In this document: one piece after another, positions 1-64,000 of the stretch
How the letters are laid out: each line of letters starts with the position of its first letter
Numbering within the stretch: the first letter of the stretch is position 1
Origin: Verrucomicrobiia bacterium
Lineage (GTDB): Bacteria; Verrucomicrobiota; Verrucomicrobiia; Limisphaerales; DASXHY01
Length of the DNA: 64,000 nucleotides
Reading direction: 5' to 3'
Assembly: GCA_035629175.1 (NCBI GenBank)
Contig: DASPIL010000076.1
Location: forward strand, 1-64,000
The notes under the pieces: generated by a model
The model's database searches: none
The model's input: the letters and a program-made list of their open reading frames with translations, nothing else
Told to the model about the DNA's origin: nothing
Made by a program: the position numbers and the translations under genes

Positions 1-138
1 GCTGATCTCCCTGGCCACAGCCCGAGCCGAAGCGAGCCAACTCCGGACAGGAACCACTAAACGGAAAGCCGGATGCGGGAAATCCGCCCGTCCGGTTTGG
101 AGGGAGGGGCGAGGTTAATCCCTCGCTCCTACCCCTAT
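1..138 (+). mobile_element. 3' end of a group II intron (domains V and VI)
   Basis: Positions 65-98 form the 34-nt hairpin expected of domain V: an AGC triad in the 5' strand, a short bulge, and a GAAA-type cap around 79-83. Directly after it, 102-134 form a domain VI hairpin: 106-114 pair with 121-129, and A131 is left unpaired. A131 lies 7 nt before the TAT that ends the element at 138, which is the usual place for the branch-point adenosine. The catalytic core and any reverse transcriptase lie before the window. The family features are established knowledge. Intron activity cannot be judged from this fragment. Confidence 0.75.
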
Positions 139-150
139 CGGAACTCCCGT

Positions 151-3100
151 TTATTCCGCGAACAGGAAACGCAGGTCGTCCAGCGTTAGACTTTGCGCGA
201 AGCGTTCCTCTCCCAGGACATCCTCGGCAAGCGCGGCCTTCTTTTTTTGCAGCAGACGGATCTTCTCCTCGATGCTCTCCCGAATCAGAAGCCGATACGC
301 CATGACCTTGCTGGTCTGGCCAATTCGATGCGTCCGATCGATGGCCTGGTTTTCCACCGCAGGATTCCACCATGGATCAAACAGCACAACGTACGAAGCT
401 GCCGTCAAATTCAGCCCGAAGCCGCCGGCCTTCAATGAAATCAGGAACACGGCGCCTCCAGCGTGTGATTGAAACTCCCGGACGAGGTCGCCGCGATTCT
501 CCGTTTGTCCCGCCAGGTAGAAGTGGTGCCAAGACTTTTCCTTTACCAGATCGCGGATGAGATCAAGCATCCCCACGAATTGCGAGAAGACGAGCACCTT
601 GTGCCCCTCTTCCATCAGCGGCTCCAACAAATCTTCCAAGGCCTCAAGCTTGGCGCTCGTGGCCGTCCTGAGCTTGTCGTTGACCAGAGCCGGATGGCAA
701 CAAATCTGGCGCATGCGCAGCAGCGACGTCAGGATGTTGAACCGTTCCTCGTTGAGCTGCTGATGCGACTCGATGCGGAGCAGCATCAGGCGGGCGCGCT
801 TCAGCTCTGCACGATAGAGCGTTTGCTGCTCGCCTTCCATGTCGCACAGCAGATCCTCCTCGACGCGGTCAGGGAGATCCTTCGCAACCTGGGATTTGGC
901 ACGGCGGAGCAGGAATGGCCGCACCCGCGCTGACAGCCTGCGGCGCGCGAGGGGATCATCCTTCGCATTGAAGTGCCGCAGGAAGTGTGTGCGATTCCCG
1001 AGCGCACCCGGCATCGCAAACGACATGATGCTCCACAAATCGAGCAGCCGGTTTTCTATGGGAGTCCCCGTGAGCGCGAGGCGATGCGAAGCCTTGAGCG
1101 CGCGCGCTGACTGGGCGGTAAGCGAGTCGGGATTTTTAATGTACTGCGCCTCGTCTAGGATTACCGCGAGCCAATCAACGTCCGCGATGGCAGGAGAAAG
1201 CGAGCGCAGCTGCGCGTAATTCACGACGATCAGGTCAGCCGTTTGTCGCGCCTTGGGGAGCTCCTCCGCGTTTTCTCCACGCCAGAGGCGGACGCGCAGC
1301 GCCGGGTAGAACCGCTCGGCTTCCGCCCGCCAGTTGTCCATGACCGACTTAGGGCAGACCACGAGGCTTGGGTGCGCCGGCAGTTGAGACGATTCCCTCA
1401 GCCACGCAAGCCAGGCGAGGGTTTGCACCGTTTTGCCGAGACCCATGTCATCGGCGAGCACGCCGCCAAAGTTGTTTGACGTTAGATAAGCGAGGAAGTG
1501 GAAGCCCTCGGTTTGGTAGGGACGCATCTGCGCGCGCACGCTACCGGGAAGATCCGGAGCCACGCGCGTTTTCAGTTCGCTGACGCGCTTCTGGATGGTT
1601 TCAACCCTTTCGGGCCCGAGGAACTTTTTCGCAGCTTCATCGGCGAGTTGCAGCGCGTGGAAACGCTGAGGCTCGGCGGAGAACTGCTTCGCGCTGAGCC
1701 CGAGCCGCGCCAGTTGTTCATCCTCCTCGGCAGAGAAATTAAATTGCAGCCTTCGCCAGCCTTTTTTTCCAAGCCTCACATATCGGCCACGCGCATTGAG
1801 CAGGAGCTTGAGTTCGTCGGGCGTCAACGTGGTGTCGCCGACATCGAGAGAAACCTTCAGGTCGAACCAATCAATTCCGGCTTCGCTAATGTCGAGCGAA
1901 ACGCTGCCGCTGACAGGTTCGTCGCGCAACGTCGCGAGTTCCGGGTCGAGCTCCAGTTCCAATTCAGGCGGCAGGGACTTGAGCCAGGGGACAAGCTTCT
2001 CGGGTGTGTCGCGAGTGAGTCGGAACCGCCAGTCACGCGTGTAGGGATCCCATCTCACTTCAAGTTCGTCGAGAATGCGGGGAAAATGCCGTTGCGCGGA
2101 GCGATCGAATACGAGCAGCTCATCGTTCGAAGCCTTCGACCGGGGCGCGCGATTGCTTTTTTCCACTTCCCATCCAGCCGGGGTAAAGGTCTCGCGTGGA
2201 ATGCCGGGCGCGCTGGCATCTACGTTGATGACGACATCCTCGGTTGAGGCTCCTCCGTAACGGGGGCGAATGTTGCAGGAGATCGAAACGACTGCTGGGA
2301 CTGTCCGCACGCGCTGCTGCAAATGCGAGGGAAGAGGAACGCCCGTTTGATGGAGGAAGCGCAACCCGTTGACGCTTTCGAGCGCCTCGACGGGAATGGG
2401 CACGCGCGTTTCCGTTTCCATGACCTCTGCGGACGGCCCTTGGAATAAGCGTTCCGCGGTCAGGTACAACGTCGGCGTTCCAGAAAGTTTGCACAGCACG
2501 GGCGGCACGGGTGAACCGTCGGCGGTCGTCAGCGCCATTTCGTACGTGCGCCCCGTGTCAGTGGGCGGACGCAACTCGAGTCTGAGCGGATCAGCCACGC
2601 GCTCCAGCGGCTTGCCTGCGCTCGTCACGACAATTCCTGCAGGAAGCGGCATGCGCAGCAGGCGGTTGAGCGTGGCCTCGGCGGAGTCGTTGCCGTACTC
2701 CAGGTTCCACCAGTGTTCGTAAAACAGGGGTTTGTATGAGGCGCTCCACAGGGAAAGAGATTCGGCGCCGATGACAAGTTCCCCGCTTTGATATTGCTCT
2801 GATAGCCGCTTTGCCTGACCGGGTTTGAGCGGACGGAAAGGGGCTCGAGGATTAGTTCGCCAATCCAGCTGCGCAGCGTTGGCCCTGATGACCAGAAGTA
2901 ATTCCAGGGTAACGGGTTCTTGCGGGACAGCTGCGTCCTGCAACTGTGCGAACCGTTGATGCCACAGCAGCGTGTTTTGCTCGTGCTCCCACGCGGCCAT
3001 CTCGGGTTCGATGAGCTGCAGGTCGGTGATTCCGTCCACAAAGGAAGGCCAGGTGAGTTTGCGCTTCCGCAACGTCCAGGCAACACAGAGCCAGAAGCGA

Positions 3101-3669
3101 TAGTCGTCGGGCGCGGCCCGGGGTGCGATTTCAACTTCTGCCCAATAGTTGCCCCATGGCCCGGGCGCAGGGCTGAAGCTGCGCAGCGTGGTTTCGCGGA
3201 TGCGCATGCCTCCGCCCTCAAGCCGAGCGGATTGCACGGATCGGACAAAACGCGACTCATCCGTATTGAGGTCGCGGCCAAGATGCTCCAGAAGCTTTTG
3301 ACGCAGAGGGGATCCGTTCGCCCGCTGCGCCGGCCTCGTCTTGCCCGCAGTCTTTGCCGCTGGCCTATCGAACAGAGCCTTCTCCTGCGCCGGCAGGCCG
3401 CGGAGGTGAAGCAACACAGCCAGGACGTGACGGCAACGCTGGTTTTGCCAGCAGGTGCATTGGGTGATCCAAACACCGTTTGAATATGTGACGGAAACGG
3501 ATTGGGGGTTGGTGTCCCTGACGATTGCTGAGTAGCGTGAGAGACTGCGCGATGGAAGTTCTACAATGTCTCCGTTCGCCACGTGAGTGCGGGCTCGCAG
3601 GGTGTCCTCCACTTGCGCAAGGGCCAAAAAATCATCGATCGCCGCCCGCATGTCTGCCGTTACGTTCAT
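151..3669 (-). CDS. SWIM zinc-finger SNF2-family DEAD/DEAH helicase
   Basis: This is a large Swi2/Snf2 ATPase of the bacterial RapA/HepA-like kind, expected to translocate on DNA and remodel protein-nucleic acid complexes in the cytoplasm. Near residues 71-81 a CxC...CxH pattern gives a SWIM zinc finger. The C-terminal 450 residues hold the two RecA lobes: Walker A DDMGLGKT, the DEAQ Walker B box, LTGTPIEN (motif III), and near the end DPWWNPAVENQAIDRTHRIGQ (motifs V and VI, shown as one run of conserved residues). The open frame extends to a TTG at 3708, but the ATG at 3669 has AGGA 6 nt upstream and is preferred, giving about 1172 aa. The gene is alone on this strand next to the intron. The central domain is not recognised and the substrate is unknown. 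Confidence 0.9.
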   Translation of the reverse strand: MNVTADMRAAIDDFLALAQVEDTLRARTHVANGDIVELPSRSLSRYSAIVRDTNPQSVSVTYSNGVWITQCTCWQNQRCRHVLAVLLHLRGLPAQEKALFDRPAAKTAGKTRPAQRANGSPLRQKLLEHLGRDLNTDESRFVRSVQSARLEGGGMRIRETTLRSFSPAPGPWGNYWAEVEIAPRAAPDDYRFWLCVAWTLRKRKLTWPSFVDGITDLQLIEPEMAAWEHEQNTLLWHQRFAQLQDAAVPQEPVTLELLLVIRANAAQLDWRTNPRAPFRPLKPGQAKRLSEQYQSGELVIGAESLSLWSASYKPLFYEHWWNLEYGNDSAEATLNRLLRMPLPAGIVVTSAGKPLERVADPLRLELRPPTDTGRTYEMALTTADGSPVPPVLCKLSGTPTLYLTAERLFQGPSAEVMETETRVPIPVEALESVNGLRFLHQTGVPLPSHLQQRVRTVPAVVSISCNIRPRYGGASTEDVVINVDASAPGIPRETFTPAGWEVEKSNRAPRSKASNDELLVFDRSAQRHFPRILDELEVRWDPYTRDWRFRLTRDTPEKLVPWLKSLPPELELELDPELATLRDEPVSGSVSLDISEAGIDWFDLKVSLDVGDTTLTPDELKLLLNARGRYVRLGKKGWRRLQFNFSAEEDEQLARLGLSAKQFSAEPQRFHALQLADEAAKKFLGPERVETIQKRVSELKTRVAPDLPGSVRAQMRPYQTEGFHFLAYLTSNNFGGVLADDMGLGKTVQTLAWLAWLRESSQLPAHPSLVVCPKSVMDNWRAEAERFYPALRVRLWRGENAEELPKARQTADLIVVNYAQLRSLSPAIADVDWLAVILDEAQYIKNPDSLTAQSARALKASHRLALTGTPIENRLLDLWSIMSFAMPGALGNRTHFLRHFNAKDDPLARRRLSARVRPFLLRRAKSQVAKDLPDRVEEDLLCDMEGEQQTLYRAELKRARLMLLRIESHQQLNEERFNILTSLLRMRQICCHPALVNDKLRTATSAKLEALEDLLEPLMEEGHKVLVFSQFVGMLDLIRDLVKEKSWHHFYLAGQTENRGDLVREFQSHAGGAVFLISLKAGGFGLNLTAASYVVLFDPWWNPAVENQAIDRTHRIGQTSKVMAYRLLIRESIEEKIRLLQKKKAALAEDVLGEERFAQSLTLDDLRFLFAE

Positions 3670-3786
3670 GACGGTCCTGAATTTGGGATACTCAATCGGA
3701 GTGAGCAATCTGCATTTAAAAGGACCACTCAGATTGCTTCAAGGCGGACGCACTCGTCCCCATTAGCCCTTGAGCGCGGAGTGCGT

Positions 3787-4182
3787 ATGGGCTATCTAGA
3801 CGCCGTGCTCCCGTTGAAGGCCATAGTCGCGCTGCTGCTGGCGCTGGTGTACTTGCCTGCGACTGGGCATTGCCTGCTCGAGCAGGCGGGATGGCTGCCC
3901 GAAGCGGAGGAAGCCTGCTGCGGGGGCGGGTTTGAGCAGTCGGAACCTCAGACGCCGCCATGCGACGCCGAATGTTGCCCTTTAGAGTATGGGCACATCG
4001 TGTTGCCTGGAAGCTCTCAGCCTCTCATCTGCGCGTCGATACACCCGATTTTCGTGTTCACTTTGACCCCTGCGTTTCAGGAGCCCGCACCGATGCGCCG
4101 CGGGCCCGAGCATTCGCCGCCATGGTCGCTGCAAACCTGGCAATTCGATTCCCGCGCCGCGCTCCAGCCCCGCGCTCCCTGA
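3787..4182 (+). CDS. Cys-rich secreted hypothetical protein upstream of metal efflux operon
   Basis: A protein of about 131 aa that I do not recognise. A hydrophobic segment at residues 9-25 (LKAIVALLLALVYLPATG) looks like a signal peptide or anchor. It is followed by cysteine clusters: CLLEQ, CCGGG and CDAECC. The Cys-rich mature region and its place 80 bp before the TolC-like gene suggest a periplasmic metal-binding or sensing accessory to the efflux operon, but that is inferred from position. The ATG at 3787 is chosen because the signal-like segment starts directly after it; a GTG at 3781 is also possible. The C-terminal third is proline- and arginine-rich with no visible domain. Confidence 0.5.
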   Translation: MGYLDAVLPLKAIVALLLALVYLPATGHCLLEQAGWLPEAEEACCGGGFEQSEPQTPPCDAECCPLEYGHIVLPGSSQPLICASIHPIFVFTLTPAFQEPAPMRRGPEHSPPWSLQTWQFDSRAALQPRAP

Positions 4183-4262
4183 CGCTTCGCTTCTCTTCGA
4201 TCGGTTCAGTGTGCTGGCACGCTGTCTATTTTCCGCCCATGGTTTTTCGACCGTTGATAGTT

Positions 4263-5531
4263 ATGAAGCGAGTGATTGTTCCAATCTTGATGGTGCTGCA
4301 GATTCTTCCGCTTTGCGCGCAGGAGTCGAATGTGTTTCGAGTCGAGACGCTTGTCGCGGAAGCGCTCAGCAGCAATCCCGAACTCAAGTTCTATGAGGCG
4401 GAAATCGACATCGCGAAATCGGCAAGACGTGTCGCGCAGGCGTGGGAAAACCCGGAGCTCAGCGCAAGCGTTGGGCGCCGGACGGTTCGCGCGGGCGGGC
4501 TGAATTCGGAAGGAATAGCGTGGTCGGTGTCACTCCTGCAGCCGTTCGAGTGGCCGGGACGCCTCAGTTTGCGCAAGGCAATTGCCAATCGGGAGATTCA
4601 ACTCGCCGAACTTGGCATGGAGCGATTCAGAATTGCGCTCGGGGGCCAGGTCAGAACCAGGGCGTTTGAATTGTTCGCGGCGCAGGAAAAGGAAATGGCG
4701 GCGCGTGATGTTGCGGAGAGGATTCGTTCCTTGCGCGAAGTTGTTGTGCAGCGTGATCCCGCCGGGCTCACGCCATTGCTCGAAACACGAGTCATAGAGG
4801 CAACTGAACTGAACGCGCAGCGCCGTGCGTCGGACGCTTTGCTGGCGCGGCAGCGGGCGTTGCTGGATCTGAATCGCCTCCGTGGATTGCCGCCCGAAAC
4901 AACGATCCATGTTGCTTCAGCGGCGCTCGCCTTTCGGCCGCTTACCAACCGCACATGGCTGGTGGCGCTGGCGGAGACGAATAATTTTGAACTGCGGTTC
5001 CGCCAGGCGGAATTGGAGCAGCAGGAGATCAGAGTGCAGCTGACGCGGAACGAGCGATTCCCGACTCTTGCGCTGGGTCCCACGTTTTCCGAGGAAAACG
5101 CTGGCGGCGAACGGGAACGAATGGCTGGTATTGCCGTGACGCTTCCGCTGCCGATTTGGAAACGAAACGCAGGCGAGATTGGCGCAGCAACTTCCCGCCA
5201 GGTTCAAGCGGAGGTTTCTCTGCGCATGTTCCAGCGCGAGCTCGAATCGCGGATCGCTGCCGCCGCGTCTGCTTACGAAATCAAACGCAGGGAAATGCTC
5301 AACTGGCGGCCCGATTCCATCAGGCACTTCCAGGAAGCAGCGGAGCTCGCTGACCGGCATTACCGGCTTGGGGCAGTATCGGTTTCGACGTACCTCGAAC
5401 TTCAGAAGCAATACCTTGAAGCCGTGGAGGGATTGCTTGAGACGCAACATGAAGCGCTATCAGCTGCGCTTGAAATCGAGCTTCTCACGGGACTGACGCC
5501 ATCCCTGATTTTGCTCGGAGAACAACGATGA
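4263..5531 (+). CDS. TolC/CusC-like outer-membrane efflux protein
   Basis: This is the outer-membrane channel of a tripartite heavy-metal export system. Residues 1-19 form a signal peptide ending LCA-QE. The rest (about 420 aa in all) has the internally repeated, mostly helical pattern of OEP-family proteins, including the NPELKFYEAEI-type opening of each repeat and long Ala/Glu/Arg-rich helices with LGAVSVSTYLELQKQYLEA near the end. The ATG at 4263 starts the signal peptide; an in-frame ATG at 4239 would add eight residues. No strong Shine-Dalgarno sequence is visible. The stop overlaps the adaptor start (ATGA, 5528-5531), so the two are translationally coupled. Confidence 0.88.
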   Translation: MKRVIVPILMVLQILPLCAQESNVFRVETLVAEALSSNPELKFYEAEIDIAKSARRVAQAWENPELSASVGRRTVRAGGLNSEGIAWSVSLLQPFEWPGRLSLRKAIANREIQLAELGMERFRIALGGQVRTRAFELFAAQEKEMAARDVAERIRSLREVVVQRDPAGLTPLLETRVIEATELNAQRRASDALLARQRALLDLNRLRGLPPETTIHVASAALAFRPLTNRTWLVALAETNNFELRFRQAELEQQEIRVQLTRNERFPTLALGPTFSEENAGGERERMAGIAVTLPLPIWKRNAGEIGAATSRQVQAEVSLRMFQRELESRIAAAASAYEIKRREMLNWRPDSIRHFQEAAELADRHYRLGAVSVSTYLELQKQYLEAVEGLLETQHEALSAALEIELLTGLTPSLILLGEQR

Positions 5532-6343
5532 AAACACTTTGCGCATGCGTAATCACCGTGCTGGTTCTTGTGCTGACAAGCGGCTGCGGAAAGCACGAGC
5601 ATTCGGCAGGCGATGGACATGATCACGGCGAACACGATCACAGCGCCGCGGATGATGCAGACGGGCACGTTCACGGCGGGGACAGATCGGAACCAGCTGC
5701 TGGCGCGGACTTTCATCGCGATCGCGGCGTTGTGCTGAGCGACGCCACCCGTGAAAGCATCGGGTTAAGGACCGCCAGCGTTGTGCTGCGAACAATGCCC
5801 CGCGAGATCCGCTTCACCGTCCAGCTGTTCGGGGAGCATCACCGCCATCAGGTCGTGGAAAACGATCATTCAGGCTGCGACGTCCACGGGTCGGCGCTCC
5901 TGCCAATGGAGATGACAAACCAGGTGCGCGTCGGCCAGGCAGTGGAGTTGCTGCAACTCACCAATGCATCTCCGCCCGGCGTCGTCCTGAATGCCCACCA
6001 GGCCCTTGCCCTCGGTGAACTTGAGCTGGTCGTCGGTTTTTCGAACGCAGCCACAACGCTGCGTCCGGGTGACTTCCTGCCGGCCAGGATTCGCACCGCG
6101 CGGGAGCGCCCTGTTCTGGCAGTGCCGCAGCCCGCTGTGTTGCGAATCGCCGAAGGAACTTTTGTATACGTGGAAACAGGGGGAGCGTTCCAGCGGAGGA
6201 AGGTGCTCGTCGGAAGCGAGTCTGATGGCTGGTCCGAGATCATATCCGGTGTGCGCGAGGGAGAAGTCGTTGTTATCGAGCCGGTTCACACTTTGTGGCT
6301 CGTGGAATTGCGAGCCACGCGTGGCGGCGGCCACTCGCACTGA
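5528..6343 (+). CDS. short His-rich RND periplasmic adaptor lipoprotein (CusB/CzcB-like)
   Basis: The expected role is the membrane-fusion protein joining the CzcA-like pump to the TolC-like channel. The N-terminus is a lipoprotein signal with lipobox LTSGC (Cys20). It is followed by a His/Asp-rich stretch at residues 23-52 (HEH, HDHGEHDH, HVHGG) typical of metal adaptors. The C-terminal 80 residues (LAVPQPAVLRIAEGTFVYVE, then GWSEIISGVREGEVVV) match the beta-barrel and membrane-proximal domain of CusB/CzcB proteins. At 271 aa it is much shorter than usual adaptors (about 350-500 aa). I see no long heptad-rich alpha-hairpin between the two halves of the lipoyl-like domain. It is tightly coupled to its neighbours and is followed by the pump gene after 2 bp. 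Confidence 0.72.
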   Translation: MKTLCACVITVLVLVLTSGCGKHEHSAGDGHDHGEHDHSAADDADGHVHGGDRSEPAAGADFHRDRGVVLSDATRESIGLRTASVVLRTMPREIRFTVQLFGEHHRHQVVENDHSGCDVHGSALLPMEMTNQVRVGQAVELLQLTNASPPGVVLNAHQALALGELELVVGFSNAATTLRPGDFLPARIRTARERPVLAVPQPAVLRIAEGTFVYVETGGAFQRRKVLVGSESDGWSEIISGVREGEVVVIEPVHTLWLVELRATRGGGHSH

Positions 6344-6345
6344 CT

Positions 6346-9300
6346 ATGCTTGCGCGCCTCATCGAGTTCTCCGTCCGTCAGAGGCTCGTCGTGTACTTCG
6401 CCACGCTGGTGCTCGTAGGCATCGGCATCCACGCGGCACTGCGGCTTCCAATCGATGCGGTTCCTGACATCACCAACGTCCAGGTTCAAATCAATACGGA
6501 GGTCGCCGCGCTCGCGCCTGAGGAGATTGAGAAGCTCGTCACGTTTCCAATAGAGAACGAACTGGCGGGCGTTCCAGGCGTGGTGGAACTGCGATCCCTT
6601 TCGAAGTTCGGCCTTTCCCAAGTGACACTAGTCTTCGCGGATGGGACGGACATTTACCGTTCGCGTCAGCTTGTCACCGAGCGACTCCAATCGGCTGCGG
6701 AGGAATTGCCGCAGGGACTCACGCCGCGGCTGGCTCCCATCACAACCGGCCTTGGGGAGATTTTTTATTACGCTGTCGAATACGCGACGAATGCCGCCAA
6801 TCGTCCGCCGAATCGCGAGGCTGAGTTGATGGAACTGAAGTTGATCCATGATTATCAGATCAAGCCGCGATTGCGAACGACCCCTGGAATAGCTGAAATC
6901 AACACGAGCGGCGGCTACGAGAAACAGATCGTGGTTCAAGCGCATCCCGACCGGCTGAAGAGTGTCGGCCTTTCATTTCACGAGGTGGCCAATGCCATTC
7001 AGGAAAACGTGGAGAACGCGGGCGGAGGGGTGATTCAACTGGGCGGCGAGCAGGTCACCGTTCGTGCAGCGGGCCGCGTGCAGACCATTGCCGACATCGA
7101 GCAGTTGCCTCTGAAATTCGGCTCACGGGCGACACCGCTGCGGGTCAGGGACGTTGCTGAGGTGGTGACCGGGACAGCAGCGCGCACGGGGAGCGGCACC
7201 TATAACGGCGAGGAGACTGTGCTTGGGTCAGCATTGATGCTCGCGGGTGAAAACAGCCGGCGGGTGGCCAAGGCGGTTGGCCGTCAGCTTGAGGAAATCC
7301 AGGCCAGCCTTCCGGCCGGCGTGCGCATCATACCGTTGTATGATCGGACGACGTTGGTGGACCAGACCATCGCCACAGTCCGGGCGAGTTTATTCGAGGG
7401 CGCGGTGTTGGTCGCGGCAGTGCTGCTGCTGCTGCTGGGCAATTGGCGCGCGGCATTGATCGTGGCGCTCGCCATTCCGCTGTCATTGCTGTGCGCCATG
7501 TTCGGCATGGTGCAGGGGAGAATCTCGGGAAACCTGATGAGTCTTGGAGCCATCGATTTCGGCCTGATCATTGATGGCGCGGTTGTGATGGTGGAGAACA
7601 TTTTGCGCCGTATCGCGGAAGCACAGCAACGGCTCGGGCGCGCATTGAACGTTCGTGAACGGGCCGATCAGGTGATCGCCAGTGCGAAGGAGGTCGCCAG
7701 TCCAATGTTTTTCGGCGTTGCGATCATCACGGTGGTTTACGTGCCCATCCTGGCGCTCACGGGCATCGAGGGAAAAACCTTCAAGCCCATGGCATTGACG
7801 GTCATGTTTGCGCTGGTGGGCGCCCTCGTGCTTGCGCTGACGCTGATGCCTGCGTTGTGCGCCAGCTGGCTGAGCGGACGTGTGCGCGAGAGCGAGAGTG
7901 GACTGGTGCGCATCGCGCGGCGCCTATACGCGCCTGTCCTGGATCTTTCCTTTCGATTGCGCTGGTTCATCACAGGCGCTGCTGTTGTGCTGCTGCTTCT
8001 CGCGGGAATTGTCTTCAGCCGCCTTGGCGCCGAGTTCGTGCCGCAACTGGATGAAGGCTCGTTCGCCGCGCACATGATCCGCACCACGAGCATCGGCCTG
8101 GATGCGAGCGTCGAAATGCAGAAACGCGGCGAGCGGGTGTTGCTTGAACATTTTCCTGAGATTGACCACGTGTTCAGCCGCATTGGGACATCGGAGGTTG
8201 CGACTGATCCCATGGGTGTCAACGTCGCGGACACCTACATCATGTTCAAACCGGAAGACACGTGGCGAGAGGTCGATGGCCATCGGATTTCAAAGGACCA
8301 GCTCGCATCGTTGATGGCGGCCGAACTCACCCGCCACGTTCCAGGTGAGGCGCACCTGTTCAGCCAGCCGATTGAAATGCGCTTCAACGAAATCCTGGAA
8401 GGCACGCGCGCCGACCTCGCGATCAAGGTTTTCGGCGAAGACTTTGATGTGATTGAGCGCATCGCATCAGAAGTGCGAGAAATTCTCGAACCCATTCCAG
8501 GAGCGGCCGATGTCGAGTTTGATGTCCTGGGAAAATCGCCGTTGCTTGAGATTGTTCCGAATCGCGACGCCATGAGCCGCTTCAATCTTCATGCAGCTGA
8601 GATCAACGAAGCTGTTCACGCCGGGCTTGCAGGCAAAACGCTCGGTCGTTTGATTGAAGGGAATCGGCGATTCGACATCGTGCTGCGGCTCAGTGAAGAG
8701 TTGCGGTCCGATGTGGAGGAACTGAAACGGCTTCCCGTGCGCCTCGATGATGGGGGGCTGTTGACGTTGGGGCAGGTCGCGGAATTCCGGGTGCGAGACC
8801 AGGTGGCGGCGGTCGTGCGGGAATTTGGCCAACGTCGTGCAGCGGTCCTGGTGAATCTTCGAGGTCGCGACGTGGAAAGCTTTGTGCGCGAGGCCCAGGA
8901 GAAAGTCGGAGCGCAGGTGAACATTCCCGAAGGTTATCGCATTGAGTTCGGCGGGCAGTTCAAGAACCTCCAGCAGGCGCGTGCGCGGTTGATGATTGTT
9001 GTTCCAGTGGCGCTGGCGCTGATTCTCGCGCTGGTTTTGATGGCCCTGCATAGCGCTCGGCAGACGTTCCTGGTCTGCACAGGGATTCCGTTCGCCATCA
9101 CGGGCGGGGTGTTCGCGCTTTGGATGCGTGGCATGCCGTTCAGCATTTCGGCGGGAATCGGATTCATCGCGCTTTCGGGGGTCGCGGTGCTGAACGGATT
9201 GGTTTTGATTTCGTCGTTCAACAACCTCCGCACACACGGGAAAGACCTTGCGACCACGGTGCGCGAGGGCGCCATGCTGCGTCTGCGGCCCGTCCTCATG

Positions 9301-9486
9301 ACAGCTCTTGTGGCGAGCCTCGGATTCGTTCCCATGGCAATTGCAAGCGGAGCGGGAGCGGAAGTGCAGCGTCCGCTCGCGACCGTCGTGATTGGTGGCA
9401 TCCTGAGTTCCACCTTCCTGACACTAATTCTCCTTCCGACGCTTTACCTTTGGGTGGAACGCAAACGCACCACGGTTCCGAGTTGA
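6346..9486 (+). CDS. CzcA/CusA-family heavy-metal RND efflux pump
   Basis: An inner-membrane proton-driven pump of about 1046 aa, the usual HME-RND length, exporting divalent or monovalent metal ions. It opens MLARLIEFSVRQRLVVYF (first membrane helix) and then carries the family signature PDITNVQVQINTEV. The proton-relay motif in TM4 is DFGLIIDGAVVMVEN, with Asp404, Asp410 and Glu417. This spacing is that of the Zn/Co/Cd-type CzcA group, not the Cu/Ag CusA type. Further helices lie at roughly residues 340-390, 440-500 and 870-1030. The ATG at 6346, just after the adaptor stop, starts the conserved N-terminus. Metal specificity is inferred only from the motif. Confidence 0.93.
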   Translation: MLARLIEFSVRQRLVVYFATLVLVGIGIHAALRLPIDAVPDITNVQVQINTEVAALAPEEIEKLVTFPIENELAGVPGVVELRSLSKFGLSQVTLVFADGTDIYRSRQLVTERLQSAAEELPQGLTPRLAPITTGLGEIFYYAVEYATNAANRPPNREAELMELKLIHDYQIKPRLRTTPGIAEINTSGGYEKQIVVQAHPDRLKSVGLSFHEVANAIQENVENAGGGVIQLGGEQVTVRAAGRVQTIADIEQLPLKFGSRATPLRVRDVAEVVTGTAARTGSGTYNGEETVLGSALMLAGENSRRVAKAVGRQLEEIQASLPAGVRIIPLYDRTTLVDQTIATVRASLFEGAVLVAAVLLLLLGNWRAALIVALAIPLSLLCAMFGMVQGRISGNLMSLGAIDFGLIIDGAVVMVENILRRIAEAQQRLGRALNVRERADQVIASAKEVASPMFFGVAIITVVYVPILALTGIEGKTFKPMALTVMFALVGALVLALTLMPALCASWLSGRVRESESGLVRIARRLYAPVLDLSFRLRWFITGAAVVLLLLAGIVFSRLGAEFVPQLDEGSFAAHMIRTTSIGLDASVEMQKRGERVLLEHFPEIDHVFSRIGTSEVATDPMGVNVADTYIMFKPEDTWREVDGHRISKDQLASLMAAELTRHVPGEAHLFSQPIEMRFNEILEGTRADLAIKVFGEDFDVIERIASEVREILEPIPGAADVEFDVLGKSPLLEIVPNRDAMSRFNLHAAEINEAVHAGLAGKTLGRLIEGNRRFDIVLRLSEELRSDVEELKRLPVRLDDGGLLTLGQVAEFRVRDQVAAVVREFGQRRAAVLVNLRGRDVESFVREAQEKVGAQVNIPEGYRIEFGGQFKNLQQARARLMIVVPVALALILALVLMALHSARQTFLVCTGIPFAITGGVFALWMRGMPFSISAGIGFIALSGVAVLNGLVLISSFNNLRTHGKDLATTVREGAMLRLRPVLMTALVASLGFVPMAIASGAGAEVQRPLATVVIGGILSSTFLTLILLPTLYLWVERKRTTVPS

Positions 9487-9630
9487 AGCGGCGGCATCCA
9501 GGCTCGCTTTCAAGAAACTCGTCAGCGCAAATTTTCAGGGCTGCTGGCGCTACGCCTTGCCGATGCAGCGCGGGTGTTCCAGAATGCGCGCCGTGAATCG
9601 GCCGCCGAAGCACCCACCGCAATCCGACTG

Positions 9631-10722
9631 ATGCGCTTTCTCATGCTCAACTGGCGCGATCCGGAGAATCCCCTAGCAGGCGGCGCGGAGCGCGTGTCCG
9701 TCGCATATATGCGAGAGCTGGTTCGACGCGGCCATCAGGTCTGCTGGTTCGCCAATGATTTTCCGGGCGCAAAACGCGAATGTGAAATCGACGGCATTCG
9801 ATATGTTCGCGGCGGCGGCAAGGGCACGTCGGTTTTGAAGGCGAGGGCGTGGTATCACACGCAGCCGCGGTTTGACCTGGTCATCGATCAACACCACGGC
9901 ATCCCATGGTATGCGCCCTGGTGGTGCGGCACCAAAAGCGTCGCCTATATCCACGAGGTGCTGGGCCCGATCTGGAAAAGCTTTTACGCACCGCCCCTGA
10001 GCAGTATCGGCGAAGTCCAGGAGCGCTGGACGCATTGGTTATATCGGGAGATCCCGTTCTGGACGCCGTCGGATTCCACCCGTCTGGCCTTGGAAAAAAG
10101 CGGCGTGCGGAGGGTGAAGGTGATTCCAAATGGATGCGACACGGTTCCGCTCCCTGCCCTGCCAGCCAAGCCGCTCCAGCAGCCGTTGCGATTGATTTCG
10201 GTGTCGCGGCTGGCGCCAAACAAACGCATTGATCATACCGTAAGGGCAACCGCCCATCTCTTACAATGCGGCGTGGACGTCTTGCTGACCATTGTCGGGG
10301 GCGGCGAGGTTCGGGGGGAGTTGGAGCGCCTGGCCAGTTCATTGAAACTTGATAGCCGCGTGCGCTTTGCTGGATCCGTTTCCGAGGAAGAAAAGAATCG
10401 CGAACTGCAGGAGGCCCACATTCTCGTCCATTGTTCGGTTCGCGAAGGCTGGGGGCTCAATGTGCTGGAGGCAAACGCGATGGGAACGCCTGCGGTTGTT
10501 TATCCCGTTGGCGGATTGGTTGATTCCACCGTGCACAACGAAACGGGATTGATTGCCCCTGCAGAATCCCCCGAGTCAGTTGCGGACGCTGTGAAGAGTC
10601 TTGTGGATCATCCGTTGGCGTATGCGCGTCTGCGACAGAACGCGTGGGAACGGTCGAAGGAATATCAATGGTCGCGCGTGCTGCCGCAGGCGTGCGACTG
10701 GCTTGAAGCCGAAGCCCGTTAA
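9631..10722 (+). CDS. GT4-type glycosyltransferase (GT-B fold)
   Basis: Probably transfers a sugar from a nucleotide donor to a surface glycan or lipid intermediate on the cytoplasmic side. Early residues show the glycine-rich loop after strand 1 (MRFLMLNWRDPENPLAGGAERV). The C-terminal Rossmann lobe has RLISVSRLAPNKRIDH and the donor-binding EGWGLNVLEANAMGTPAVVY, with the E-x7-E pair. Length is about 363 aa, normal for GT4. The ATG at 9631 fits the conserved N-terminus; no clear Shine-Dalgarno sequence is visible. Its stop codon overlaps the stop of the convergent transaldolase gene by 4 nt. Donor and acceptor are unknown; the heptose genes next door make a GDP-heptose donor possible. Confidence 0.88.
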   Translation: MRFLMLNWRDPENPLAGGAERVSVAYMRELVRRGHQVCWFANDFPGAKRECEIDGIRYVRGGGKGTSVLKARAWYHTQPRFDLVIDQHHGIPWYAPWWCGTKSVAYIHEVLGPIWKSFYAPPLSSIGEVQERWTHWLYREIPFWTPSDSTRLALEKSGVRRVKVIPNGCDTVPLPALPAKPLQQPLRLISVSRLAPNKRIDHTVRATAHLLQCGVDVLLTIVGGGEVRGELERLASSLKLDSRVRFAGSVSEEEKNRELQEAHILVHCSVREGWGLNVLEANAMGTPAVVYPVGGLVDSTVHNETGLIAPAESPESVADAVKSLVDHPLAYARLRQNAWERSKEYQWSRVLPQACDWLEAEAR

Positions 10723-11444
10723 AGGGTGAAACGCGCGGCGGTCGCGTCGGCTGCAAACGTCTTCACGGTGTCCAGTGACAACGCGTTGAGATCCATCCCA
10801 GCCATCTTGATCGCCTTGTTCAGGATGTCATGGGGAACCGTCACAATATGGCATCCGCATTGGTCGGCCTGGAAGATGTTGAGCACTTCCCGGACGCTGG
10901 CCCACAGCAACTCCGCTTTCGGCTGGGTGCCTTGGAGAAGCGCGAGGCTCTCGCGCATCATCGGAATCGGATCACGCCCCGTGTCAGCCACGCGTCCTGC
11001 AAACACCGAGACAACCGACCGCACGTCAGGATTCAACGCGGCGGCAACGCCTCGCACCTGCTCAAGCGTCAGGATCGCGGTAATGTTCAGTTGCACGCCT
11101 TCTGCGCCAAGTTCCTTCACGAGGGGCAGCGTCGATTCGCCGCGCGTGTTCGTAATGGGAATTTTCGCGTAGACGTTTTTTTGCCATCGCGAGATCTTCA
11201 ACGCCTGCCGCTTCATCTCAGGAAACTCGTCGGAAAACACCTCGAACGAAATGGGCTTGGACGTCACCGTGAGGAGCACGTCCCTGGCGAAGCTTTCGTA
11301 ATCTTCAATGCCGACCTTTCGCATCAGGGACGGATTCGTCGTCATGCCCTTGATCAGCGGGCTGGTGTAAAGATCCAGCATCCCGGCCTTGTCGGCGCCA
11401 TCGGCAAAGATTTGAACGCGAAGTGACTCAAGAGGGTTCGGCAT
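10719..11444 (-). CDS. transaldolase family protein
   Basis: A TIM-barrel class I aldolase of about 241 aa, the size of the short TalC/FSA-like transaldolases. Visible motifs are LIKGMTTNPSLM after the first strand, the Schiff-base lysine in YAKIPITN, the region GVQLNITAILTLEQV, and VSVFAGRVADTGRDP. The start MPNPLESLRVQIFADGAD at 11444 fits the family; the open frame upstream is not conserved in character. It follows gmhB in the same direction, 157 bp downstream, and may supply or drain sedoheptulose 7-phosphate, the substrate of the GmhA-like isomerase; that link is inference. It could instead be a fructose-6-phosphate aldolase. Confidence 0.85.
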   Translation of the reverse strand: MPNPLESLRVQIFADGADKAGMLDLYTSPLIKGMTTNPSLMRKVGIEDYESFARDVLLTVTSKPISFEVFSDEFPEMKRQALKISRWQKNVYAKIPITNTRGESTLPLVKELGAEGVQLNITAILTLEQVRGVAAALNPDVRSVVSVFAGRVADTGRDPIPMMRESLALLQGTQPKAELLWASVREVLNIFQADQCGCHIVTVPHDILNKAIKMAGMDLNALSLDTVKTFAADATAARFTL

Positions 11445-11553
11445 AAATTCAGGTTGAAACTTAATGGCAACCCGTTTCCACAGCAACCCGGTTTTGCGCA
11501 ATGTGAACCTCCACCAACCTCGCAGCGCAACAGGTTTCTCCCGCCGCGCGGGA

Positions 11554-11643
11554 CTGTATCGCGGGCTTCCAAGACGGCAGGCGGTAGTCGACGCGAAGAG
11601 GTTAGGAAACCCCCGATACAGCAGACTCGGCGGACTGCGCTAC
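11554..11643 (-). repeat. dispersed palindromic repeat, copy A (overlaps the 3' end of gmhB)
   Basis: Read on the minus strand, this copy begins GTAGCGCAG (11643-11635), contains GGTTTCCTAACCT, and ends with GGAAGCCCGCGATACAG at 11554. It aligns over about 90 bp with the copy at 25492-25606 and, in its second half, with those at 40062 and 45297. The gmhB reading frame runs into it and uses its TAA. Confidence 0.75.
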
Positions 11644-12192
11644 GATCAACGCTGCGGCTTCGATCAAACTGGCGGCGCGAAAATCAGGTTGCGCGCGCAG
11701 CGGCTCGTCGTAGGCGTAATCTATTAAAACGGTTCGAACGCCCACGGCTTTGCCGCAGTCAATGTCGCGCCAGCGGTCTCCCACCATCCAGCTTCGCGCC
11801 AGGTCGAGGTTCAATTCCCGGGTCGCGCGCAGCAGCATTCCTGGTCTTGGTTTTCGGCAATCGCAGTCTGAAGCGCCCTTGCCAGGATGAAAGCAGACTT
11901 CCACTCGGTCGACAGGGAGTTGCGCGACGAGGCGTTGATGAATCGCATCGACGACTGCCTGCTTCATCGTGCCCCGGCCTACGTCAGGCTGGTTGGTGGC
12001 AACAACGAGCGCAAATCCAGCAGCTTTCAACTGGCGGCACGCATCCGCAACCCCAGGCAGGATTTCGAACTCGCTCAGCGAACGCGGCGGATAGGGTTTG
12101 CCGTCGCGCTGCAGCGCGCGGTTGATCACGCCGTCGCGATCGAGGAACACCGCGGGCCGGCTGCCATGAACCCGTTGTTGATTGTCGCTCAC
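11602..12192 (-). CDS. gmhB: D-glycero-D-manno-heptose 1,7-bisphosphate phosphatase
   Basis: A HAD-superfamily phosphatase that removes the 7-phosphate from heptose 1,7-bisphosphate in nucleotide-heptose synthesis. HAD motif I is VFLDRDGVINR (Asp18 nucleophile, Asp20 acid/base). VVATNQPDVGRG is motif II. The GmhB zinc loop has the C-x-H...C-x-C pattern in CFHPGKGASDCDCRKP, and motif IV is MVGDRWRDI. At about 196 aa it is close to the usual length. The last roughly 14 residues (VAQSAESAVSGVS) are encoded by the dispersed repeat and are not part of the HAD fold. The gene follows gmhA by 22 bp in the same direction. Confidence 0.9.
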   Translation of the reverse strand: MSDNQQRVHGSRPAVFLDRDGVINRALQRDGKPYPPRSLSEFEILPGVADACRQLKAAGFALVVATNQPDVGRGTMKQAVVDAIHQRLVAQLPVDRVEVCFHPGKGASDCDCRKPRPGMLLRATRELNLDLARSWMVGDRWRDIDCGKAVGVRTVLIDYAYDEPLRAQPDFRAASLIEAAALIVAQSAESAVSGVS

Positions 12193-12214
12193 GCGATCTG
12201 CAGGCGCGGTGCCT

Positions 12215-12811
12215 TCATCGAGTGCTTTCCCATTTGGTCTTTCCGACCTTCAGATTCGGATGCGACACAATGAGGTGCCACACAATTCCCTGGAATGCTT
12301 CAGCATGCGGAGTAACGTGGTCGGGGTTCACTGTCGGAATGATCACGCATGCGGTGGCTTCCTTCGCTGTGTATCCGCCGTCGCGCCCCACGATACCCGT
12401 GATCGTTGCGCCCGCCTGCCTGGCGAGTTGAATCGCGCTGACAAGGTTCGGGCTGACGTTCTTTTCGATATTGCCGCCGCCGACCGATAAAACGAGCAGA
12501 CCGTCCTTCGAGTTCAGGCGGCTTCCCTTTAACCATTCGGCAAAGATCGTCGCCCATCCGTCATCGTTCGTACGCGCGGTGAGTTCGGAGACATTGTCTG
12601 TGGGGGCGTAACATTCGAATCCGCAAATCTTGCGAAAGTCGTTCACGGCGTGGCTGGCATTGGCAGCGCTGCCGCCGACGCCCAGGATGAACAACCGCCC
12701 GCCCCGTTCCCGCACGGCGGCCAGGGCATCAACGACGCGCTCGATAGCATCGGGTTGCAGTTGTTGCGTGACCTGCTGAACCTCCTGTAAAAACTGCTGC
12801 GCAAAGCTCAT
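12215..12811 (-). CDS. gmhA: SIS-domain sedoheptulose 7-phosphate isomerase (GmhA-like)
   Basis: Isomerises sedoheptulose 7-phosphate to D-glycero-D-manno-heptose 7-phosphate, the first step of the heptose pathway. The SIS fold is shown by LFILGVGGSAANASHAVNDFRK (phosphate-binding loop GVGGSAANASH near residues 43-53), ELTARTNDDGW, LLVLSVGGGNIEKNVSPNL, and the C-terminal HAEAFQGIVWHLIVSH (the GmhA-type Glu/His region). The open frame runs far upstream, but MSFAQQFLQEVQQ at 12811 starts the helical region and gives the normal length of about 198 aa. It lies between the nucleotidyltransferase and gmhB on the same strand. The motif is somewhat divergent from enterobacterial GmhA, so another phosphosugar isomerase is possible. 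Confidence 0.82.
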   Translation of the reverse strand: MSFAQQFLQEVQQVTQQLQPDAIERVVDALAAVRERGGRLFILGVGGSAANASHAVNDFRKICGFECYAPTDNVSELTARTNDDGWATIFAEWLKGSRLNSKDGLLVLSVGGGNIEKNVSPNLVSAIQLARQAGATITGIVGRDGGYTAKEATACVIIPTVNPDHVTPHAEAFQGIVWHLIVSHPNLKVGKTKWESTR

Positions 12812-12874
12812 GGGCGAAATGGAAACAGTTTGAACGACGGCTTGGAAAGGGGAAAGTCTCGCGAGCGTAGCGTC

Positions 12875-12987
12875 GGGCATCCCTGCCTGACGTGGAGGGC
12901 GTGCATCCTTGCCGCCCGAAAAAAACCGTGAAGCACGAGACATACTGAAAATTTTCCAACGCGCTCGATCCCAGGATGCATCCTTGC
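12875..12987. repeat. short direct repeats upstream of gmhA
   Basis: Three related words occur in the non-coding gap between gmhA and the nucleotidyltransferase gene: GGGCATCCCTGCC at 12875-12887, GTGCATCCTTGCC at 12901-12913, and GCATCCTTGC at 12978-12987. The 184-bp gap holds no gene I can support. It could carry an internal promoter for gmhA-gmhB, but no clear -35/-10 pair is seen. Confidence 0.4.
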
Positions 12988-12995
12988 GACAGTGT

Positions 12996-13721
12996 TTATT
13001 CCGTTTTTCCCGGCTGTTGAATAAGAAACGCATCCAGTTCAGCAAGGCCCGCGGGCGAACCGATTTCATAAAAGCGCTCCGCAACCTCGTAACCCGCCAG
13101 TTGACGACTGGCAACCAGCGCCGACATCACCTCAGCGAGGTCAAATTGCTCGCCTGGCGCATACGCCTCGAAAATAGAGGCCTTGAACAAACTCAGGCCG
13201 TAATCGATGTGATGCATTTCAGGGACCTTGTTCTTCTTGTCGTAAACCGCGATCCGATTGTCGCGAAAGACCACATTGCTCGTGTCGTAACGTCCTTCGT
13301 TGCGATACACGGTCATGCAACCATCCTTCCAGCTGTCGCGCCAGAAATCCGCCACTGCGTGATAATCAACGGGAAGATAGGAATCCCCGTACAACACGAA
13401 GAACTCAGATCCAAGTTTGGGAAGCGCCTGGCGCAGGGCTCCTCCCGTTCCCAGCAGAACAGGTCCGTCAAAGGAGTAGTCGAGTGTAATGCCGAACTGG
13501 GAACCATTCCCAAAATCGCGTTGGATCATTTCTCCCAGATGCCCCACGCACAACACTGCGCGGCGAATGCCGCGTTCGTGCAACAGTTCCAGTTGGTGGG
13601 CCAGGAAGGGACGCCCCGCAACAGACACCAGGGATTTCGGAATTTTCTCGGTAATCGGACGCAACCGGGTTGCGAGTCCGCCAGCAAGGATGGCGACGGG
13701 CATGTCGAGCGGCGCAGTCAT
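12996..13721 (-). CDS. sugar-1-phosphate nucleotidyltransferase (HddC-like)
   Basis: Catalyses NTP + sugar 1-phosphate to NDP-sugar + PPi. Residues 8-31 carry the pyrophosphorylase signature AILAGGLATRLRPIT...KIPKSL. LLGTGGALRQA and FVLYGDSYLP follow, the latter supplying the metal-binding Asp, with YEIGSPAGLAELDAFL at the C-terminus. About 241 aa is typical of the short HddC/RfbF-type enzymes. Its start overlaps the stop of the heptose-kinase-like gene (ATGA at 13718-13721). Together with HddA-, GmhA- and GmhB-like genes it is most simply D-glycero-alpha-D-manno-heptose 1-phosphate guanylyltransferase. The nucleotide used cannot be read from the sequence. Confidence 0.85.
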   Translation of the reverse strand: MTAPLDMPVAILAGGLATRLRPITEKIPKSLVSVAGRPFLAHQLELLHERGIRRAVLCVGHLGEMIQRDFGNGSQFGITLDYSFDGPVLLGTGGALRQALPKLGSEFFVLYGDSYLPVDYHAVADFWRDSWKDGCMTVYRNEGRYDTSNVVFRDNRIAVYDKKNKVPEMHHIDYGLSLFKASIFEAYAPGEQFDLAEVMSALVASRQLAGYEVAERFYEIGSPAGLAELDAFLIQQPGKTE

Positions 13722-14698
13722 GAATTAATCAGCTTGGTGCCTTCGAAGTCGAATCGAAAGCGCACTTCCTTCAGCCCAGCCTGGCGCATCGCATGTCGCA
13801 GCCGTGTTTTGTCATCGGCGTAGAACATCAGGAACCCGCCTCCGCCTGCGCCGATCAACTTCCCTCCGAGCGCGCCGTTCGCCATGGCGAGATCGTACCA
13901 CTCATTGATCTTCGGATTGCTCATGCCGCCCGACCGCTGCATCTTGCGCTGCCAATGGACATCCATCAACCGCGCAAATGCATGCAGGTTTCCGCCTTCC
14001 AGCGCGCTTTGGCTTTGGAATCCGAGTTCCTTGACGAAATGAAGATTCTCAATCATCGAGGCATCCGCAGCTTTGCTCTTCTGGTCCTGCTCCTTGAGAA
14101 TAGCGGATGCCGATCGCGAGTAGCCTGTGAAAAAGAGCAGGAGGTTGTCCTCGAGGTTGTACCGCGTTTCCTCCGAAAGCTTCAAAGGCCAGGCTTCGAC
14201 CTTGCCGCCAGGATGAAATCGAAAGCAGGTGATGCCGCCAAACGCAGCAATGTATTGATCCTGTTTGCCGATCGGTTCCTTCAGGCGATTCAACTCGATG
14301 TCGCACGCCTGTTCAGCGAGTTCGGCGGGATGAACAAGATTGCGCTTGTACGTGTGGAGCGCCTTGAGAAGCGCGGTGGTGAAACTTCCTGAAGATCCGA
14401 GGCCTGTTCCTGCGGGAATGTCTGCCATCGATGTGAGTTCAAGCGATTCGCCCGAAAGACCGACGAGATCGAAGGCTTCGCGGATGATCGGATGCTCCAG
14501 CACTGCTGCGTGCGCCACGCGTTCGAGTTTCGAATACTTGACGATGAGATCGGGAACGAAGGTCTCGTGCAGCGTGATGTAGACGTATTTGTCGATGGCG
14601 GCGGCGATCAGAAAGCCGGAATGTTGCTCGTAATACGAAGGCAGGTCGGTGCCGCCGCCGCCAAGGCTGATGCGAAGGGGAGAGCGGGAGAGGATCAT
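13718..14698 (-). CDS. GHMP kinase, D-glycero-D-manno-heptose 7-phosphate kinase-like (HddA)
   Basis: An ATP-dependent small-molecule kinase of about 326 aa. The N-terminus MILSRSPLRISLGGGGTDLPSYY and the ATP loop IPAGTGLGSSGSFTTALLKAL (the GLGSS motif) are both typical of the HddA/Fkp-like heptokinase group. LNRLKEPIGKQDQYIAAFGG and the C-terminal GGKLIGAGGGGFLMFY complete the GHMP motifs. The start at 14698 is fixed by the conserved N-terminus and overlaps the stop of the preceding Gfo/Idh gene (ATGA). Known family members phosphorylate heptose 7-phosphate at O1 for GDP-heptose synthesis. A second paralogue lies at 47916-49013. Confidence 0.87.
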   Translation of the reverse strand: MILSRSPLRISLGGGGTDLPSYYEQHSGFLIAAAIDKYVYITLHETFVPDLIVKYSKLERVAHAAVLEHPIIREAFDLVGLSGESLELTSMADIPAGTGLGSSGSFTTALLKALHTYKRNLVHPAELAEQACDIELNRLKEPIGKQDQYIAAFGGITCFRFHPGGKVEAWPLKLSEETRYNLEDNLLLFFTGYSRSASAILKEQDQKSKAADASMIENLHFVKELGFQSQSALEGGNLHAFARLMDVHWQRKMQRSGGMSNPKINEWYDLAMANGALGGKLIGAGGGGFLMFYADDKTRLRHAMRQAGLKEVRFRFDFEGTKLINS

Positions 14699-15672
14699 AC
14701 GTAAATGGCTTCGACAACGCGCAGAGCCGCCTTCGCTTCCTTGATGCCAGGAACAGGCGTTCGACCGAGGCGTATGTCTTCGAAAAATTCCTGCATTTCG
14801 AGCTTCCACGACTCGTCGCCACGCGGAAATTCCCAGATCGTCGTTTCAGGGGGACCCATCTGCGGCAGCATCTTGTAATAGGTCAGGCGCTCGACGCCGT
14901 AGCTTCCGCCCAACCCTTCCCAGTGCAGCTTCCCGTCGCGACCGTAAATTTCCAGGCTGAAGAGGTTCTTCCACTCACTGCAGCTCACGTGCAGCCAGGC
15001 AGTGTTACCCGCCGCGTTGCGAAGGTTCAGGAATGCGTTGTCATCCACAGGCATGTCCCAGAAATACGTCGTCGCGTGGCCGTTGACCTGCGTAAGCTCG
15101 CCGAGAAAAATCCCGGCCAGATCGATCAGGTGAACGCCCTGGTCGATCAATTCGCCGCCGCCTGAAAGTTTTGGATCAGCCCGCCACTCCCTATCGTAGC
15201 CGACGCGGCCGCCGTGCCCGTACCGTCCGCGAACAAACATCATCGAGCCGAGCACGCCGCTCCGAAAAAGTTCCAACGCCTTGAGAGCGGCGGGATGATA
15301 ACGGTGATTGTAGCCAACGCGTACTTGAACGCGCTTTCGCGTCGCGATGGATTCCAGGCGTTCCAATTCGGAAACGCGGATTGCGCCAGGCTTTTCAACG
15401 AGCACGTGTTTGCCCGCTTCGGCCGCCAGGCATGCGATCTCGGATAACGATGAGTTCAACGTCGCGATCAGCACAGCATCCACGCCGGGCGAAGTCACGG
15501 CATCCGATACAGATTGGGTTGCGACGCATTCCGGCGTCTGCGCCGCAAGCTTCCGCGCGCGCTCAAGGTTCAGGTCGCACGCGACCGAGACACAGCCAGG
15601 CGGCAGGTTGTTGAGGCGCTTCTGGCCGATGAGGCCGCAGCCGATCAATGCAACGCGAACAGGACAGCTCAT
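14695..15672 (-). CDS. Gfo/Idh/MocA family sugar oxidoreductase
   Basis: An NAD(P)-dependent dehydrogenase, likely acting on a sugar or nucleotide sugar of the surrounding pathway. It opens with the Rossmann fingerprint VRVALIGCGLIGQKRL, then has HVLVEKPGAIRVSELERL (the family's EKP motif, near residue 92), and the second-domain strand region LSGGGELIDQGVHLIDLAGIF carrying the conserved His. Length is about 325 aa, normal. It lies in the operon with an ATGA overlap downstream and 1 bp after the SDR stop. Members in surface-glycan clusters often make 3-keto or amino sugars; the actual substrate is unknown. Confidence 0.87.
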   Translation of the reverse strand: MSCPVRVALIGCGLIGQKRLNNLPPGCVSVACDLNLERARKLAAQTPECVATQSVSDAVTSPGVDAVLIATLNSSLSEIACLAAEAGKHVLVEKPGAIRVSELERLESIATRKRVQVRVGYNHRYHPAALKALELFRSGVLGSMMFVRGRYGHGGRVGYDREWRADPKLSGGGELIDQGVHLIDLAGIFLGELTQVNGHATTYFWDMPVDDNAFLNLRNAAGNTAWLHVSCSEWKNLFSLEIYGRDGKLHWEGLGGSYGVERLTYYKMLPQMGPPETTIWEFPRGDESWKLEMQEFFEDIRLGRTPVPGIKEAKAALRVVEAIYV

Positions 15673-15673
15673 T

Positions 15674-16537
15674 TCAGTTCCACTTCTTGCCGCGATCCTC
15701 GGGGACGATGCGTCGCAGGCAGTAAATGTCAGATGCTTTCAATTCATCGCGATGCTCATGAAGCGCCGCCCACGGATCCCATTGGGCGCTGATCAGTTTG
15801 CCCGTGATGCCGATGCTCTCCTGGCTTCCAAGGTACACGGCGAGATCGGCGCCGAGGCTCAAAGGCGTGGCACCTTCCGCCTTCCATTTTTTATTCTTGT
15901 CGAAGAACGCCTGGCCCACTTTTTCCGGGCCGGCAGCAATCACTTCTTCGACGAGGCGCGTTGCGAGAGCGCCTGGCGCGATGGCGTTGACATCGACGTT
16001 GAACGCGCGCAGTTCCTCGGCGAGCGTTTCCATGAGACGCACCACGGCGGCCTTTGAGGCAGCGTAGGAACTGATGTTTGGAAGGGGATTGGTAGCGCCG
16101 CCGCCCGACAACACGACAATCTTGCCCGCGCGCCTTTGCTTGAAATGTGGAATCAAGGCGCGGCAGGGAAGAAGGACGCCGAACAAGTTGATGTCGATCG
16201 CCCGCCGCCATTCGTCGATCGAGACCGATTCAGTCGGACCCATCGGGCCGTATACACCGGCGTTGTTAACCAGGATATCGATGTTGCCGAGTTCGTTGAG
16301 CGCGAAGCTGGCGAGATCGTTGACCTGAACTTCAGAGGAGACGTCGCAGGCGCGCGCGAGGACCTTGCTCCGAGCGGGAGCGAGGCGTCGCAATTGATCC
16401 CGCGAGCCGAGCAGCGTCTTTTCATCGCGCGAGCAAATCACGACGTTCGCGCCTTCACGGACGTAAGCTTCGGCAATCGCAAGGCCAAGACCCTGGCTGC
16501 CGCCTGTGATGAGCGCGTTGCGCTGGGAGAGTTTCAT
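15674..16537 (-). CDS. short-chain dehydrogenase/reductase (SDR)
   Basis: A classical SDR of about 287 aa using NAD(P). The cofactor motif is ALITGGSQGLGLAIAEAY near residues 8-25, NNAG occurs in DILVNNAGVYGP, and the catalytic Ser and Tyr-Lys pair are in LSGGGATNP...SSYAASKAAVVR (YxxxK). It sits between the UGDH-like gene (4-nt overlap) and the Gfo/Idh gene, so it probably reduces or oxidises a sugar intermediate of the same pathway. The family is broad; the substrate cannot be assigned. Confidence 0.87.
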   Translation of the reverse strand: MKLSQRNALITGGSQGLGLAIAEAYVREGANVVICSRDEKTLLGSRDQLRRLAPARSKVLARACDVSSEVQVNDLASFALNELGNIDILVNNAGVYGPMGPTESVSIDEWRRAIDINLFGVLLPCRALIPHFKQRRAGKIVVLSGGGATNPLPNISSYAASKAAVVRLMETLAEELRAFNVDVNAIAPGALATRLVEEVIAAGPEKVGQAFFDKNKKWKAEGATPLSLGADLAVYLGSQESIGITGKLISAQWDPWAALHEHRDELKASDIYCLRRIVPEDRGKKWN

Positions 16538-17847
16538 AGGGCGCGTCCGACGGAAAGATGCTCAACGCCCGGCATATCTTTCAATTCCTTTTCCAGAAAG
16601 CGATTGGCGTCCACGACGATCGGGGAGCGCATTCGCGACACGAGTTTTGGCCAGGGCGCATCGCGGAACTCAGGCCACTCGGTGCACAGCACAACGGCAT
16701 CGGCGTCATTCACGGCCTCCTCGACATTGGCGAGCACGGCAACCTGCTCCAAACCCGCGGCGGACGTTTTCACCAAAGGATCAAACGCGCGCACCCTGGC
16801 GCCCGCGCGCAACAGCTGATGGCACAGCTCGACTGCGGCGCTGCGGCGCAGTGTGTCGGTGCCCGGTTTGTAGGTGAGGCCCAGCACCGTGATTGTTTTC
16901 GCGCGTAATTCGCCGAGCCGCATCTGCAGCCGCCGAAACATCCATCCGCGGTGCAGGTCGTTGCTTTGCTTGATTGCGGGAATGAGTGACAGGGGTTCGT
17001 TCCGCGACCGCCCTAATTTCGTAAGCGTGACGACGTCGCGAGCGAGAGTGCCGCCCGCGAACGGACCGCCTGGGCCAAGATAAGCGCGGAGCCCGATGCG
17101 CGGTTCGCTTTTCAATCCAGCCGAGACTTCTTTCGCATCCGCGCCGGTCAGTTCGCAAAGCCGCGCGATCTCGTTGATGAAAGTGACCGAAACGGCAAGG
17201 AATGAATTGAGAGCATGCTTCACCATCTCGGCCGATTCGGTTCGCATGAAGAGAATCTGCGAAGTGAACGGAGCGAACAGCTCTTGCAGCAGTTCACGGC
17301 GTTGTTCGCTTCGAGTTCCGATCACGACCCGATCCGCCTTTTCAAACGATTCAATCGCCTTCCCCAGGCGCAGGTTTTCGGGCGAACAGGCAAACTGAAA
17401 ATCGGGAAACTCACGTTCCAGCGCGGCGCACGTGCCGACAGGCAGTTGCGCGGAAATCAAGACGAGGGTCCCGGGAGCTGTCGAGGCCAGCGCACACCGC
17501 AATTGCGCCAGGACAGCATCCACCTCCGATTCGTCATCCTCATTCACGGGTGTGTCCGCGCAGAGCCACACGACATCGGCTTCAGCGCAAGCCGAGGCTG
17601 GATCTGTAGTGAAACTTAATCTCTTTGATTGCAGCCCGGCGGCGAGCAGTTCGTTCAGGCCGGACTCGAACAGCGGGGCCTTGCCTTCACTGAGACGCGC
17701 GATGTTGGCGGTATCATCGTCGAGTCCGGCCACACGGAAATGTCTCGCACAGCATGCGGCAGTGACCGTTCCGAGATGCCATAACCCGACGACAACGATC
17801 GACAAGGAACCGCTGCCACGATCGTTCGGTTCACGCTCGCTTTTCAT
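16534..17847 (-). CDS. UDP-glucose/GDP-mannose dehydrogenase-like protein lacking the catalytic Cys
   Basis: A three-domain nucleotide-sugar dehydrogenase homologue of 437 aa. The N-terminal Rossmann motif is VVVGLWHLGTVTAACCA (residues 18-34). VWLCADTPVNEDD and ACSPENLRLG follow, then the central helix AEMVKHALNSFLAVSVTFINE with the conserved Lys and Asn. The active-site segment normally reading FGGxCLPKD is FAGGTLARD here: the nucleophilic Cys is Thr (about residue 267), and Pro-Lys is Ala-Arg. The C-terminal UDP-binding domain (TVLGLTYKPGTDTLRRS) is intact. Without the Cys the usual second oxidation to a uronic acid should fail, so it may stop at the aldehyde or catalyse another reaction. 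It overlaps the upstream epimerase gene by 17 bp and the SDR by 4. Confidence 0.85.
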   Translation of the reverse strand: MKSEREPNDRGSGSLSIVVVGLWHLGTVTAACCARHFRVAGLDDDTANIARLSEGKAPLFESGLNELLAAGLQSKRLSFTTDPASACAEADVVWLCADTPVNEDDESEVDAVLAQLRCALASTAPGTLVLISAQLPVGTCAALEREFPDFQFACSPENLRLGKAIESFEKADRVVIGTRSEQRRELLQELFAPFTSQILFMRTESAEMVKHALNSFLAVSVTFINEIARLCELTGADAKEVSAGLKSEPRIGLRAYLGPGGPFAGGTLARDVVTLTKLGRSRNEPLSLIPAIKQSNDLHRGWMFRRLQMRLGELRAKTITVLGLTYKPGTDTLRRSAAVELCHQLLRAGARVRAFDPLVKTSAAGLEQVAVLANVEEAVNDADAVVLCTEWPEFRDAPWPKLVSRMRSPIVVDANRFLEKELKDMPGVEHLSVGRAL

Positions 17848-18805
17848 ATACCCAGCGGTTCTGTTGCAGCCATTCCAATGTGCGGATGATTCCCTGCTCG
17901 ATCGTCAGCGACGGCTTCCAGCCTGTGGCCCGAATTTTTTTCGTTTCGAGGAAAATGAAGGGATTGTCCCCGACCCAGCCCCGATTCCCGCCCGTATATT
18001 CCAGTTGTGGTTTGAGGTTCAAAGCGGCGCAAATGTGGCCAATCGAGTCATTCACCTGGACATATTCGTCTGTGCCCAGGTTGTAGATCTCGACACGATG
18101 CCGCGCCTTCAATGCTGTCCCTGAGTTGATCACGTGCAACATCGCGGACAGGCAATCAGCGATGTAGAGATAGCTTTTCCGTTGCGTGCCGTCGCCGAGC
18201 ACTTTCAATTGATCAGGATGCTCCACCAGCTGGCGGTAGAAATCGAACACATGGCCGTGCGTGTAGCGTTCGCCGAGAATGGAGACGAAACGGAAGATGT
18301 AGCCTTCGAAACCAAAGCCTTCGCAGTACGATTGAATCAGTCCTTCGCCCGCGACCTTTGAGCTGGCGTATAGCGATGTCTGAATGGGAAACGGCGCGTC
18401 CTCGGGCGTGGGAATGACAGCCGCCTCGCCATAGACGCTTCCGGTTGAGCTGAAGGCGATTCGTTTGATGCCGTTGGCGCGCATTGCCTCGAGCACATTG
18501 AAAGTCGCAATCGTGTTTTGCTCGAGATCCTTGCGCGGATGATTAAGGCCGAACCGCACGTCGGCATTCGCGGCGAGGTGGAACACGGTGTCGCAACCCG
18601 CCATCCCGGCCTCGAGGGCAGGCAGGTCCAGATTGTCACCGCGGACGAGTTGGAACGCGGGATTCTTTTCCGCGTTAATGAGGAACTCCGGCTGGCCGGT
18701 GGAGAAGTTATCCCAGCCGACAACCTGTTTCCCGTCTGCGAGCAGGCGATCCACCAGCGAACTGCCGATGAAGCCGGCAGCGCCGGTCACGAAGATGCGT
18801 TCCAT
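17831..18805 (-). CDS. NAD-dependent sugar epimerase/dehydratase (extended SDR)
   Basis: A nucleotide-sugar epimerase or dehydratase related to GalE/WbpP. The N-terminus MERIFVTGAAGFIGSSLVDRLL gives the TGxxGxxG cofactor motif. VFHLAANADV, FSSTGSVYGEA, and the catalytic tyrosine and lysine in SLYASSKVAGEGL follow. Length is about 324 aa. The ATG at 18805 is chosen at the conserved motif; an ATG at 18826 would add seven residues, and neither has a good Shine-Dalgarno sequence. It is the first gene of the minus-strand sugar-nucleotide operon and diverges from the glycosyltransferase at 19012 across a roughly 200-bp gap likely to contain both promoters. Confidence 0.87.
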   Translation of the reverse strand: MERIFVTGAAGFIGSSLVDRLLADGKQVVGWDNFSTGQPEFLINAEKNPAFQLVRGDNLDLPALEAGMAGCDTVFHLAANADVRFGLNHPRKDLEQNTIATFNVLEAMRANGIKRIAFSSTGSVYGEAAVIPTPEDAPFPIQTSLYASSKVAGEGLIQSYCEGFGFEGYIFRFVSILGERYTHGHVFDFYRQLVEHPDQLKVLGDGTQRKSYLYIADCLSAMLHVINSGTALKARHRVEIYNLGTDEYVQVNDSIGHICAALNLKPQLEYTGGNRGWVGDNPFIFLETKKIRATGWKPSLTIEQGIIRTLEWLQQNRWVYEKRA

Positions 18806-19011
18806 GTTGCGCGCGAGTTTAGCCATGTCGACCCGTGCTGCCAGTACTTTTGAAGAGGAGCGCGGCGTTAACGCGGCTTGAGTCTTGGGACTGGCGGGCG
18901 CGTGAAGAGGTTCAAGGACGAGCGCATGCTGAACGCCGAGGCGGGCTGAAGCCACGCACCCTGCAACACCGCGAGCTTGCTGCGTCTTCGCGAAACCGGT
19001 TTCATGGGATC

Positions 19012-20046
19012 GTGAGCCATTCGTCTGTGATTCCACAACCCGCTCAGCCGGGACGCGTCAGCGTGATCATCCCGACGCTGAACGTTGAGGGTTTGCTTGA
19101 GAACTGCCTCGGATCGATCGCGCGACAGACATATCCGCAGGGCCAGATTGAAGTGCTGCTGGCCGACGCGCATTCGAAGGATCGCACGCGAGAAATCGCT
19201 GCCAAGTTTAAAGCCGTCGTGCTCGATGACAACGGGCGCAACATGGAAGAAGGCAAGCGCATGGCGTTGGGGCGCGCGACAGGCGAGTTCATCGTGTTCA
19301 TGGATGCCGACAACGAACTGACCCATCCCGATTATCTTGAACTCGCAGTCCGCGGGTTGCGTGAGCATCCACAAGCGCTGGGCGTGGAGGCTTATTATCC
19401 AGCGTCTCGTCGCATGACGTCGTTCTGCGCCTACATCACGCAGTTGCTGCACATCAGCGATCCCGTGTGCTGGTTCATGAGCCAGGAACCGCAGCAGGTT
19501 GCGCGGCATGACGATGTCGAGCGCTGGCGGCTGCCTGGAGAAAGTGCGGCATATCCCTTGGGCGCGAACGGTTTTGTATTTCGGCGTGCGGACCTGGATT
19601 CTGTGGGCGCGGGCGAACATTTCCAGGACACGCATGTCGCCGTGCGGCTGATGCAACAGGGCAAGCGTGAGTGGCTGCGCATCGCGGGCCGCGGTGTGCA
19701 TCATTATTACGTGCCGACGTGGTGGGGCTTCGTCAAAAAGCGGCGACGCTCGACCGTACATTTCCTGAACGTTCAAGAGGAAGCCCCATTGAACTGGATG
19801 CGGCAGCAACCGCGGCATCCCCTGTGGCTGGCCGCGCTTTACTGCGGGACGATTGTTGGTCCGCTCTGGCATTCACTCGTTCGCCTCGCTCGCGATCGCG
19901 ACGTTCGATGGCTTTGGCATGCGCCCGCATGCTTCGGCGCCGTGATTGGAAATGTGTGGGGAATCATAACTTACAAACTCCATCGCCGGGACGCGAAGCT
20001 CATCGCCAAGCTTCAGGTGAAACAAACCATAAAAAAGGAATCGTGA
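19012..20046 (+). CDS. GT2-family glycosyltransferase, first gene of the Ynb-like operon
   Basis: A GT-A fold transferase of about 344 aa. RVSVIIPTLNVEGLLENCLGSI starts the nucleotide-binding domain; IEVLLADAHSKDRT follows, the metal-binding motif is FIVFMDADNEL, and acceptor-side residues lie in GANGFVFRRADLD. Hydrophobic stretches near residues 265-285 and 305-320 could be membrane-associated. The start is uncertain: I use the GTG at 19012, because the long upstream open frame lacks conserved character. The stop overlaps the GTG of the next gene (GTGA, 20043-20046), so it is coupled to a CDP-alcohol phosphatidyltransferase. A role in glycosylating the lipid made by this operon is inferred from coupling only. 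Confidence 0.8.
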   Translation: MSHSSVIPQPAQPGRVSVIIPTLNVEGLLENCLGSIARQTYPQGQIEVLLADAHSKDRTREIAAKFKAVVLDDNGRNMEEGKRMALGRATGEFIVFMDADNELTHPDYLELAVRGLREHPQALGVEAYYPASRRMTSFCAYITQLLHISDPVCWFMSQEPQQVARHDDVERWRLPGESAAYPLGANGFVFRRADLDSVGAGEHFQDTHVAVRLMQQGKREWLRIAGRGVHHYYVPTWWGFVKKRRRSTVHFLNVQEEAPLNWMRQQPRHPLWLAALYCGTIVGPLWHSLVRLARDRDVRWLWHAPACFGAVIGNVWGIITYKLHRRDAKLIAKLQVKQTIKKES

Positions 20047-20741
20047 AGCCCAAGTCCACTGCGGTCGCGTCGGAAAGTTACGCACCCGCGTCACGGCGCC
20101 CGATTGCTGACACATTCAGGCGCACGGCAGATTGGGCGGTTCGGCTGTGCATTCGTTGGAATGTGCATCCCGACACGATCTCATACTGCTCGGTGATTGC
20201 AGCAGGGGGAGCTGCGTTATGCTTCTGGCAGGCTGAAAAAATCCCATGGTTGCTCTTGATCGCGCCGGCGCTTTGCTACTTGCGGCTCTGGTGCAACATG
20301 CTCGACGGCATGGTCGCGTTGAGCTCGGGGAAGGCAAGCTGGCGCGGCGAGATTCTCAACGACCTGCCTGATCGAGTCTCCGACATTCTGATTTTTGCAA
20401 GCGTAGCGCATAGTGGGTTGAACTCGCTCGTGACTGCCTATTGGGCTGCAATCCTCGCCGTATTGACTGCGTACGTCGGATTGTTCGGGCAAGCTGTCGG
20501 AGTTCAGCGCGAATTCAGCGGGTGGATGTCCAAACCTTGGCGAATGGTCATGCTGCACTTGGGTGCGTGGATCACATGGGGATGGATGCGCAGCGGTCGC
20601 CCTGACACGTGGGGAACCCTGACGCCGATGGACCTGACGTGCCTGGTCGTCATAACGGGCTGTGTGCATACGATTTGGATCAGGCTCAGGCGAATCATGC
20701 AGGCGCTGAGGGTCCGTGCTTCAAACTCCAGCAACACATGA
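20043..20741 (+). CDS. CDP-alcohol phosphatidyltransferase family protein (YnbA-like)
   Basis: An integral membrane enzyme family that moves a phosphatidyl group from CDP-diacylglycerol to an alcohol. About 232 aa with hydrophobic segments near residues 55-70, 72-90, 120-155, 165-185 and 200-215. The signature region is NMLDGMVALSSGK followed by GEILNDLPDRVSD. Compared with the canonical DxxDGxxAR...GxxxDxxxD, the first Asp is Asn, Arg is Leu and the third Asp is Asn, while a DRxSD extension is present. The GTG at 20043 has AAAGGA just upstream and overlaps the GT2 stop. In E. coli the YnbA homologue sits in ynbABCD; here the same order follows. Confidence 0.82.
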   Translation: MKPKSTAVASESYAPASRRPIADTFRRTADWAVRLCIRWNVHPDTISYCSVIAAGGAALCFWQAEKIPWLLLIAPALCYLRLWCNMLDGMVALSSGKASWRGEILNDLPDRVSDILIFASVAHSGLNSLVTAYWAAILAVLTAYVGLFGQAVGVQREFSGWMSKPWRMVMLHLGAWITWGWMRSGRPDTWGTLTPMDLTCLVVITGCVHTIWIRLRRIMQALRVRASNSSNT

Positions 20742-21691
20742 CTCCGCAAGCGGCGCTTCACAACGAGGTTTTCCGCGCCTACTTCCTCATCGTGCTCGGA
20801 GTTCTCGCTGTTGCGGGTGCGGCCATAGCGTTTTTAAAATGGGGTCTCAAGAAGGACGTCGCCGGCGTATGGACGACGTATCGAAGCTGGTTGGTGATGG
20901 CCCCCTTGCTTTTCGGCACGGTATTCGGGGGCAGAGTTGCAGTGATCGTGTTCTTTTGCGTGATCGCGGCGCTGGGCTTCAAGGAATTCGCACGCGCGAC
21001 GGGGTTGTATCGAGACTGGTGGGCCACTGGCGCAGTTTACATGGGCATTGCCGCGGTCGGCGTCGCCTGCCTGATGAAGCAGCCGCAGGGTGAAGAAGCC
21101 GGTGATGGTTGGTATGGCTTGTTCGTTGCGTTGCCGGTTTATGCGGTAGCCCTCATTTTCCTGATTCCCATTCTGCGCAATCGCGTGCAGGGCCAGCTTC
21201 AAGCCGTGTCGCTTGCGATTGTTGGGTTCGTTTACTTCGGTTGGATGTTCGGACATCTCGCGTTCCTGGCAAATGCGGAACACGCGTATGGATACCTGCT
21301 GTATGTGTTGTTCGCCACGGAACTCAACGATGTTGCGGCGTTCACGTGCGGACGTCTGTTTGGACGGAGGCCATTGCGAAACAACATCAGTCCAAAGAAG
21401 ACCTGGGAGGGTGCGCTCGGTGCGTTGCTGGTTTCAATGACGTTGCCATGGCTTCTCAGTTTCTCGATTCCCCACTTCAACGCCACACAGCTGATTCTCG
21501 CCGGCCTCATCGTGGGCGTCGGCGGGCAGATTGGCGACCTCGCCATCAGCGTCATCAAACGCGACATCGGGATCAAGGACATGGGTTCCAATATTCCGGG
21601 TCATGGCGGAATCCTGGACCGAATTGACAGCCTGATTTATGTCGCGCCGTTGTTCTTTCACATGGCGGGGTACTTTTACCCGCTTCGGTGA
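20738..21691 (+). CDS. phosphatidate cytidylyltransferase (CdsA family, YnbB-like)
   Basis: Makes CDP-diacylglycerol from CTP and phosphatidic acid in the inner membrane. About 317 aa with eight or so hydrophobic segments. The C-terminal signature is complete: SVIKRDIGIKDMGSNIPGH followed by GGILDRIDSL, matching the CdsA pattern S-x-x-K-R-x4-K-D...P-x-H-G-G-x-x-D-R-x-D. ISPKKTWEGALG is also typical. The ATG at 20738 overlaps the stop of the YnbA-like gene (ATGA). Being inside the operon, it probably supplies CDP-activated lipid directly to the YnbA-like enzyme rather than serving as the main CdsA; whether another cdsA exists cannot be seen here. Confidence 0.9.
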   Translation: MTPQAALHNEVFRAYFLIVLGVLAVAGAAIAFLKWGLKKDVAGVWTTYRSWLVMAPLLFGTVFGGRVAVIVFFCVIAALGFKEFARATGLYRDWWATGAVYMGIAAVGVACLMKQPQGEEAGDGWYGLFVALPVYAVALIFLIPILRNRVQGQLQAVSLAIVGFVYFGWMFGHLAFLANAEHAYGYLLYVLFATELNDVAAFTCGRLFGRRPLRNNISPKKTWEGALGALLVSMTLPWLLSFSIPHFNATQLILAGLIVGVGGQIGDLAISVIKRDIGIKDMGSNIPGHGGILDRIDSLIYVAPLFFHMAGYFYPLR

Positions 21692-21807
21692 CGTGAAACT
21701 TCGGCAGCATTGTTTGCTCTGAAGGAATCGATGTTCGGTTCAGGATTTTCGATTCACAAACCTGGAACGAACGGTGCCACGGTGCGGATGTGATCGCGAA
21801 CAAAACC

Positions 21808-22521
21808 ATGCAACCGTGGGATTACGAACCTGCATCTGACCTCGACAAGACACTGGCAGAACGCCTGCGCTGCTTTCCGCGGGAACCAGACCTGAGCATT
21901 TACGCGGTCCGCTCGCTGGCGGCGCTGCTGATTCGCGGGTGGTTGCGAACTTATCATCGTTTCAGGGTGGAGGGAACGGATCACCTTCCGCAGTCGGGGT
22001 CGTTCATTCTCGTATCGAATCACAGCAGCCACCTCGACACGCTCTGCCTGCTGGCAGCATTGCCGCTGCGTGTTCTGCACAGGGCATTCCCCGCAGCGGC
22101 GCAGGATTACTTCTTCGTGAACGTCCCCCGCCTCGCGCTGGCGGCCATCGTGGTGAACGCGCTGCCGTTTGGACGGCAGACGCATATTCGTCAAAGTCTC
22201 GAACTGTGTCGGCAGCTCCTCTCCAACCCAGGCAATGTCCTCATCCTGTTCCCCGAAGGCACCCGATCGATTTCGGGCAAACTCGGTGACTTCAGGCCTG
22301 GCGTGGGACTCCTGGTGGCGGGCACCCGCACACCCGTGGTTCCGTGCCACCTGGACGGGGCGCGCGAAGCCTGGCCAAAGGGTTCGATCGTTCCGCGAAC
22401 CGGGAAAATTCGCCTGCGCATCGGAACGCCGATGACCTTCGAAACGGAGTCGCCTGATCGCATGGGTGCGGAAGTGGTATGCGGTCGGTTGCAACAAGCC
22501 GTCATTGACCTTTCGTTGTGA
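21808..22521 (+). CDS. 1-acyl-glycerol-3-phosphate acyltransferase-like protein (PlsC family)
   Basis: Transfers a fatty acyl chain to a lysophospholipid or similar acceptor. The PlsC motif I is SNHSSHLD (His-x4-Asp) near residue 66, motif III is FPEGTRSISG near residue 147, and the PVVPCHL segment is motif IV. Length is about 237 aa. The start is placed at the ATG in MQPWDYEP; a GTG at 21790 is the alternative, and neither has a clear Shine-Dalgarno sequence. A 116-bp gap separates it from the CdsA-like gene, but its stop overlaps the next GTG (GTGA at 22518-22521). No acyltransferase belongs to the E. coli ynbABCD set, so this is an extra lipid-modifying step here. Confidence 0.87.
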   Translation: MQPWDYEPASDLDKTLAERLRCFPREPDLSIYAVRSLAALLIRGWLRTYHRFRVEGTDHLPQSGSFILVSNHSSHLDTLCLLAALPLRVLHRAFPAAAQDYFFVNVPRLALAAIVVNALPFGRQTHIRQSLELCRQLLSNPGNVLILFPEGTRSISGKLGDFRPGVGLLVAGTRTPVVPCHLDGAREAWPKGSIVPRTGKIRLRIGTPMTFETESPDRMGAEVVCGRLQQAVIDLSL

Positions 22522-24233
22522 AAACCACTGAGCACACGTTCAAATCATTCGACGGAACCGAATTGTTTTACCGGCGTTGGAAACCAAAACGCGCAAGCGG
22601 AAAGACGTTGATCATTTTCCATCGCGGCCATGAGCATTCAAACCGATGGGACGAAACAGTCAAAACGCTGCAGCTGGAGGATGTAACAGTGTTTGCGTGG
22701 GATGCGCGCGGCCATGGTCGATCGCCTGGGGAACGCGGGTCGGCGGAGAGTCTTGCCGTCATTATCCGGGATGCAGAGGCGTTTGCCCGGCATCTCGTTG
22801 AGACGCATGCCGTGAAACTTGAGGAAACCGTCGTGCTGGCGCATAGCGTGGGTGCGGTCATCGCGGCGGCGTGGGTGCACGATTTCGCCCCGCCATTGCG
22901 CGGCCTGATTCTCGCCACGCCGGCCTTCCGGGTGAAACTGTATCTTCCAATGGCCGTGCCGCTCCTGCGCTTGAAACAAAAACTTTGCGGTCATGGCTAC
23001 GTGAAAAGCTATGTGAAAGCCAGGATGCTCACGCACGACGCGGGGCAAGCTGCAACATATGAGGCTGATCCAGCCATTTTTCGCCAGATCGCGGTGAATA
23101 TTCTTTTGGACCTGCACGATACCTCGACGCGTCTGCTTGCGGACGCTGGTGCCATCCACGTGCCGACGTTGATGCTGACGGCAGGAGCCGACTGGGTTGT
23201 CAGAAATTCAGCACCGCGCCTGTTCTTCGAACGACTGTCATCCCCTTCGAAGCGGCTGGAAAACCTGCCCGGTTTCTATCATGCAATCTTTCACGAAACG
23301 GGACGGGAGGTGGTCGCAGAGAAAGTGCGCCGGTTTGTGGAGGAGTCTTTTGAACGACCGCAGCCACGCGATTCGTTGCTGCGTGCCGATGAAGGCGGGT
23401 TTACACGATCGGAGTACAACCGGCTGTGTAATCCGGGAAACCCAGTTTTCGGAATTACTCGCAGCGCCATGAAATCGGTGGGACGGGTCAGTCGCGGAAT
23501 CGGTTTGGGATGGCAGGCGGGATTCGATTCCGGGCGCACCCTTGATTATGTCTACGAGAACAAGGCACGTGGATGCACATCCATCGGGAGGATGATCGAC
23601 CGTGCGTACCTCAACAGCATCGGGTGGCGGGGCATTCGGCAGCGCAAATTGAATCTTCAGAAAACACTGCATGAAACGATCCTAAAGGCCAACGCAGCGG
23701 GAAGACCCATTCGCATTCTGGATATTGCTTCAGGTCCGGGGCGATACGTTTTGGAGACAGTTCGAGACCTGCCGGAGATGCGTGCAAGTGTTGTGTTGCG
23801 GGATTACAAAACCGAGAACATCGACGCGGCCCGGAGACTGGCGGCAGAGTTCGGACTTGAGGGCGTCACGGCAGTGGAAGGGGATGCTTTCGATAGGAAG
23901 TCCCTTGCACAGATGGATCCGAAATCCACAATTGGAATTGTATCGGGATTGTTTGAACTCTTTCCGGCAAATGCGCCCGTGCTGGAGGCGCTGCGCGGAT
24001 TGGCAGATGCGATTGAGCCGGGCGGGCACCTGATCTACACCAATCAGCCCTGGCATCCGCAGCTGGAATTTATTGCCCGCGTATTGTGCAATCGTGAGGG
24101 CAAACCCTGGATCATGCGGCGGCGCACGCAGGCTGAGATGGATCAACTCGTGGCAGCCGCGGGATTTCGAAAGGTGGGGCAGGAAATTGATCGGTGGGGA
24201 ATTTTTTCAGTCTCCGTGGCGGAACGTCTTTGA
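22518..24233 (+). CDS. alpha/beta-hydrolase and SAM-methyltransferase fusion (YnbC-like)
   Basis: A 571-aa two-domain protein. Residues 1-270 are an alpha/beta hydrolase of the lysophospholipase/monoacylglycerol lipase group: the HRGHEHSNRW region forms the oxyanion side, WDARGHGRSPGERG follows, the nucleophile elbow is LAHSVGA with Ser110, the acid Asp is likely in LTAGADWVV, and the His is in GFYHAIFHE. Residues from about 390 form a class I methyltransferase: RILDIASGPGRYVLE is motif I, with FELFPANAPVLEALRGLADAI and GGHLIYTNQPWHPQLEF beyond. The same fusion is E. coli YnbC. Substrates are unknown; a phospholipid or lysolipid head group is a reasonable guess from the neighbours. GTG start coupled to the acyltransferase stop. 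Confidence 0.88.
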   Translation: MKTTEHTFKSFDGTELFYRRWKPKRASGKTLIIFHRGHEHSNRWDETVKTLQLEDVTVFAWDARGHGRSPGERGSAESLAVIIRDAEAFARHLVETHAVKLEETVVLAHSVGAVIAAAWVHDFAPPLRGLILATPAFRVKLYLPMAVPLLRLKQKLCGHGYVKSYVKARMLTHDAGQAATYEADPAIFRQIAVNILLDLHDTSTRLLADAGAIHVPTLMLTAGADWVVRNSAPRLFFERLSSPSKRLENLPGFYHAIFHETGREVVAEKVRRFVEESFERPQPRDSLLRADEGGFTRSEYNRLCNPGNPVFGITRSAMKSVGRVSRGIGLGWQAGFDSGRTLDYVYENKARGCTSIGRMIDRAYLNSIGWRGIRQRKLNLQKTLHETILKANAAGRPIRILDIASGPGRYVLETVRDLPEMRASVVLRDYKTENIDAARRLAAEFGLEGVTAVEGDAFDRKSLAQMDPKSTIGIVSGLFELFPANAPVLEALRGLADAIEPGGHLIYTNQPWHPQLEFIARVLCNREGKPWIMRRRTQAEMDQLVAAAGFRKVGQEIDRWGIFSVSVAERL

Positions 24234-24243
24234 AGGGAACGTC

Positions 24244-25533
24244 ATGAACAAGCCCACCCGATGGGAGGCGGCGAAAGCGTCAGCGTTCCTGTCATTGCTC
24301 TTCATTTCGGTTTATGCATCAACGAATTGGATGACGAGCCGGCGGAGCGATGTTGGAATGTGGTTTTTTGATTGGGAAAGGCACATCCCTTTTGTCGCAA
24401 TCACGATCGTGCCGTACATGTCCATCGATATCTTCTTCGTCCTGGCGCCGTTTCTTTGTTCGACGAGAGACGAGTTGCGAATTCTCTGCCGACGGATTGG
24501 ACTGAGCATTCTGATTGCTGGAGCGTGCTTCTTGTCGGTTCCGTTGGAGATGGGATTTCCACGGCCTGAGACTTCGGGGTGGGCGGGCGCACTGTTCCGA
24601 CTCCTGCACGGGTTTGATCAACCTTACAATTTGTTTCCATCACTGCACATTGCGCTTGGGGCACTGCTCGCGACGTTCTATGTGCGGCATACACGGGGTT
24701 GGGTGCGGAATGGTGTTCGTGTCTGGTTCGGGTTGATCTACGTCTCAACGCTGCTCACGTTTCAGCATCACACCGTGGATGTCGTGGGCGGTTTCATACT
24801 GGCGCTGGGGTGCCACTACCTGGTTCGTGAAAGGGTGGGCGTGCGTGTTGCTATTCCAACGATCCGTGTTGGATTCCTCTATTTCGGGGGCGCAATGCTG
24901 GTGACAGGGACCGCCTATTGCTGCCTTGGACCATGCGTTTTCCGGAAGAACAAGGGCAGGCTGCCACTGAGCGCGAAAGTCCTCCTCGCACCCACGTTAT
25001 TGGGGCAGAAACTGTCACTTCTCTATTATCGGCGCGGCTGTTCCGCTTGGAATGCGATCACTCCGAACATCTGGTTGGGCGTTCACCTGAATGCACGCGA
25101 GGCCCAACACGCGGTGGCACGAGGAATCACCGCGGTGCTTGATCTCACAGCCGAAATCTCAGAAGCACCCGCATTTCTCCAGGTTGCCTATCGCAACATT
25201 CCCGTGCTGGATTTGACCGCCCCGGATGCAGGCCAGCTGCGCGACGCGGCGCAGTTCATTTCGACCCAGTCGGAACGCGGAATCGTTTACGTGCACTGCA
25301 AAGTTGGCTACTCGCGGAGTGCCGCAGCAGTCGGTGCTTACCTATTGAAGAGCGGGCGGGCAAAAACAGTGGCCCATGCCTTGGAACTTCTGCGGAGTGC
25401 CAGGCCCGGAATCATCATTCGGCCGGAGATTGTGAAATGTCTTCAGCAATTTGCCGCTGATGAGTTCCACGGCGAAGGGGCGGTTTCACGAGTAGCGCAG
25501 AATTCCATGTCCGCTGTGTCCCAGGTTTCCTAA
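24244..25533 (+). CDS. PAP2 phosphatase and dual-specificity phosphatase fusion (YnbD-like)
   Basis: A 429-aa membrane protein with two phosphatase modules. The N-terminal half has six or so membrane helices and the PAP2 motifs NLFPSLHIALG (Ser-x-x-His) and TFQHHTVDVVGG (His-x3-Asp), as in lipid phosphatases. The C-terminal part has the cysteine-phosphatase loop YVHCKVGYSRSAAAVGAYL (HCx5R). This pairing is that of E. coli YnbD. The ATG at 24244 has GAAGGGA 6 nt upstream, a strong site. The last roughly 14 residues (VAQNSMSAVSQVS) come from a dispersed repeat. It probably removes the phosphate from a phosphatidylglycerophosphate- or phosphoinositol-phosphate-like product, but this is inference. 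Confidence 0.88.
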   Translation: MNKPTRWEAAKASAFLSLLFISVYASTNWMTSRRSDVGMWFFDWERHIPFVAITIVPYMSIDIFFVLAPFLCSTRDELRILCRRIGLSILIAGACFLSVPLEMGFPRPETSGWAGALFRLLHGFDQPYNLFPSLHIALGALLATFYVRHTRGWVRNGVRVWFGLIYVSTLLTFQHHTVDVVGGFILALGCHYLVRERVGVRVAIPTIRVGFLYFGGAMLVTGTAYCCLGPCVFRKNKGRLPLSAKVLLAPTLLGQKLSLLYYRRGCSAWNAITPNIWLGVHLNAREAQHAVARGITAVLDLTAEISEAPAFLQVAYRNIPVLDLTAPDAGQLRDAAQFISTQSERGIVYVHCKVGYSRSAAAVGAYLLKSGRAKTVAHALELLRSARPGIIIRPEIVKCLQQFAADEFHGEGAVSRVAQNSMSAVSQVS

Positions 25534-25606
25534 CCTGCTCGGCGTGGTTCACACCCTGCCGGCCTGGAAGCGCGGCGATACAGCAGGTTTGGAAACCTGC
25601 GCTACG
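25492..25606 (+). repeat. dispersed palindromic repeat, copy B (overlaps the 3' end of the ynbD-like gene)
   Basis: The longest copy. It begins GTAGCGCAG at 25492 and ends with its reverse complement CTGCGCTAC at about 25597-25605, so the whole is an imperfect inverted repeat of about 115 bp. Internal blocks are GGTTTCCTAACCTGC, CCCTGCCGGCCTGGAAG and GGCGATACAGCAGGTT. The remaining bases to 25719 hold no gene; the likely promoter of the GHMP kinase gene is not obvious. Confidence 0.8.
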
Positions 25607-25719
25607 AAGAGCTCCGTATTGTACTCACTATTAAGCCCGCATTTTCCGAAATGTTCCGGGTCTTTTCGGTCGTGACCGTGCGGCGCTGGTCTGGCATTTT
25701 CGGGCTGAGAATCTGACGC

Positions 25720-27174
25720 ATGAATAGCGAATTGCCCTTTGAAGTTTTGGAGTTCGATGAACTCCTGCGAAAACCCAACGGTGACGCGTCAGGCTTCGCC
25801 AGCTTTTTTTCCGCAGGCGAGGTTCTCGTCACACGCGTTCCTGCCCGCCTGGATGTCATGGGTGGCATCGCTGACTACTCGGGCGCAAATGTCTGCGAAG
25901 CGGTTCTCGGCCGCGGCATGCTGATGGGACTGCAGCCTCGCACCGACCGCACACTGCGCATTCGCACAATGCAGGCGGGCATGAAGGCGTTGCCCATCGA
26001 GACCCGCACGCCGCTGGATTATTTTTGGTCAGGCGACGGACTCGCCAGCTACGCCGAAGTCAGGGCGTTGTGCCAGGCCAACCCGCTCGCGAATTGGGCG
26101 TCGTACATTCTTGGAAGCATCTTTACGTTGCTCAAGGAAGAGTCGATCAAGCTGCCCTACGGTTTCAATCTGCTGCTTCTGAGCGCCGTTCCAATGAACG
26201 TGGGCATTGGGAGTTCAGCGGCTGTGGAGATTGGCACGCTGACCTGCCTCAACTCGTATCTTGGACTGAATCTTTCGCCCTCGCGCATCGCTCGCCTCGG
26301 CCAGATGGCGGAAAATCATGTCGTCGGCGCGCCTTGCGGCATCATGGATCAGACCGCGATCACGAGCGGCCGCAAGGGTTGCCTGACGCACATTCTTTGC
26401 AGGCCAGGCGAGGTGAAGGGCGAGATCGAGATCCCGGCAGGAACAGGCTTTGTCGGGATCAATTCGATGGTGCGTCACTCGGTGGCGGGAAGTCCTTACA
26501 GCGACACGCGCGTTGGCGCCTTCATGGGCAAGAAGATCATCAATGACATGCGCGCGCGAACAGGACGCGGGCCGATCGATTATCTTGCCGAACTGACGAG
26601 CAAGGACCTGCAGCAGTATGAGGTGGGAATCCCTGAGGAAATTGTCGGCTCCGTGTTTCTCGCCGAACACAAAACGCACGACGATCCCGTCACGCGGATT
26701 TCTCCTGATGCGGTGTATCGAGTGGCAGGACCGACGCGGCATCCTGTTGAGGAGAACGAACGAGTGTTGAAATTCATGGATGCCTTGCGTGCTGCGGGCA
26801 TGGGCGACGAGCAAGCGCTGGTCACGGCAGGCGACTGCATGTACGGCGCACATGCGAGCTATCGCGACAACTGTCACTTGTCCACGGAGGAAGTGGACTT
26901 CCTGGTTGATGCCGTGAGACACCGCGGCCATGCGTCAGGGCTGTATGGAGCCAAGATCACAGGCGGTGGAACGGGCGGGACCGTGGCTGTATTCGGCAGG
27001 ATCGAGGCGTTGAAGAAGCACATCCCGGAAATCGCAGTTGAATATTCGCGTCGTGTCGGTGTGATGCCGGACATCTTCGAAGGCACGTCGCCGGGAGCGA
27101 TGGAATTCGGCGCGTTGCGCTATGGCTTTGGCGCGGGCGGATGGCAGCCGACTGCGCGGTCAAACGGGGATTGA
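25720..27174 (+). CDS. GHMP kinase, arabinokinase/galactokinase-like
   Basis: A sugar 1-kinase of about 484 aa. VPARLDVMGGIADYSGANVC near residues 47-66 is the substrate-binding signature. It is closest in form to the kinase half of plant L-arabinokinase, where RLDVMGGIADYSG is characteristic, rather than to galactokinase (GRxNLIGEHTDY). The ATP loop is AVPMNVGIGSSAAVEIGTL, CGIMDQTAITSG gives the catalytic Asp region, and YGAKITGGGTGGTVAVFG is motif III. It may start salvage or activation of a sugar for the neighbouring glycan clusters. It lies alone, convergent with pyrE at 13 bp. The sugar substrate is not determinable from sequence. Confidence 0.82.
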   Translation: MNSELPFEVLEFDELLRKPNGDASGFASFFSAGEVLVTRVPARLDVMGGIADYSGANVCEAVLGRGMLMGLQPRTDRTLRIRTMQAGMKALPIETRTPLDYFWSGDGLASYAEVRALCQANPLANWASYILGSIFTLLKEESIKLPYGFNLLLLSAVPMNVGIGSSAAVEIGTLTCLNSYLGLNLSPSRIARLGQMAENHVVGAPCGIMDQTAITSGRKGCLTHILCRPGEVKGEIEIPAGTGFVGINSMVRHSVAGSPYSDTRVGAFMGKKIINDMRARTGRGPIDYLAELTSKDLQQYEVGIPEEIVGSVFLAEHKTHDDPVTRISPDAVYRVAGPTRHPVEENERVLKFMDALRAAGMGDEQALVTAGDCMYGAHASYRDNCHLSTEEVDFLVDAVRHRGHASGLYGAKITGGGTGGTVAVFGRIEALKKHIPEIAVEYSRRVGVMPDIFEGTSPGAMEFGALRYGFGAGGWQPTARSNGD

Positions 27175-27187
27175 AGCGGGCTACCCG

Positions 27188-27754
27188 TCACTTGCTGCCG
27201 GGCTTGATGGCGGGCGTCGACGCGAGATCGGGCGGGAGTTTGTCGGGTTCAAATGCTTCGACGGCCAGCGAAAGGAGGCTGATGAACGGAACGCCGAAAT
27301 CCACTTTGCCGTTCGATCGATCGACAGCAGCGGAAATGGCAGCCAGTTCGCCCTGATGGCTGCGGACAATGTCGATCGTTTCCTGGACGCGGCCGCCCTT
27401 GGTCACGACATCTTCCACAATCAGGACGCGTTCGCGCGGCGCGATCTTGAATCCGCGCCGCAACACGAGTTTGCCTTCCTCCTTCTCGACGAAAATGAAC
27501 CGCGTCTTCAACTGCCGCGCCACTTCCTGGCCCAGGACCAATCCGCCCATGGCAGGCGCGACCACAGTGGAGATGTTCAAATGACGAACCTTGTCGGCCA
27601 GTGCGCCTCCGACCCGTTCCACAATCGGCATCTGCTGCAACGCCAGGGCGCATTGGAAGAACTGGCGGCTGTGCAAGCCGCTGCGCAGGATGAAATGACC
27701 TTCGAGCAGGGCGCCCGTGTCGCGGAAAACCTGAAGCACTTCGTCTTTCGTCAT
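27188..27754 (-). CDS. pyrE: orotate phosphoribosyltransferase
   Basis: Converts orotate and PRPP to OMP in pyrimidine synthesis, in the cytoplasm. The PRPP-binding loop VLIVEDVVTKGGRVQETI lies near residues 108-125. GLHSRQFFQCALALQ and VVAPAMGGLVLGQEVARQL match the N-terminal and phosphate regions, and FIFVEKEEGKLVLRRGF is the OPRT flexible-loop region. At about 188 aa it has the normal length of this class. The ATG at 27754 (MTKDEVLQVF) fits the family; a longer upstream frame is ignored. Confidence 0.93.
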   Translation of the reverse strand: MTKDEVLQVFRDTGALLEGHFILRSGLHSRQFFQCALALQQMPIVERVGGALADKVRHLNISTVVAPAMGGLVLGQEVARQLKTRFIFVEKEEGKLVLRRGFKIAPRERVLIVEDVVTKGGRVQETIDIVRSHQGELAAISAAVDRSNGKVDFGVPFISLLSLAVEAFEPDKLPPDLASTPAIKPGSK

Positions 27755-27839
27755 GGGCGCAAATTCTAGGAGGCGGCGCGGGACTGCCAAGGTGAAATGA
27801 ACAATCGGTGAAAGCGGCGCGTCGGCGATCGACTGGGAG

Positions 27840-28919
27840 CTACCAGGCTCGGCCGTATTGCACCGGGGGCAACACAGTTCGCGGCGCGCCCAAAGTCCGA
27901 GCGGCGCGCATGGGCCAATACGGATCGCGAAGAAACGCTCGCGCGAGCAGAACCAGGTCCGCCTTGCCGCTCGCGATGATCTCTTCCGCCTGTTGCGGTT
28001 CGGTGATCAACCCGACGGCGGCAGTGGCAATTCCCACGTCGCGGCGAACCCGCTCCGCAAGCGGCACCTGATAACCAGGTCCCAATGGAATATCGGCCTT
28101 CGGCAGGTTGCCTCCCGAGCTGCAATCAATGAGATCGACTCCTTCGGCTTTCAGGTGCTTTGACAACTCGACGGTCTGCTCGATGTCCCATCCTCCGGTG
28201 GTCCAATCCGTGCAGGAAAGCCGGACCGTCAGCGGCAATGAATCCGGCCAAACCGCGCGCACGGCCCTTGTTGTTTCGAGGAGAAAACGGATTCGATTCT
28301 CGAAGCTGCCGCCGTATTGGTCGGTGCGTTGGTTGCTTTGCGGCGAAAGGAATTCGTGAAACAGATAGCCGTGCGCCGCATGCAATTCCATCCATTCACA
28401 ACCCGCTTTGAGCGAACGCTCGGCGGCGGTAACGAACGATTTCCGTGTGGCGGCGATTTCTGTTTCCGTCATCGCGGCGGGCACCTTCGGCAAATCGCCG
28501 CCGAATGCCAGCGCGCTCGGACCCAGCGGTTTCCATCCGCCTGACGAGTCTTCAAGATGCGCGCCACCTTTCCATGGGAGTGCTGCCGAAGCCTTTCGCC
28601 CGGCATGCGCGATTTGAATTCCGGGGACCGCGCCGTGCTGCTTGACGAATCGACTGACCCGAGCCAGCGGCTCAATATGCGAGTCAGACCAGATTCCGGC
28701 ATCGCCGGGAGTGATGCGCCCTTCAGGCGTCACTGCAGTCGCTTCGACAATGACAAGGGCGGCTCCGCCGACAGCGCGCGAACCCAGATGAACCAGATGC
28801 CAGTCATTGAGGAAACCGTCCTCGGATGAATACTGGCACATTGGTGAAACACCAATGCGATTGCGCAGCGTGACTGACTTGATCGTCAGCGGCTGGAAAA
28901 TATGCGGCGTGTTTTCCAT
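27840..28919 (-). CDS. NADH:flavin oxidoreductase, Old Yellow Enzyme family (YqjM-like)
   Basis: An FMN-dependent ene-reductase of about 359 aa, TIM-barrel fold, cytoplasmic. IFQPLTIKSVTLRNRIGVSPMCQYSS gives the N-terminal strand and the Cys of the YqjM subgroup. GDAGIWSDSHIEPL, the active-site segment MELHAAHGYLFHEFLSP with the His-Ala-Ala-His-like motif, NRTDQYGGSFENRIRFLLE and LVLLARAFLRDPYWPMRAA follow. All FMN and substrate contacts expected for xenobiotic reductase/YqjM are present. The ATG at 28919 starts the conserved MENTPHIF. It ends 85 bp before the pyrE start and follows the ThuA gene on the same strand with a 21-bp gap. Confidence 0.92.
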   Translation of the reverse strand: MENTPHIFQPLTIKSVTLRNRIGVSPMCQYSSEDGFLNDWHLVHLGSRAVGGAALVIVEATAVTPEGRITPGDAGIWSDSHIEPLARVSRFVKQHGAVPGIQIAHAGRKASAALPWKGGAHLEDSSGGWKPLGPSALAFGGDLPKVPAAMTETEIAATRKSFVTAAERSLKAGCEWMELHAAHGYLFHEFLSPQSNQRTDQYGGSFENRIRFLLETTRAVRAVWPDSLPLTVRLSCTDWTTGGWDIEQTVELSKHLKAEGVDLIDCSSGGNLPKADIPLGPGYQVPLAERVRRDVGIATAAVGLITEPQQAEEIIASGKADLVLLARAFLRDPYWPMRAARTLGAPRTVLPPVQYGRAW

Positions 28920-28940
28920 CAAGCGGACGTTGCGAAGCGA

Positions 28941-29834
28941 TCAAAATTGTTGCGCGGCTGGTGCAACCTTATCCCAGATCATCGGACTTTCGCGCAAGCC
29001 GAGTGCCCAGTAAATGCCGCCCAGGATGTGGACCTGGTAGGCCTTGCTGACTTCGACGGAATTCTTGCGGTCGCGCAGGTTGGGATCCGCGTCCCAAATA
29101 TCTTCGCGATGTCCGAGGGAGGTGTAGAAGACCTTGCCTTGCCCGTATTCGCGGGTCCAGGCCACGGGAAAATGTCCTGCCGCGCCACTATTCGGATGCT
29201 TCTCGAGGGAGAGCAAATTCTTCACGCGTGAGCGGTCGTAGTTTTTGAAGAGGTAAATCTCTTCCTGAGCGATCGGCCAGAGTTTGCCGAGATGCGCGGT
29301 GGATGGATGCGTCGGGTCATCAACACAGCACTCGACGCCGACTTGCGGTCCGTGGCTTTGAAAATGTGCGCCGACCATCTCGATGAATTCCGGCCATTTC
29401 GGGAACGTGTCGCCCGCGGCGTGCATTCCAATGAACGCCTTTCCGGAACGCACCCAGGCCAGAAAGCCTTCCTTGTCTGGAATGGGAAGGTCGCCTGTCG
29501 TGTTGGCGAAGATGATGCCATCGTAGTTCTTCAGCGACTCGGCACTCAGCTTCGAAAGCGGGGCTTTCAGCTCTTCCTGCAGCGCAGCCCGCGTTTCAGC
29601 CGATGGCCCACCGACCGCGCTGAGTTTGCCTTCAGGCTGGCGAACAAACTCGACAGTAAAGGCCTTGGACTTTTCTGCCAGTTCGCTTAACACCTTTTCC
29701 GCCGTTGGAATCGAGCTGTGGCGAAACCCTGCCGTGGTTGTCACAACGAGCAGTTTCTTGGGCGCATCAGCGGCGCTGGCAAACGTTGGCACAAGCAACA
29801 ACCCGGCACAAAAGATCGCTATGGATAATTTCAT
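28941..29834 (-). CDS. secreted ThuA-domain protein
   Basis: A ThuA-like (trehalose-utilisation, glutamine-amidotransferase-like fold) protein of about 297 aa with a signal peptide (MKLSIAIFCAGLLLVPTFASA-AD), so probably periplasmic. Typical blocks are KKLLVVTTTAGFRHSSIPTAEKVL, YDGIIFANTTGDLP, GKAFIGMHAAGDTF, and the C-terminal TREYGQGKVFYTSLGHREDIW. The ThuA role in Agrobacterium is conversion of a 3-keto disaccharide derivative; most secreted planctomycete and verrucomicrobial members are uncharacterised. It leads into the DUF1080, Gfo/Idh and isomerase genes on the same strand. Confidence 0.88.
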   Translation of the reverse strand: MKLSIAIFCAGLLLVPTFASAADAPKKLLVVTTTAGFRHSSIPTAEKVLSELAEKSKAFTVEFVRQPEGKLSAVGGPSAETRAALQEELKAPLSKLSAESLKNYDGIIFANTTGDLPIPDKEGFLAWVRSGKAFIGMHAAGDTFPKWPEFIEMVGAHFQSHGPQVGVECCVDDPTHPSTAHLGKLWPIAQEEIYLFKNYDRSRVKNLLSLEKHPNSGAAGHFPVAWTREYGQGKVFYTSLGHREDIWDADPNLRDRKNSVEVSKAYQVHILGGIYWALGLRESPMIWDKVAPAAQQF

Positions 29835-29891
29835 AGTTGAGATGAATTGGTTTGACCGCGTACCTGCGAGAACGATGTGAAATCGGCGCTT

Positions 29892-30722
29892 CTACTGTTT
29901 TGCCGGTTCAAGCCGCCTGACCCAGATGTTTCTGAAACGAGTGGGGTTGCCGTGGTCCTGGAGGGAGATCGGGCCCGTCGCAGGATGCTGGGTATACTTC
30001 GCGACGGCGCGCCATCCGGTCGGTCCCATGAGGCTCTGATGATTCTGAACGAGCACGCCGTTCAGCAGAGCGGTGACATACGCGGGTGATTTCAAAGTTC
30101 CGTTCGCCTCGAAGCGCGGCGCCGTGAATAGGATGTCGTATGTCTGCCATTGGCCAGGAGGACGGCAGGCATTAACCAAGGGCGGATACTGGCCATAGAT
30201 GGCGCCGATGGTTCCGTCGGCATAAGTGAGGTTCTCATAACAATCCAGGATCTGGATTTCATAGCGGCCCATCAGGAAAACTCCGCTGTTGCCGCGGCCC
30301 TGGCCAGTGCCCTTGACGACGCTTGGGGTTGCGAATTCCAGGTGCAATTGGACATCACCGAATTCCTCGCGGGTGAATATGTCTCCTTTGGCCGCAGTCA
30401 CCCCGCCGTCGCCGAGTTTCCAGGCGGCCGCATTTCCGTCCTTGTCGCGCCATTTGGAAAGATCCGAGCCGTCGAACAGCACGATGGCATCGGAGGGCGG
30501 GATGGCCGTGGGTTTCTCTGTGACGAGCGAGGCAGGTTTGACGACAGGCGGCTGCGGGCGCTCCGGATCATGGACATGCCACTGCGTGTTGGGGATCAGC
30601 GGGGTGTCCTTGAATCCGGCAACGCCGTTCACAATGGTTTCCATAGGCTTTGCTGGCGCGGCAATGGCGCAATGTGCGCCGGCAGCCAGGCACACGAGGA
30701 TGGCGAGGTACGCGGTTTTCAT
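29892..30722 (-). CDS. secreted DUF1080 family protein (3-keto-disaccharide hydrolase-like)
   Basis: A 276-aa protein with an N-terminal signal peptide (MKTAYLAILVCLAAGAHCAIA-AP) and a DUF1080 jelly-roll domain. AIVLFDGSDLSKWRDKDG is the domain signature, then GDIFTREEFGDVQLHLEF, GNSGVFLMGRYEIQILD and the end RFRNIWVRRLEP. Characterised DUF1080 members hydrolyse 3-keto-glycosides in the periplasm; the fold otherwise resembles concanavalin-like sugar-binding domains. It lies 57 bp after the Gfo/Idh gene stop in the same direction, which fits a shared pathway. Confidence 0.9.
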   Translation of the reverse strand: MKTAYLAILVCLAAGAHCAIAAPAKPMETIVNGVAGFKDTPLIPNTQWHVHDPERPQPPVVKPASLVTEKPTAIPPSDAIVLFDGSDLSKWRDKDGNAAAWKLGDGGVTAAKGDIFTREEFGDVQLHLEFATPSVVKGTGQGRGNSGVFLMGRYEIQILDCYENLTYADGTIGAIYGQYPPLVNACRPPGQWQTYDILFTAPRFEANGTLKSPAYVTALLNGVLVQNHQSLMGPTGWRAVAKYTQHPATGPISLQDHGNPTRFRNIWVRRLEPAKQ

Positions 30723-30746
30723 TTGGATGGATCGCAACGGGCGCGG

Positions 30747-31937
30747 TTAAATTTTCTTGGGCATGGCGGTCCATGCGCCTTTTTTCTGGCTGCTCTTCAA
30801 ACAGGTTTCAATGAACGCAATTCCGGTCCAGCCGTCCTCCACAGTCGCATACCTGGAACCATCGGTTGCGAATTTTTTACCGGCCTTCCACTTGCGAACG
30901 TCGGCTTCGAAGCAGCGATGCAGCCGGGCGAACGCATCGTGAAATGCCTCAGGATGACCCGCGGGAATGTTCGGTTCGGCCATCAGTTCGGCGGGTACGT
31001 CCTTGGGCAGGAAACCGTCGCCGGGCGTGACAGCGCCGCGCCAATAAACACGATCGGGTTGATTGGCAAGATGAACGGTGATGGATTCCGGATTTTCCTG
31101 GCTCCATCGCACGGAACCCTTTGTGCCCGCGACGAGAATGCCGAGGTCGTTCTTGCTGCCGATGCAGACCTGCGAAGCACGGACGAGAGCCTTTCCACCG
31201 TTGCTCAGCTTGCAGTAGATGGTGAAGTGATCGTCCAGCATCCGACCCTCAACAAACGTTTCCATTTGCGCGGATACGTCGGTGACATCGAGTCCCGTGA
31301 CGAAACGCAGCTGCATGAGCGCGTGCGTGCCGATATCGCCGCCGCAGCCCGAGCCGCCCGCGCGCTTAGGGTCCACGCGCCAGGAGGCCTGTTGCTGCCC
31401 TGTTGCCTCCAGCTTGGTTGCAAGCCATCCCTGCAAATAATAGGAATCCACCCAGCGCACTTCGCCGATCAGGCCGCTTTGGACGATGTAGCGTGCAAAC
31501 CGGCTCGTCCAATGGCCGAGGTACGTGTGCGACACCGCGAACGGAACGTTCAGTTCGCGCGCGGTCTTCACGAGCGTGTTGGCCTCCTTCAGGTTCAGGC
31601 ACAACGGCTTTTCGCAAAACACAGCAATCCCGGCCTTCATCGCCTTCATTGCGGGATCGAAGTGCACGAAGTTGGGCGTGACGATCAGGATGTAATCCAG
31701 CTTCTCCTCGTCGGGCAGTGTCTTGTTCGCCGCGATCATTTCGTCGTAGGAGCCATAACCCTTCAACGGAAACGGCCAGTTGGCAGCTTCTTCCAATGCC
31801 ACCTTGGGATCAGGGAATAATGCGCCCGCAGTGACGCGGCGGGTGCCGTCGAAGTGAATTGCGCGCTGATGCGGGTGAACGATGAACGCGCCTTTGCCGC
31901 CGCCAACGAGTCCAACATTAAGTGGTCGGTTTGCCAT
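30747..31937 (-). CDS. Gfo/Idh/MocA family oxidoreductase, sugar catabolic type
   Basis: An NAD(P)-dependent sugar dehydrogenase of about 396 aa, longer than simple Gfo/Idh proteins and typical of the group paired with isomerases and ThuA proteins. PLNVGLVGGGKGAFIVHPHQRA is the Rossmann motif; FCEKPLCLNLKEAN gives the EKP motif; GSGCGGDIGTHALMQLRFV contains the catalytic-domain His. The ATG at 31937 (MANRPLNVG) has GGAAC 5 nt upstream. It is probably cytoplasmic, as no signal peptide is seen. The usual role in such gene sets is oxidation or reduction at C3 of a glycoside; substrate unknown. Confidence 0.9.
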   Translation of the reverse strand: MANRPLNVGLVGGGKGAFIVHPHQRAIHFDGTRRVTAGALFPDPKVALEEAANWPFPLKGYGSYDEMIAANKTLPDEEKLDYILIVTPNFVHFDPAMKAMKAGIAVFCEKPLCLNLKEANTLVKTARELNVPFAVSHTYLGHWTSRFARYIVQSGLIGEVRWVDSYYLQGWLATKLEATGQQQASWRVDPKRAGGSGCGGDIGTHALMQLRFVTGLDVTDVSAQMETFVEGRMLDDHFTIYCKLSNGGKALVRASQVCIGSKNDLGILVAGTKGSVRWSQENPESITVHLANQPDRVYWRGAVTPGDGFLPKDVPAELMAEPNIPAGHPEAFHDAFARLHRCFEADVRKWKAGKKFATDGSRYATVEDGWTGIAFIETCLKSSQKKGAWTAMPKKI

Positions 31938-31975
31938 ATGTTCCAAATGTTTAGTGGGAAATTGTGATGACGTGG

Positions 31976-33013
31976 TTACTTGCGCGCGAATGCGGCATCG
32001 AATGCCGCGGCGCTCGGTGGGAAATCCAGCTTCCGAATCAACGCGCACGCTTCCGCCGCCCCGTGGAATCGATCCATGCGCCCATCTTCCCATTCGACGG
32101 ACAACGGCCCGCGATAACCGACGTCGTTCAGCGCAACAATGACTTCCTCAAAGTTGATGTCGCCATGACCCGGGGAGCGAAAATCCCAGTAGCGTCGAGG
32201 ATCGCAGAAATCGGTGTGCCCGCCGAAGACGCCGATCGTGCCATCACCGTGTCCCCACCAAGCGTCCTTCATGTGCGCATGGAAAATTCGGGGACCGAAC
32301 TCGCGCACGAAGCGGACGTAGCTGACGCCCTGATACCCGAAATGCGAAGGATCGAAATTGAATCCGAACCGCTTGTGTTCCTTCACCGCAGCCAGCGCCC
32401 GATGGGCTGAAACGACGTCGAATGCGATTTCGCTCGGATGCACCTCCAAAGCAAAGTTGACGTTCTCCTTCTCAAACACATTGAGGATCGGAATCCAGCG
32501 TTGTGCGAAATCAACAAAACCCTTTTCGAGAAATTTTTGGTCCGTGGGCGGGAAGGCGTAGAGCGCGTGCCAGATGGAAGATCCAGTGAAGCCATTAACG
32601 ACAGCGGGAAAATCCTTGCCGGGAAGGCTGGCTGGCTTTGCATCGAAGAACTTGCGCGCGGCACGGGCCGTCACTTTCATCTTCTCAGCCGCGCGCTGGC
32701 GCACTCCTTCGGGATCGCCGTCGCCCCAAACGTCAGGAGGAAGGATCGCCTGATGGCGTTCGTCAATGCGATCGCACACAGCCTGGCCGACGAGGTGATT
32801 GGAAATGGCGTAACAGTTCAGGCCATGCTGCTGGAGCAGCGCCCAGCGATTCTTCACGTAATCGGGTTCATTCGCAGCGCGATCGACTTCGAAGTGATCG
32901 CCCCAGCAGGCGAGCTCGAGGCCGTCGTAGCCCATCTGTTTGACTGTGGGAGCGAGTTCTGCGAGCGGGAGGTCCGCCCACTGTCCAGTGAAGAGTGTGA
33001 CTGGTCTGGCCAT
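31976..33013 (-). CDS. sugar phosphate isomerase/epimerase (TIM-barrel, AP endonuclease 2 family)
   Basis: A xylose-isomerase-like TIM barrel of about 345 aa. [20 protein letters not shown] starts the barrel. [58 protein letters not shown] and [16 protein letters not shown] supply the metal-binding Glu, Asp and His residues of the family (Glu at about 190, Asp at about 220, His at about 252, Glu at about 312). The start at 33013 is the ATG at the barrel's first strand, with no strong Shine-Dalgarno sequence. It precedes the Gfo/Idh gene by 38 bp and is divergent from the MFS gene across about 210 bp. It probably acts in the 3-keto-sugar route. Confidence 0.88.
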
Positions 33014-33224
33014 GTTCAGAATAGTTGCGGTTGCAGTTCCGGAGCCCTTCCGGTGGTGCTGGCAAAGTGGCATGCCTGCGCCGGAGCGGAGTGTGTGAGT
33101 GCGCTGCGCTCGGGTCAAGTGCCGGGTCACTACTGAGCGTCATCAATTCATGCGATGCACACTTTCCCGTTGAGTTGCTCATGCAGGCCGGGTATTGAAC
33201 ACGTCCAGCATTTCGATTCACCCT

Positions 33225-34796
33225 ATGAACAACCGCCACGACAAAATCCTCTTCTGGGGATGCTTCATCGCGCTCATCACCACTTCCTACGCGTTCATCA
33301 GCCGAATGATTCTCTCCGGCGGACGGTTCGTCACGGATTTCGGCCTCGACAAAGTTGCGGTCGGCGAGCTGCAGGGCGCCGGCATCTGGCCGTTCGGCGT
33401 GAGCATCATTCTGTTCAGCCTGTTCATTGACAAGATTGGATACAAGGTCGCCATGATCTTTTCGTTCCTGTGCTATGTGATCTACACAGGCATGGCGATC
33501 GCGGCGTACGGCGCGATTCACGGCGCGACCGGCGATGCGCTCGCCGCGGCGCAAAAGCAGGGTTACAGCCTGCTCTACTGGGGCAGCATTATCCTTGCGC
33601 TGGGCAATGGAGCGGTGGAGGCGTACATCAACCCGATCGTGGCCACGATGTTCAACAAGGACAAGGCGAAGTGGCTGAACATCCTGCACGCAGGATGGCC
33701 CGGCGGTTTGGTGATCGGAGGTTTGTGCACGATCGCGCTGGCAACCAATCCCGACTGGCGCATTACGCTGGGCTTGATCCTGATTCCAGCGGTTATTTTC
33801 TTCTTGATGCTGATCGGGCTTAAGTTTCCGCGCAGCGAACGCGAGCAGGCGGGCGTTGGGTACGTGGAAATGCTCAAGGAACTGGGGGCTTTTGGCGCAC
33901 TGGTCGGATTCGGCCTCGTGATTGCGCAGGTTGGCCAGGTCTTTGCCTGGGACACAAAGCTGGTTTGGATTCTGATCGCGATTGTGGTGATAGCGTTCGC
34001 GGTGATCACGAAATCATTCGGCCGGCCGTTCCTGGCATTTTTGATCATCATCATGATGCCACTGGCCACGACAGAGCTTGGCACGGACGGATGGATCACG
34101 TCGCTCATGGAGGCGCCCATGCTGGCCGCGGGTCACAATCCGGCGTGGGTTCTCGTTTACACATCGGCCGTCATGATGATCCTGCGCTTCTCGGCTGGGC
34201 CGTTGATCCACAAGATGTCACCGTTAGGATTGCTTGCGACCTGCTCGGTGCTCGCGATCGCGGGCCTCACGGCACTGTCCAAAACCAATAATGCGGGGAT
34301 GGCAGCGATCTTCGCGGCTGCCACGCTATATGGCATCGGCAAGAGTTTCTTCTGGCCGACGATGCTTGGATTGACATCCGAACAATGTCCAAAAGGGGGC
34401 GCTTTGACGCTGAATGCGATGGGAGGAATCGGAATGCTGGCAGTCGGGATTCTCGGCGCGCCGTTCATCGGTTACTTGCAGGAAACTTCTGCCACGCAAA
34501 AATTGGCGATGGCAGATCCTGCGTTGCATCAAAGCGTGACGAAGGAAAGTCGTTATCTCCTGGGCACCTACCACGCGGTTGATCCCGTGAAAGCCGACGC
34601 TGTTGCGGATCCTGCGGCCAAGGCGACGATCAATACCGCCGTGACGGAGGGGAAATTTTCAGCGCTTGGAAAGATGGCGCTGTTTCCCGCGTTCATGCTG
34701 GCGTGCTATATCGCCCTGATCCTCTACTTCAAGTCTCGCGGCGGATACAAACCCGTCGTCCTGGTGGAGAATCCGACGACGGCCCGACCAGCCTGA
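33225..34796 (+). CDS. MFS transporter
   Basis: An inner-membrane secondary transporter of about 523 aa with about 12 hydrophobic helices, the first at residues 9-29 (LFWGCFIALITTSYAFISRMIL). It has an extended hydrophilic loop before the last helix (residues 410-480, rich in Ala/Asp/Lys). The start at 33225 (MNNRHDKILFW) is chosen; a TTG upstream is less likely. It is divergent from the ThuA-DUF1080-Gfo/Idh-isomerase operon and probably imports the sugar they use. The specific substrate cannot be told. The 33014-33224 gap should contain both promoters; I do not see a convincing operator. Confidence 0.87.
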   Translation: MNNRHDKILFWGCFIALITTSYAFISRMILSGGRFVTDFGLDKVAVGELQGAGIWPFGVSIILFSLFIDKIGYKVAMIFSFLCYVIYTGMAIAAYGAIHGATGDALAAAQKQGYSLLYWGSIILALGNGAVEAYINPIVATMFNKDKAKWLNILHAGWPGGLVIGGLCTIALATNPDWRITLGLILIPAVIFFLMLIGLKFPRSEREQAGVGYVEMLKELGAFGALVGFGLVIAQVGQVFAWDTKLVWILIAIVVIAFAVITKSFGRPFLAFLIIIMMPLATTELGTDGWITSLMEAPMLAAGHNPAWVLVYTSAVMMILRFSAGPLIHKMSPLGLLATCSVLAIAGLTALSKTNNAGMAAIFAAATLYGIGKSFFWPTMLGLTSEQCPKGGALTLNAMGGIGMLAVGILGAPFIGYLQETSATQKLAMADPALHQSVTKESRYLLGTYHAVDPVKADAVADPAAKATINTAVTEGKFSALGKMALFPAFMLACYIALILYFKSRGGYKPVVLVENPTTARPA

Positions 34797-34805
34797 GGCG
34801 TGTGG

Positions 34806-34850
34806 CGGCAGGCAATCTGTGCCTGCCGAAGAGCCGGGCTTCCAGCCCGG
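34806..34850. repeat. two adjacent palindromes after the MFS gene
   Basis: CGGCAGGC at 34806-34813 pairs with GCCTGCCG at 34821-34828 (7-nt loop). CCGGGCT at 34834-34840 pairs with AGCCCGG at 34844-34850 (3-nt loop). No T-run follows directly. The shape is that of a second REP-like family, different in sequence from the dispersed repeat found elsewhere in the window. Confidence 0.6.
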
Positions 34851-34879
34851 TGGCCGGAACAACAGATAGCCCCGAGCGC

Positions 34880-34917
34880 ATCGAGAATTCAGAGCCTCTC
34901 GATCGTGCCGTTTTTTT
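34880..34917 (+). terminator. possible Rho-independent terminator between MFS gene and ssrA
   Basis: ATCGAGA (34880-34886) pairs with TCTCGAT (34897-34903), and seven T lie at 34911-34917. The 7-nt gap between stem and T-run is longer than usual, so strength is doubtful. Confidence 0.35.
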
Positions 34918-34974
34918 CTGAGGGCTATGGGCCTCAGGCAGTCATGCCATGCTGCGATCGGAGGGCTCTCCCGC

Positions 34975-35005
34975 TTGACGTATCGAGATTTGATGCGAGT
35001 ATGGT
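34975..35005 (+). promoter_or_regulatory. candidate sigma70-like promoter of tmRNA
   Basis: TTGACG at 34975-34980 and TATGGT at 35000-35005, spaced 19 bp, lie 14-44 bp before the mature tmRNA 5' end at 35019. This is a fair match to a -35/-10 pair but the spacing is long. Confidence 0.4.
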
Positions 35006-35018
35006 GGCCGTTGCTTTT

Positions 35019-35374
35019 GGGGGCGTACTGGTTTCGACCTGATGAATGCGCCAGAGGCGGCATGCCGAGGATGGTTCGTTGGCCTCGTTAATCACTCGGA
35101 CCAAAAATTAAGTGCTAATCAAGAACTAGCTCTCGCGGCCTAAATGCGCCACGACGTTCACCAGCAGACACCTGCTATGTTGGATGAACGCTACAGCAGG
35201 CATGGCTGAAGACGGGGACCGCGCGTCAGCAGCCGAGAAAATTCCATGCGGACTAGGCAGTGCGACTCGAGTTCGGACGTCATCGCATAGCAGAAAATCT
35301 ACTCCGGACTAAGCATGTAGTCGCGGCTGGTTTGTTTGCCAGGGACGCGGGTTCAACTCCCGCCGCCTCCACCA
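35019..35374 (+). ncRNA. ssrA: transfer-messenger RNA (tmRNA)
   Basis: A one-piece tmRNA of 356 nt that rescues stalled ribosomes. The acceptor stem pairs GGGGGCG (35019-35025) with CGCCTCC (35364-35370), with discriminator A and encoded CCA at 35372-35374. The 5' TACTGGTTTCGAC and 3' GCGGGTTCAACTCCCGC T-arm are diagnostic. The sequence GTTGGCCTCGTTAA resembles the region just before the tag in other tmRNAs. The tag frame starts at GCT (35114) and reads ANQELALAA then TAA at 35141-35143, ending with the usual LAA degradation signal. Any further pseudoknots lie between 35144 and 35340. Confidence 0.96.
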
Positions 35375-35724
35375 TCTTGAAGACCGTTCCGTATCACACT
35401 CGTGGTGCGTTGCACATCGAGAACGGTTTCAGCCGATAAAGACGCGGACTTTCCGAAGGAAACGGTTACGGTCCGAGCGCGTAAAATGCGGTTCGAGCCG
35501 GGTTTTTTCAGGTACGCCCACACTTCCTGCCAGTTTTCCTCCTTAATCATTTTTGAGCCTGATTTGCCTCGGAAATGAACATTTTTAAGGACTGGTATGG
35601 TTGGCTTGGGCCGCAGCCGGCTCAAGCCAGTAATCGAAGTGGCCCGGATGCTCAAGTCGTGGTCCGTCACGCGATGCTTGGCGTGATACGATTTGGCCAG
35701 GTCTTCCAGCAAAATGCGGCTCAA
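35353..35724 (-). other. doubtful ORF running into the ssrA 3' end
   Basis: A 123-codon frame (internal stretch VWAYLKKPGSNRILRARTVTV) whose last 22 bases lie antisense to the tmRNA T-arm and acceptor. A second frame over 35585-35784 begins MSNKQKLEQTEIRKENR, as if one gene had been frameshifted near 35728. No family is recognised. An inverted repeat ACCGTTC/GAACGGT lies just after ssrA (about 35386 and 35424). It could be a degraded integrase-side remnant or chance coding. Confidence 0.2.
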
Positions 35725-35805
35725 GCCTGGGCCGGTTCTCCTTTCTAATCTCCGTCTGTTCCAGTTTTTGTTTGTTGCTCATGGCGGTTGAGCAGGCCGC
35801 GCCCT

Positions 35806-36914
35806 TCAGAAAACCTTTTTGCCCTCGCACAGGTTGATGAGTTCGGACAGCGCCAGCACCTGTGCCCGCCTGCCCGCGCCTTCGCGGACGGTGTGAAGAA
35901 TGCCATTGGTCTTCAGCGTGCCGAGCAGGCTGGCGACCATGGGCGGGCTGGGCATGCCAGGGTGTTTGGTGGCCTCGCTGCCTCGAAACACGGGCCGTTC
36001 AAACATGAAGTCGAGCAAGGGGACGGCAAACTGGGAATGGGTCAAGTCGAGCGTTTGCTTTTTGAGGCGTTCGTAAAGGTCTTGGATGGCCCGGGCTTTC
36101 TTGGTGTTGGCCTCGGCTTGCACGGATACGCCTTCCAAGAAGAAAGCAGCCCAGCGTGTCCAACTGCCAGGCTCACCCAAGGCCCGCAGACGGGCGATGT
36201 AATCATCCCGCCGCGACTCAAAAAATGCGGACAGGTAGAAGCAGGGCCGGCTCAGGATTTTTTTCTCGTAAAGAAAGAGCGGGATGACCATGCGGCCGAT
36301 GCGCCCGTTGCCGTCAATGAACGGATGGAGGATTTCAAACTGGGCGTGCAGGAGCGCCAGTTGGATGAGCGCGTCCGGCGCATCGGAATGCCAGTAGGCC
36401 TCCCAGCGGTTGAGGTGTTCCTGCAACTGAAGCGGCGACGGCGGCACGAAGGCGGCGTCCTCGATGGGGCTGCCCGGCTTGCGGATCCAGTTTTGAATGG
36501 TGCGAAAGCGGCCACGGCCCTTGTTGTGTCCGCGCACGCTGTCCATGAGAACTTCATGGAGTTTGAGCATTGAGTTGAGGCAGAACGGGCGTTCACGCAA
36601 GAGACTTTCGGAAACGCGCAGGGCTTTCCGATAATTCATGATTTCATGGATGTCCTCGCGGCGGGACGGCTCGGTCGGGGCTTCGCCGGCTTCAAACTTC
36701 AGAACGTCCTCGAAATCGGCCTGTGTGCCCTCAATTTTGGAGGACAGCACCGCTTCCTGTGTCGTGATGGGAGAAAGCAGGACATCGGGTTGGGGATGCC
36801 GTAAAACAAGCCTTCCAGAGTGGCAATGGCGCGATTGGCCTTACCGACCAGCGGCATCAACGCCACAAGATCAAGGTCTTTTGGTGGAAGTTGCTCCGGC
36901 TCAAACGGGTTCAT
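35806..36914 (-). pseudogene. Fic-domain AMPylator gene with a frameshift
   Basis: Fic proteins transfer AMP from ATP to target hydroxyls. The C-terminal frame (35806-36750) has the Fic core HPFIDGNGRIGR, the upstream SSKIEGT inhibitory helix motif ([ST]xxxE[GN], class II) and a winged-helix-like C-terminus. The true N-terminus lies in another frame: MNPFEPEQLPPKDLDLVAL...EGLFYGIPNP from 36914. The two frames join near 36787-36789 if one base is restored, where a run of three G on the plus strand would need one more; restoring it gives PNPDVLLSPITTQEAVLSSKIEGT. The start, core and end of the family are all present, so this is a recent loss or a sequencing error. Confidence 0.85.
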
Positions 36915-37360
36915 GGCGGTTGTTTTATGTTAATCACACTTGGGACAATAGGTGTTTGTATAAAGCAATACGGGTTTTAATTAAAACAAATTAGTTTGAA
37001 TCTGGCCCGGTTAAAACAATAGGAAGTCATGATCAAACTTCGCGTTGCCTGTTCTTGGGCACATTCAGTTTCAGCGGCGATTGTTCCCAATGTTGCGCGA
37101 GGGGCGATCGCCGGGTGTTTTCCGTCTCGCCACATCCACATTCCCGTCGTTGCGGGATTAAAGGATTACGGGACCGTCTCGTCAGCCATTCGCCGCTTTG
37201 AACGATCGCTGGCCAATGACGTCGGACAGGCACATTGGAAATTACGTTGTGAAAAGTACAAAAATCAGATGTGACACTGAGCACAGCGCGCCAAGCTTGG
37301 ATCGCCTCGCATCCTTCTCTCCTCTCATAGACCGACGCTGCAGTTCTTCATTGACGCAAG
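36915..37360. other. AT-rich intergenic stretch with a transposase remnant
   Basis: Bases 36915-37020 are visibly AT-richer than the rest of the window (runs such as TTTTAATTAAAACAAATTAG) and hold no gene. It then grades into the decayed transposase fragment at 37155-37274. The gap lies between the broken Fic gene and the glycosidase-transferase fusion. A promoter for the Fic gene probably lay here. Confidence 0.4.
37155..37274 (+). pseudogene. C-terminal remnant of a REP-associated (Y1) transposase-like protein
   Basis: A 39-residue tail, LKDYGTVSSAIRRFERSLAN...CEKYKNQM, resembles the DnaA-like helix-turn-helix end of Y1-type (RAYT) transposases in Planctomycetes and Verrucomicrobia, where an SAIKRFE-type helix is followed by a LxNVEM-like tail. 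No catalytic HUH region is present in frame, so this is at best a decayed end. The relation is from memory and weakly supported. Confidence 0.4.
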
Positions 37361-39946
37361 TCACAGCGGTCTGCCCGCGGCTTCCTTACTCTCATGTGTC
37401 AGTTCAGTTTCCCGTCGTGGATAATCTCGATCGGCCGGGTTCGGTCCGTTGTGTGGAAAGAGGCCCATTTGCTTCGCCAATTCGTCGAGGAAGACAGTGA
37501 TGATGCTTTGAAGGCTGCGTTGATCCTGTCGCAGCCACCACACGAAGGCGGGCAAGACGAGCAACGTCAGCCAGGCCCAAGGGCTGCCGATCCAGCCAAT
37601 GATCAAGAGTGCGAATCCCAAAAGCGCGCTGAAAGCAATACGTGCCGACAACGACCAGGTTGGGCGCAGCCGGCAACGAATCAATTGCCGCTGCTTCGGA
37701 TGTTCCTCCGCAACGGTTGCGACCTGGAGATGACTCCACCGCGTGCCGTAAATCTCAACGTCATAGTCGTTCCAACCGGTATCTGTGCGGTTTGGCCAGC
37801 CTTTTTTGTCCAAGCGGTCAAGCATCGCCTTTACAAAATCAATCCTCTCAATCCGCTGTTCCGCCCAATACTGCACTTCGCCCAGCGGTCTCGGACTTCC
37901 CCGAAGCGCGAGCGAATCGATGGACTGCTGGGATTCGAGCCGCAGCGGCGTGACTGCGAGCCGTCCTTGATATCGGGCTGCCCCGCGGACGAGCGGCTGC
38001 AGAAGATGCATCAACGCGACGAGCGGACGCGACCACCAGCGCCGCTGTTCGCGAGGCACGACGGCCTGGTACGCGGCGAGCGCGCAGACACTGAGCGTGA
38101 TCAACATGCTCGCCAGCGCCAGCGGAATGAAATAGTGCGAGACGGCCGACATCACCCAAAGAGGGAACGTGATCAACAAGTGATACTCCAGCGACGTGCA
38201 GAAGATCAGTGCCGTGCCGCTGCCAGACGAATAAAGCCTTTGAAAGCCAGCGCTCCCGAATAGCCCGTGGTAGATCACTGGCCGTTGCAAATCGAGCCCC
38301 CCTTTCGCTGTGCCGTATATGCGCCCATGCCAAATGCTTCCACCCAGGGCATTGAAATTCTCCGGGTGTTTCCGGACGAGCATGGCCTCGGCTTCTCCAT
38401 ATCCATGCTGCTGCTTGAGATAGGCTTGAACAGTCGATCGTCGATAATGCCAGACAAACGCCGCAGGACTGAACCCGATTCGATAGCCCGCCTGTTGCAA
38501 ACGCCAGCAAATGTCGACGTCGTCTCCCGCTTTTGTATAGGTCGGATCGAATCCCCCAATCTCTTCGAGGGCGCTGCGATAGAAGGCCATATTGCAGCCG
38601 GGAATGTGTTCCGCCTGCCTGTCGGTTAGCATCACGTGGGCGGGCCCGCCCGGTGATGCCATGACCGCTGCGGCCACCGCCGAGTCTTCTGGCGGGAGGA
38701 GGTTTGGTCCGCCCGCGCCGATGAATTCTCCATCCTGCAACGTGGCTGCAAGGTGGTAGAGCCAGTCCTCGTCCGCGCGGCAATCCGAGTCGGTGAACGC
38801 AACGATTTCCCCGCTCGCCGCCGAAATCCCCGTATTGCGAGCAATCGACAACCCTAAATTCCTGGGATGGCGGATGGTTCGGGCATGAGGGAATTCGGCC
38901 GCAATTTTCGGCGTGGTGTCGCTGGATCCGTCGTCAACAAGGATGACTTCGTAGTCTGGGTAATTGAGGCGCTGCAACGATTGCAGGCAGTTCCGCAGCG
39001 TGCGATCGCCGTTGTAGCTTGCGACCACGACTGAAATCCGCGGATAACGGCGGAGCGGAAAACAAGGTGCCGCGTTGAACTGCCTGAGAACGGTATAGAA
39101 CGAATCTTTAGCCTGGCGATCGGCGGTCACCAATCCCATCTGCCAGTCGTCCACCATCCGGCCTCCGCGAAACCATTCGTCCGTGTAAGTGAAGACAACC
39201 GTTCCCGCCAGGCCCGCCCGGAATGATTCCTCGATTTGCCAGGCGAGCATCTCTGATTTCCTGCCTTCGCCTTCACGGAGCGAGTCAGCGCCGAATTCAC
39301 CGAGCACGAGCGGCTTGGCCTCGGCAATCATCTGCAGCCGGGCCATGTAATTCCGAAATGGCTGTTCGTTATGCAGATAAACGTTGAAGCAGACGAAATC
39401 AACGCTGGCAGGATGAACGAACTCGGTGGGTGGAAAGTTGGAGTACGTGCAAAGGCAGCCTGGATCGACACGCTTGGCTTCCGCGATGAGTTCATCGATC
39501 CATTCCGACACCGCCCGCGCGCCGGTCCACCGAACGATATCGGCGGGGATCTCGTTTCCAACGCTGAATGCGAACACCGCGGGATGGCGTCCGCAGGCGA
39601 GCACCGTTTTCCGTACGATGTCGCGTGCCTGCTCGCGCCGCTCCTGGGAATCGATGCACAGGTGCCGGTTCCAGGGAATATCTACAAAAATCTTCAGGCT
39701 GCGTTCATGTGCGAGTTCCAGCAGCCATCGCGGAGGGAGGTCGTAAACGCGGATGACGTTGGCGCCGAGTTGAACGATTTGGGAGAGATCCGCGGCGGTT
39801 TGTTCGGTTGAAGCAAAAGGCTGTCCCTGCGCGTTGGGCGGGAACGGACCGTACGCGACTCCCTTGACGAAAAACTTTTTTTCGCCCAGTCGGAAGAACT
39901 TGCCGTCCACGGTGACGCGTGGCTGGGCTGGAACCGCGGATGCCAT
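37361..39946 (-). CDS. glycoside hydrolase (TIM barrel) fused to GT2 glycosyltransferase
   Basis: An 861-aa two-enzyme protein. Residues 1-300 form a GH2/GH5-like barrel: GVAYGPFPPNAQGQPF, GANVIRVYDLPPRWLLELA, FSVGNEIPADIV with the acid/base Glu, and LVLGEFGADSLREGEG with the nucleophile Glu. From about 310 a GT2 domain follows: RISVVVASYNGDRTLRNCL, VILVDDGSSDT, FTDSDCRADEDWL, and GGFDPTYTKAGDDVDICWRL. Hydrophobic segments near 600-645 and 765-790 suggest membrane anchoring. It probably makes or remodels an exported glucan-like polymer, but this is inferred from the fusion. The ATG at 39946 opens the barrel. Confidence 0.87.
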   Translation of the reverse strand: MASAVPAQPRVTVDGKFFRLGEKKFFVKGVAYGPFPPNAQGQPFASTEQTAADLSQIVQLGANVIRVYDLPPRWLLELAHERSLKIFVDIPWNRHLCIDSQERREQARDIVRKTVLACGRHPAVFAFSVGNEIPADIVRWTGARAVSEWIDELIAEAKRVDPGCLCTYSNFPPTEFVHPASVDFVCFNVYLHNEQPFRNYMARLQMIAEAKPLVLGEFGADSLREGEGRKSEMLAWQIEESFRAGLAGTVVFTYTDEWFRGGRMVDDWQMGLVTADRQAKDSFYTVLRQFNAAPCFPLRRYPRISVVVASYNGDRTLRNCLQSLQRLNYPDYEVILVDDGSSDTTPKIAAEFPHARTIRHPRNLGLSIARNTGISAASGEIVAFTDSDCRADEDWLYHLAATLQDGEFIGAGGPNLLPPEDSAVAAAVMASPGGPAHVMLTDRQAEHIPGCNMAFYRSALEEIGGFDPTYTKAGDDVDICWRLQQAGYRIGFSPAAFVWHYRRSTVQAYLKQQHGYGEAEAMLVRKHPENFNALGGSIWHGRIYGTAKGGLDLQRPVIYHGLFGSAGFQRLYSSGSGTALIFCTSLEYHLLITFPLWVMSAVSHYFIPLALASMLITLSVCALAAYQAVVPREQRRWWSRPLVALMHLLQPLVRGAARYQGRLAVTPLRLESQQSIDSLALRGSPRPLGEVQYWAEQRIERIDFVKAMLDRLDKKGWPNRTDTGWNDYDVEIYGTRWSHLQVATVAEEHPKQRQLIRCRLRPTWSLSARIAFSALLGFALLIIGWIGSPWAWLTLLVLPAFVWWLRQDQRSLQSIITVFLDELAKQMGLFPHNGPNPADRDYPRRETELTHESKEAAGRPL

Positions 39947-40061
39947 TTGCGTTTTAGACGGTACGAACGCTGGAATTCATTCAAACCGCGCGTGGGGGAT
40001 AACAAATGGCCGCAATCGAAGCAAGGGGCGGTTCCACCCGGCCTCGCGGCGGCGCCGTTTT

Positions 40062-40132
40062 CGAAACCTGCTGTATCGCCGTGCTTCCAAGCGGACGGGA
40101 CGTGAAACGCGCCTGGCAGGCGAGGACACCTG
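40062..40132 (-). repeat. dispersed palindromic repeat, copy C
   Basis: On the minus strand it reads through GGTGTCCTCGCCTGCC, then GCTTGGAAGC, then CGGCGATACAGCAGG. This aligns with the central and right parts of the copy at 25492-25606. It lies in the 299-bp gap between the fusion gene and the thioesterase gene; nothing else is seen in that gap. Confidence 0.65.
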
Positions 40133-40245
40133 TCCACCCTCCGAAGTAGCTGCTACGGAGGACGGGCGATACCAAAGACCCGGAGGTCTGCGGGTAACGA
40201 CCTTTGCCGATTGAACTTCGAACGGCCAGCGGTGAATCTGACCGC

Positions 40246-40698
40246 ATGAAAGAACTGCCTCACACGCGATCCTGTTTCGTTTGCGGCGAATCGAATGCAA
40301 TCGGCCTCAACCTGCGCTTCCACACGGACGGCAAACGCGTTCACTCCTGCTTCACCCCCGCGACAGCCCATGCTGGTTTCAAAGGGGTGGTGCATGGCGG
40401 AATCCTTTCCACTGTGTTGGACGAGATCATGGTTTGGGCCTGCGCGGTGCCGACCCGGAAGTTCGCCTACTGTGTGGAATTGAGTGTGCGATTCAATAAA
40501 GCCGCGCGCCCCGGAGAGGAATTGAGCGTTTCAGCGGAAATGATCTCGAGCCGCCGCGATCGCATTTTCGAAGCTCGCAGCGAAATCCAGAATGCGAAGG
40601 GCGAAATTGTCTGCTCCGCAACGGGCCGATACTTTGCTGCCAAGCCGGAGGATGCAGCTGAGATGATGGATGACATCGTCGGCGATACGAACTGGTAA
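40246..40698 (+). CDS. PaaI-family thioesterase (hotdog fold)
   Basis: A cytoplasmic acyl-CoA thioesterase-like protein of about 150 aa. The hotdog motif with the catalytic Asp/Glu is HGGILSTVLDEIM near residues 50-62. An N-terminal CFVCGESNAIGLNLRF (a CxxC-G-x2-N motif) is typical of the PaaI/YigI subgroup. The ATG at 40246 starts MKELPHTRSCF. It is convergent with the LptF/G gene (1 bp gap between stops). Substrate unknown. Confidence 0.85.
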   Translation: MKELPHTRSCFVCGESNAIGLNLRFHTDGKRVHSCFTPATAHAGFKGVVHGGILSTVLDEIMVWACAVPTRKFAYCVELSVRFNKAARPGEELSVSAEMISSRRDRIFEARSEIQNAKGEIVCSATGRYFAAKPEDAAEMMDDIVGDTNW

Positions 40699-40699
40699 A

Positions 40700-41821
40700 T
40701 CATCGAACCCGCGCCAGCATCAGCAATCCGGCGCCCGCCGCGAGGAGGTTCGGAAACCAGGCCCCGAACCAGGTCGGAACATGGCCCGCCTCCCCGAATG
40801 CAAACCCGATTTGTTGGAGAATATGGTAGGCGAAAAAGATCCCGAGGCTTGCCGCGACTCCCACGAAAACGTTTCGGCGCCCCGACCCTGCAGAGAAGGG
40901 AATTGCGAGCAACACCACGACCAGGCACGTGGCAGGCCCCGCGAACCGTCCATGCCACTTGCTGCTGAGCCAGCGTTGCATTGAGCGCTCCGGGTTTGGA
41001 TGCAGCCGGATGTAATTTCTGATGACGCGGAGGGGGATGTCGGCCGATCGAGTGCGGCCCTGATTACTGAACCGTTCGGCGATGCTGATTTCACTGCGGA
41101 TGATTTCCGGCGTCTCGGACAAATCGGGCAGGACCATGAGGTTGGTTTCCGATTTGACGTGAACGGAGCCCATGCCGGAGGCCCGACGCATTTCGCGGAC
41201 GTTCCGAAATGTCCATACGCGATTCGAGTAGGTGCCATATTGGGCGAAAATGGAGCGGACCGTTCCGTCTCTAAGCTGCCACTCCAGGGCGACATGCGAC
41301 ATGTTCCCATTTTCCTTGTCGTAGGCGCCGATGTGCCAGGCGCGGCCTTCGCGCGAGTTTGTGAAGACCAGGTTTTTTTTGATCCGCGGATTGACTCCCG
41401 ATCGGGCGGGGAGGCGGCTGTTCTTTACCTCTTCGGCGCGTTCAGCGGAAATGGGCGCGATATACTCATTGAGCAGGAACAAGGACGCGGCGCAAAAAAT
41501 CGCAATACCGAAGTAGGGAAGGCTGATGCGCCAGAGACTCACGCCGGCTGCGCGGATCGCGGTGATCTCGTTATACCGCGCGTGGTTGGTCAACGCGTAA
41601 AGCAGTGCAAGGAGAAGCGCGACAGGAATCGCAATCGGAAGGAAGTCGGGAAGCATGAAGAAGTAGTAGGCGGCGATGTCGGTGCCGCGCATTTTGCTTT
41701 CCTGCATGCTGCTGAGGTTCGTGACGAGATCGCTGGCAATCCAGAAAACGAGGAACGCGCTGAAGCAAAAGCCCAGCGCTACCAGGCATTCACGGAGGAG
41801 ATAACGAGCCAGCAAACGCAT
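40700..41821 (-). CDS. LptF/LptG-family permease
   Basis: An inner-membrane component of the lipopolysaccharide export ABC transporter (YjgP/YjgQ family), about 373 aa. The N-terminal YLLRECLVALGFCFSAFLVF, the second helix pair YYFFMLPDFLPIAIPVALLLALLYAL with the family's ITAIRAAGVS segment, a periplasmic beta-jellyroll region, and three C-terminal helices (GPATCLVVVLLAIPFSAG and beyond) match. Normally LptF and LptG are paired; only one gene is visible here. It supports a Gram-negative outer membrane. It diverges from the Nif3 gene across 115 bp. Confidence 0.88.
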   Translation of the reverse strand: MRLLARYLLRECLVALGFCFSAFLVFWIASDLVTNLSSMQESKMRGTDIAAYYFFMLPDFLPIAIPVALLLALLYALTNHARYNEITAIRAAGVSLWRISLPYFGIAIFCAASLFLLNEYIAPISAERAEEVKNSRLPARSGVNPRIKKNLVFTNSREGRAWHIGAYDKENGNMSHVALEWQLRDGTVRSIFAQYGTYSNRVWTFRNVREMRRASGMGSVHVKSETNLMVLPDLSETPEIIRSEISIAERFSNQGRTRSADIPLRVIRNYIRLHPNPERSMQRWLSSKWHGRFAGPATCLVVVLLAIPFSAGSGRRNVFVGVAASLGIFFAYHILQQIGFAFGEAGHVPTWFGAWFPNLLAAGAGLLMLARVR

Positions 41822-41936
41822 TCCAGCGCAGGCTAGGATTCACATCTTCGCGGAGCAAGCTTGTTGGCGGGGGGATTCGCGCAGCGCTGGTAATCGTGTC
41901 TTTGCGGGGAGCGGTGAATCTGGTTTCATCGAACCC

Positions 41937-42698
41937 ATGCGAGCTGCGTCATTGCATGAAATGGTTCGATTCACTGATAAACTGCTGCGCACGGCGGAGG
42001 TCGGGGATTACGACGGCGCGGCAAATGGATTGCAGGTGGAGAACTCGGGCAAGGTGACGCGAATAGCCGCGACTGTGGATGCCAGTCTTGCAACGATCAA
42101 TCTCGCGATCGAAGCGGACGGGGATCTGCTCGTTGTTCATCATGGGCTTTTCTGGGGTCCAACCCATCCATGGGTTGGGTCGAAATACAAGCTGATGCAG
42201 TTGCTTATCCAGCATGACCTGGCTGTTTACAGCTCGCATTTGCCGCTCGACCTGCATCCCGAACTCGGCAACAACGCGCAACTGTGCGCTGCGCTTGGCT
42301 TCACCCGGACAGCTCCTTTTTTTTCCAGTCACGGCCAGGACATTGGATTGCTCGCCAACGCCAAAGTGGATCGCGGAGAACTGCTGAAGCGGCTTGCCTC
42401 GGCCACAGGCGGCAACCCGCACCTCATAGCTGCAGGCCCTTCCCAGTGCAAAAGAATCGGAGTGGTGACTGGCGGCGCTGGCGGCGATTTGATGAAAGCG
42501 GCAGCGAGCGGATTGGACACTTTCATCACGGGCGAGGGTCCGCATTGGACCTTTGCCATGGCCGAGGAACTGGGCGTGAACGTCTTCTACGCGGGACATT
42601 ACGCCACGGAAACCTTTGGCGTTAAGGCGCTGGCGGAATCCTTGTCGCGGAAGTTCAAGGTTCCGTGGATATTTCTCGATCATCCGACCGGATTGTAG
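41937..42698 (+). CDS. Nif3-like dinuclear metal centre protein
   Basis: A DUF34/NIF3 family protein of about 253 aa, thought to be a hexameric ring with two metal ions per active site, function unclear. DYDGAANGLQVENSG near residue 23, the metal-binding LLVVHHGLFWGPT (two His), SSHLPLDLHPELGNNAQLC with further ligands, and the C-terminal FYAGHYATETFGVKALAE are all family motifs. Its 3' end overlaps the convergent lhgO end by 19 bp. Confidence 0.9.
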   Translation: MRAASLHEMVRFTDKLLRTAEVGDYDGAANGLQVENSGKVTRIAATVDASLATINLAIEADGDLLVVHHGLFWGPTHPWVGSKYKLMQLLIQHDLAVYSSHLPLDLHPELGNNAQLCAALGFTRTAPFFSSHGQDIGLLANAKVDRGELLKRLASATGGNPHLIAAGPSQCKRIGVVTGGAGGDLMKAAASGLDTFITGEGPHWTFAMAEELGVNVFYAGHYATETFGVKALAESLSRKFKVPWIFLDHPTGL

Positions 42699-43933
42699 AC
42701 GCCCTCCGCCTTCGCCGCAGAAAATCGCGCGGCGATTTTGGATCCGATGGCGAGAGCGGCTGTGGCAGCGGGAGATGGGGCGTTAACCACGTGCAGCAGC
42801 CCGGGTTGTTCCTCGAAATGAAAATCTTCGACCAGTTTTCCGTCTGACGTCATCGCCTGGGCTCGGACGCCGGCGCCGCCGGGTTCCAGGTCTGCCACCC
42901 GGATTTCAGGAACGAGTTTTTGCAGTGAGCGGCAAAACTCGAGTTTTGAAAGCGAGCGGCGGATTTCGTAACCGCACATGCTGGGATACTTCACGAGAAA
43001 TCGCCACAGGCCGGGAAACGTCAGCGATTCCGTGAGGTCTCGCACGTTCAGATGACGCCATTTATATCCTTCGCGTGCAAACGCCAGCACGGCATTTGGA
43101 CCCGCTTCGATGCCACCGTGAATCAAGCGCGTGAAGTGTACGCCCAGGAACGGAAACTTCGGGTCGGGAACGGGGTAGATCAGGTGACGCACCAGATGCT
43201 GCCGATCCTTCCGGAGTTTGTAATATTCGCCGCGGAACGGGATGATCTTTGCAGTGGGATTCTGTCCGCTGGCCCGAACGAGCCGATCGGAATGGAGTCC
43301 GCCGCATGTGATCACTTGCCTCGCTGACAATGAACCGATGTTCGTGTGGATCGTGAAATGCGGCCCTGGAACAATGCTTTGAACCTTTGTATTCAGTCGA
43401 ACTTCCCCGCCCCGCTGCCGGATCAAGTCGCCGAGCTTTTCGCAGACGGCCGGGTAATCGACGATCCCTTCCTGCGGAACGTGAATCGCAGCTATTCCCG
43501 CAGCATGCGGTTCAATTTCTTTGATCTCAACAGGTGTAAGCCGGCGCAGGCCTGCGAGACCATTTGCGTTGCCTCGCTCCCATAAGGTTTCAAGCCGCGG
43601 CAGTTCGGAGTCGTCGGTAGCGACGACGATTTTTCCGCATTGATCAAACTTGACGCTGTGCTCGCGGCAGAACGCGATCATCTGCTGCAGGCCGGAAACA
43701 CTGAGCTTTGCCTTTTCTGATCCGGGTTTGTAATACAGCCCTGAGTGGAGGACGCCGCTGTTGTTTCCAGTTTGATGCGCGGCGAGTCTCCCCTCCTTCT
43801 CAATCAGCGCGAGCTTCAATCCGGGGCGTGATTCCAATAACCGGAACGCAGCAGAAAGGCCGACAATTCCGCCGCCGATGACCACGACATCATATTGCGT
43901 GGAAGCGGGGCCGGGATGTGTGACAGCGGTCAA
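42680..43933 (-). CDS. lhgO: L-2-hydroxyglutarate oxidase
   Basis: An FAD-dependent membrane-associated enzyme oxidising L-2-hydroxyglutarate to 2-oxoglutarate. The FAD motif is YDVVVIGGGIVGLSAAFRLLES (residues 13-34). HQTGNNSGVLHSGLYYKPGS contains the His that binds the flavin, and VITCGGLHSDRLVRASG, FRGEYYKLR and the C-terminal LHVVNAPSPAATAALAIG are typical of LhgO. About 417 aa, normal length. Its start overlaps the stop of the upstream glycosyltransferase gene (ATGA at 43930-43933), an odd partner for a metabolic repair enzyme. A related glycine/sarcosine oxidase is a less likely alternative. Confidence 0.9.
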   Translation of the reverse strand: MTAVTHPGPASTQYDVVVIGGGIVGLSAAFRLLESRPGLKLALIEKEGRLAAHQTGNNSGVLHSGLYYKPGSEKAKLSVSGLQQMIAFCREHSVKFDQCGKIVVATDDSELPRLETLWERGNANGLAGLRRLTPVEIKEIEPHAAGIAAIHVPQEGIVDYPAVCEKLGDLIRQRGGEVRLNTKVQSIVPGPHFTIHTNIGSLSARQVITCGGLHSDRLVRASGQNPTAKIIPFRGEYYKLRKDRQHLVRHLIYPVPDPKFPFLGVHFTRLIHGGIEAGPNAVLAFAREGYKWRHLNVRDLTESLTFPGLWRFLVKYPSMCGYEIRRSLSKLEFCRSLQKLVPEIRVADLEPGGAGVRAQAMTSDGKLVEDFHFEEQPGLLHVVNAPSPAATAALAIGSKIAARFSAAKAEGVYNPVG

Positions 43934-45165
43934 AGCAATGGCGGCAGCCCGGAGGCCGCGGTTCGCTTGCGCGAGCGGGCGGCGACGATTCGGCGCACTT
44001 CGTTGGCGATCATTCCGAGGAAGCGAAAGAGCCTTCGCGCAGCGCTCATTTCAGGCCAGGACAGAAACTTCTCCCGTTCGAGTTCGTCCGCTTCTGCGCC
44101 GCGGTTCAAAGCGCGCAGGCATGAAATTTTCATATCCTGAGCCTGCCGCAATCGCAGATCGGCCAGCTGCGTCGCCTCAACATACTTGAGCGCCTCGTCC
44201 GGCTTGTTCTCTTTGATCAACCGTTCTGCATGGGAAAGAAGACGCGTCACCGCCATCACCTCCTGGCGGATGTATAACGGGTTGAATCGATCCCGATCCT
44301 CAGGGCTGAGAGCGGTATGGCGTTCCTCCTGGAAAACGCAGTAAAGATCTGAAAACGACTTTTCCTCGTCGCGCACTAGATGGTTCCAAACTGCCTCGAG
44401 CTCCTTGAAAGCGGCTGCGCGGGCTTGCGGATCGTTCACGTACATCGCATTGAGCAGCTGCTCGGCACAGGCACGGCGCTCAGGCATCAGCAATTGAAAG
44501 AAACGCGTCCAGAACGGCACGCACCGCATGCGCTGCGTCTTGCCCTTTCCCCCGCCGATCGGGTTGATGATCATGGGGATCGATACGCAACGGCCCGCCA
44601 ACTGTGCGATCTGCTCCACCCATTTGTCATCGAACCAGAAAGCAAAGATTCCGGGAAAAACCTTTTCGTATCCCAACACTTGAAGCATTCCCCAGCCGAT
44701 GAATGGATACGTCGCCTGTTCCGCGTTGGGATCCTGCGCAAATCCCAAAAGCACTCCATCTGAGTGTTGTTCGAATTCGCGCCGAACGACATCGTCCCAT
44801 CCAGGAGTGTCAAACCGGGCGTCGTCGCAGGAAATCATGTAAACCTCGGACGCGCGTCCCGACGCGTTCCAGAGCGCCTGATGCGCCTGGCCCAAGGCAG
44901 GAGGCCGCGGTCCGTAGTGCCAGTTGACCCGAAAATCAAAGTTGGAAAACCGTCCGCCATCCACGGCCTCGCGAGTCACGGTGTCGTCGTTGTCAACGTA
45001 GAGCCATACGGCGAGTTTGTCTTTTTGACGCGTGTTTGCCTGCAGGGTGTCGAGTTCTTCGGCCAGCATCTCAGGACGCGCCCGGGTAGCCATCAGAATC
45101 GAAATTTCCCCACGGCGAACTCCTGCCGTGGCGGCATCCAACGGCAGAATTGGTCCGCTATACAT
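43930..45165 (-). CDS. glycosyltransferase-like protein with helical C-terminal repeat region
   Basis: A protein of about 411 aa. The N-terminal 200 residues look like a GT-A domain: ISILMATRARPEMLAEELDTLQ, AVWLYVDNDDTVTREAV (a DxDD-type metal motif), VYMISCDDARF and WDDVVRREFEQ. The C-terminal 150 residues are helical, with a tetratricopeptide-like NKPDEALKYVEATQ. I do not recognise the exact family. The ATG at 45165 (MYSGPILPL) begins the fold. It is co-transcribed with lhgO through a 4-nt overlap and lies at the edge of the second glycan cluster. Confidence 0.65.
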   Translation of the reverse strand: MYSGPILPLDAATAGVRRGEISILMATRARPEMLAEELDTLQANTRQKDKLAVWLYVDNDDTVTREAVDGGRFSNFDFRVNWHYGPRPPALGQAHQALWNASGRASEVYMISCDDARFDTPGWDDVVRREFEQHSDGVLLGFAQDPNAEQATYPFIGWGMLQVLGYEKVFPGIFAFWFDDKWVEQIAQLAGRCVSIPMIINPIGGGKGKTQRMRCVPFWTRFFQLLMPERRACAEQLLNAMYVNDPQARAAAFKELEAVWNHLVRDEEKSFSDLYCVFQEERHTALSPEDRDRFNPLYIRQEVMAVTRLLSHAERLIKENKPDEALKYVEATQLADLRLRQAQDMKISCLRALNRGAEADELEREKFLSWPEMSAARRLFRFLGMIANEVRRIVAARSRKRTAASGLPPLL

Positions 45166-45296
45166 GCGGCAGAAGAGTAGGCGGCTGCGTCTGGGAATCA
45201 AACCCGAATTCGCTCCGTATTGCGCGGGGCGGGATAAAAACGGCTGGCCAGACTCGGTTTATGCAAACTCTGTCGCCCGGATTGTGCAGTCCCGCG

Positions 45297-45347
45297 CCCT
45301 GCCGAGTTGGAAGTGGGCGATACGGCAGGTCTGGAAACCTGTATACG
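45297..45347 (+). repeat. dispersed palindromic repeat, partial copy D
   Basis: CCCTGCCGAGTTGGAAG, then GGGCGATACGGCAGGT and CTGGAAACCTGTATACG, aligns with the right half of the copy at 25492-25606. It ends 6 bp before the stop of the epimerase gene but does not overlap it. Confidence 0.6.
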
Positions 45348-45352
45348 AGTTC

Positions 45353-46153
45353 TTATCCTCTCCCGAGATTCGGCGCTCGATGTTCCCGAAGAAAGGTTTC
45401 GATGGCGTAAACGCTCGAGTTCACGGGGAACAAGGCGGCGAGCTTTTCGTTGCTCGCTTCGACGACACGGGGAATGGCATCGGCGGGGAGCATTGCGAGA
45501 TTCAAATCACGCTGCGCAATGGCAGCAACCTCGCGCATGCTGATCAGTCCAGTGCCACAGACGTTAAAGATCTGCTGTCGGAAGCCAGTCTGAACCAGCG
45601 CCCAAGCAACCTGCGCGACTTCGTCAGTGAGCATGAATTGATACCGGGAATCGGGATGAATTCGCAGCGGCTGTCCGTTGATGATGTCGAACACAGGATT
45701 TTTCCTAAGTCCCGGCCCCACCATGCCGGCGAGTCGGACGATTAGCCATGACGAGGCATAATGCTGGACGAGTTGTTCCGCGAGGTGCTTGTGAAATCCA
45801 TATCGCGAGGAGCTGCGCACGTCGATCGGGGCATCCTCACGCGTCGTGCCCGGTGAGGAAACGTCGTTGTAGACGTCCACGCTGGAAATGTGGAGTTGAA
45901 GGCCGGCTGTGAATTTTTGGAGCGAAAGAAGGCGGTGTTGAACCGACGCCGCGAACTCACCTGCGGGATCCTGGTCCGCGAGAAACTTTCTGGAATTGCA
46001 CGCCGCCTCGATAACCACGTCGCTGTGCGCAGCAGGCAGCGCGTCGAAGTTCTGCCGTGTGACGCATGTGAGTTCGATATCAGGCTGCCTGCCGAGCAGG
46101 CGGGCGAAAGCGGACCCGACGAGCCCATTCGCCCCAATGATCGTTACACGCAT
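45353..46153 (-). CDS. NAD(P)-dependent epimerase/dehydratase, short
   Basis: An extended-SDR-like protein of about 266 aa. MRVTIIGANGLVGSAFARLLG is the cofactor motif; SVDVYNDVSSP marks the Ser region, and the catalytic YxxxK is in SSRYGFHKHLAEQLV. The C-terminal substrate domain is short. The ATG at 46153 is at the conserved motif, 2 bp after the preceding gene's stop. It resembles NAD-dependent reductases of dTDP/GDP-sugar pathways; substrate unknown. Confidence 0.78.
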   Translation of the reverse strand: MRVTIIGANGLVGSAFARLLGRQPDIELTCVTRQNFDALPAAHSDVVIEAACNSRKFLADQDPAGEFAASVQHRLLSLQKFTAGLQLHISSVDVYNDVSSPGTTREDAPIDVRSSSRYGFHKHLAEQLVQHYASSWLIVRLAGMVGPGLRKNPVFDIINGQPLRIHPDSRYQFMLTDEVAQVAWALVQTGFRQQIFNVCGTGLISMREVAAIAQRDLNLAMLPADAIPRVVEASNEKLAALFPVNSSVYAIETFLREHRAPNLGRG

Positions 46154-46155
46154 CG

Positions 46156-47100
46156 CTACAGGCGGATCTCCGCGGGGTTGCTGAGAAACCACGCGATCGT
46201 TTTTTCCAGACCGCTTCGAAGGGTCGTGGGACAATCACATCCGAGGAGCGTTTTCATTCGTGTCACATCAAACCCCTTGAACATTTGTCCGTCAGGCTTG
46301 GAGCTGTCCCAGACGACTTTGCCGTCATACCCGACAAGTTCAGCAACGGTCTCTGTCAGCTCGCGGATGGACACTGGCCGGCCGGAGGAAATGTTGATGA
46401 TTTCGCTGCCGCTGTATTCCCCGGCGGCTTTCAAAATGACTCTGCACGCATCTTCGACGTAAACGAAATCGCGTGTCGGACGGCCCGTGCCCCACGCAAC
46501 GATCTCCTTGCGCCCGGTTTTCTTCGCCTCCACGTATTTCCGGATCAGCGCGGGAATGACGTGGGAGTTGTTGAGATCGAAATTGTCGAAGGGGCCGTAA
46601 AGATTGCCGGGCACAAGCACAATGGCATCGAATTGGTGCTGGCGGCGATAAGCTTCCGCCTGGATGGCGCTCATCGCCTTGGCCAGGGAATATGGGGCGC
46701 TTTCAGCTTGCGGCATTCCGTTGAAGAGCTCGGTTTCCTTGATTGGGCTGGGCGCGTGAGCGGGATAGCTGCAGCCGCCCATGAGCGTGACATATTTTCG
46801 CGCGCCTGCCCGCCACGACTCGTGGAGCATCACCGTTCCCATCAGCAGGTTCTCATAACAAAAATCGGCAGGTCGCGCTTTGTTGGCGCCGATCCCTCCA
46901 ATCAACCCGGCCAAATGGAAGACAACGTCCGGCTTGGTTTCTTCGAGCATGCGGCGCACTGCCGCCTGTTCGAGAAGGTTGAACGCGGAGCGCGACGGCG
47001 TTACGGGCTGCAAACCGCGATCACGCATCAGTTGCACGACGTTGCGTCCAACGAAACCGCTGGCTCCCGTCACGAGAATCCTGGCTTTGTCCAAATCCAT
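46156..47100 (-). CDS. GDP-L-fucose synthase-like NAD-dependent epimerase/reductase
   Basis: An SDR of the Fcl/WcaG group, about 314 aa, which in known members epimerises and reduces GDP-4-keto-6-deoxymannose. ILVTGASGFVGRNVVQLM, then VVFHLAGLIGGIGANKARPADF, MGGCSYPAHAPSPI with the Cys/Ser pair of Fcl, and SAPYSLAKAMSAIQAEAYR (YxxxK) fit closely, as does NLYGPFDNFDLNNSHVIPALI. Since a GDP-heptose route is present, it may act on a GDP-heptose derivative instead. It lies in a row of same-strand genes. Confidence 0.83.
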   Translation of the reverse strand: MDLDKARILVTGASGFVGRNVVQLMRDRGLQPVTPSRSAFNLLEQAAVRRMLEETKPDVVFHLAGLIGGIGANKARPADFCYENLLMGTVMLHESWRAGARKYVTLMGGCSYPAHAPSPIKETELFNGMPQAESAPYSLAKAMSAIQAEAYRRQHQFDAIVLVPGNLYGPFDNFDLNNSHVIPALIRKYVEAKKTGRKEIVAWGTGRPTRDFVYVEDACRVILKAAGEYSGSEIINISSGRPVSIRELTETVAELVGYDGKVVWDSSKPDGQMFKGFDVTRMKTLLGCDCPTTLRSGLEKTIAWFLSNPAEIRL

Positions 47101-47103
47101 AAA

Positions 47104-47919
47104 CTAAAAGGCACTTCCGGTCACAGCATAGCGCAGTACGCGTTGAGGGAAACTTCCAATCCAAACATCGCTCAGCCGGACGAGCGTGGATTCATGCGGA
47201 ACCGATGGGGCCTTCGCGCGATCGTTTGTCACCACCAGGTGAAAACTGCCGGGCGCAAAATATTTCGGGCCGCGGATGTATTGCGTATTGAAGTAGCGGA
47301 CATACGCCTCGTCGTGCTGCAAACCGACTGATCGGAAGAAGTCGATCCACCACTGGGCCGGCTTAACGCTCTGATGCAAATTCACGCCGTTCACGAAATC
47401 GTCCTGGGACGCGATACTCATGATCCACAGCCCGCCAGGCCGCAGGTGTTTCTTCACGTTTGCGGCGACCGCCGGGAGATCCCGCTCGTGGATGTGTTCC
47501 ATGACTTCCCATGAAGTCACGACGTCGAACTGGATCAATCGCTTCCCACCCTCGAACTCGCCGAGGATTTCGAACGGCGCAGTGATATCCGCCGTGAACA
47601 GGTATTCGGGAATCGTGCGCCATTCCGCGCGGCGAAGTCGCTTTGAGAAGTCACTCCCTTCCAGACCGACTGCAACACAGCCGTCGTCGAGGCAGTCTTT
47701 TACGAATCCACCCCCGGAGCAGCCGAGGTCTGCGATCCAGAGAGGGCCCCTTTGTTCGCCGAACAGTTTATAAAGCTTCTGATTGAAGCGGCGATTGCGG
47801 CTGTTGTCGCGGCGAGTGCCCCATGGCACGAGGTGGTCTGGCGATTCGTAAGCGATGGGCCGGGTGGCGTTGACATTGACGGATCGCAGGCGAGCCCAGT
47901 TCTGGTCCACTTCATTCAT
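47104..47919 (-). CDS. class I SAM-dependent methyltransferase
   Basis: A methyltransferase of about 271 aa. WIADLGCSGGGFVKDCLDDG is motif I (near residues 65-84), FDVVTSWEVMEHIHERDLP covers the acidic motif, and LRPGGLWIMSIASQDDFV is motif III. It could methylate a sugar or a carried lipid in the surface-glycan pathway. Its start overlaps the stop of the GHMP kinase gene (ATGA, 47916-47919) and it is followed closely by the GDP-fucose-synthase-like gene. Confidence 0.85.
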   Translation of the reverse strand: MNEVDQNWARLRSVNVNATRPIAYESPDHLVPWGTRRDNSRNRRFNQKLYKLFGEQRGPLWIADLGCSGGGFVKDCLDDGCVAVGLEGSDFSKRLRRAEWRTIPEYLFTADITAPFEILGEFEGGKRLIQFDVVTSWEVMEHIHERDLPAVAANVKKHLRPGGLWIMSIASQDDFVNGVNLHQSVKPAQWWIDFFRSVGLQHDEAYVRYFNTQYIRGPKYFAPGSFHLVVTNDRAKAPSVPHESTLVRLSDVWIGSFPQRVLRYAVTGSAF

Positions 47920-49013
47920 TCGTCAGAGGGAGGCATGTGTGGTGCGGCAGCATCGGCATTCGATTCACGAAACGCATCGAGCTTTTGTGAAGCCCTTGCT
48001 TTGTCGTGCTTTGTAAAATCCTCTTCGTGATCGAAAAAGATAATCTGGCTGCCCGCGAATTCGAACTTGAACGGCACGTGGATGAGCGACTCGAATTCGC
48101 TTCGCACCGCAGCCTGGCGATCCGGCGGGACAAACAGAAGGAGGAAGCCGCCCGCGCCCGCGCCGAGCAGTTTTCCACCGATGGCCCCTGCGGCCCGCCC
48201 TCTGTCGTAGAGTCCGTCAATCTGAGGGTTCGAAACCTTGTGGCTCAACTCGCGTTTCGCGAGCCAGTTGTCGTGCAACAGTTCCCCGAACATCCGCAAA
48301 TCCTGCCGGCTGTTCAGAATCTCGGCTCCCTGTTCCACGTATTCCCGCATACGGTTCAGGAGATTCGCGCGTTGGTCCACGGCATCGGCAGTCCCGTAAC
48401 TGGACGCCACTTCCGAAGCGGTTCTCTTGATGCCCGTGTAGAACAGCATCAGATTGGAGTTCAGCTCGCGCACACGCGACTGCGACAGGGTCATTGGCTG
48501 TACTGAAAAATCGCCGTTCTGAAGGAAGTTGATGCGATTTAACCCTCCATAAGCGGCGCAGACTTGATCCTGCGATCCGACGGTTTCCTTCAAGCGATCC
48601 TGCTCGACGTGTATGCCTTCCCGGGCGAGCTGTTTCTTTCCCGCGACGCGGCCCTTGAGGGCATAGAGGGCATGAAGGAGGCCAACCGTGAATGCGGAGC
48701 TGGATCCCATTCCGCTCCGTCCCGGGAGATCGGCAGCATGATGGATTTCAATCCCGCGATCGACTTTTAGAAACCGCAGGGATTCCCGTACTGACGGGTG
48801 AACGATTTCGTCCACGCTCTGGCAATGTTCGATGCGTGAGTAGACGACTCGGATGCGATGTTCGAGAAATGGGGGGAGATAGCGGCACGTGAGGTAGCAG
48901 TACTTGTTGATCGTTGCTGCGAGCACGGCTCCGCCATGCTGGCGATACCACGCGGGGTAGTCTGTCCCGCCGCCAAAAAACGAGATGCGAAACGGAGTTC
49001 TGCTGATGATCAT
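47916..49013 (-). CDS. GHMP kinase, heptose 7-phosphate kinase-like (second copy)
   Basis: A paralogue of the kinase at 13718-14698, about 365 aa. MIISRTPFRISFFGGGTDYPAWY, DLPGRSGMGSSSAFTVGLLHAL (ATP loop), DRLKETVGSQDQVCAAYGGLN and GAIGGKLLGAGAGGFLLLF are all present. The start at 49013 is at the conserved motif and overlaps the stop of the nucleotidyltransferase gene (ATGA). Coupling to a nucleotidyltransferase repeats the first cluster's arrangement, so a second sugar, possibly another heptose, is phosphorylated and then activated. Confidence 0.87.
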   Translation of the reverse strand: MIISRTPFRISFFGGGTDYPAWYRQHGGAVLAATINKYCYLTCRYLPPFLEHRIRVVYSRIEHCQSVDEIVHPSVRESLRFLKVDRGIEIHHAADLPGRSGMGSSSAFTVGLLHALYALKGRVAGKKQLAREGIHVEQDRLKETVGSQDQVCAAYGGLNRINFLQNGDFSVQPMTLSQSRVRELNSNLMLFYTGIKRTASEVASSYGTADAVDQRANLLNRMREYVEQGAEILNSRQDLRMFGELLHDNWLAKRELSHKVSNPQIDGLYDRGRAAGAIGGKLLGAGAGGFLLLFVPPDRQAAVRSEFESLIHVPFKFEFAGSQIIFFDHEEDFTKHDKARASQKLDAFRESNADAAAPHMPPSDE

Positions 49014-49759
49014 GTCATTGCGTTCCCGAACCATTCCGCTTGTTGGCGCACGAACGCTTCGGCCAGGGGCAATGATTCGGGTGTGCCTATATCTAAAAAC
49101 GGAGCGTCCGTCACGCAGACTTTCAATCGTGTCCCCCGCTCGGCCAGCATCGGAAACACGTCCGTTTCGAAACTGAGGGGACGTTTGACGGGAAAGGTCC
49201 GTATGAGCGAATCGCGAAACAAGTAAACCCCGGCGTTGATGATTCCCGCGCCTGGGCGCTTCTCCAGGAACCCGGCGAGTTCGCCCGCAGCCGTTTGGGC
49301 AAGTGTTCCATATCGGCTCGCTTCAGTCATGGGAACCCCCAGGATTGCGCCGTCGATTCCCGAATCGTTCAGGGAATCGACAAGCGGTTGCAGCGGTGCC
49401 AGCGCCAGGGAATCCCCGTTCATTACCAGCCAGGCGCGAGTCTCCTGCGTTGCAGCAGCAGCGGCATTTAAAAATCCACCCGCGGTTCCGAGCGGAACAT
49501 TTTCGAGCGCGCATTCGATCTTCATGGCAGCCACGGGGCATGTGGCGAAATGTTGTTCCACAGTTTCTGCCAGATAGCCTGTCGATAACACTGCGTTGCG
49601 CACGCCCTGATCCGCGAGGTAGCGAAGAATCCATTCTATGAACGGTTTTCCGAAAACGGGCGCCATGGGCTTTGGAATCTCGCGGAGCAGATGCTGTATG
49701 CGCGTGCCGAAACCGCCCGCGAGAACGACAGCAGTAATCTGGTCAAGGTGCGGGCGCAT
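49010..49759 (-). CDS. sugar-1-phosphate nucleotidyltransferase (second copy)
   Basis: A nucleotidyltransferase of about 249 aa. ITAVVLAGGFGTRIQHLLREI, then PKPMAPVFGKPFIEW (signature), PLGTAGGFLNAAAA and WLVMNGDSLAL (metal Asp) match the RfbA/HddC-type family. AGIINAGVYLFRDSLI and FLDIGTPESLPLAEAF follow. The start at 49759 is taken at MRPHLDQITAV, since the upstream open frame is not conserved. It overlaps the second GHMP kinase gene and follows the epimerase gene by 23 bp. Confidence 0.86.
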   Translation of the reverse strand: MRPHLDQITAVVLAGGFGTRIQHLLREIPKPMAPVFGKPFIEWILRYLADQGVRNAVLSTGYLAETVEQHFATCPVAAMKIECALENVPLGTAGGFLNAAAAATQETRAWLVMNGDSLALAPLQPLVDSLNDSGIDGAILGVPMTEASRYGTLAQTAAGELAGFLEKRPGAGIINAGVYLFRDSLIRTFPVKRPLSFETDVFPMLAERGTRLKVCVTDAPFLDIGTPESLPLAEAFVRQQAEWFGNAMT

Positions 49760-49782
49760 GAGCGATCCCAGTGCGCTCAGCT

Positions 49783-50715
49783 TCAAACGTTCGAATAGAT
49801 CGTATTCCGGAGAATCGTGTAGGCCTTGATCAATTCCTGGATTCCGCGATCCAGGTTCCATTCGGTTCGGAAGCCCGTTGCCAGGATGCGGGCGTTCGAC
49901 ACGATGTAATCGCGCTTGTCTGGATCCTCCCCGATGGGCGCCTCGAGATAGACCAGCTTGGGCAGATGTTTCTTGATGACTTCGCACAGCTCGAGCTTGG
50001 ACAGGTTGGCCTCCTCCAGCCCGACGTTGTAAGGCTTGCCCTTCATTTTTTCGAAGTTCGCCATCCCATGCTGGAAAGCGCGGACCACGTCGCGGATGTG
50101 GATGTAGTTCCGTTTGAAATGCCCTTCAAAAATCATGATCGCGCGGTCGTTCACGGCGCGGTAAACGAAGTCATTGACGAGAAGGTCGAGGCGCATGCGC
50201 GGCGCGACGCCGAACACTGTGGCGAGCCGGAAACTCATGCTGTTCTCACGCTTCAAAACCGCTTCCTCCGCTTTGACCTTGGTGACACCGTAGGTGGATA
50301 TTGGGCGCAACGGCGTTTCTTCGGTGCAAAACTTTCCTTTCTCACCAATGCCATAGCCGCTGTTGGTGACCGGCATGATCATCCATTGAGCGGGGCTTGC
50401 GAGGCGGCACAGCATCTCCACCGCTTCCTGGTTGATCGTACGCGTGCCAATCTGGTCCGTGTTGCAAAGGGGAACGCCGACCAACGCTGCCAGTGGGATG
50501 ATCAGGTCAGCCTTGGCAACCAGCGGCTTGATGAGATTCTCGTCGCGGCAGTCACCTCGGATGACTTCGAACTTCTCGTATTGGCAGCAGTCGAGCAGGC
50601 TGTTTTGTGCAAAATAGAAGTTGTCGACGACCGTCACCGCGTGCCCGTCTGCCAGCAGTGTCGGAGCCAGGACAGAACCGATGTAACCCGCGCCCCCTGT
50701 GATCAGAATTCTCAT
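49783..50715 (-). CDS. NAD-dependent nucleotide-sugar epimerase
   Basis: A GalE-like extended SDR of about 310 aa. MRILITGGAGYIGSVLAPTLL, DLIIPLAALVGVPLC, and STYGVTKVKAEEAVLKREN (YxxxK) are the family motifs. VFGVAPRMRLDLLVNDFVYRA and YIHIRDVVRAFQHGM follow, and the Cys/Thr-rich PLCNTDQIGTRTIN region resembles SDRs annotated as dTDP-4-dehydro or UDP-glucose epimerases in LPS clusters. It is first of the tight minus-strand run 49783 to 45353. Substrate unknown. Confidence 0.86.
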   Translation of the reverse strand: MRILITGGAGYIGSVLAPTLLADGHAVTVVDNFYFAQNSLLDCCQYEKFEVIRGDCRDENLIKPLVAKADLIIPLAALVGVPLCNTDQIGTRTINQEAVEMLCRLASPAQWMIMPVTNSGYGIGEKGKFCTEETPLRPISTYGVTKVKAEEAVLKRENSMSFRLATVFGVAPRMRLDLLVNDFVYRAVNDRAIMIFEGHFKRNYIHIRDVVRAFQHGMANFEKMKGKPYNVGLEEANLSKLELCEVIKKHLPKLVYLEAPIGEDPDKRDYIVSNARILATGFRTEWNLDRGIQELIKAYTILRNTIYSNV

Positions 50716-50831
50716 GGTGAATCTTCTAACGATTGCCTTCCCGGGTCGGCAATGAAATTCGCAGGGTGCGCAGTCAGGTGCGCTGCGAAATCACGCGCGT
50801 TTGGATGGATTGGAAAGTTCCGACCGGACGC

Positions 50832-53552
50832 TCACCGACCGTGATTTTCGTCCGTGGATGAGCGCGTGCGACGATCCTCGACCACGACGATCCCCGCAAG
50901 GATGCCGCAAACAATCATCGCGGCAAGCGTGACATAGAGCGGCCGCAAATCACTGCGGAAGACGAACTCGACTTCGTGCATTCCCGGGGTGAGATAAACT
51001 CCCCGCATCAGGAAATTGCACCTGAGCAGTTCAGCGGGTTTTCCGTCGACTGACACCTTCCAGTTAGCGTCGTATTTGTCGTTGAGCAACAGCATGGCCG
51101 CCGTGTGCGCCTGTGCCTTCAGGCGGATGTTCTTTGGCGAATAGTGTGTGTACTCCACCGTCCCTGCGGTTGCATTGTTCGTCGCGGGTGGTTCGGGGAC
51201 GGGAACGGTGTCAGCCACCAAGACCAGCTGGGAAGGGTCAAAGTCGCGCGACGCCAGCAACTTGAGGGTGAGGAAATCATTCGTGCCGACACTCTCCAGG
51301 CGCGACAGTTCGTTTGTCGTGAGCGAGGCCAGTGTTTGTTGCGTCACGTCGGGATTCTTTGCTGGGACCAGCCAATTGGAGAAGAGACTCGCGCGTGGCA
51401 GCGCTCCTGTGAATTCAATCAGCGCGAGCTGGCCGTTTGTTGAGGGGTGCACCGTGAGCTCCTCCAGCTGTCCCGTGGGTGTCACGCCCGGTTTCCAGCC
51501 GAGGCTGAATGTTTGGGCGATGCGGAATCGGCGCTTGTCGCGATCCATCTGGCTGTTCAATGCCTCCACATACCCCGCACTGCCCAGCAGGTAACGGGTG
51601 CTCGTGAGTGCCCAGCGGCGCGGTATCAGGTAGGCGGATTCCGGGGAACCGTTAAAATGCAGCGCGGTTTCGAAGGCGACGAGATCCTGTGGCGGGCGCG
51701 GCATTTGGACGACGTCGAGGGACTGGATGTTGTAATACGGGAAATGATGCTGTGCCCACTCGATCCGATACAGCCGCTCAAAGTAGGAATCCTCCTGCGA
51801 ATTTGCACGGAACGGAAGGATTGCAACGCGATTCTCGTAAGGTTTTTCCCGGAGCTGGTCGACGATCGGATTGCTTTCGTACTTCATCTGATAATTGACA
51901 AACACGGTCCACGGCAGGTTGGCGAGACCGAGGTCCACGACCATCAGGATGCCAAGCAAGATGCCAGCGGTCTTAGCTTTCTCTCCTGCAAATTTCCCCT
52001 TCAGGATGGCCGTCATGAGAACCACACTGGCGACCAGGAACGCGATGAAAATTCCCACCTGCTTGATGCTGAATTTGGCGATCATGCGCGCAAGTTCGGC
52101 GTCGAACTGAACCGTTTGCAAATATTCCACCAGGCTTTTCTGGGAGGCGGCATATACGATCCAACCGATGAAACTCACTGCAATCGCGATGAACATGCCG
52201 AGGATCCATCGTCGATCGCCTGGGACACGCTGCGGATTGGCAGGTGTGACATAGCGCGCCCACAACGCATTCACGCCATAGGCGAAGAGCACCACGGCCG
52301 CGAAATTAAAAATGGCTGTGAACTTGACCGGGTTGCGGATCATCGACAGGTAAGGCAGCGCGTAAAACACCTTGAAAAACGGAGCAAAGCGGCCGAACGC
52401 CAGAAGCAGGGTGACGACAGATGCGGCGATCCAGAACCAGAGCAGGCGTCGGTCGTCTGGTGCAAATACAGAATCCTTGCGGCGAAAGGCCTGCCATACG
52501 GTCCAGCATAGGATTAGCACGACTGGCACACCGAGATAGGCGCCGCCGCCGGAAAACCGCATTGATCCGGCGGGCGGGGGCTGGGATCTGTCGCTCGCGA
52601 AATAGCGATCCCATGCAGGGTCGCGGCCGATGGCTCCCCAATAGTTTCCGCCTTCCGGGGTGTCCATTCGGAATCCAAACAAACCTGGCACGGCAAAGGT
52701 CAGCACCTCCTTTTTGGGAAAGCTCCATTGCGTGATGAAATCCCAATGTTGCTGCGGCGTTCGGTCGTCCTCGCCTGACCCGTGGGCGCCAATGATCTGG
52801 GTGGTGACAAGGGTGGCGAGCGTCTGCGCGGCGACCAGTGCTGAACAGATCGCAATGATCGCGGTGCGGCCGGCTCCAGCCAGCAGGCAGCGCCACCACG
52901 GACCGGGACCCCGGACAATGGATAAGAAAACGGTAAGCGCGGCCACGCAAATGCTGAACAACGCGCCGTTATCCAGACCTTCCATGATGCTCAATCCGAC
53001 GCATGCGCCGGCGAGAACGAGCCTGAGAATTTGTCCGGTCGCGGTTCGTGCGCGGAAGCTGGCAATGAGAACAGACACAGCAACGAAGTTCATTCCCATC
53101 GCAATCTGTTGCGACGCGACACCCCAGCAGGCAGTGGAAACGAAGACTGAGCTCAATGCTGCAGCAAAGCCCCCAAGAGCGCAAGCGACGGGTGAAAAGC
53201 GGAGTTGACGAAAAAGCATCCACGCACCCATTCCAAGGATGAAAAGCGCCACGGGTGCTAGGAACTTCGAAATTCCGACCGGCCCGAGCACCCACTTCAG
53301 CAGCGTCGTGATATTCGCGGTAAACGCACCGCTTGCAAACCCGATCGAGTTCAGGTCGAACCAGATCCCAGTGATGCCCTGCGGCAAATCGAGCACATCG
53401 GCATTTTGAATGCCGAGTGGACCGTCATTGGAAAAGTGAACGACACCCGGCGTAAAGCTTTGCCAGAACAGGGCGCCGAGAATTGCAGCGAGCAATGCTG
53501 CGAACCATAAACCGTTGAATTTCGTCCGAGGGTTGCTCGGGTTGGTCGTCAT
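50832..53552 (-). CDS. YfhO-like large membrane protein
   Basis: A polytopic inner-membrane protein of about 906 aa with roughly a dozen hydrophobic segments in the first 580 residues and a hydrophilic C-terminal domain of about 300 residues ending in a final helix (LYVTLAAMIVCGILAGIVVV). The C-terminal LLLNDKYDANWKVSVDGKPA and PGMHEVEFVFRSD are typical of the YfhO family, thought to be GT-C-like glycosylation or export proteins. The start is uncertain among 53552, 53576 and 53597, none with a good Shine-Dalgarno sequence. It is divergent from the epimerase gene at 53771. Its function is unknown; a polysaccharide or lipid-linked sugar role is suggested by the cluster. Confidence 0.7.
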   Translation of the reverse strand: MTTNPSNPRTKFNGLWFAALLAAILGALFWQSFTPGVVHFSNDGPLGIQNADVLDLPQGITGIWFDLNSIGFASGAFTANITTLLKWVLGPVGISKFLAPVALFILGMGAWMLFRQLRFSPVACALGGFAAALSSVFVSTACWGVASQQIAMGMNFVAVSVLIASFRARTATGQILRLVLAGACVGLSIMEGLDNGALFSICVAALTVFLSIVRGPGPWWRCLLAGAGRTAIIAICSALVAAQTLATLVTTQIIGAHGSGEDDRTPQQHWDFITQWSFPKKEVLTFAVPGLFGFRMDTPEGGNYWGAIGRDPAWDRYFASDRSQPPPAGSMRFSGGGAYLGVPVVLILCWTVWQAFRRKDSVFAPDDRRLLWFWIAASVVTLLLAFGRFAPFFKVFYALPYLSMIRNPVKFTAIFNFAAVVLFAYGVNALWARYVTPANPQRVPGDRRWILGMFIAIAVSFIGWIVYAASQKSLVEYLQTVQFDAELARMIAKFSIKQVGIFIAFLVASVVLMTAILKGKFAGEKAKTAGILLGILMVVDLGLANLPWTVFVNYQMKYESNPIVDQLREKPYENRVAILPFRANSQEDSYFERLYRIEWAQHHFPYYNIQSLDVVQMPRPPQDLVAFETALHFNGSPESAYLIPRRWALTSTRYLLGSAGYVEALNSQMDRDKRRFRIAQTFSLGWKPGVTPTGQLEELTVHPSTNGQLALIEFTGALPRASLFSNWLVPAKNPDVTQQTLASLTTNELSRLESVGTNDFLTLKLLASRDFDPSQLVLVADTVPVPEPPATNNATAGTVEYTHYSPKNIRLKAQAHTAAMLLLNDKYDANWKVSVDGKPAELLRCNFLMRGVYLTPGMHEVEFVFRSDLRPLYVTLAAMIVCGILAGIVVVEDRRTRSSTDENHGR

Positions 53553-53770
53553 AAAGATGGAGAATTCTTGCGCCATTCTCTGGATGCGCTGGAACATGAC
53601 AAGGGAAAACCGGGTCAGGCATCCACGTTGGATGTGAGCCTCCGCGGTCGCACAGCGGCCTGTGGCTCCAGCTGCAATAGAACAAAGGGGTGTTCGATCT
53701 CCGATGAGTTTAGGGCATGAAACTTAACCTTGCGTTGAGGTCGCGGCGACTGGCTAACATAAAGCGCCAA

Positions 53771-54850
53771 ATGAAGCTGCTCATTACCGGAATCTGCGGG
53801 TTTGTCGGATCCACGCTGGCCCGCGCGCTCCAGGAACAGTGCCCCCGCGGGGAGTCGCTTCAGATCTTTGGGGTCGATAATTTTTCGCGTCCCGGGAGTG
53901 AGCGCAACCGGCTGGACCTTCGCGCCCGCGGAATCTCTATTCAACACGCGGATTTGCGGGTGGCAACTGACGTGGATCGGCTGCCGCAATTCGACTGGGT
54001 GCTCGATGCCGCCGCCAATCCAAGCGTACTCGCGGGGATTGATGGCAAGACGAGCAGCCGGGAAATCCTCGATCACAACCTATACTCCACGATTAACCTG
54101 CTGGAGGCATGCAAGCGCTACAAGGCTGGATTCATATTGTTGAGCACCAGCCGCGTCTACTCCATTCCAGGCCTAGTGGGATTACCGATGCAGGTTCGGG
54201 AAGGGGCGTTTCACCTCGATTCAACAGCACCACTTCCTCGCGGAGTTTCGGCGCGCGGCATCCAGGAACAGTTTTCCACGGAATCGCCTGTATCGCTTTA
54301 CGGTGCCAGCAAGGTGGCGTCGGAACTTCTCGCTCTGGAATACGGCGCCTGTTTCTCGCTCCCGATCTGGATCAATCGATGCGGCGTGCTCGCCGGTGCT
54401 GGACAATTTGGACGCCCTGACCAGGGGATCGTCAGTTACTGGATCCATTCGTGGCTTCGCAAGCGGCCTCTGAAATACATTGGTTTTGGCGGGACCGGTC
54501 ATCAATCCCGCGATGCGTTTCACCCGCGCGACCTCGTTCCACTTCTTCAGAAACAGATCGCTTCTGTGGGCAGTGCGCCGGAACGCGTGTTCAACCTAGG
54601 GGGCGGGCTGGACAACACATTTTCCCTATTACAACTCAGTAGCTGGTGCGAACAGAGGTTCGGCCGGCACGAGGTTGCGGCCGACCACACGCCGCGTTCC
54701 TTTGATATTCCCTGGATGACAATGGATTTCACGAAAGCTCGGGAATTCTGGGGTTGGAAACCTCACACTTCTCTGATGGCGTTGTTTGAGGAGCTGGCTC
54801 AACACGCCGAAGCCAATCCCAACTGGCTCGAAATCTCCGCAGACCGGTGA
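53771..54850 (+). CDS. NAD-dependent epimerase, CDP-paratose 2-epimerase-like
   Basis: An extended SDR of about 359 aa. MKLLITGICGFVGSTLARAL, DWVLDAAANPSVLAG, FILLSTSRVYSIPGLVGLPM and SPVSLYGASKVASELLALEYG (YxxxK) are visible. The insert around residues 150-180 before the catalytic Tyr is characteristic of CDP-tyvelose/paratose 2-epimerases. The ATG at 53771 is at the conserved start. It overlaps the next GTG (GTGA). It could equally be a different 2-epimerase; substrate unknown. Confidence 0.82.
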   Translation: MKLLITGICGFVGSTLARALQEQCPRGESLQIFGVDNFSRPGSERNRLDLRARGISIQHADLRVATDVDRLPQFDWVLDAAANPSVLAGIDGKTSSREILDHNLYSTINLLEACKRYKAGFILLSTSRVYSIPGLVGLPMQVREGAFHLDSTAPLPRGVSARGIQEQFSTESPVSLYGASKVASELLALEYGACFSLPIWINRCGVLAGAGQFGRPDQGIVSYWIHSWLRKRPLKYIGFGGTGHQSRDAFHPRDLVPLLQKQIASVGSAPERVFNLGGGLDNTFSLLQLSSWCEQRFGRHEVAADHTPRSFDIPWMTMDFTKAREFWGWKPHTSLMALFEELAQHAEANPNWLEISADR

Positions 54851-55965
54851 ATGCGCCCGCGATGAAACAAATCGTGATGTTGCAGGGCATGGGCAACAAC
54901 GAGCGCGGCTGGGCACGGCTGGTATCGAAGTTCGGACGAGTGGTGATGATTCAGCAAGGGATGATCCAGCACGTCGAGATTTGGGAACAGGAGGAGCTGG
55001 TTTATGACGGGCCCGAGGAGAACCTGATGGCGTCAAGGAAATGGGATGAAAGGTTGTTTTCGTTGCTCACAGTAATGCGCTCCCTCCGCAGCGTGCGCCG
55101 GTTTTCCAGTGCTGGCAAAATCGATGTCGTGATCGCGCCCAACTATAACATGGGCTTGGCGGCTCTTCTCCTGAAACGATCTGGAAAGGCGCGCAAGGTC
55201 ATCGTGTGGTTGTCCGACCACCTGCCGCCTCGAGGTTCCCTGGCCGTCAGAGTTCACCGAAGGATCACAGGCGCGCTCAATCGATATGTGTGCCGTCGAG
55301 CTGATGAAGTCTGGACGGTCTCCCCACGAATTCCGGCCGCAGCAGTCAATCCCCGAAATTTCGTAGTTCCTATTTGCATCAATGACAATCAAACGCCTTC
55401 GGGACCACGAAATGAGATCGGCTACATCGGCATCCCGACCGCGGATCATGCCTTGGAACTGCTATTCGAGGTCGGGCGCAAACATGGTTTCCGAATCAAC
55501 ATCATCGGGCACTCGAATTACCTGGAATCGATTCGGCACCTTGCGCCTGAGGGAACCGTGTTTCATGGATTGTTGAACGATCAGAATCGCATAAACGCGG
55601 TCCTCTCGCGTTGTTTTTGCGGCTATGCGGTTTATCGGAACACGGGGCCTGACAGCTACAGCTATTTCGGAATTCCTTCCAAGGCATTTGCATTTCTGAG
55701 CAGCAATACGCCCGTGGTCACAACCAACACCGCACATTTTACGCGCACGCTCGCGGATGCCGGCGTCGGGCATGTGGTGGAGCCTTCGCCGTCGGAAGTC
55801 GAATTTGCGATCCTTGATATCCAGCGCAAGTTTTCGCAGTTTACGGAATCGATAGTGCGATTTCGTGAACGATGGAATCGAAATGCAGAACAGTTTCATC
55901 GCGAACGGCTGTCCGCAGTGCTTGGCGAAAGTGAGCCTCTGTTTCGAGGAGACCTCGCCGTATGA
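54847..55965 (+). CDS. GT-B-type glycosyltransferase
   Basis: A protein of about 372 aa with a GT4-like two-lobe pattern: KQIVMLQGMGNNERGWARLV, KIDVVIAPNYNMGLAALLL, RKVIVWLSDHLPPRG, then RADEVWTVSPRI, IGYIGIPTADHALELLFEVGRK and PDSYSYFGIPSKAFAFLSSN (donor-binding EGF/S-like region is not a perfect match). The GTG at 54847 is coupled to the epimerase stop; an ATG at 54862 is possible. The acceptor and donor are unknown. Confidence 0.7.
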   Translation: MNAPAMKQIVMLQGMGNNERGWARLVSKFGRVVMIQQGMIQHVEIWEQEELVYDGPEENLMASRKWDERLFSLLTVMRSLRSVRRFSSAGKIDVVIAPNYNMGLAALLLKRSGKARKVIVWLSDHLPPRGSLAVRVHRRITGALNRYVCRRADEVWTVSPRIPAAAVNPRNFVVPICINDNQTPSGPRNEIGYIGIPTADHALELLFEVGRKHGFRINIIGHSNYLESIRHLAPEGTVFHGLLNDQNRINAVLSRCFCGYAVYRNTGPDSYSYFGIPSKAFAFLSSNTPVVTTNTAHFTRTLADAGVGHVVEPSPSEVEFAILDIQRKFSQFTESIVRFRERWNRNAEQFHRERLSAVLGESEPLFRGDLAV

Positions 55966-56041
55966 GCATTCGATTCGCTTTTTTATCCTTTCACACGGGC
56001 GCGTATGACCGCGGTTGCATGTCCGAACCAAGCGAAAATCT

Positions 56042-56743
56042 ATGAGCCAGCGTTTGATTCAAAATATCCGCAACGCTGTCCGGGAAGGGCATCGAATGCA
56101 CGGGATTGCGTTTCCATGGGTCGCGGCGACCCGCGCAGGATCCTACGGGTGGCGGCGGGTCTTCGGAAAGAAAACCTTCTCCATTGGCGGCCGCACCTGC
56201 CGTTATGAAGTGCATCCTTTCATCCTCAACAATGAGCGAGCGGTGGAAATTGGAATAGCCCGGCAATTTCTTGCCGGCAGGAAGGGCAACATCCTCGAAG
56301 TTGGAAACGTGCTTTCAGCCTACATGACATTTCACCACGATGTCGTCGATAAGTATGAGCGCGCGCCTGGGGTAATTAATGAGGACATCGTCACGTATCG
56401 TCCTGCCAAGCGTTACGACGCCATTGTGTCATTGTCCACGTTGGAGCATGTGGGATGGGATGAGCATCCGAAGGAGCCCGCGAAAATCGAAAGGGCGATT
56501 GAGAACTTGCGGTCTTTGCTCGCACCAGGAGGGGAACTGCTCGTCACAATGCCGCTCGGCTACAACCTGCACCTCGATGACCTTGTTCGAAACCAGCGGA
56601 CGGGCCTCTCGGAAGTGCGATTCATGAAACGCTTCAGCAAGAACAACACCTGGCGGGAGGCGCAATACAGCGAAGTGGCTGGAGCCGTTTACGGACATCC
56701 CTTTCCGTGCGGAAACGCGATCGTCGTCGGCTGGCTGCGTTGA
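56042..56743 (+). CDS. SAM-dependent methyltransferase
   Basis: A methyltransferase-like protein of about 233 aa. GNILEVGNVLSAYMTFHHDVVDKY is the divergent motif I region and has no classical GxGxG. YDAIVSLSTLEHVGWDEHP and LLAPGGELLVTMPLGYN cover motifs II and III. The ATG at 56042 (MSQRLIQNIRN) is used. It lies between the glycosyltransferase and a second methyltransferase on the same strand. Confidence 0.7.
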   Translation: MSQRLIQNIRNAVREGHRMHGIAFPWVAATRAGSYGWRRVFGKKTFSIGGRTCRYEVHPFILNNERAVEIGIARQFLAGRKGNILEVGNVLSAYMTFHHDVVDKYERAPGVINEDIVTYRPAKRYDAIVSLSTLEHVGWDEHPKEPAKIERAIENLRSLLAPGGELLVTMPLGYNLHLDDLVRNQRTGLSEVRFMKRFSKNNTWREAQYSEVAGAVYGHPFPCGNAIVVGWLR

Positions 56744-56895
56744 TCGGAGCGCATGTTCCGCAGGAAAATAATTCTCTTGTGATAGATTTTTCGCGTTGGC
56801 ATTGATGAGTACAGGCGTGACAACCTTTCGAATGCTAAAACCTTCCGAGCAGAAAGAGCGCAGAAGCTCGATCGTCTCTTTTTCGATGGCACCAG

Positions 56896-57558
56896 ATGCT
56901 TATGCGTAGCAAATCTGGCTTGATCCTGGACTTGCTGCGGCTGCGTTATGATCCAAACCAGATCGTGGTGAAGCTCGCCCTGCGGGACGCTCTGCGTAGT
57001 TGCAAGGATGTGCTCGATGTCGGGTGCGGCCATTCAAGCAGTTTGCGATTGTTTGGCGTACCACGGTGTGTGGGGATCGATGGCTATTTGCCATCGGTTG
57101 AAGAAGCCAGGCGCAAGGGAACTCACGATGAAGTGTTTCACGGCAGCGTCACCGAACTTGGCAAGGCCTTTGAACCGAAAAGTTTCGATGCGTGCATAGC
57201 CATAGATGTCATCGAGCATTTGACCAAGGCGGACGGCCTGCAATTGATTAACGACATGGAGCGGCTGGCGCGTAAGCGCGTGATCTTTTTCACGCCGAAC
57301 GGCTTCCTGCCACAGCGGCACATCTCCAATGACGACCTCCAGGAGCATCTGTCGGGATGGGAACCGGAGGAAATGGCGCGCCGTGGCTTCGAAGTCCGCG
57401 GTTTGTTGGGTCCAAAAACCCTGCGTGGTGAGCATCATTCGCTGAGGAAAAAGCCGGCCGTGTTCTGGGGATTGGTTTCATTCGCGGGACAGCCGCTTGT
57501 CTGGCGCAAGCCACGCCGGGCCGCTGCGATCTTGTGTGTCAAAAAGCTCGCCCCGTAA
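56896..57558 (+). CDS. SAM-dependent methyltransferase
   Basis: A methyltransferase of about 220 aa. VLDVGCGHSSSLRLFGVPRCVGID is motif I with the acidic Asp; FDACIAIDVIEHLTKADGLQLIN and RVIFFTPNGFLPQ cover motifs II-IV. It belongs to the UbiG/GlcT-like small methyltransferases often found in glycan clusters. A 152-bp gap precedes it; the 57559-57729 gap after it has a small hairpin (TCGGC/GCCGA at 57642-57655) and holds no gene. Confidence 0.85.
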   Translation: MLMRSKSGLILDLLRLRYDPNQIVVKLALRDALRSCKDVLDVGCGHSSSLRLFGVPRCVGIDGYLPSVEEARRKGTHDEVFHGSVTELGKAFEPKSFDACIAIDVIEHLTKADGLQLINDMERLARKRVIFFTPNGFLPQRHISNDDLQEHLSGWEPEEMARRGFEVRGLLGPKTLRGEHHSLRKKPAVFWGLVSFAGQPLVWRKPRRAAAILCVKKLAP

Positions 57559-57729
57559 TCCATGCCCACGATGCGGTTGATGACCTTTTCATTGTCTTTT
57601 GCTTCTTGTGTCACCCGCTGAAACGCCCCATGCTGCGGCGGTCGGCTTTAGCCGAACTGGCCACATGGTCAAACGATCATGCGGCCTGTTTAATTTGAAA
57701 CCCGGAAGCTGAGATTCGAAGTTCCCGCA

Positions 57730-60087
57730 ATGACCGAACCCGCGATTACCCCTGAGCTGGTCGCCAAACATAACCTGACTGCGGAAGAATACGCGCACGC
57801 CAGGGAAATCCTCGGCGGCCGCGAACCCAGCTACACCGAGCTCGGCATTTTCTCGGTCATGTGGAGCGAGCATTGCAGCTACAAAAACACACGGCCGCTC
57901 CTTAAAACGTTCCCCACCAAATCACCGAAAATCCTCGTGGGCGCCGGCGAGGAAAACGCGGGCATCATTGACATCGGGGACGGCCTGGCGATCGCGTTCA
58001 AGATAGAATCCCATAATCACCCAAGCGCGGTGGAGCCGTTCCAGGGAGCTGCAACGGGCGTTGGCGGAATCGTTCGCGATATTTTCACGATGGGCGCCCG
58101 TCCGGTTTGCGCGGTGAACTCGCTGCGGTTTGGCCCCATTACGGATTCAGGCGAGCAGGCCAGTTCGGCGACCGCGAACAATCGACGCCTATTCGCAGGC
58201 GTGGTTGCGGGCATTGCGCACTACGGGAATTGTTTTGGAATCCCGACCATCGCTGGCGAGGTGTATTTCGACAAGAGTTACGAGGGCAATCCGCTCGTCA
58301 ATGCGTTCTGCCTGGGTGTGTTGCGCCACGACCAGATCGCCCGCGGCGCGGCCAAAGGCATTGGCAATCCCGTGTTTTATGTCGGCCCTGCGACTGGCCG
58401 CGATGGATTGGCGGGTGCCGCATTTGCCTCGCAGGACCTGACTGAGGAATCAGCGGAGCAACAGCGCGGCGCGGTGCAGGTGGGTGATCCGTTCATGGAA
58501 AAGCTGGTGTGCGAAGCGTGCCTCGAGCTTCTCGCCACGGGAGCGGTCGCTGGAATTCAGGACATGGGCGCCGCGGGCCTGACCTGTTCCACTTGCGAAA
58601 CCGCGGCGCGTGCGGGGACCGGGATCGAGATTGAACTCGACAAGGTTCCTCAGCGGGCGCCGAACATGAGCAGCTACGAAATCATGCTTTCTGAATCGCA
58701 AGAACGCATGCTCATCATTGTGCACAAGGGCCGCGAAGAGGAAGTTAAGCGCATCTTCGACAAATGGGATCTCCCCTGGTCCGAGGTTGGCACTGTCACC
58801 GACACTGGCCGCATGGTCGTGAAGCATCACGGCCGGGTCGTTGCCGATATTCCGGCCAAGAAAATCGCGGACGAATCACCCGTGTATCATCGCGATGCGC
58901 AGGAGCCAGCGTATTTGAAAGCGGTGCGCGCTTTCCGCCTCGACGGAATTGCCGATACGCAGGAGCCGTTGGAGAACCTCAGAAAGCTCCTGGCCTGGCC
59001 GAGCATCGCTTCCAAGAATTGGGTTTATCGCCAATACGATCACATGGTGCGGGATGGCTCCGTTGTTGGGCCGGGTAGTGACGCGGCGGTGATTCGCATC
59101 AAGGGCGATTCCCTCCCCGAGTCGTGCAACGGCAAAACGGTTCCCGAAAAGCTTGTTGCCATGTCGGTCGATTGCAACGGCGTTTACGTGTATCTGGATC
59201 CCTATGAGGGGGGAAAGATTGCTGTCGCCGAGGCTTGCCGGAATCTGGCGTGCTCGGGCGCAATTCCGCTGGGCGCGACTGATAACCTCAACATGGCGAA
59301 CCCGCACAAGCCGGAACTCTTCTGGCAGATCAAGGAAAGCGTTCGCGGGCTGGCGGAGGGATGTCGCGCGTTCAATGCACCCGTCACAGGCGGCAATTGC
59401 TCCCTCTATAATCAAAATCCTTCCGGCCCCATCGATCCGACGCCGACCGTTGCGGTGGTCGGACTCATCGAAAAGCCGGAATACGTCACGACCCAGTGGT
59501 TCAAGGACGAGGGTGATGCGGTCATTCTCCTTGGCCAAGCGTTGGACTCGGCTGATCCGCTGCAAGGACTGGGAGGGAGCGCGTACCTCCAGGTCATTCA
59601 CGCGACGAAGAACGGAACACCGCCGAGGTGCGATCTGGACCGGGAAAAGGAAGTGCACCTTGCACTCCGCGCATTGATCCAATCCGGAGCTGTGAAGAGC
59701 GCCCATGATTGCAGCGATGGCGGCCTCGCGGTTGCGCTCGCTGAGGGTTGTATCTCACAGCAAATTGCGCGCGATACGCCGCGGCTCATCGGGGCCACCA
59801 TCGATCTTTCCGAAATCGCCGCGGCAACGGATAAGGCCGGCACTCGCTCGAGAATCGACGCCCTGCTCTTTGGCGAGACCCAAGGCCGCATCGTCATTTC
59901 CACTTCGGCCGTGAACGCGGGCAAGGTGCTCGCGCAGGCGAAGATTCTTGGCGTCCCAGCGTGGAGGATCGGAACCGTGGGCGGTGCCGAATTGCAAATC
60001 AAAGCACGTGAGTTAACGTTGTCAGGCGAATTGCGCGACCTGCACGACCTCTGGTGGAATGCTATTGCGCGCGCGATGAGCAGTTAA
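57730..60087 (+). CDS. purL: phosphoribosylformylglycinamidine synthase, small-subunit-type PurL
   Basis: Makes FGAM from FGAR, glutamine and ATP in purine synthesis. About 785 aa is the length of the PurL that needs separate PurS and PurQ, not the fused enterobacterial PurL. Features are [20 protein letters not shown], the ATP/FGAR-binding [37 protein letters not shown], and the C-terminal [15 protein letters not shown]. The start matches the family. It precedes purF with a 1-base overlap (TAATG). Confidence 0.95.
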
Positions 60088-61547
60088 TGCAGTATCATCC
60101 CAAACATTATTGTGGCGTCTTCGGGATTTTCGGCCATCCGAACGCGGCAGAGTTGACCTACTACGGGCTCTACGCACTCCAGCACCGCGGCCAGGAAAGC
60201 GCTGGGATTGTATCGTCGGATGGCAGGACGTTCCGCGTCCACCGGGGCATGGGACTGGTGCCGCAGATTTTCAATGGCGAAATCCTGCACGGGCTTGTTG
60301 GCACGATGGCGATTGGCCATACGCGATACTCGACAACCGGATCATCGCACCTGCGCAACGCGCAACCCTTGACGGTTGATTGTGCGCGAGGACAGATCGC
60401 GATCGCACATAACGGCAACCTCACGAACGCGGCACAATTGCGGGAGGAGCTTGAGGCGCGAGGTTCCATTTTTCAAACCACAGTGGACAGCGAGATCATT
60501 CTGCACCTGATGGCGCAGCCGAGCTTCAATGGAGGCGGCAATCATCTCGTGCACGCCGTTCGCCAGATAGAGGGCGCCTACTCACTCGTGATCATGACCG
60601 AGACGGAAATGATCGGCGTGCGCGACCCGCATGGCTTTCGTCCGCTGTGCCTCGGCAAACTCGACGACGCGTGGGTGCTCGCGAGCGAAACGTGCGCGCT
60701 CGACCTGATCCATGCGAAATTCGTCCGCGATGTTGAACCCGGCGAAGTGGTTATCATCAACGAGCAAGGGCTCACCTCCATCCAGGCTTTTCCGGAACAT
60801 GAACGCCGCGCGTTTTGCATTTTCGAGTATGTCTACTTCGCGCGGCCTGACAGCACGATTGCCAACCGCAATGTGTATCGTGTCCGTGTCGAAATGGGAC
60901 GCCAGCTCGCCCGCGAAAATCCGATCGAGGCGGATCTTGTCGTCCCGGTTCCCGACAGCGGCAACTGCGCCGCCCTGGGATACTCGCTCGAATCGGGGAT
61001 TCCCTACGAGATGGCGTTTGTGAGGAACCATTATGTCGGCCGCAGCTTCCTGCAGCCGTCACAGTTAATCCGGGACTTTGCGGTTCGCGTTAAGCTGAAC
61101 CTCATTGGCGAACTCGTGAAGGGCAAGCGGGTCATTGTTGTTGACGATTCGATTGTTCGCGGCACGACCTGCAAGACTCGCGTGAACAGCCTCAAGCAGG
61201 CCGGGGCAAAGGAAGTGCACGTGCTCGTCAGCTGTCCGCCTCACATGAATCCGTGCGTATATGGCATTGATTTCCCGGATCGCAGCAAGCTGATGGCAGC
61301 GAACTATTCCATCGAGGACATTCGCAAGTATCTCAATGCGGATTCGCTGCACTATTTATCGCAGGACGGAATGGTGCAGGCCACGGGGCTGCCTCGAACG
61401 AACTTCTGCATGGCATGCTATGACGGCGATTACCCGGTGAAGTACGACCCATCCGTCGACAAGCATATCATCGAACGCCGCAATGGCCGCGTCACGAGCC
61501 TGTCGGAATCGCTGGCCAAAGATCGCGCCCAGATCCGGCTTCTATAA
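60087..61547 (+). CDS. purF: amidophosphoribosyltransferase
   Basis: First committed step of purine synthesis: PRPP plus glutamine to phosphoribosylamine. The N-terminal Ntn-hydrolase domain begins after a short propeptide of eight residues; Cys9 in KHYCGVFGIFG would be the nucleophile once it is removed. Further features are ALQHRGQESAGIVSS, the glutamine site GHTRYSTTGSS, the PRPP loop VIVVDDSIVRGTTCKT and the C-terminal Cys-rich NFCMACYDGDYPV that can bind an iron-sulfur cluster. About 486 aa. The ATG at 60087 overlaps the purL stop. Confidence 0.95.
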   Translation: MQYHPKHYCGVFGIFGHPNAAELTYYGLYALQHRGQESAGIVSSDGRTFRVHRGMGLVPQIFNGEILHGLVGTMAIGHTRYSTTGSSHLRNAQPLTVDCARGQIAIAHNGNLTNAAQLREELEARGSIFQTTVDSEIILHLMAQPSFNGGGNHLVHAVRQIEGAYSLVIMTETEMIGVRDPHGFRPLCLGKLDDAWVLASETCALDLIHAKFVRDVEPGEVVIINEQGLTSIQAFPEHERRAFCIFEYVYFARPDSTIANRNVYRVRVEMGRQLARENPIEADLVVPVPDSGNCAALGYSLESGIPYEMAFVRNHYVGRSFLQPSQLIRDFAVRVKLNLIGELVKGKRVIVVDDSIVRGTTCKTRVNSLKQAGAKEVHVLVSCPPHMNPCVYGIDFPDRSKLMAANYSIEDIRKYLNADSLHYLSQDGMVQATGLPRTNFCMACYDGDYPVKYDPSVDKHIIERRNGRVTSLSESLAKDRAQIRLL

Positions 61548-61642
61548 CGTGTGCTGCGGACCCGTGTGGCTTCGGGGCGCATTCGAATCGAGCGCACCTG
61601 CTTGACCGCACTTGGGCCACTGTTACACTCCTCAGCGATCAA

Positions 61643-62611
61643 ATGAGATTCTCGCTAGCACTTCTCCTGGCCGCCCTGCCTTTGTGCAGCCGCGCTCAAC
61701 CTGCCGCGCCGCAACCGCAGCTTGCTGGCGGGATCAAGGTGATCGTCCACGACTCGCTGGTCACGTACCAGCAGGTGGAGGAGGCCACGGCGCCGTTCAT
61801 TGACGATTTGAGGCGGCAGTTCCGCAACGACCCGCAAGGGTTTCAAAAGCGGCTTGTGGAAGTGCTCGATGAAAACACTGAGGCGCTTGTCCAGCGCGAG
61901 CTCATTCTCCACGAGTTTGAATCCGCGGGCTACAACCTTCCTGAAAGCGTGATTGACGACTACGTGCAGCAACGCATTCGCAGCCGCTACGGGAACCGCG
62001 CCACGCTTACGCGAACGCTTCAGGCGGAAGGAATCACATTCGAAAAGTTTCGTCAGCAGATTCGAGATCAATTCATCGTGGAGCAGATGCGCCTGAAGAA
62101 CGTTGCTGATGCCACGATGATCTCGCCACACAAGATTGAGCTGTATTACCTCTCGCACACGAATGAGTTCAAGGTGGAGGAACAGGTCAAGCTGCGGATG
62201 ATCATCCTCAACAAGCCGGCAGGCGAAACCGAGCAGGCCAGAAAGCTTGCCGATGAAATCGTGGTGAAGTTGAACGAAGGCGCTTCGTTCGCGGAAATGG
62301 CGTCGCTGTATTCGCAGGACGCCCGGCGAAATCAGGGCGGCGCTTGGGATTGGGTGGAACGCTCGGTCCTGCGCAAGGAACTGGCCGATGCCGCATTCTC
62401 ATTGCGGGCTGGCCAGCGCAGCGAAATCATTGAAACGCCGGAAGCTTGCTATTTGATGCTCGTGGAAGACCGGCGCTCTGCGCATATCCGTCCGTTGAAC
62501 GACGTCCGCGAAACAATTGAGAAGACGCTCATTGCCGAGCAACGTGATCGCGTTCAGAGGCAATGGCACGATCGCCTCAAGAAGAAGACCTTCGTTCGCT
62601 ACTTCCAGTAA
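61643..62611 (+). CDS. SurA/PpiC-like peptidyl-prolyl isomerase, secreted
   Basis: A periplasmic chaperone or PPIase of about 322 aa with a signal peptide (MRFSLALLLAALPLCSRA-Q). The N-terminal half is SurA-like and helical (EVLDENTEALVQRELILHEF, TFEKFRQQIRDQFIVEQM). The parvulin domain begins near residue 185 (VKLRMIILNKPAGE), with SFAEMASLYSQDARRNQGGAWDWV being the PpiC motif, and ends at ACYLMLVEDRRSAHIRPL. It probably assists outer-membrane protein folding. It lies 95 bp after purF and 4 bp before pdxA. Confidence 0.9.
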   Translation: MRFSLALLLAALPLCSRAQPAAPQPQLAGGIKVIVHDSLVTYQQVEEATAPFIDDLRRQFRNDPQGFQKRLVEVLDENTEALVQRELILHEFESAGYNLPESVIDDYVQQRIRSRYGNRATLTRTLQAEGITFEKFRQQIRDQFIVEQMRLKNVADATMISPHKIELYYLSHTNEFKVEEQVKLRMIILNKPAGETEQARKLADEIVVKLNEGASFAEMASLYSQDARRNQGGAWDWVERSVLRKELADAAFSLRAGQRSEIIETPEACYLMLVEDRRSAHIRPLNDVRETIEKTLIAEQRDRVQRQWHDRLKKKTFVRYFQ

Positions 62612-62615
62612 GGCG

Positions 62616-63605
62616 ATGAGAATCGGCATCTCGCTGGGCGACGTCACAGGCATTGGGCCGGAAGTCACCCTCAAGGCGCTGGCCGAGGAATTGCCGCGTG
62701 ACAGCGCCAGCTACCTGATCGTCGGCGATACCGCTGTTGTCAGCCGGTTGAATGACGTCCTCAAGACCGGCATTGACCTTGGCAATGTCCCCCTGGCCGG
62801 AACCATTCCGCGCGTTGCGATTCATGATCCCGTTGCTGAACCTTTACCTGAACACTTGACGCCGGGAGCAGCCGCGGCCGCAACAGCCGCAATCGCATGG
62901 GTTCGTCATGCAGGGGAACTTTGTCTGCGAGGCGAACTCGACGGCATGGTGACTGCGCCAGTCAACAAGGAGGCGATCATCCGGGCAGGAATTAACTTCG
63001 TCGGACAGACCGAATATCTTTCGAATCTCGCGGGCGTGCAGAACACCGTCATGATGTTGCTGGGCCACGATGACCGCGGGAGATGGCTGCGGGTGGCGTT
63101 GGTTACGACGCATCTCGCCATAAGGAACGTGGCTCAGGCGATCACGCAGGCAAAGGTGGAATTGGCAATCGACCGCGCGTCTGCGGCGTGCCGCGACCTC
63201 GGCCTGCCGCGCGCGCGAGTCGCCGTTTGCGGCTTAAACCCGCATGCGGGGGAAGGTGGGAAAATCGGCGACGAAGAACTCCTTGTTGTCGGGCCCGCGG
63301 TGGCAGCGTGCCGGGCTCGTGGCTTGGACGTCGTGGGCCCGGTCAGTGCCGACACATTGTTCCATGGAGCGTTGAAAGGAAACTGCGATGCGGTGGTCGC
63401 AATGTATCACGACCAGGGCCTTGCACCCTTGAAGATGGTTGCATTCGACAGCGGTGTGAACTGGACCTTGGGATTGCCATTCGTGCGCACGTCACCCGAC
63501 CACGGCACAGCCTATGATATCGCGGGCAGGGGCATTGCGGAACCATCCAGCATGGTTGCCGCGATTCGGCTGGCGAAGCAGCTGGCAGCAGTGAGGCGGG
63601 GATGA
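62616..63605 (+). CDS. pdxA: 4-hydroxythreonine-4-phosphate dehydrogenase
   Basis: An NAD-dependent enzyme of vitamin B6 synthesis, about 329 aa. MRIGISLGDVTGIGPEVTLKAL starts the fold, with TAPVNKEAIIRAG, the substrate-binding LNPHAGEGGKIGDEE and metal-binding His in YHDQGLAPLKMVAF, and TSPDHGTAYDIAGRG near the end. All family motifs are intact. Start chosen at the ATG 62616, right after the PPIase gene. In this chromosomal position it follows a surA-like gene, an order also seen in E. coli (surA-pdxA). Confidence 0.95.
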   Translation: MRIGISLGDVTGIGPEVTLKALAEELPRDSASYLIVGDTAVVSRLNDVLKTGIDLGNVPLAGTIPRVAIHDPVAEPLPEHLTPGAAAAATAAIAWVRHAGELCLRGELDGMVTAPVNKEAIIRAGINFVGQTEYLSNLAGVQNTVMMLLGHDDRGRWLRVALVTTHLAIRNVAQAITQAKVELAIDRASAACRDLGLPRARVAVCGLNPHAGEGGKIGDEELLVVGPAVAACRARGLDVVGPVSADTLFHGALKGNCDAVVAMYHDQGLAPLKMVAFDSGVNWTLGLPFVRTSPDHGTAYDIAGRGIAEPSSMVAAIRLAKQLAAVRRG

Positions 63606-63615
63606 AGCGAACAGG

Positions 63616-64000
63616 TCAACCCTGCGCTGCGCCGCGAATTTGTCCGCGCGTGACTCCGAGTTGATTCATCACTTTCAAATCGCGCCACAACTGCGATCCA
63701 GTGATTTCACCCCTCAACAACTGCCGATACCTCCCAATCGTTTGCCGAACTTCCCCGGGACTTTCATTCAGAAATTCGATCCGGAACTTGCGAAGCCCGA
63801 GCGCCAGCATTTTATCGACATACTCGGCCCCCGTTTGCGCCATCGCGTTGAACACTGTATTGCGGCAACCCACATCGGCCTTCAGCGGATGTTCTGCTCC
63901 GACCCGATCGCGCAGTTTGACGTCGTGGACGTCACATGGCCGACCGCAGTTGTGATAATCGGTTCCTGCGGACAGGAACGCGCAGAAGACGCAGTGCTCC
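63616..64000 (-). CDS. U32-family peptidase/collagenase-like protein, C-terminal part
   Basis: The frame is open to the window edge, so the gene is cut. It shows the C-terminal U32 motifs: EHCVFCAFLSAGTDYHNCGR with several Cys (the iron-sulfur-like cluster residues), CDVHDVKLRDRVGAEHPLK, and ADVGCRNTVFNAMAQTG, ending GQIRGAAQG. U32 proteins include RNA- and quinone-modification enzymes (such as RlhA and UbiU/UbiV); which kind this is cannot be decided from the end alone. Confidence 0.85.
   Translation of the reverse strand, partial: EHCVFCAFLSAGTDYHNCGRPCDVHDVKLRDRVGAEHPLKADVGCRNTVFNAMAQTGAEYVDKMLALGLRKFRIEFLNESPGEVRQTIGRYRQLLRGEITGSQLWRDLKVMNQLGVTRGQIRGAAQG

What the first reader, a model, noticed from the sequence alone, without database searches (positions are those of the whole stretch)
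37361..39946. Hydrolase and glycosyltransferase in one protein
Seen: an N-terminal TIM-barrel with two Glu in the expected places (GNEIP and GEFGAD) joined to a GT2 domain with DxD and other motifs and possible membrane segments. Inference: a polymer is made and cut or transferred by the same protein, perhaps as with curdlan/NdvB-like beta-glucan enzymes, which would be an unusual single-chain arrangement.
Basis: partly seen in the sequence, partly recalled or inferred. Interest (0 to 1): 0.6.

Follow-up and report, generated by a model that had tools for sequence, protein, structure and literature searches.

The report
Glucanase-like domain fused to sugar transferase
A gene found widely in one class of Verrucomicrobiota bacteria encodes a single protein that carries both a sugar-cutting domain (resembling enzymes that cut beta-1,3-glucan) and a sugar-adding domain, both apparently inside the cell; both active sites are kept in every relative checked, but what it makes is not known.

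Summary
Window 39946-37361 (minus strand) encodes one 861-aa protein: an N-terminal clan GH-A TIM barrel (residues ~10-290, Glu132 and Glu217), a GT2 domain (~302-570) and a C-terminal part with two hydrophobic hairpins. It is not a chance or assembly fusion: the same single-chain order occurs in 97/136 good genomes of the order and in other families of the class. All 107 homologues aligned keep both GH Glu and all GT2 catalytic Asp, and both domains are under strong purifying selection. By profile and fold the nearest solved GH relative is GH157 (endo-beta-1,3-glucanase), ahead of GH2, GH158 and GH72. The NdvB analogy is only partly right. No signal peptide or membrane segment lies before or between the domains, one clade has lost all hydrophobic segments yet keeps both active sites, and the GT2 lacks the QxxRW processivity motif (QQxxYG instead; nearest curated family MftF, below cut-off). 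Best reading: a cytoplasmic, mostly membrane-associated enzyme that builds a short beta-linked oligosaccharide on an unknown acceptor, and trims or rearranges it with its own retaining GH domain. That works in principle like the cytoplasmic cyclic-glucan synthase Cgs but is made of unrelated modules. Substrates and activity are untested.

The parts
37361..39946 (-). whole gene, 861 aa, GH-A TIM barrel + GT2 + C-terminal membrane/accessory part
   Evidence: fused in 107 homologues
39077..39919 (-). GH157-like TIM-barrel domain, residues 10-290
   Evidence: Pfam; profile vs PDB: GH157 9fz9 E 2.7e-23; Foldseek TMq 0.82 to 9fz9
39551..39553 (-). Glu132, presumed acid/base (after invariant Asn131, the NE motif of clan GH-A)
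   Evidence: invariant 107/107
39296..39298 (-). Glu217, presumed nucleophile
   Evidence: invariant 107/107; aligned with E224A position of LaGH157 mutant 9g4n
38237..39043 (-). GT2 domain, residues 302-570
   Evidence: Pfam and NCBIfam; AF2
38930..38935 (-). DD motif D338-D339
   Evidence: invariant
38783..38791 (-). DxD motif D386-S-D388
   Evidence: invariant
38519..38524 (-). ED-like catalytic base position D475-D476
   Evidence: invariant
38396..38413 (-). QQxxYG 512-517, in the place of QxxRW
   Evidence: alignment with PgaC (KQRLRW) and MftF; Q512, Q513, Y516 invariant
38075..38209 (-). first hydrophobic hairpin, residues 580-624
   Evidence: hydropathy; helices in AF2 model; missing in L107-L114
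37655..37879 (-). small soluble alpha/beta domain between the hairpins, residues 690-764, no Pfam or PDB sequence match
   Evidence: counterpart kept in the soluble member L108
37469..37651 (-). second hydrophobic helical hairpin, residues 766-826

Best explanation
A cytoplasmic bifunctional enzyme, peripherally or C-terminally anchored to the inner face of the inner membrane in most lineages. The GT2 domain (inverting, nucleotide-sugar dependent, non-processive) adds one or a few beta-linked sugars, most likely glucose, to an acceptor that is not identified (lipid, protein or small molecule). The N-terminal retaining GH157-like domain, on the same side of the membrane and in the same chain, then acts on that nascent oligosaccharide: trimming it to length or moving a segment by transglycosylation (length control, branching or ring closure). 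Shown: domain order, conservation, active-site residues, absence of a membrane segment between the domains, purifying selection. Inferred: cytoplasmic location, linkage/sugar, that the GH acts on the GT product, and trimming versus transglycosylation.
For: Single chain in 27/289 genomes across the phylum (all one class, 17 genera) and 97/136 good genomes of the order (66/77 genera). In the phylum sample every GH-domain match inside that class is a fusion; only four other-class genomes have weak stand-alone relatives, and the ones read out have an N-terminal signal/lipoprotein-like segment that the fused form lacks. Both Glu and all GT2 motifs 107/107. Median dN/dS 0.067 (GH) and 0.029 (GT). 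GH-GT distance correlation 0.94 over all pairs, 0.65 within the order. No segment with TM hydropathy in residues 1-575 and only 10 open residues upstream of the start. L107-L114 have no hydrophobic segment at all but intact active sites and form one clade in both domain trees. GT2 lacks QxxRW; nearest curated family is MftF (205 bits, cut-off 280), an oligoglycosylating GT2 that adds up to nine beta-1,4-glucoses (PMC7491314). GH157 and GH72 relatives act on beta-1,3-glucan (PMC10229575).
Against: No activity is known for any member. No conserved gene neighbour that would name a substrate (best: a thymidylate-synthase-like gene beside 21 of 81). GH157 similarity is distant (about 19% identity) and the GH domain lacks the C-terminal part of GH157, so the beta-1,3-glucan assignment may not carry over. 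The correlation of domain distances partly reflects shared species history.
Confidence: 0.45

Rival explanations
1. NdvB/Orphan-like (cyclic) beta-1,3-glucan synthase: a processive GT2 makes a polymer that passes the membrane to a GH domain which cuts and cyclises it.
For: Same two activities in one chain; GH domain nearest to beta-1,3-glucan enzymes; some membrane segments.
Against: GH17 is not the domain present; no TM between GH and GT; no signal peptide; QxxRW absent; soluble clade L107-L114 (PMC10237404).
Confidence: 0.08
2. The GH domain is a quality-control or salvage glycosidase that removes wrongly added or stalled sugars from the acceptor, or releases the oligosaccharide; the two domains act oppositely rather than in sequence.
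For: Both active sites strictly conserved and on the same side; the nearest stand-alone relatives are hydrolases.
Against: No direct evidence separates hydrolysis from transglycosylation; a futile cycle would need regulation that is not visible.
Confidence: 0.22
3. The GH domain is a carbohydrate-binding scaffold that has lost catalysis and positions the acceptor for the GT2.
For: Lacks the C-terminal part of GH157; faster evolving than the GT2.
Against: Both catalytic Glu, Asn131, Arg66, Asn188, Trp258 invariant in 107/107; omega 0.067.
Confidence: 0.12
4. The two domains act on different substrates and are fused only for co-expression or co-localisation.
For: No shared substrate is demonstrated; no operon context.
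Against: Not found apart in close homologues across the class.
Confidence: 0.13

Closest known systems
Pseudomonas/Bradyrhizobium NdvB-type GH17-GT2 beta-glucan synthases
   Same: One polypeptide with N-terminal TIM-barrel GH and a GT2 domain; beta-1,3-glucan theme.
   Different: GH17 not GH157-like; GH periplasmic and separated from GT2 by TM helices; processive QxxRW-type GT2 (PMC10237404).
Agrobacterium cyclic beta-1,2-glucan synthase Cgs (GT84 + cyclase + GH94)
   Same: Glycosyltransferase and glycan-processing domains in one chain, all on the cytoplasmic side; length control/cyclisation of a nascent glucan (PMC10901819).
   Different: Different GT and GH families, far larger, six TMs; beta-1,2 linkage.
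GH157 (LaGH157, BcellWH2_01931)
   Same: Best profile and fold match of the GH domain; equivalent catalytic Glu.
   Different: GH157 enzymes are stand-alone (cell-surface in Bacteroides) degradative endo-beta-1,3-glucanases of over 500 aa; ~19% identity only.
MftF mycofactocin glycosyltransferase (TIGR03965)
   Same: Closest curated GT2 family; oligoglycosylation without QxxRW.
   Different: No GH domain; the window protein scores below the cut-off; no mycofactocin maturase above cut-off in this genome.

Membership tests
GT2 superfamily | GT-A fold with DD, DxD and general-base Asp motifs | tested here: met
Processive GT2 synthases (cellulose/curdlan/PNAG type) | Q(Q/R)xRW motif | tested here: not met
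   QQxxYG-type at that position (Q512, Q513, Y516 107/107); PgaC has KQRLRW
NdvB/Orphan GH17-GT2 | GH17 domain (PF00332) | tested here: not met
   Pfam hits are GH72/GH2_C, not GH17
NdvB/Orphan GH17-GT2 | GH outside, TM region between GH and GT2 | tested here: not met
   no hydrophobic segment in residues 1-575
Clan GH-A retaining glycosidases | (beta/alpha)8 barrel with N-E acid/base and a second Glu nucleophile | tested here: met
   AF2 pLDDT 94, E132 and E217 invariant, Foldseek hits GH157/GH2/GH72
GH157 | closest sequence/structure family and equivalent catalytic Glu | tested here: met
   E 2.7e-23 against 1e-12 for the next family in PDB; TMq 0.82
GH157 | full-length enzyme of over 500 aa with C-terminal part | tested here: not met
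   TMt 0.48; only residues 7-265 match chain 3-280 of 537
GH157 | endo-beta-1,3-glucanase activity | not testable with these tools
   needs expression and assay
MftF (TIGR03965) | score above curated cut-off | tested here: not met
   204.9 against 280 bits
MftF (TIGR03965) | mycofactocin biosynthesis genes in the genome | tested here: not met
   best MftC match 98 bits against cut-off 265; sub-cut-off matches also ring in all 14 control genomes
Cgs (cyclic beta-1,2-glucan synthase) | GH94 phosphorylase domain | tested here: not met
   not among Pfam hits of 51 members

The most novel reading that the evidence does not exclude
A hitherto undescribed class of cytoplasmic beta-oligosaccharide synthase/remodelling enzyme in Verrucomicrobiota, in which a GH157-type domain was recruited from exported glucanases to the inside of the cell and fused to a non-processive GT2, making a conserved but unknown (perhaps cyclic or branched) beta-glucan-type glycoconjugate.
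Probability: 0.35. Interest if true: 0.6.

Novelty: new variant of a known kind. Interest (0 to 1): 0.42.

Why it matters
Near-core in its order and single-copy in most genomes, yet without any described function that I found, it probably makes a glycan or glycoconjugate that these common soil and freshwater bacteria need. A GH and a GT on the same side of the membrane in one chain allow a direct test of whether a retaining glycosidase domain edits or rearranges the product of a glycosyltransferase beside it. The naturally soluble clade (688-718 aa, no membrane segment) makes that test practical.

Tried and rejected
Chance or assembly fusion: rejected by 107 homologues with the same order. Reading on the + strand: rejected. 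Operon context: 81 neighbourhoods clustered; no universal neighbour. Mycofactocin system: no MftC over cut-off. Fusion in plasmids of other phyla: no record covers 80% of the query; the Novosphingobium hit is a 314-aa GT2 gene on its own, and the Azospirillum hit is a GT protein with no GH family match. Jumping to another phylum through L058 (labelled Omnitrophota) was not possible with the tool. PDB codes 9FZ9, 9G4N and 9G5G are not in the paper library. The own-genome GH17 search gave nothing, but no control rang either, so it is not used as evidence. The C-terminal small domain has no PDB sequence match.

Full report
Observation. The interval 37361-39946 is one ORF on the minus strand, ATG to stop, 861 aa. 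Pfam places GT2 at 305-463 (E 7e-34) and weak but above-threshold GH72 and GH2-barrel matches in the N-terminal third; of 51 aligned homologues all match GT2, 36 GH72 and 34 GH2_C. The AlphaFold2 model is confident (mean pLDDT 86.2, pTM 0.80) and the GH part alone reaches 94.2 / 0.92.

Not chance. A scan of one-per-species genomes gave 80 loci at 55-68% identity (the cap), nearly all labelled Verrucomicrobia or Limisphaerales. In an even sample of the phylum 27 of 289 genomes have it, all in the same class; in the order 97 of 136 good genomes and 66 of 77 genera. Nearly all order-level matches span the whole protein; the remainder are mostly matches at contig ends or pairs of matches that fall in one long frame around an insertion near residue 350. 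When the GH domain alone is searched, every match in that class is again the fusion, and only four genomes of other classes have stand-alone relatives. Those read out have a signal- or lipoprotein-like N-terminus, in contrast to the fusion (judged by eye).

Both active sites are kept. In 107 homologues N131, E132 and E217 (GH), and D338, D339, D386, D388, D475, D476, Q512, Q513 and Y516 (GT2) are invariant. E217 aligns with the position mutated to Ala in the GH157 E224A crystal structure. dN/dS over close pairs has median 0.067 for the GH and 0.029 for the GT2 domain. Pairwise divergence of the two domains correlates at 0.94 overall and 0.65 within the order; shared species history contributes to this.

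What the GH domain is. A profile of the domain finds GH157 from Labilibaculum first in the PDB (E 2.7e-23), well before GH2 enzymes (1e-12), GH158 and GH72 glucanosyltransferases; Foldseek agrees (TMq 0.82). A characterised GH157 cuts linear beta-1,3-glucan and not pustulan (PMC10229575). The link to beta-1,3-glucan is a lead, not a test: identity is about 19% and the C-terminal part of GH157 is missing.

Topology. No segment with TM hydropathy lies in residues 1-575 of the window protein; only 10 open residues precede the start (frame of 871 aa). The GH domain therefore most likely sits with the GT2 in the cytoplasm, where nucleotide sugars are (inference from known GT2 biology). Eight members of one family (L107-L114) have no hydrophobic segment anywhere, form one clade in trees of either domain (support 1.0 and 0.91), and keep both active sites; the one shown in the alignment, L108, also keeps a counterpart of the C-terminal small domain. 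Membrane passage of a product is thus not essential to what the protein does.

What the GT2 does. The QxxRW motif of processive synthases is replaced by QQxxYG. The nearest curated family is MftF, below its cut-off; MftF adds up to nine beta-1,4-glucoses to mycofactocin (PMC7491314), so short oligosaccharides are a sensible expectation. The window genome has no mycofactocin maturase over cut-off, so the acceptor must be another.

Mechanism proposed. The GT2 builds a short beta-linked oligosaccharide and the adjacent retaining GH trims or rearranges it. This resembles in principle Cgs, whose GT, cyclase and GH94 domains all face the cytoplasm (PMC10901819), but the modules are unrelated. NdvB-type GH17-GT2 proteins (PMC10237404; PMC10514313) are the nearest architectural precedent but differ in GH family, GH location and processivity. 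No description of this family was found in the open-access library searched; that library is incomplete.

Limits. No neighbour names a substrate; other bacterial phyla could not be surveyed; no biochemical test was possible. TM calls rest on simple hydropathy plus the AF2 helices.

Noticed in passing
window 40137-40161 (upstream of the gene): Near-palindromic CCTCCGTAGCAGCTACTTCGGAGGG; 11 copies with up to 2 mismatches in the genome against 0 for the reversed control: a dispersed palindromic repeat family.
   Followed up: partly
L107-L114: One family of the class carries a soluble version of the fusion with all hydrophobic segments lost.
   Followed up: yes
related genomes G307, G323, G339, G358, G371, G380, G389, G398, G399, G407, G413: Homologues in which the match is broken at about residue 350 of the GT2 but stays in one long open frame, suggesting a lineage-specific insertion.
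   Followed up: no
window 35806-36750 (minus): Fic/DOC family protein with Fic_N domain next downstream of the gene.
   Followed up: no
L058: Full-length 58%-identical fusion in a contig labelled Candidatus Omnitrophota: transfer, or a mislabelled bin.
   Followed up: no
loci L009-L088: A thymidylate-synthase-like gene lies close downstream, same strand, in 21 of 81 neighbourhoods and a DHFR-like gene in 8, but not in the window (names judged from the sequence).
   Followed up: no
window 12215-19036 and 45353-50715: Two nucleotide-sugar/heptose-type gene groups (GHMP kinases, nucleotidyltransferases, NAD-dependent epimerases) in the same window, seen in the ORF list only.
   Followed up: no
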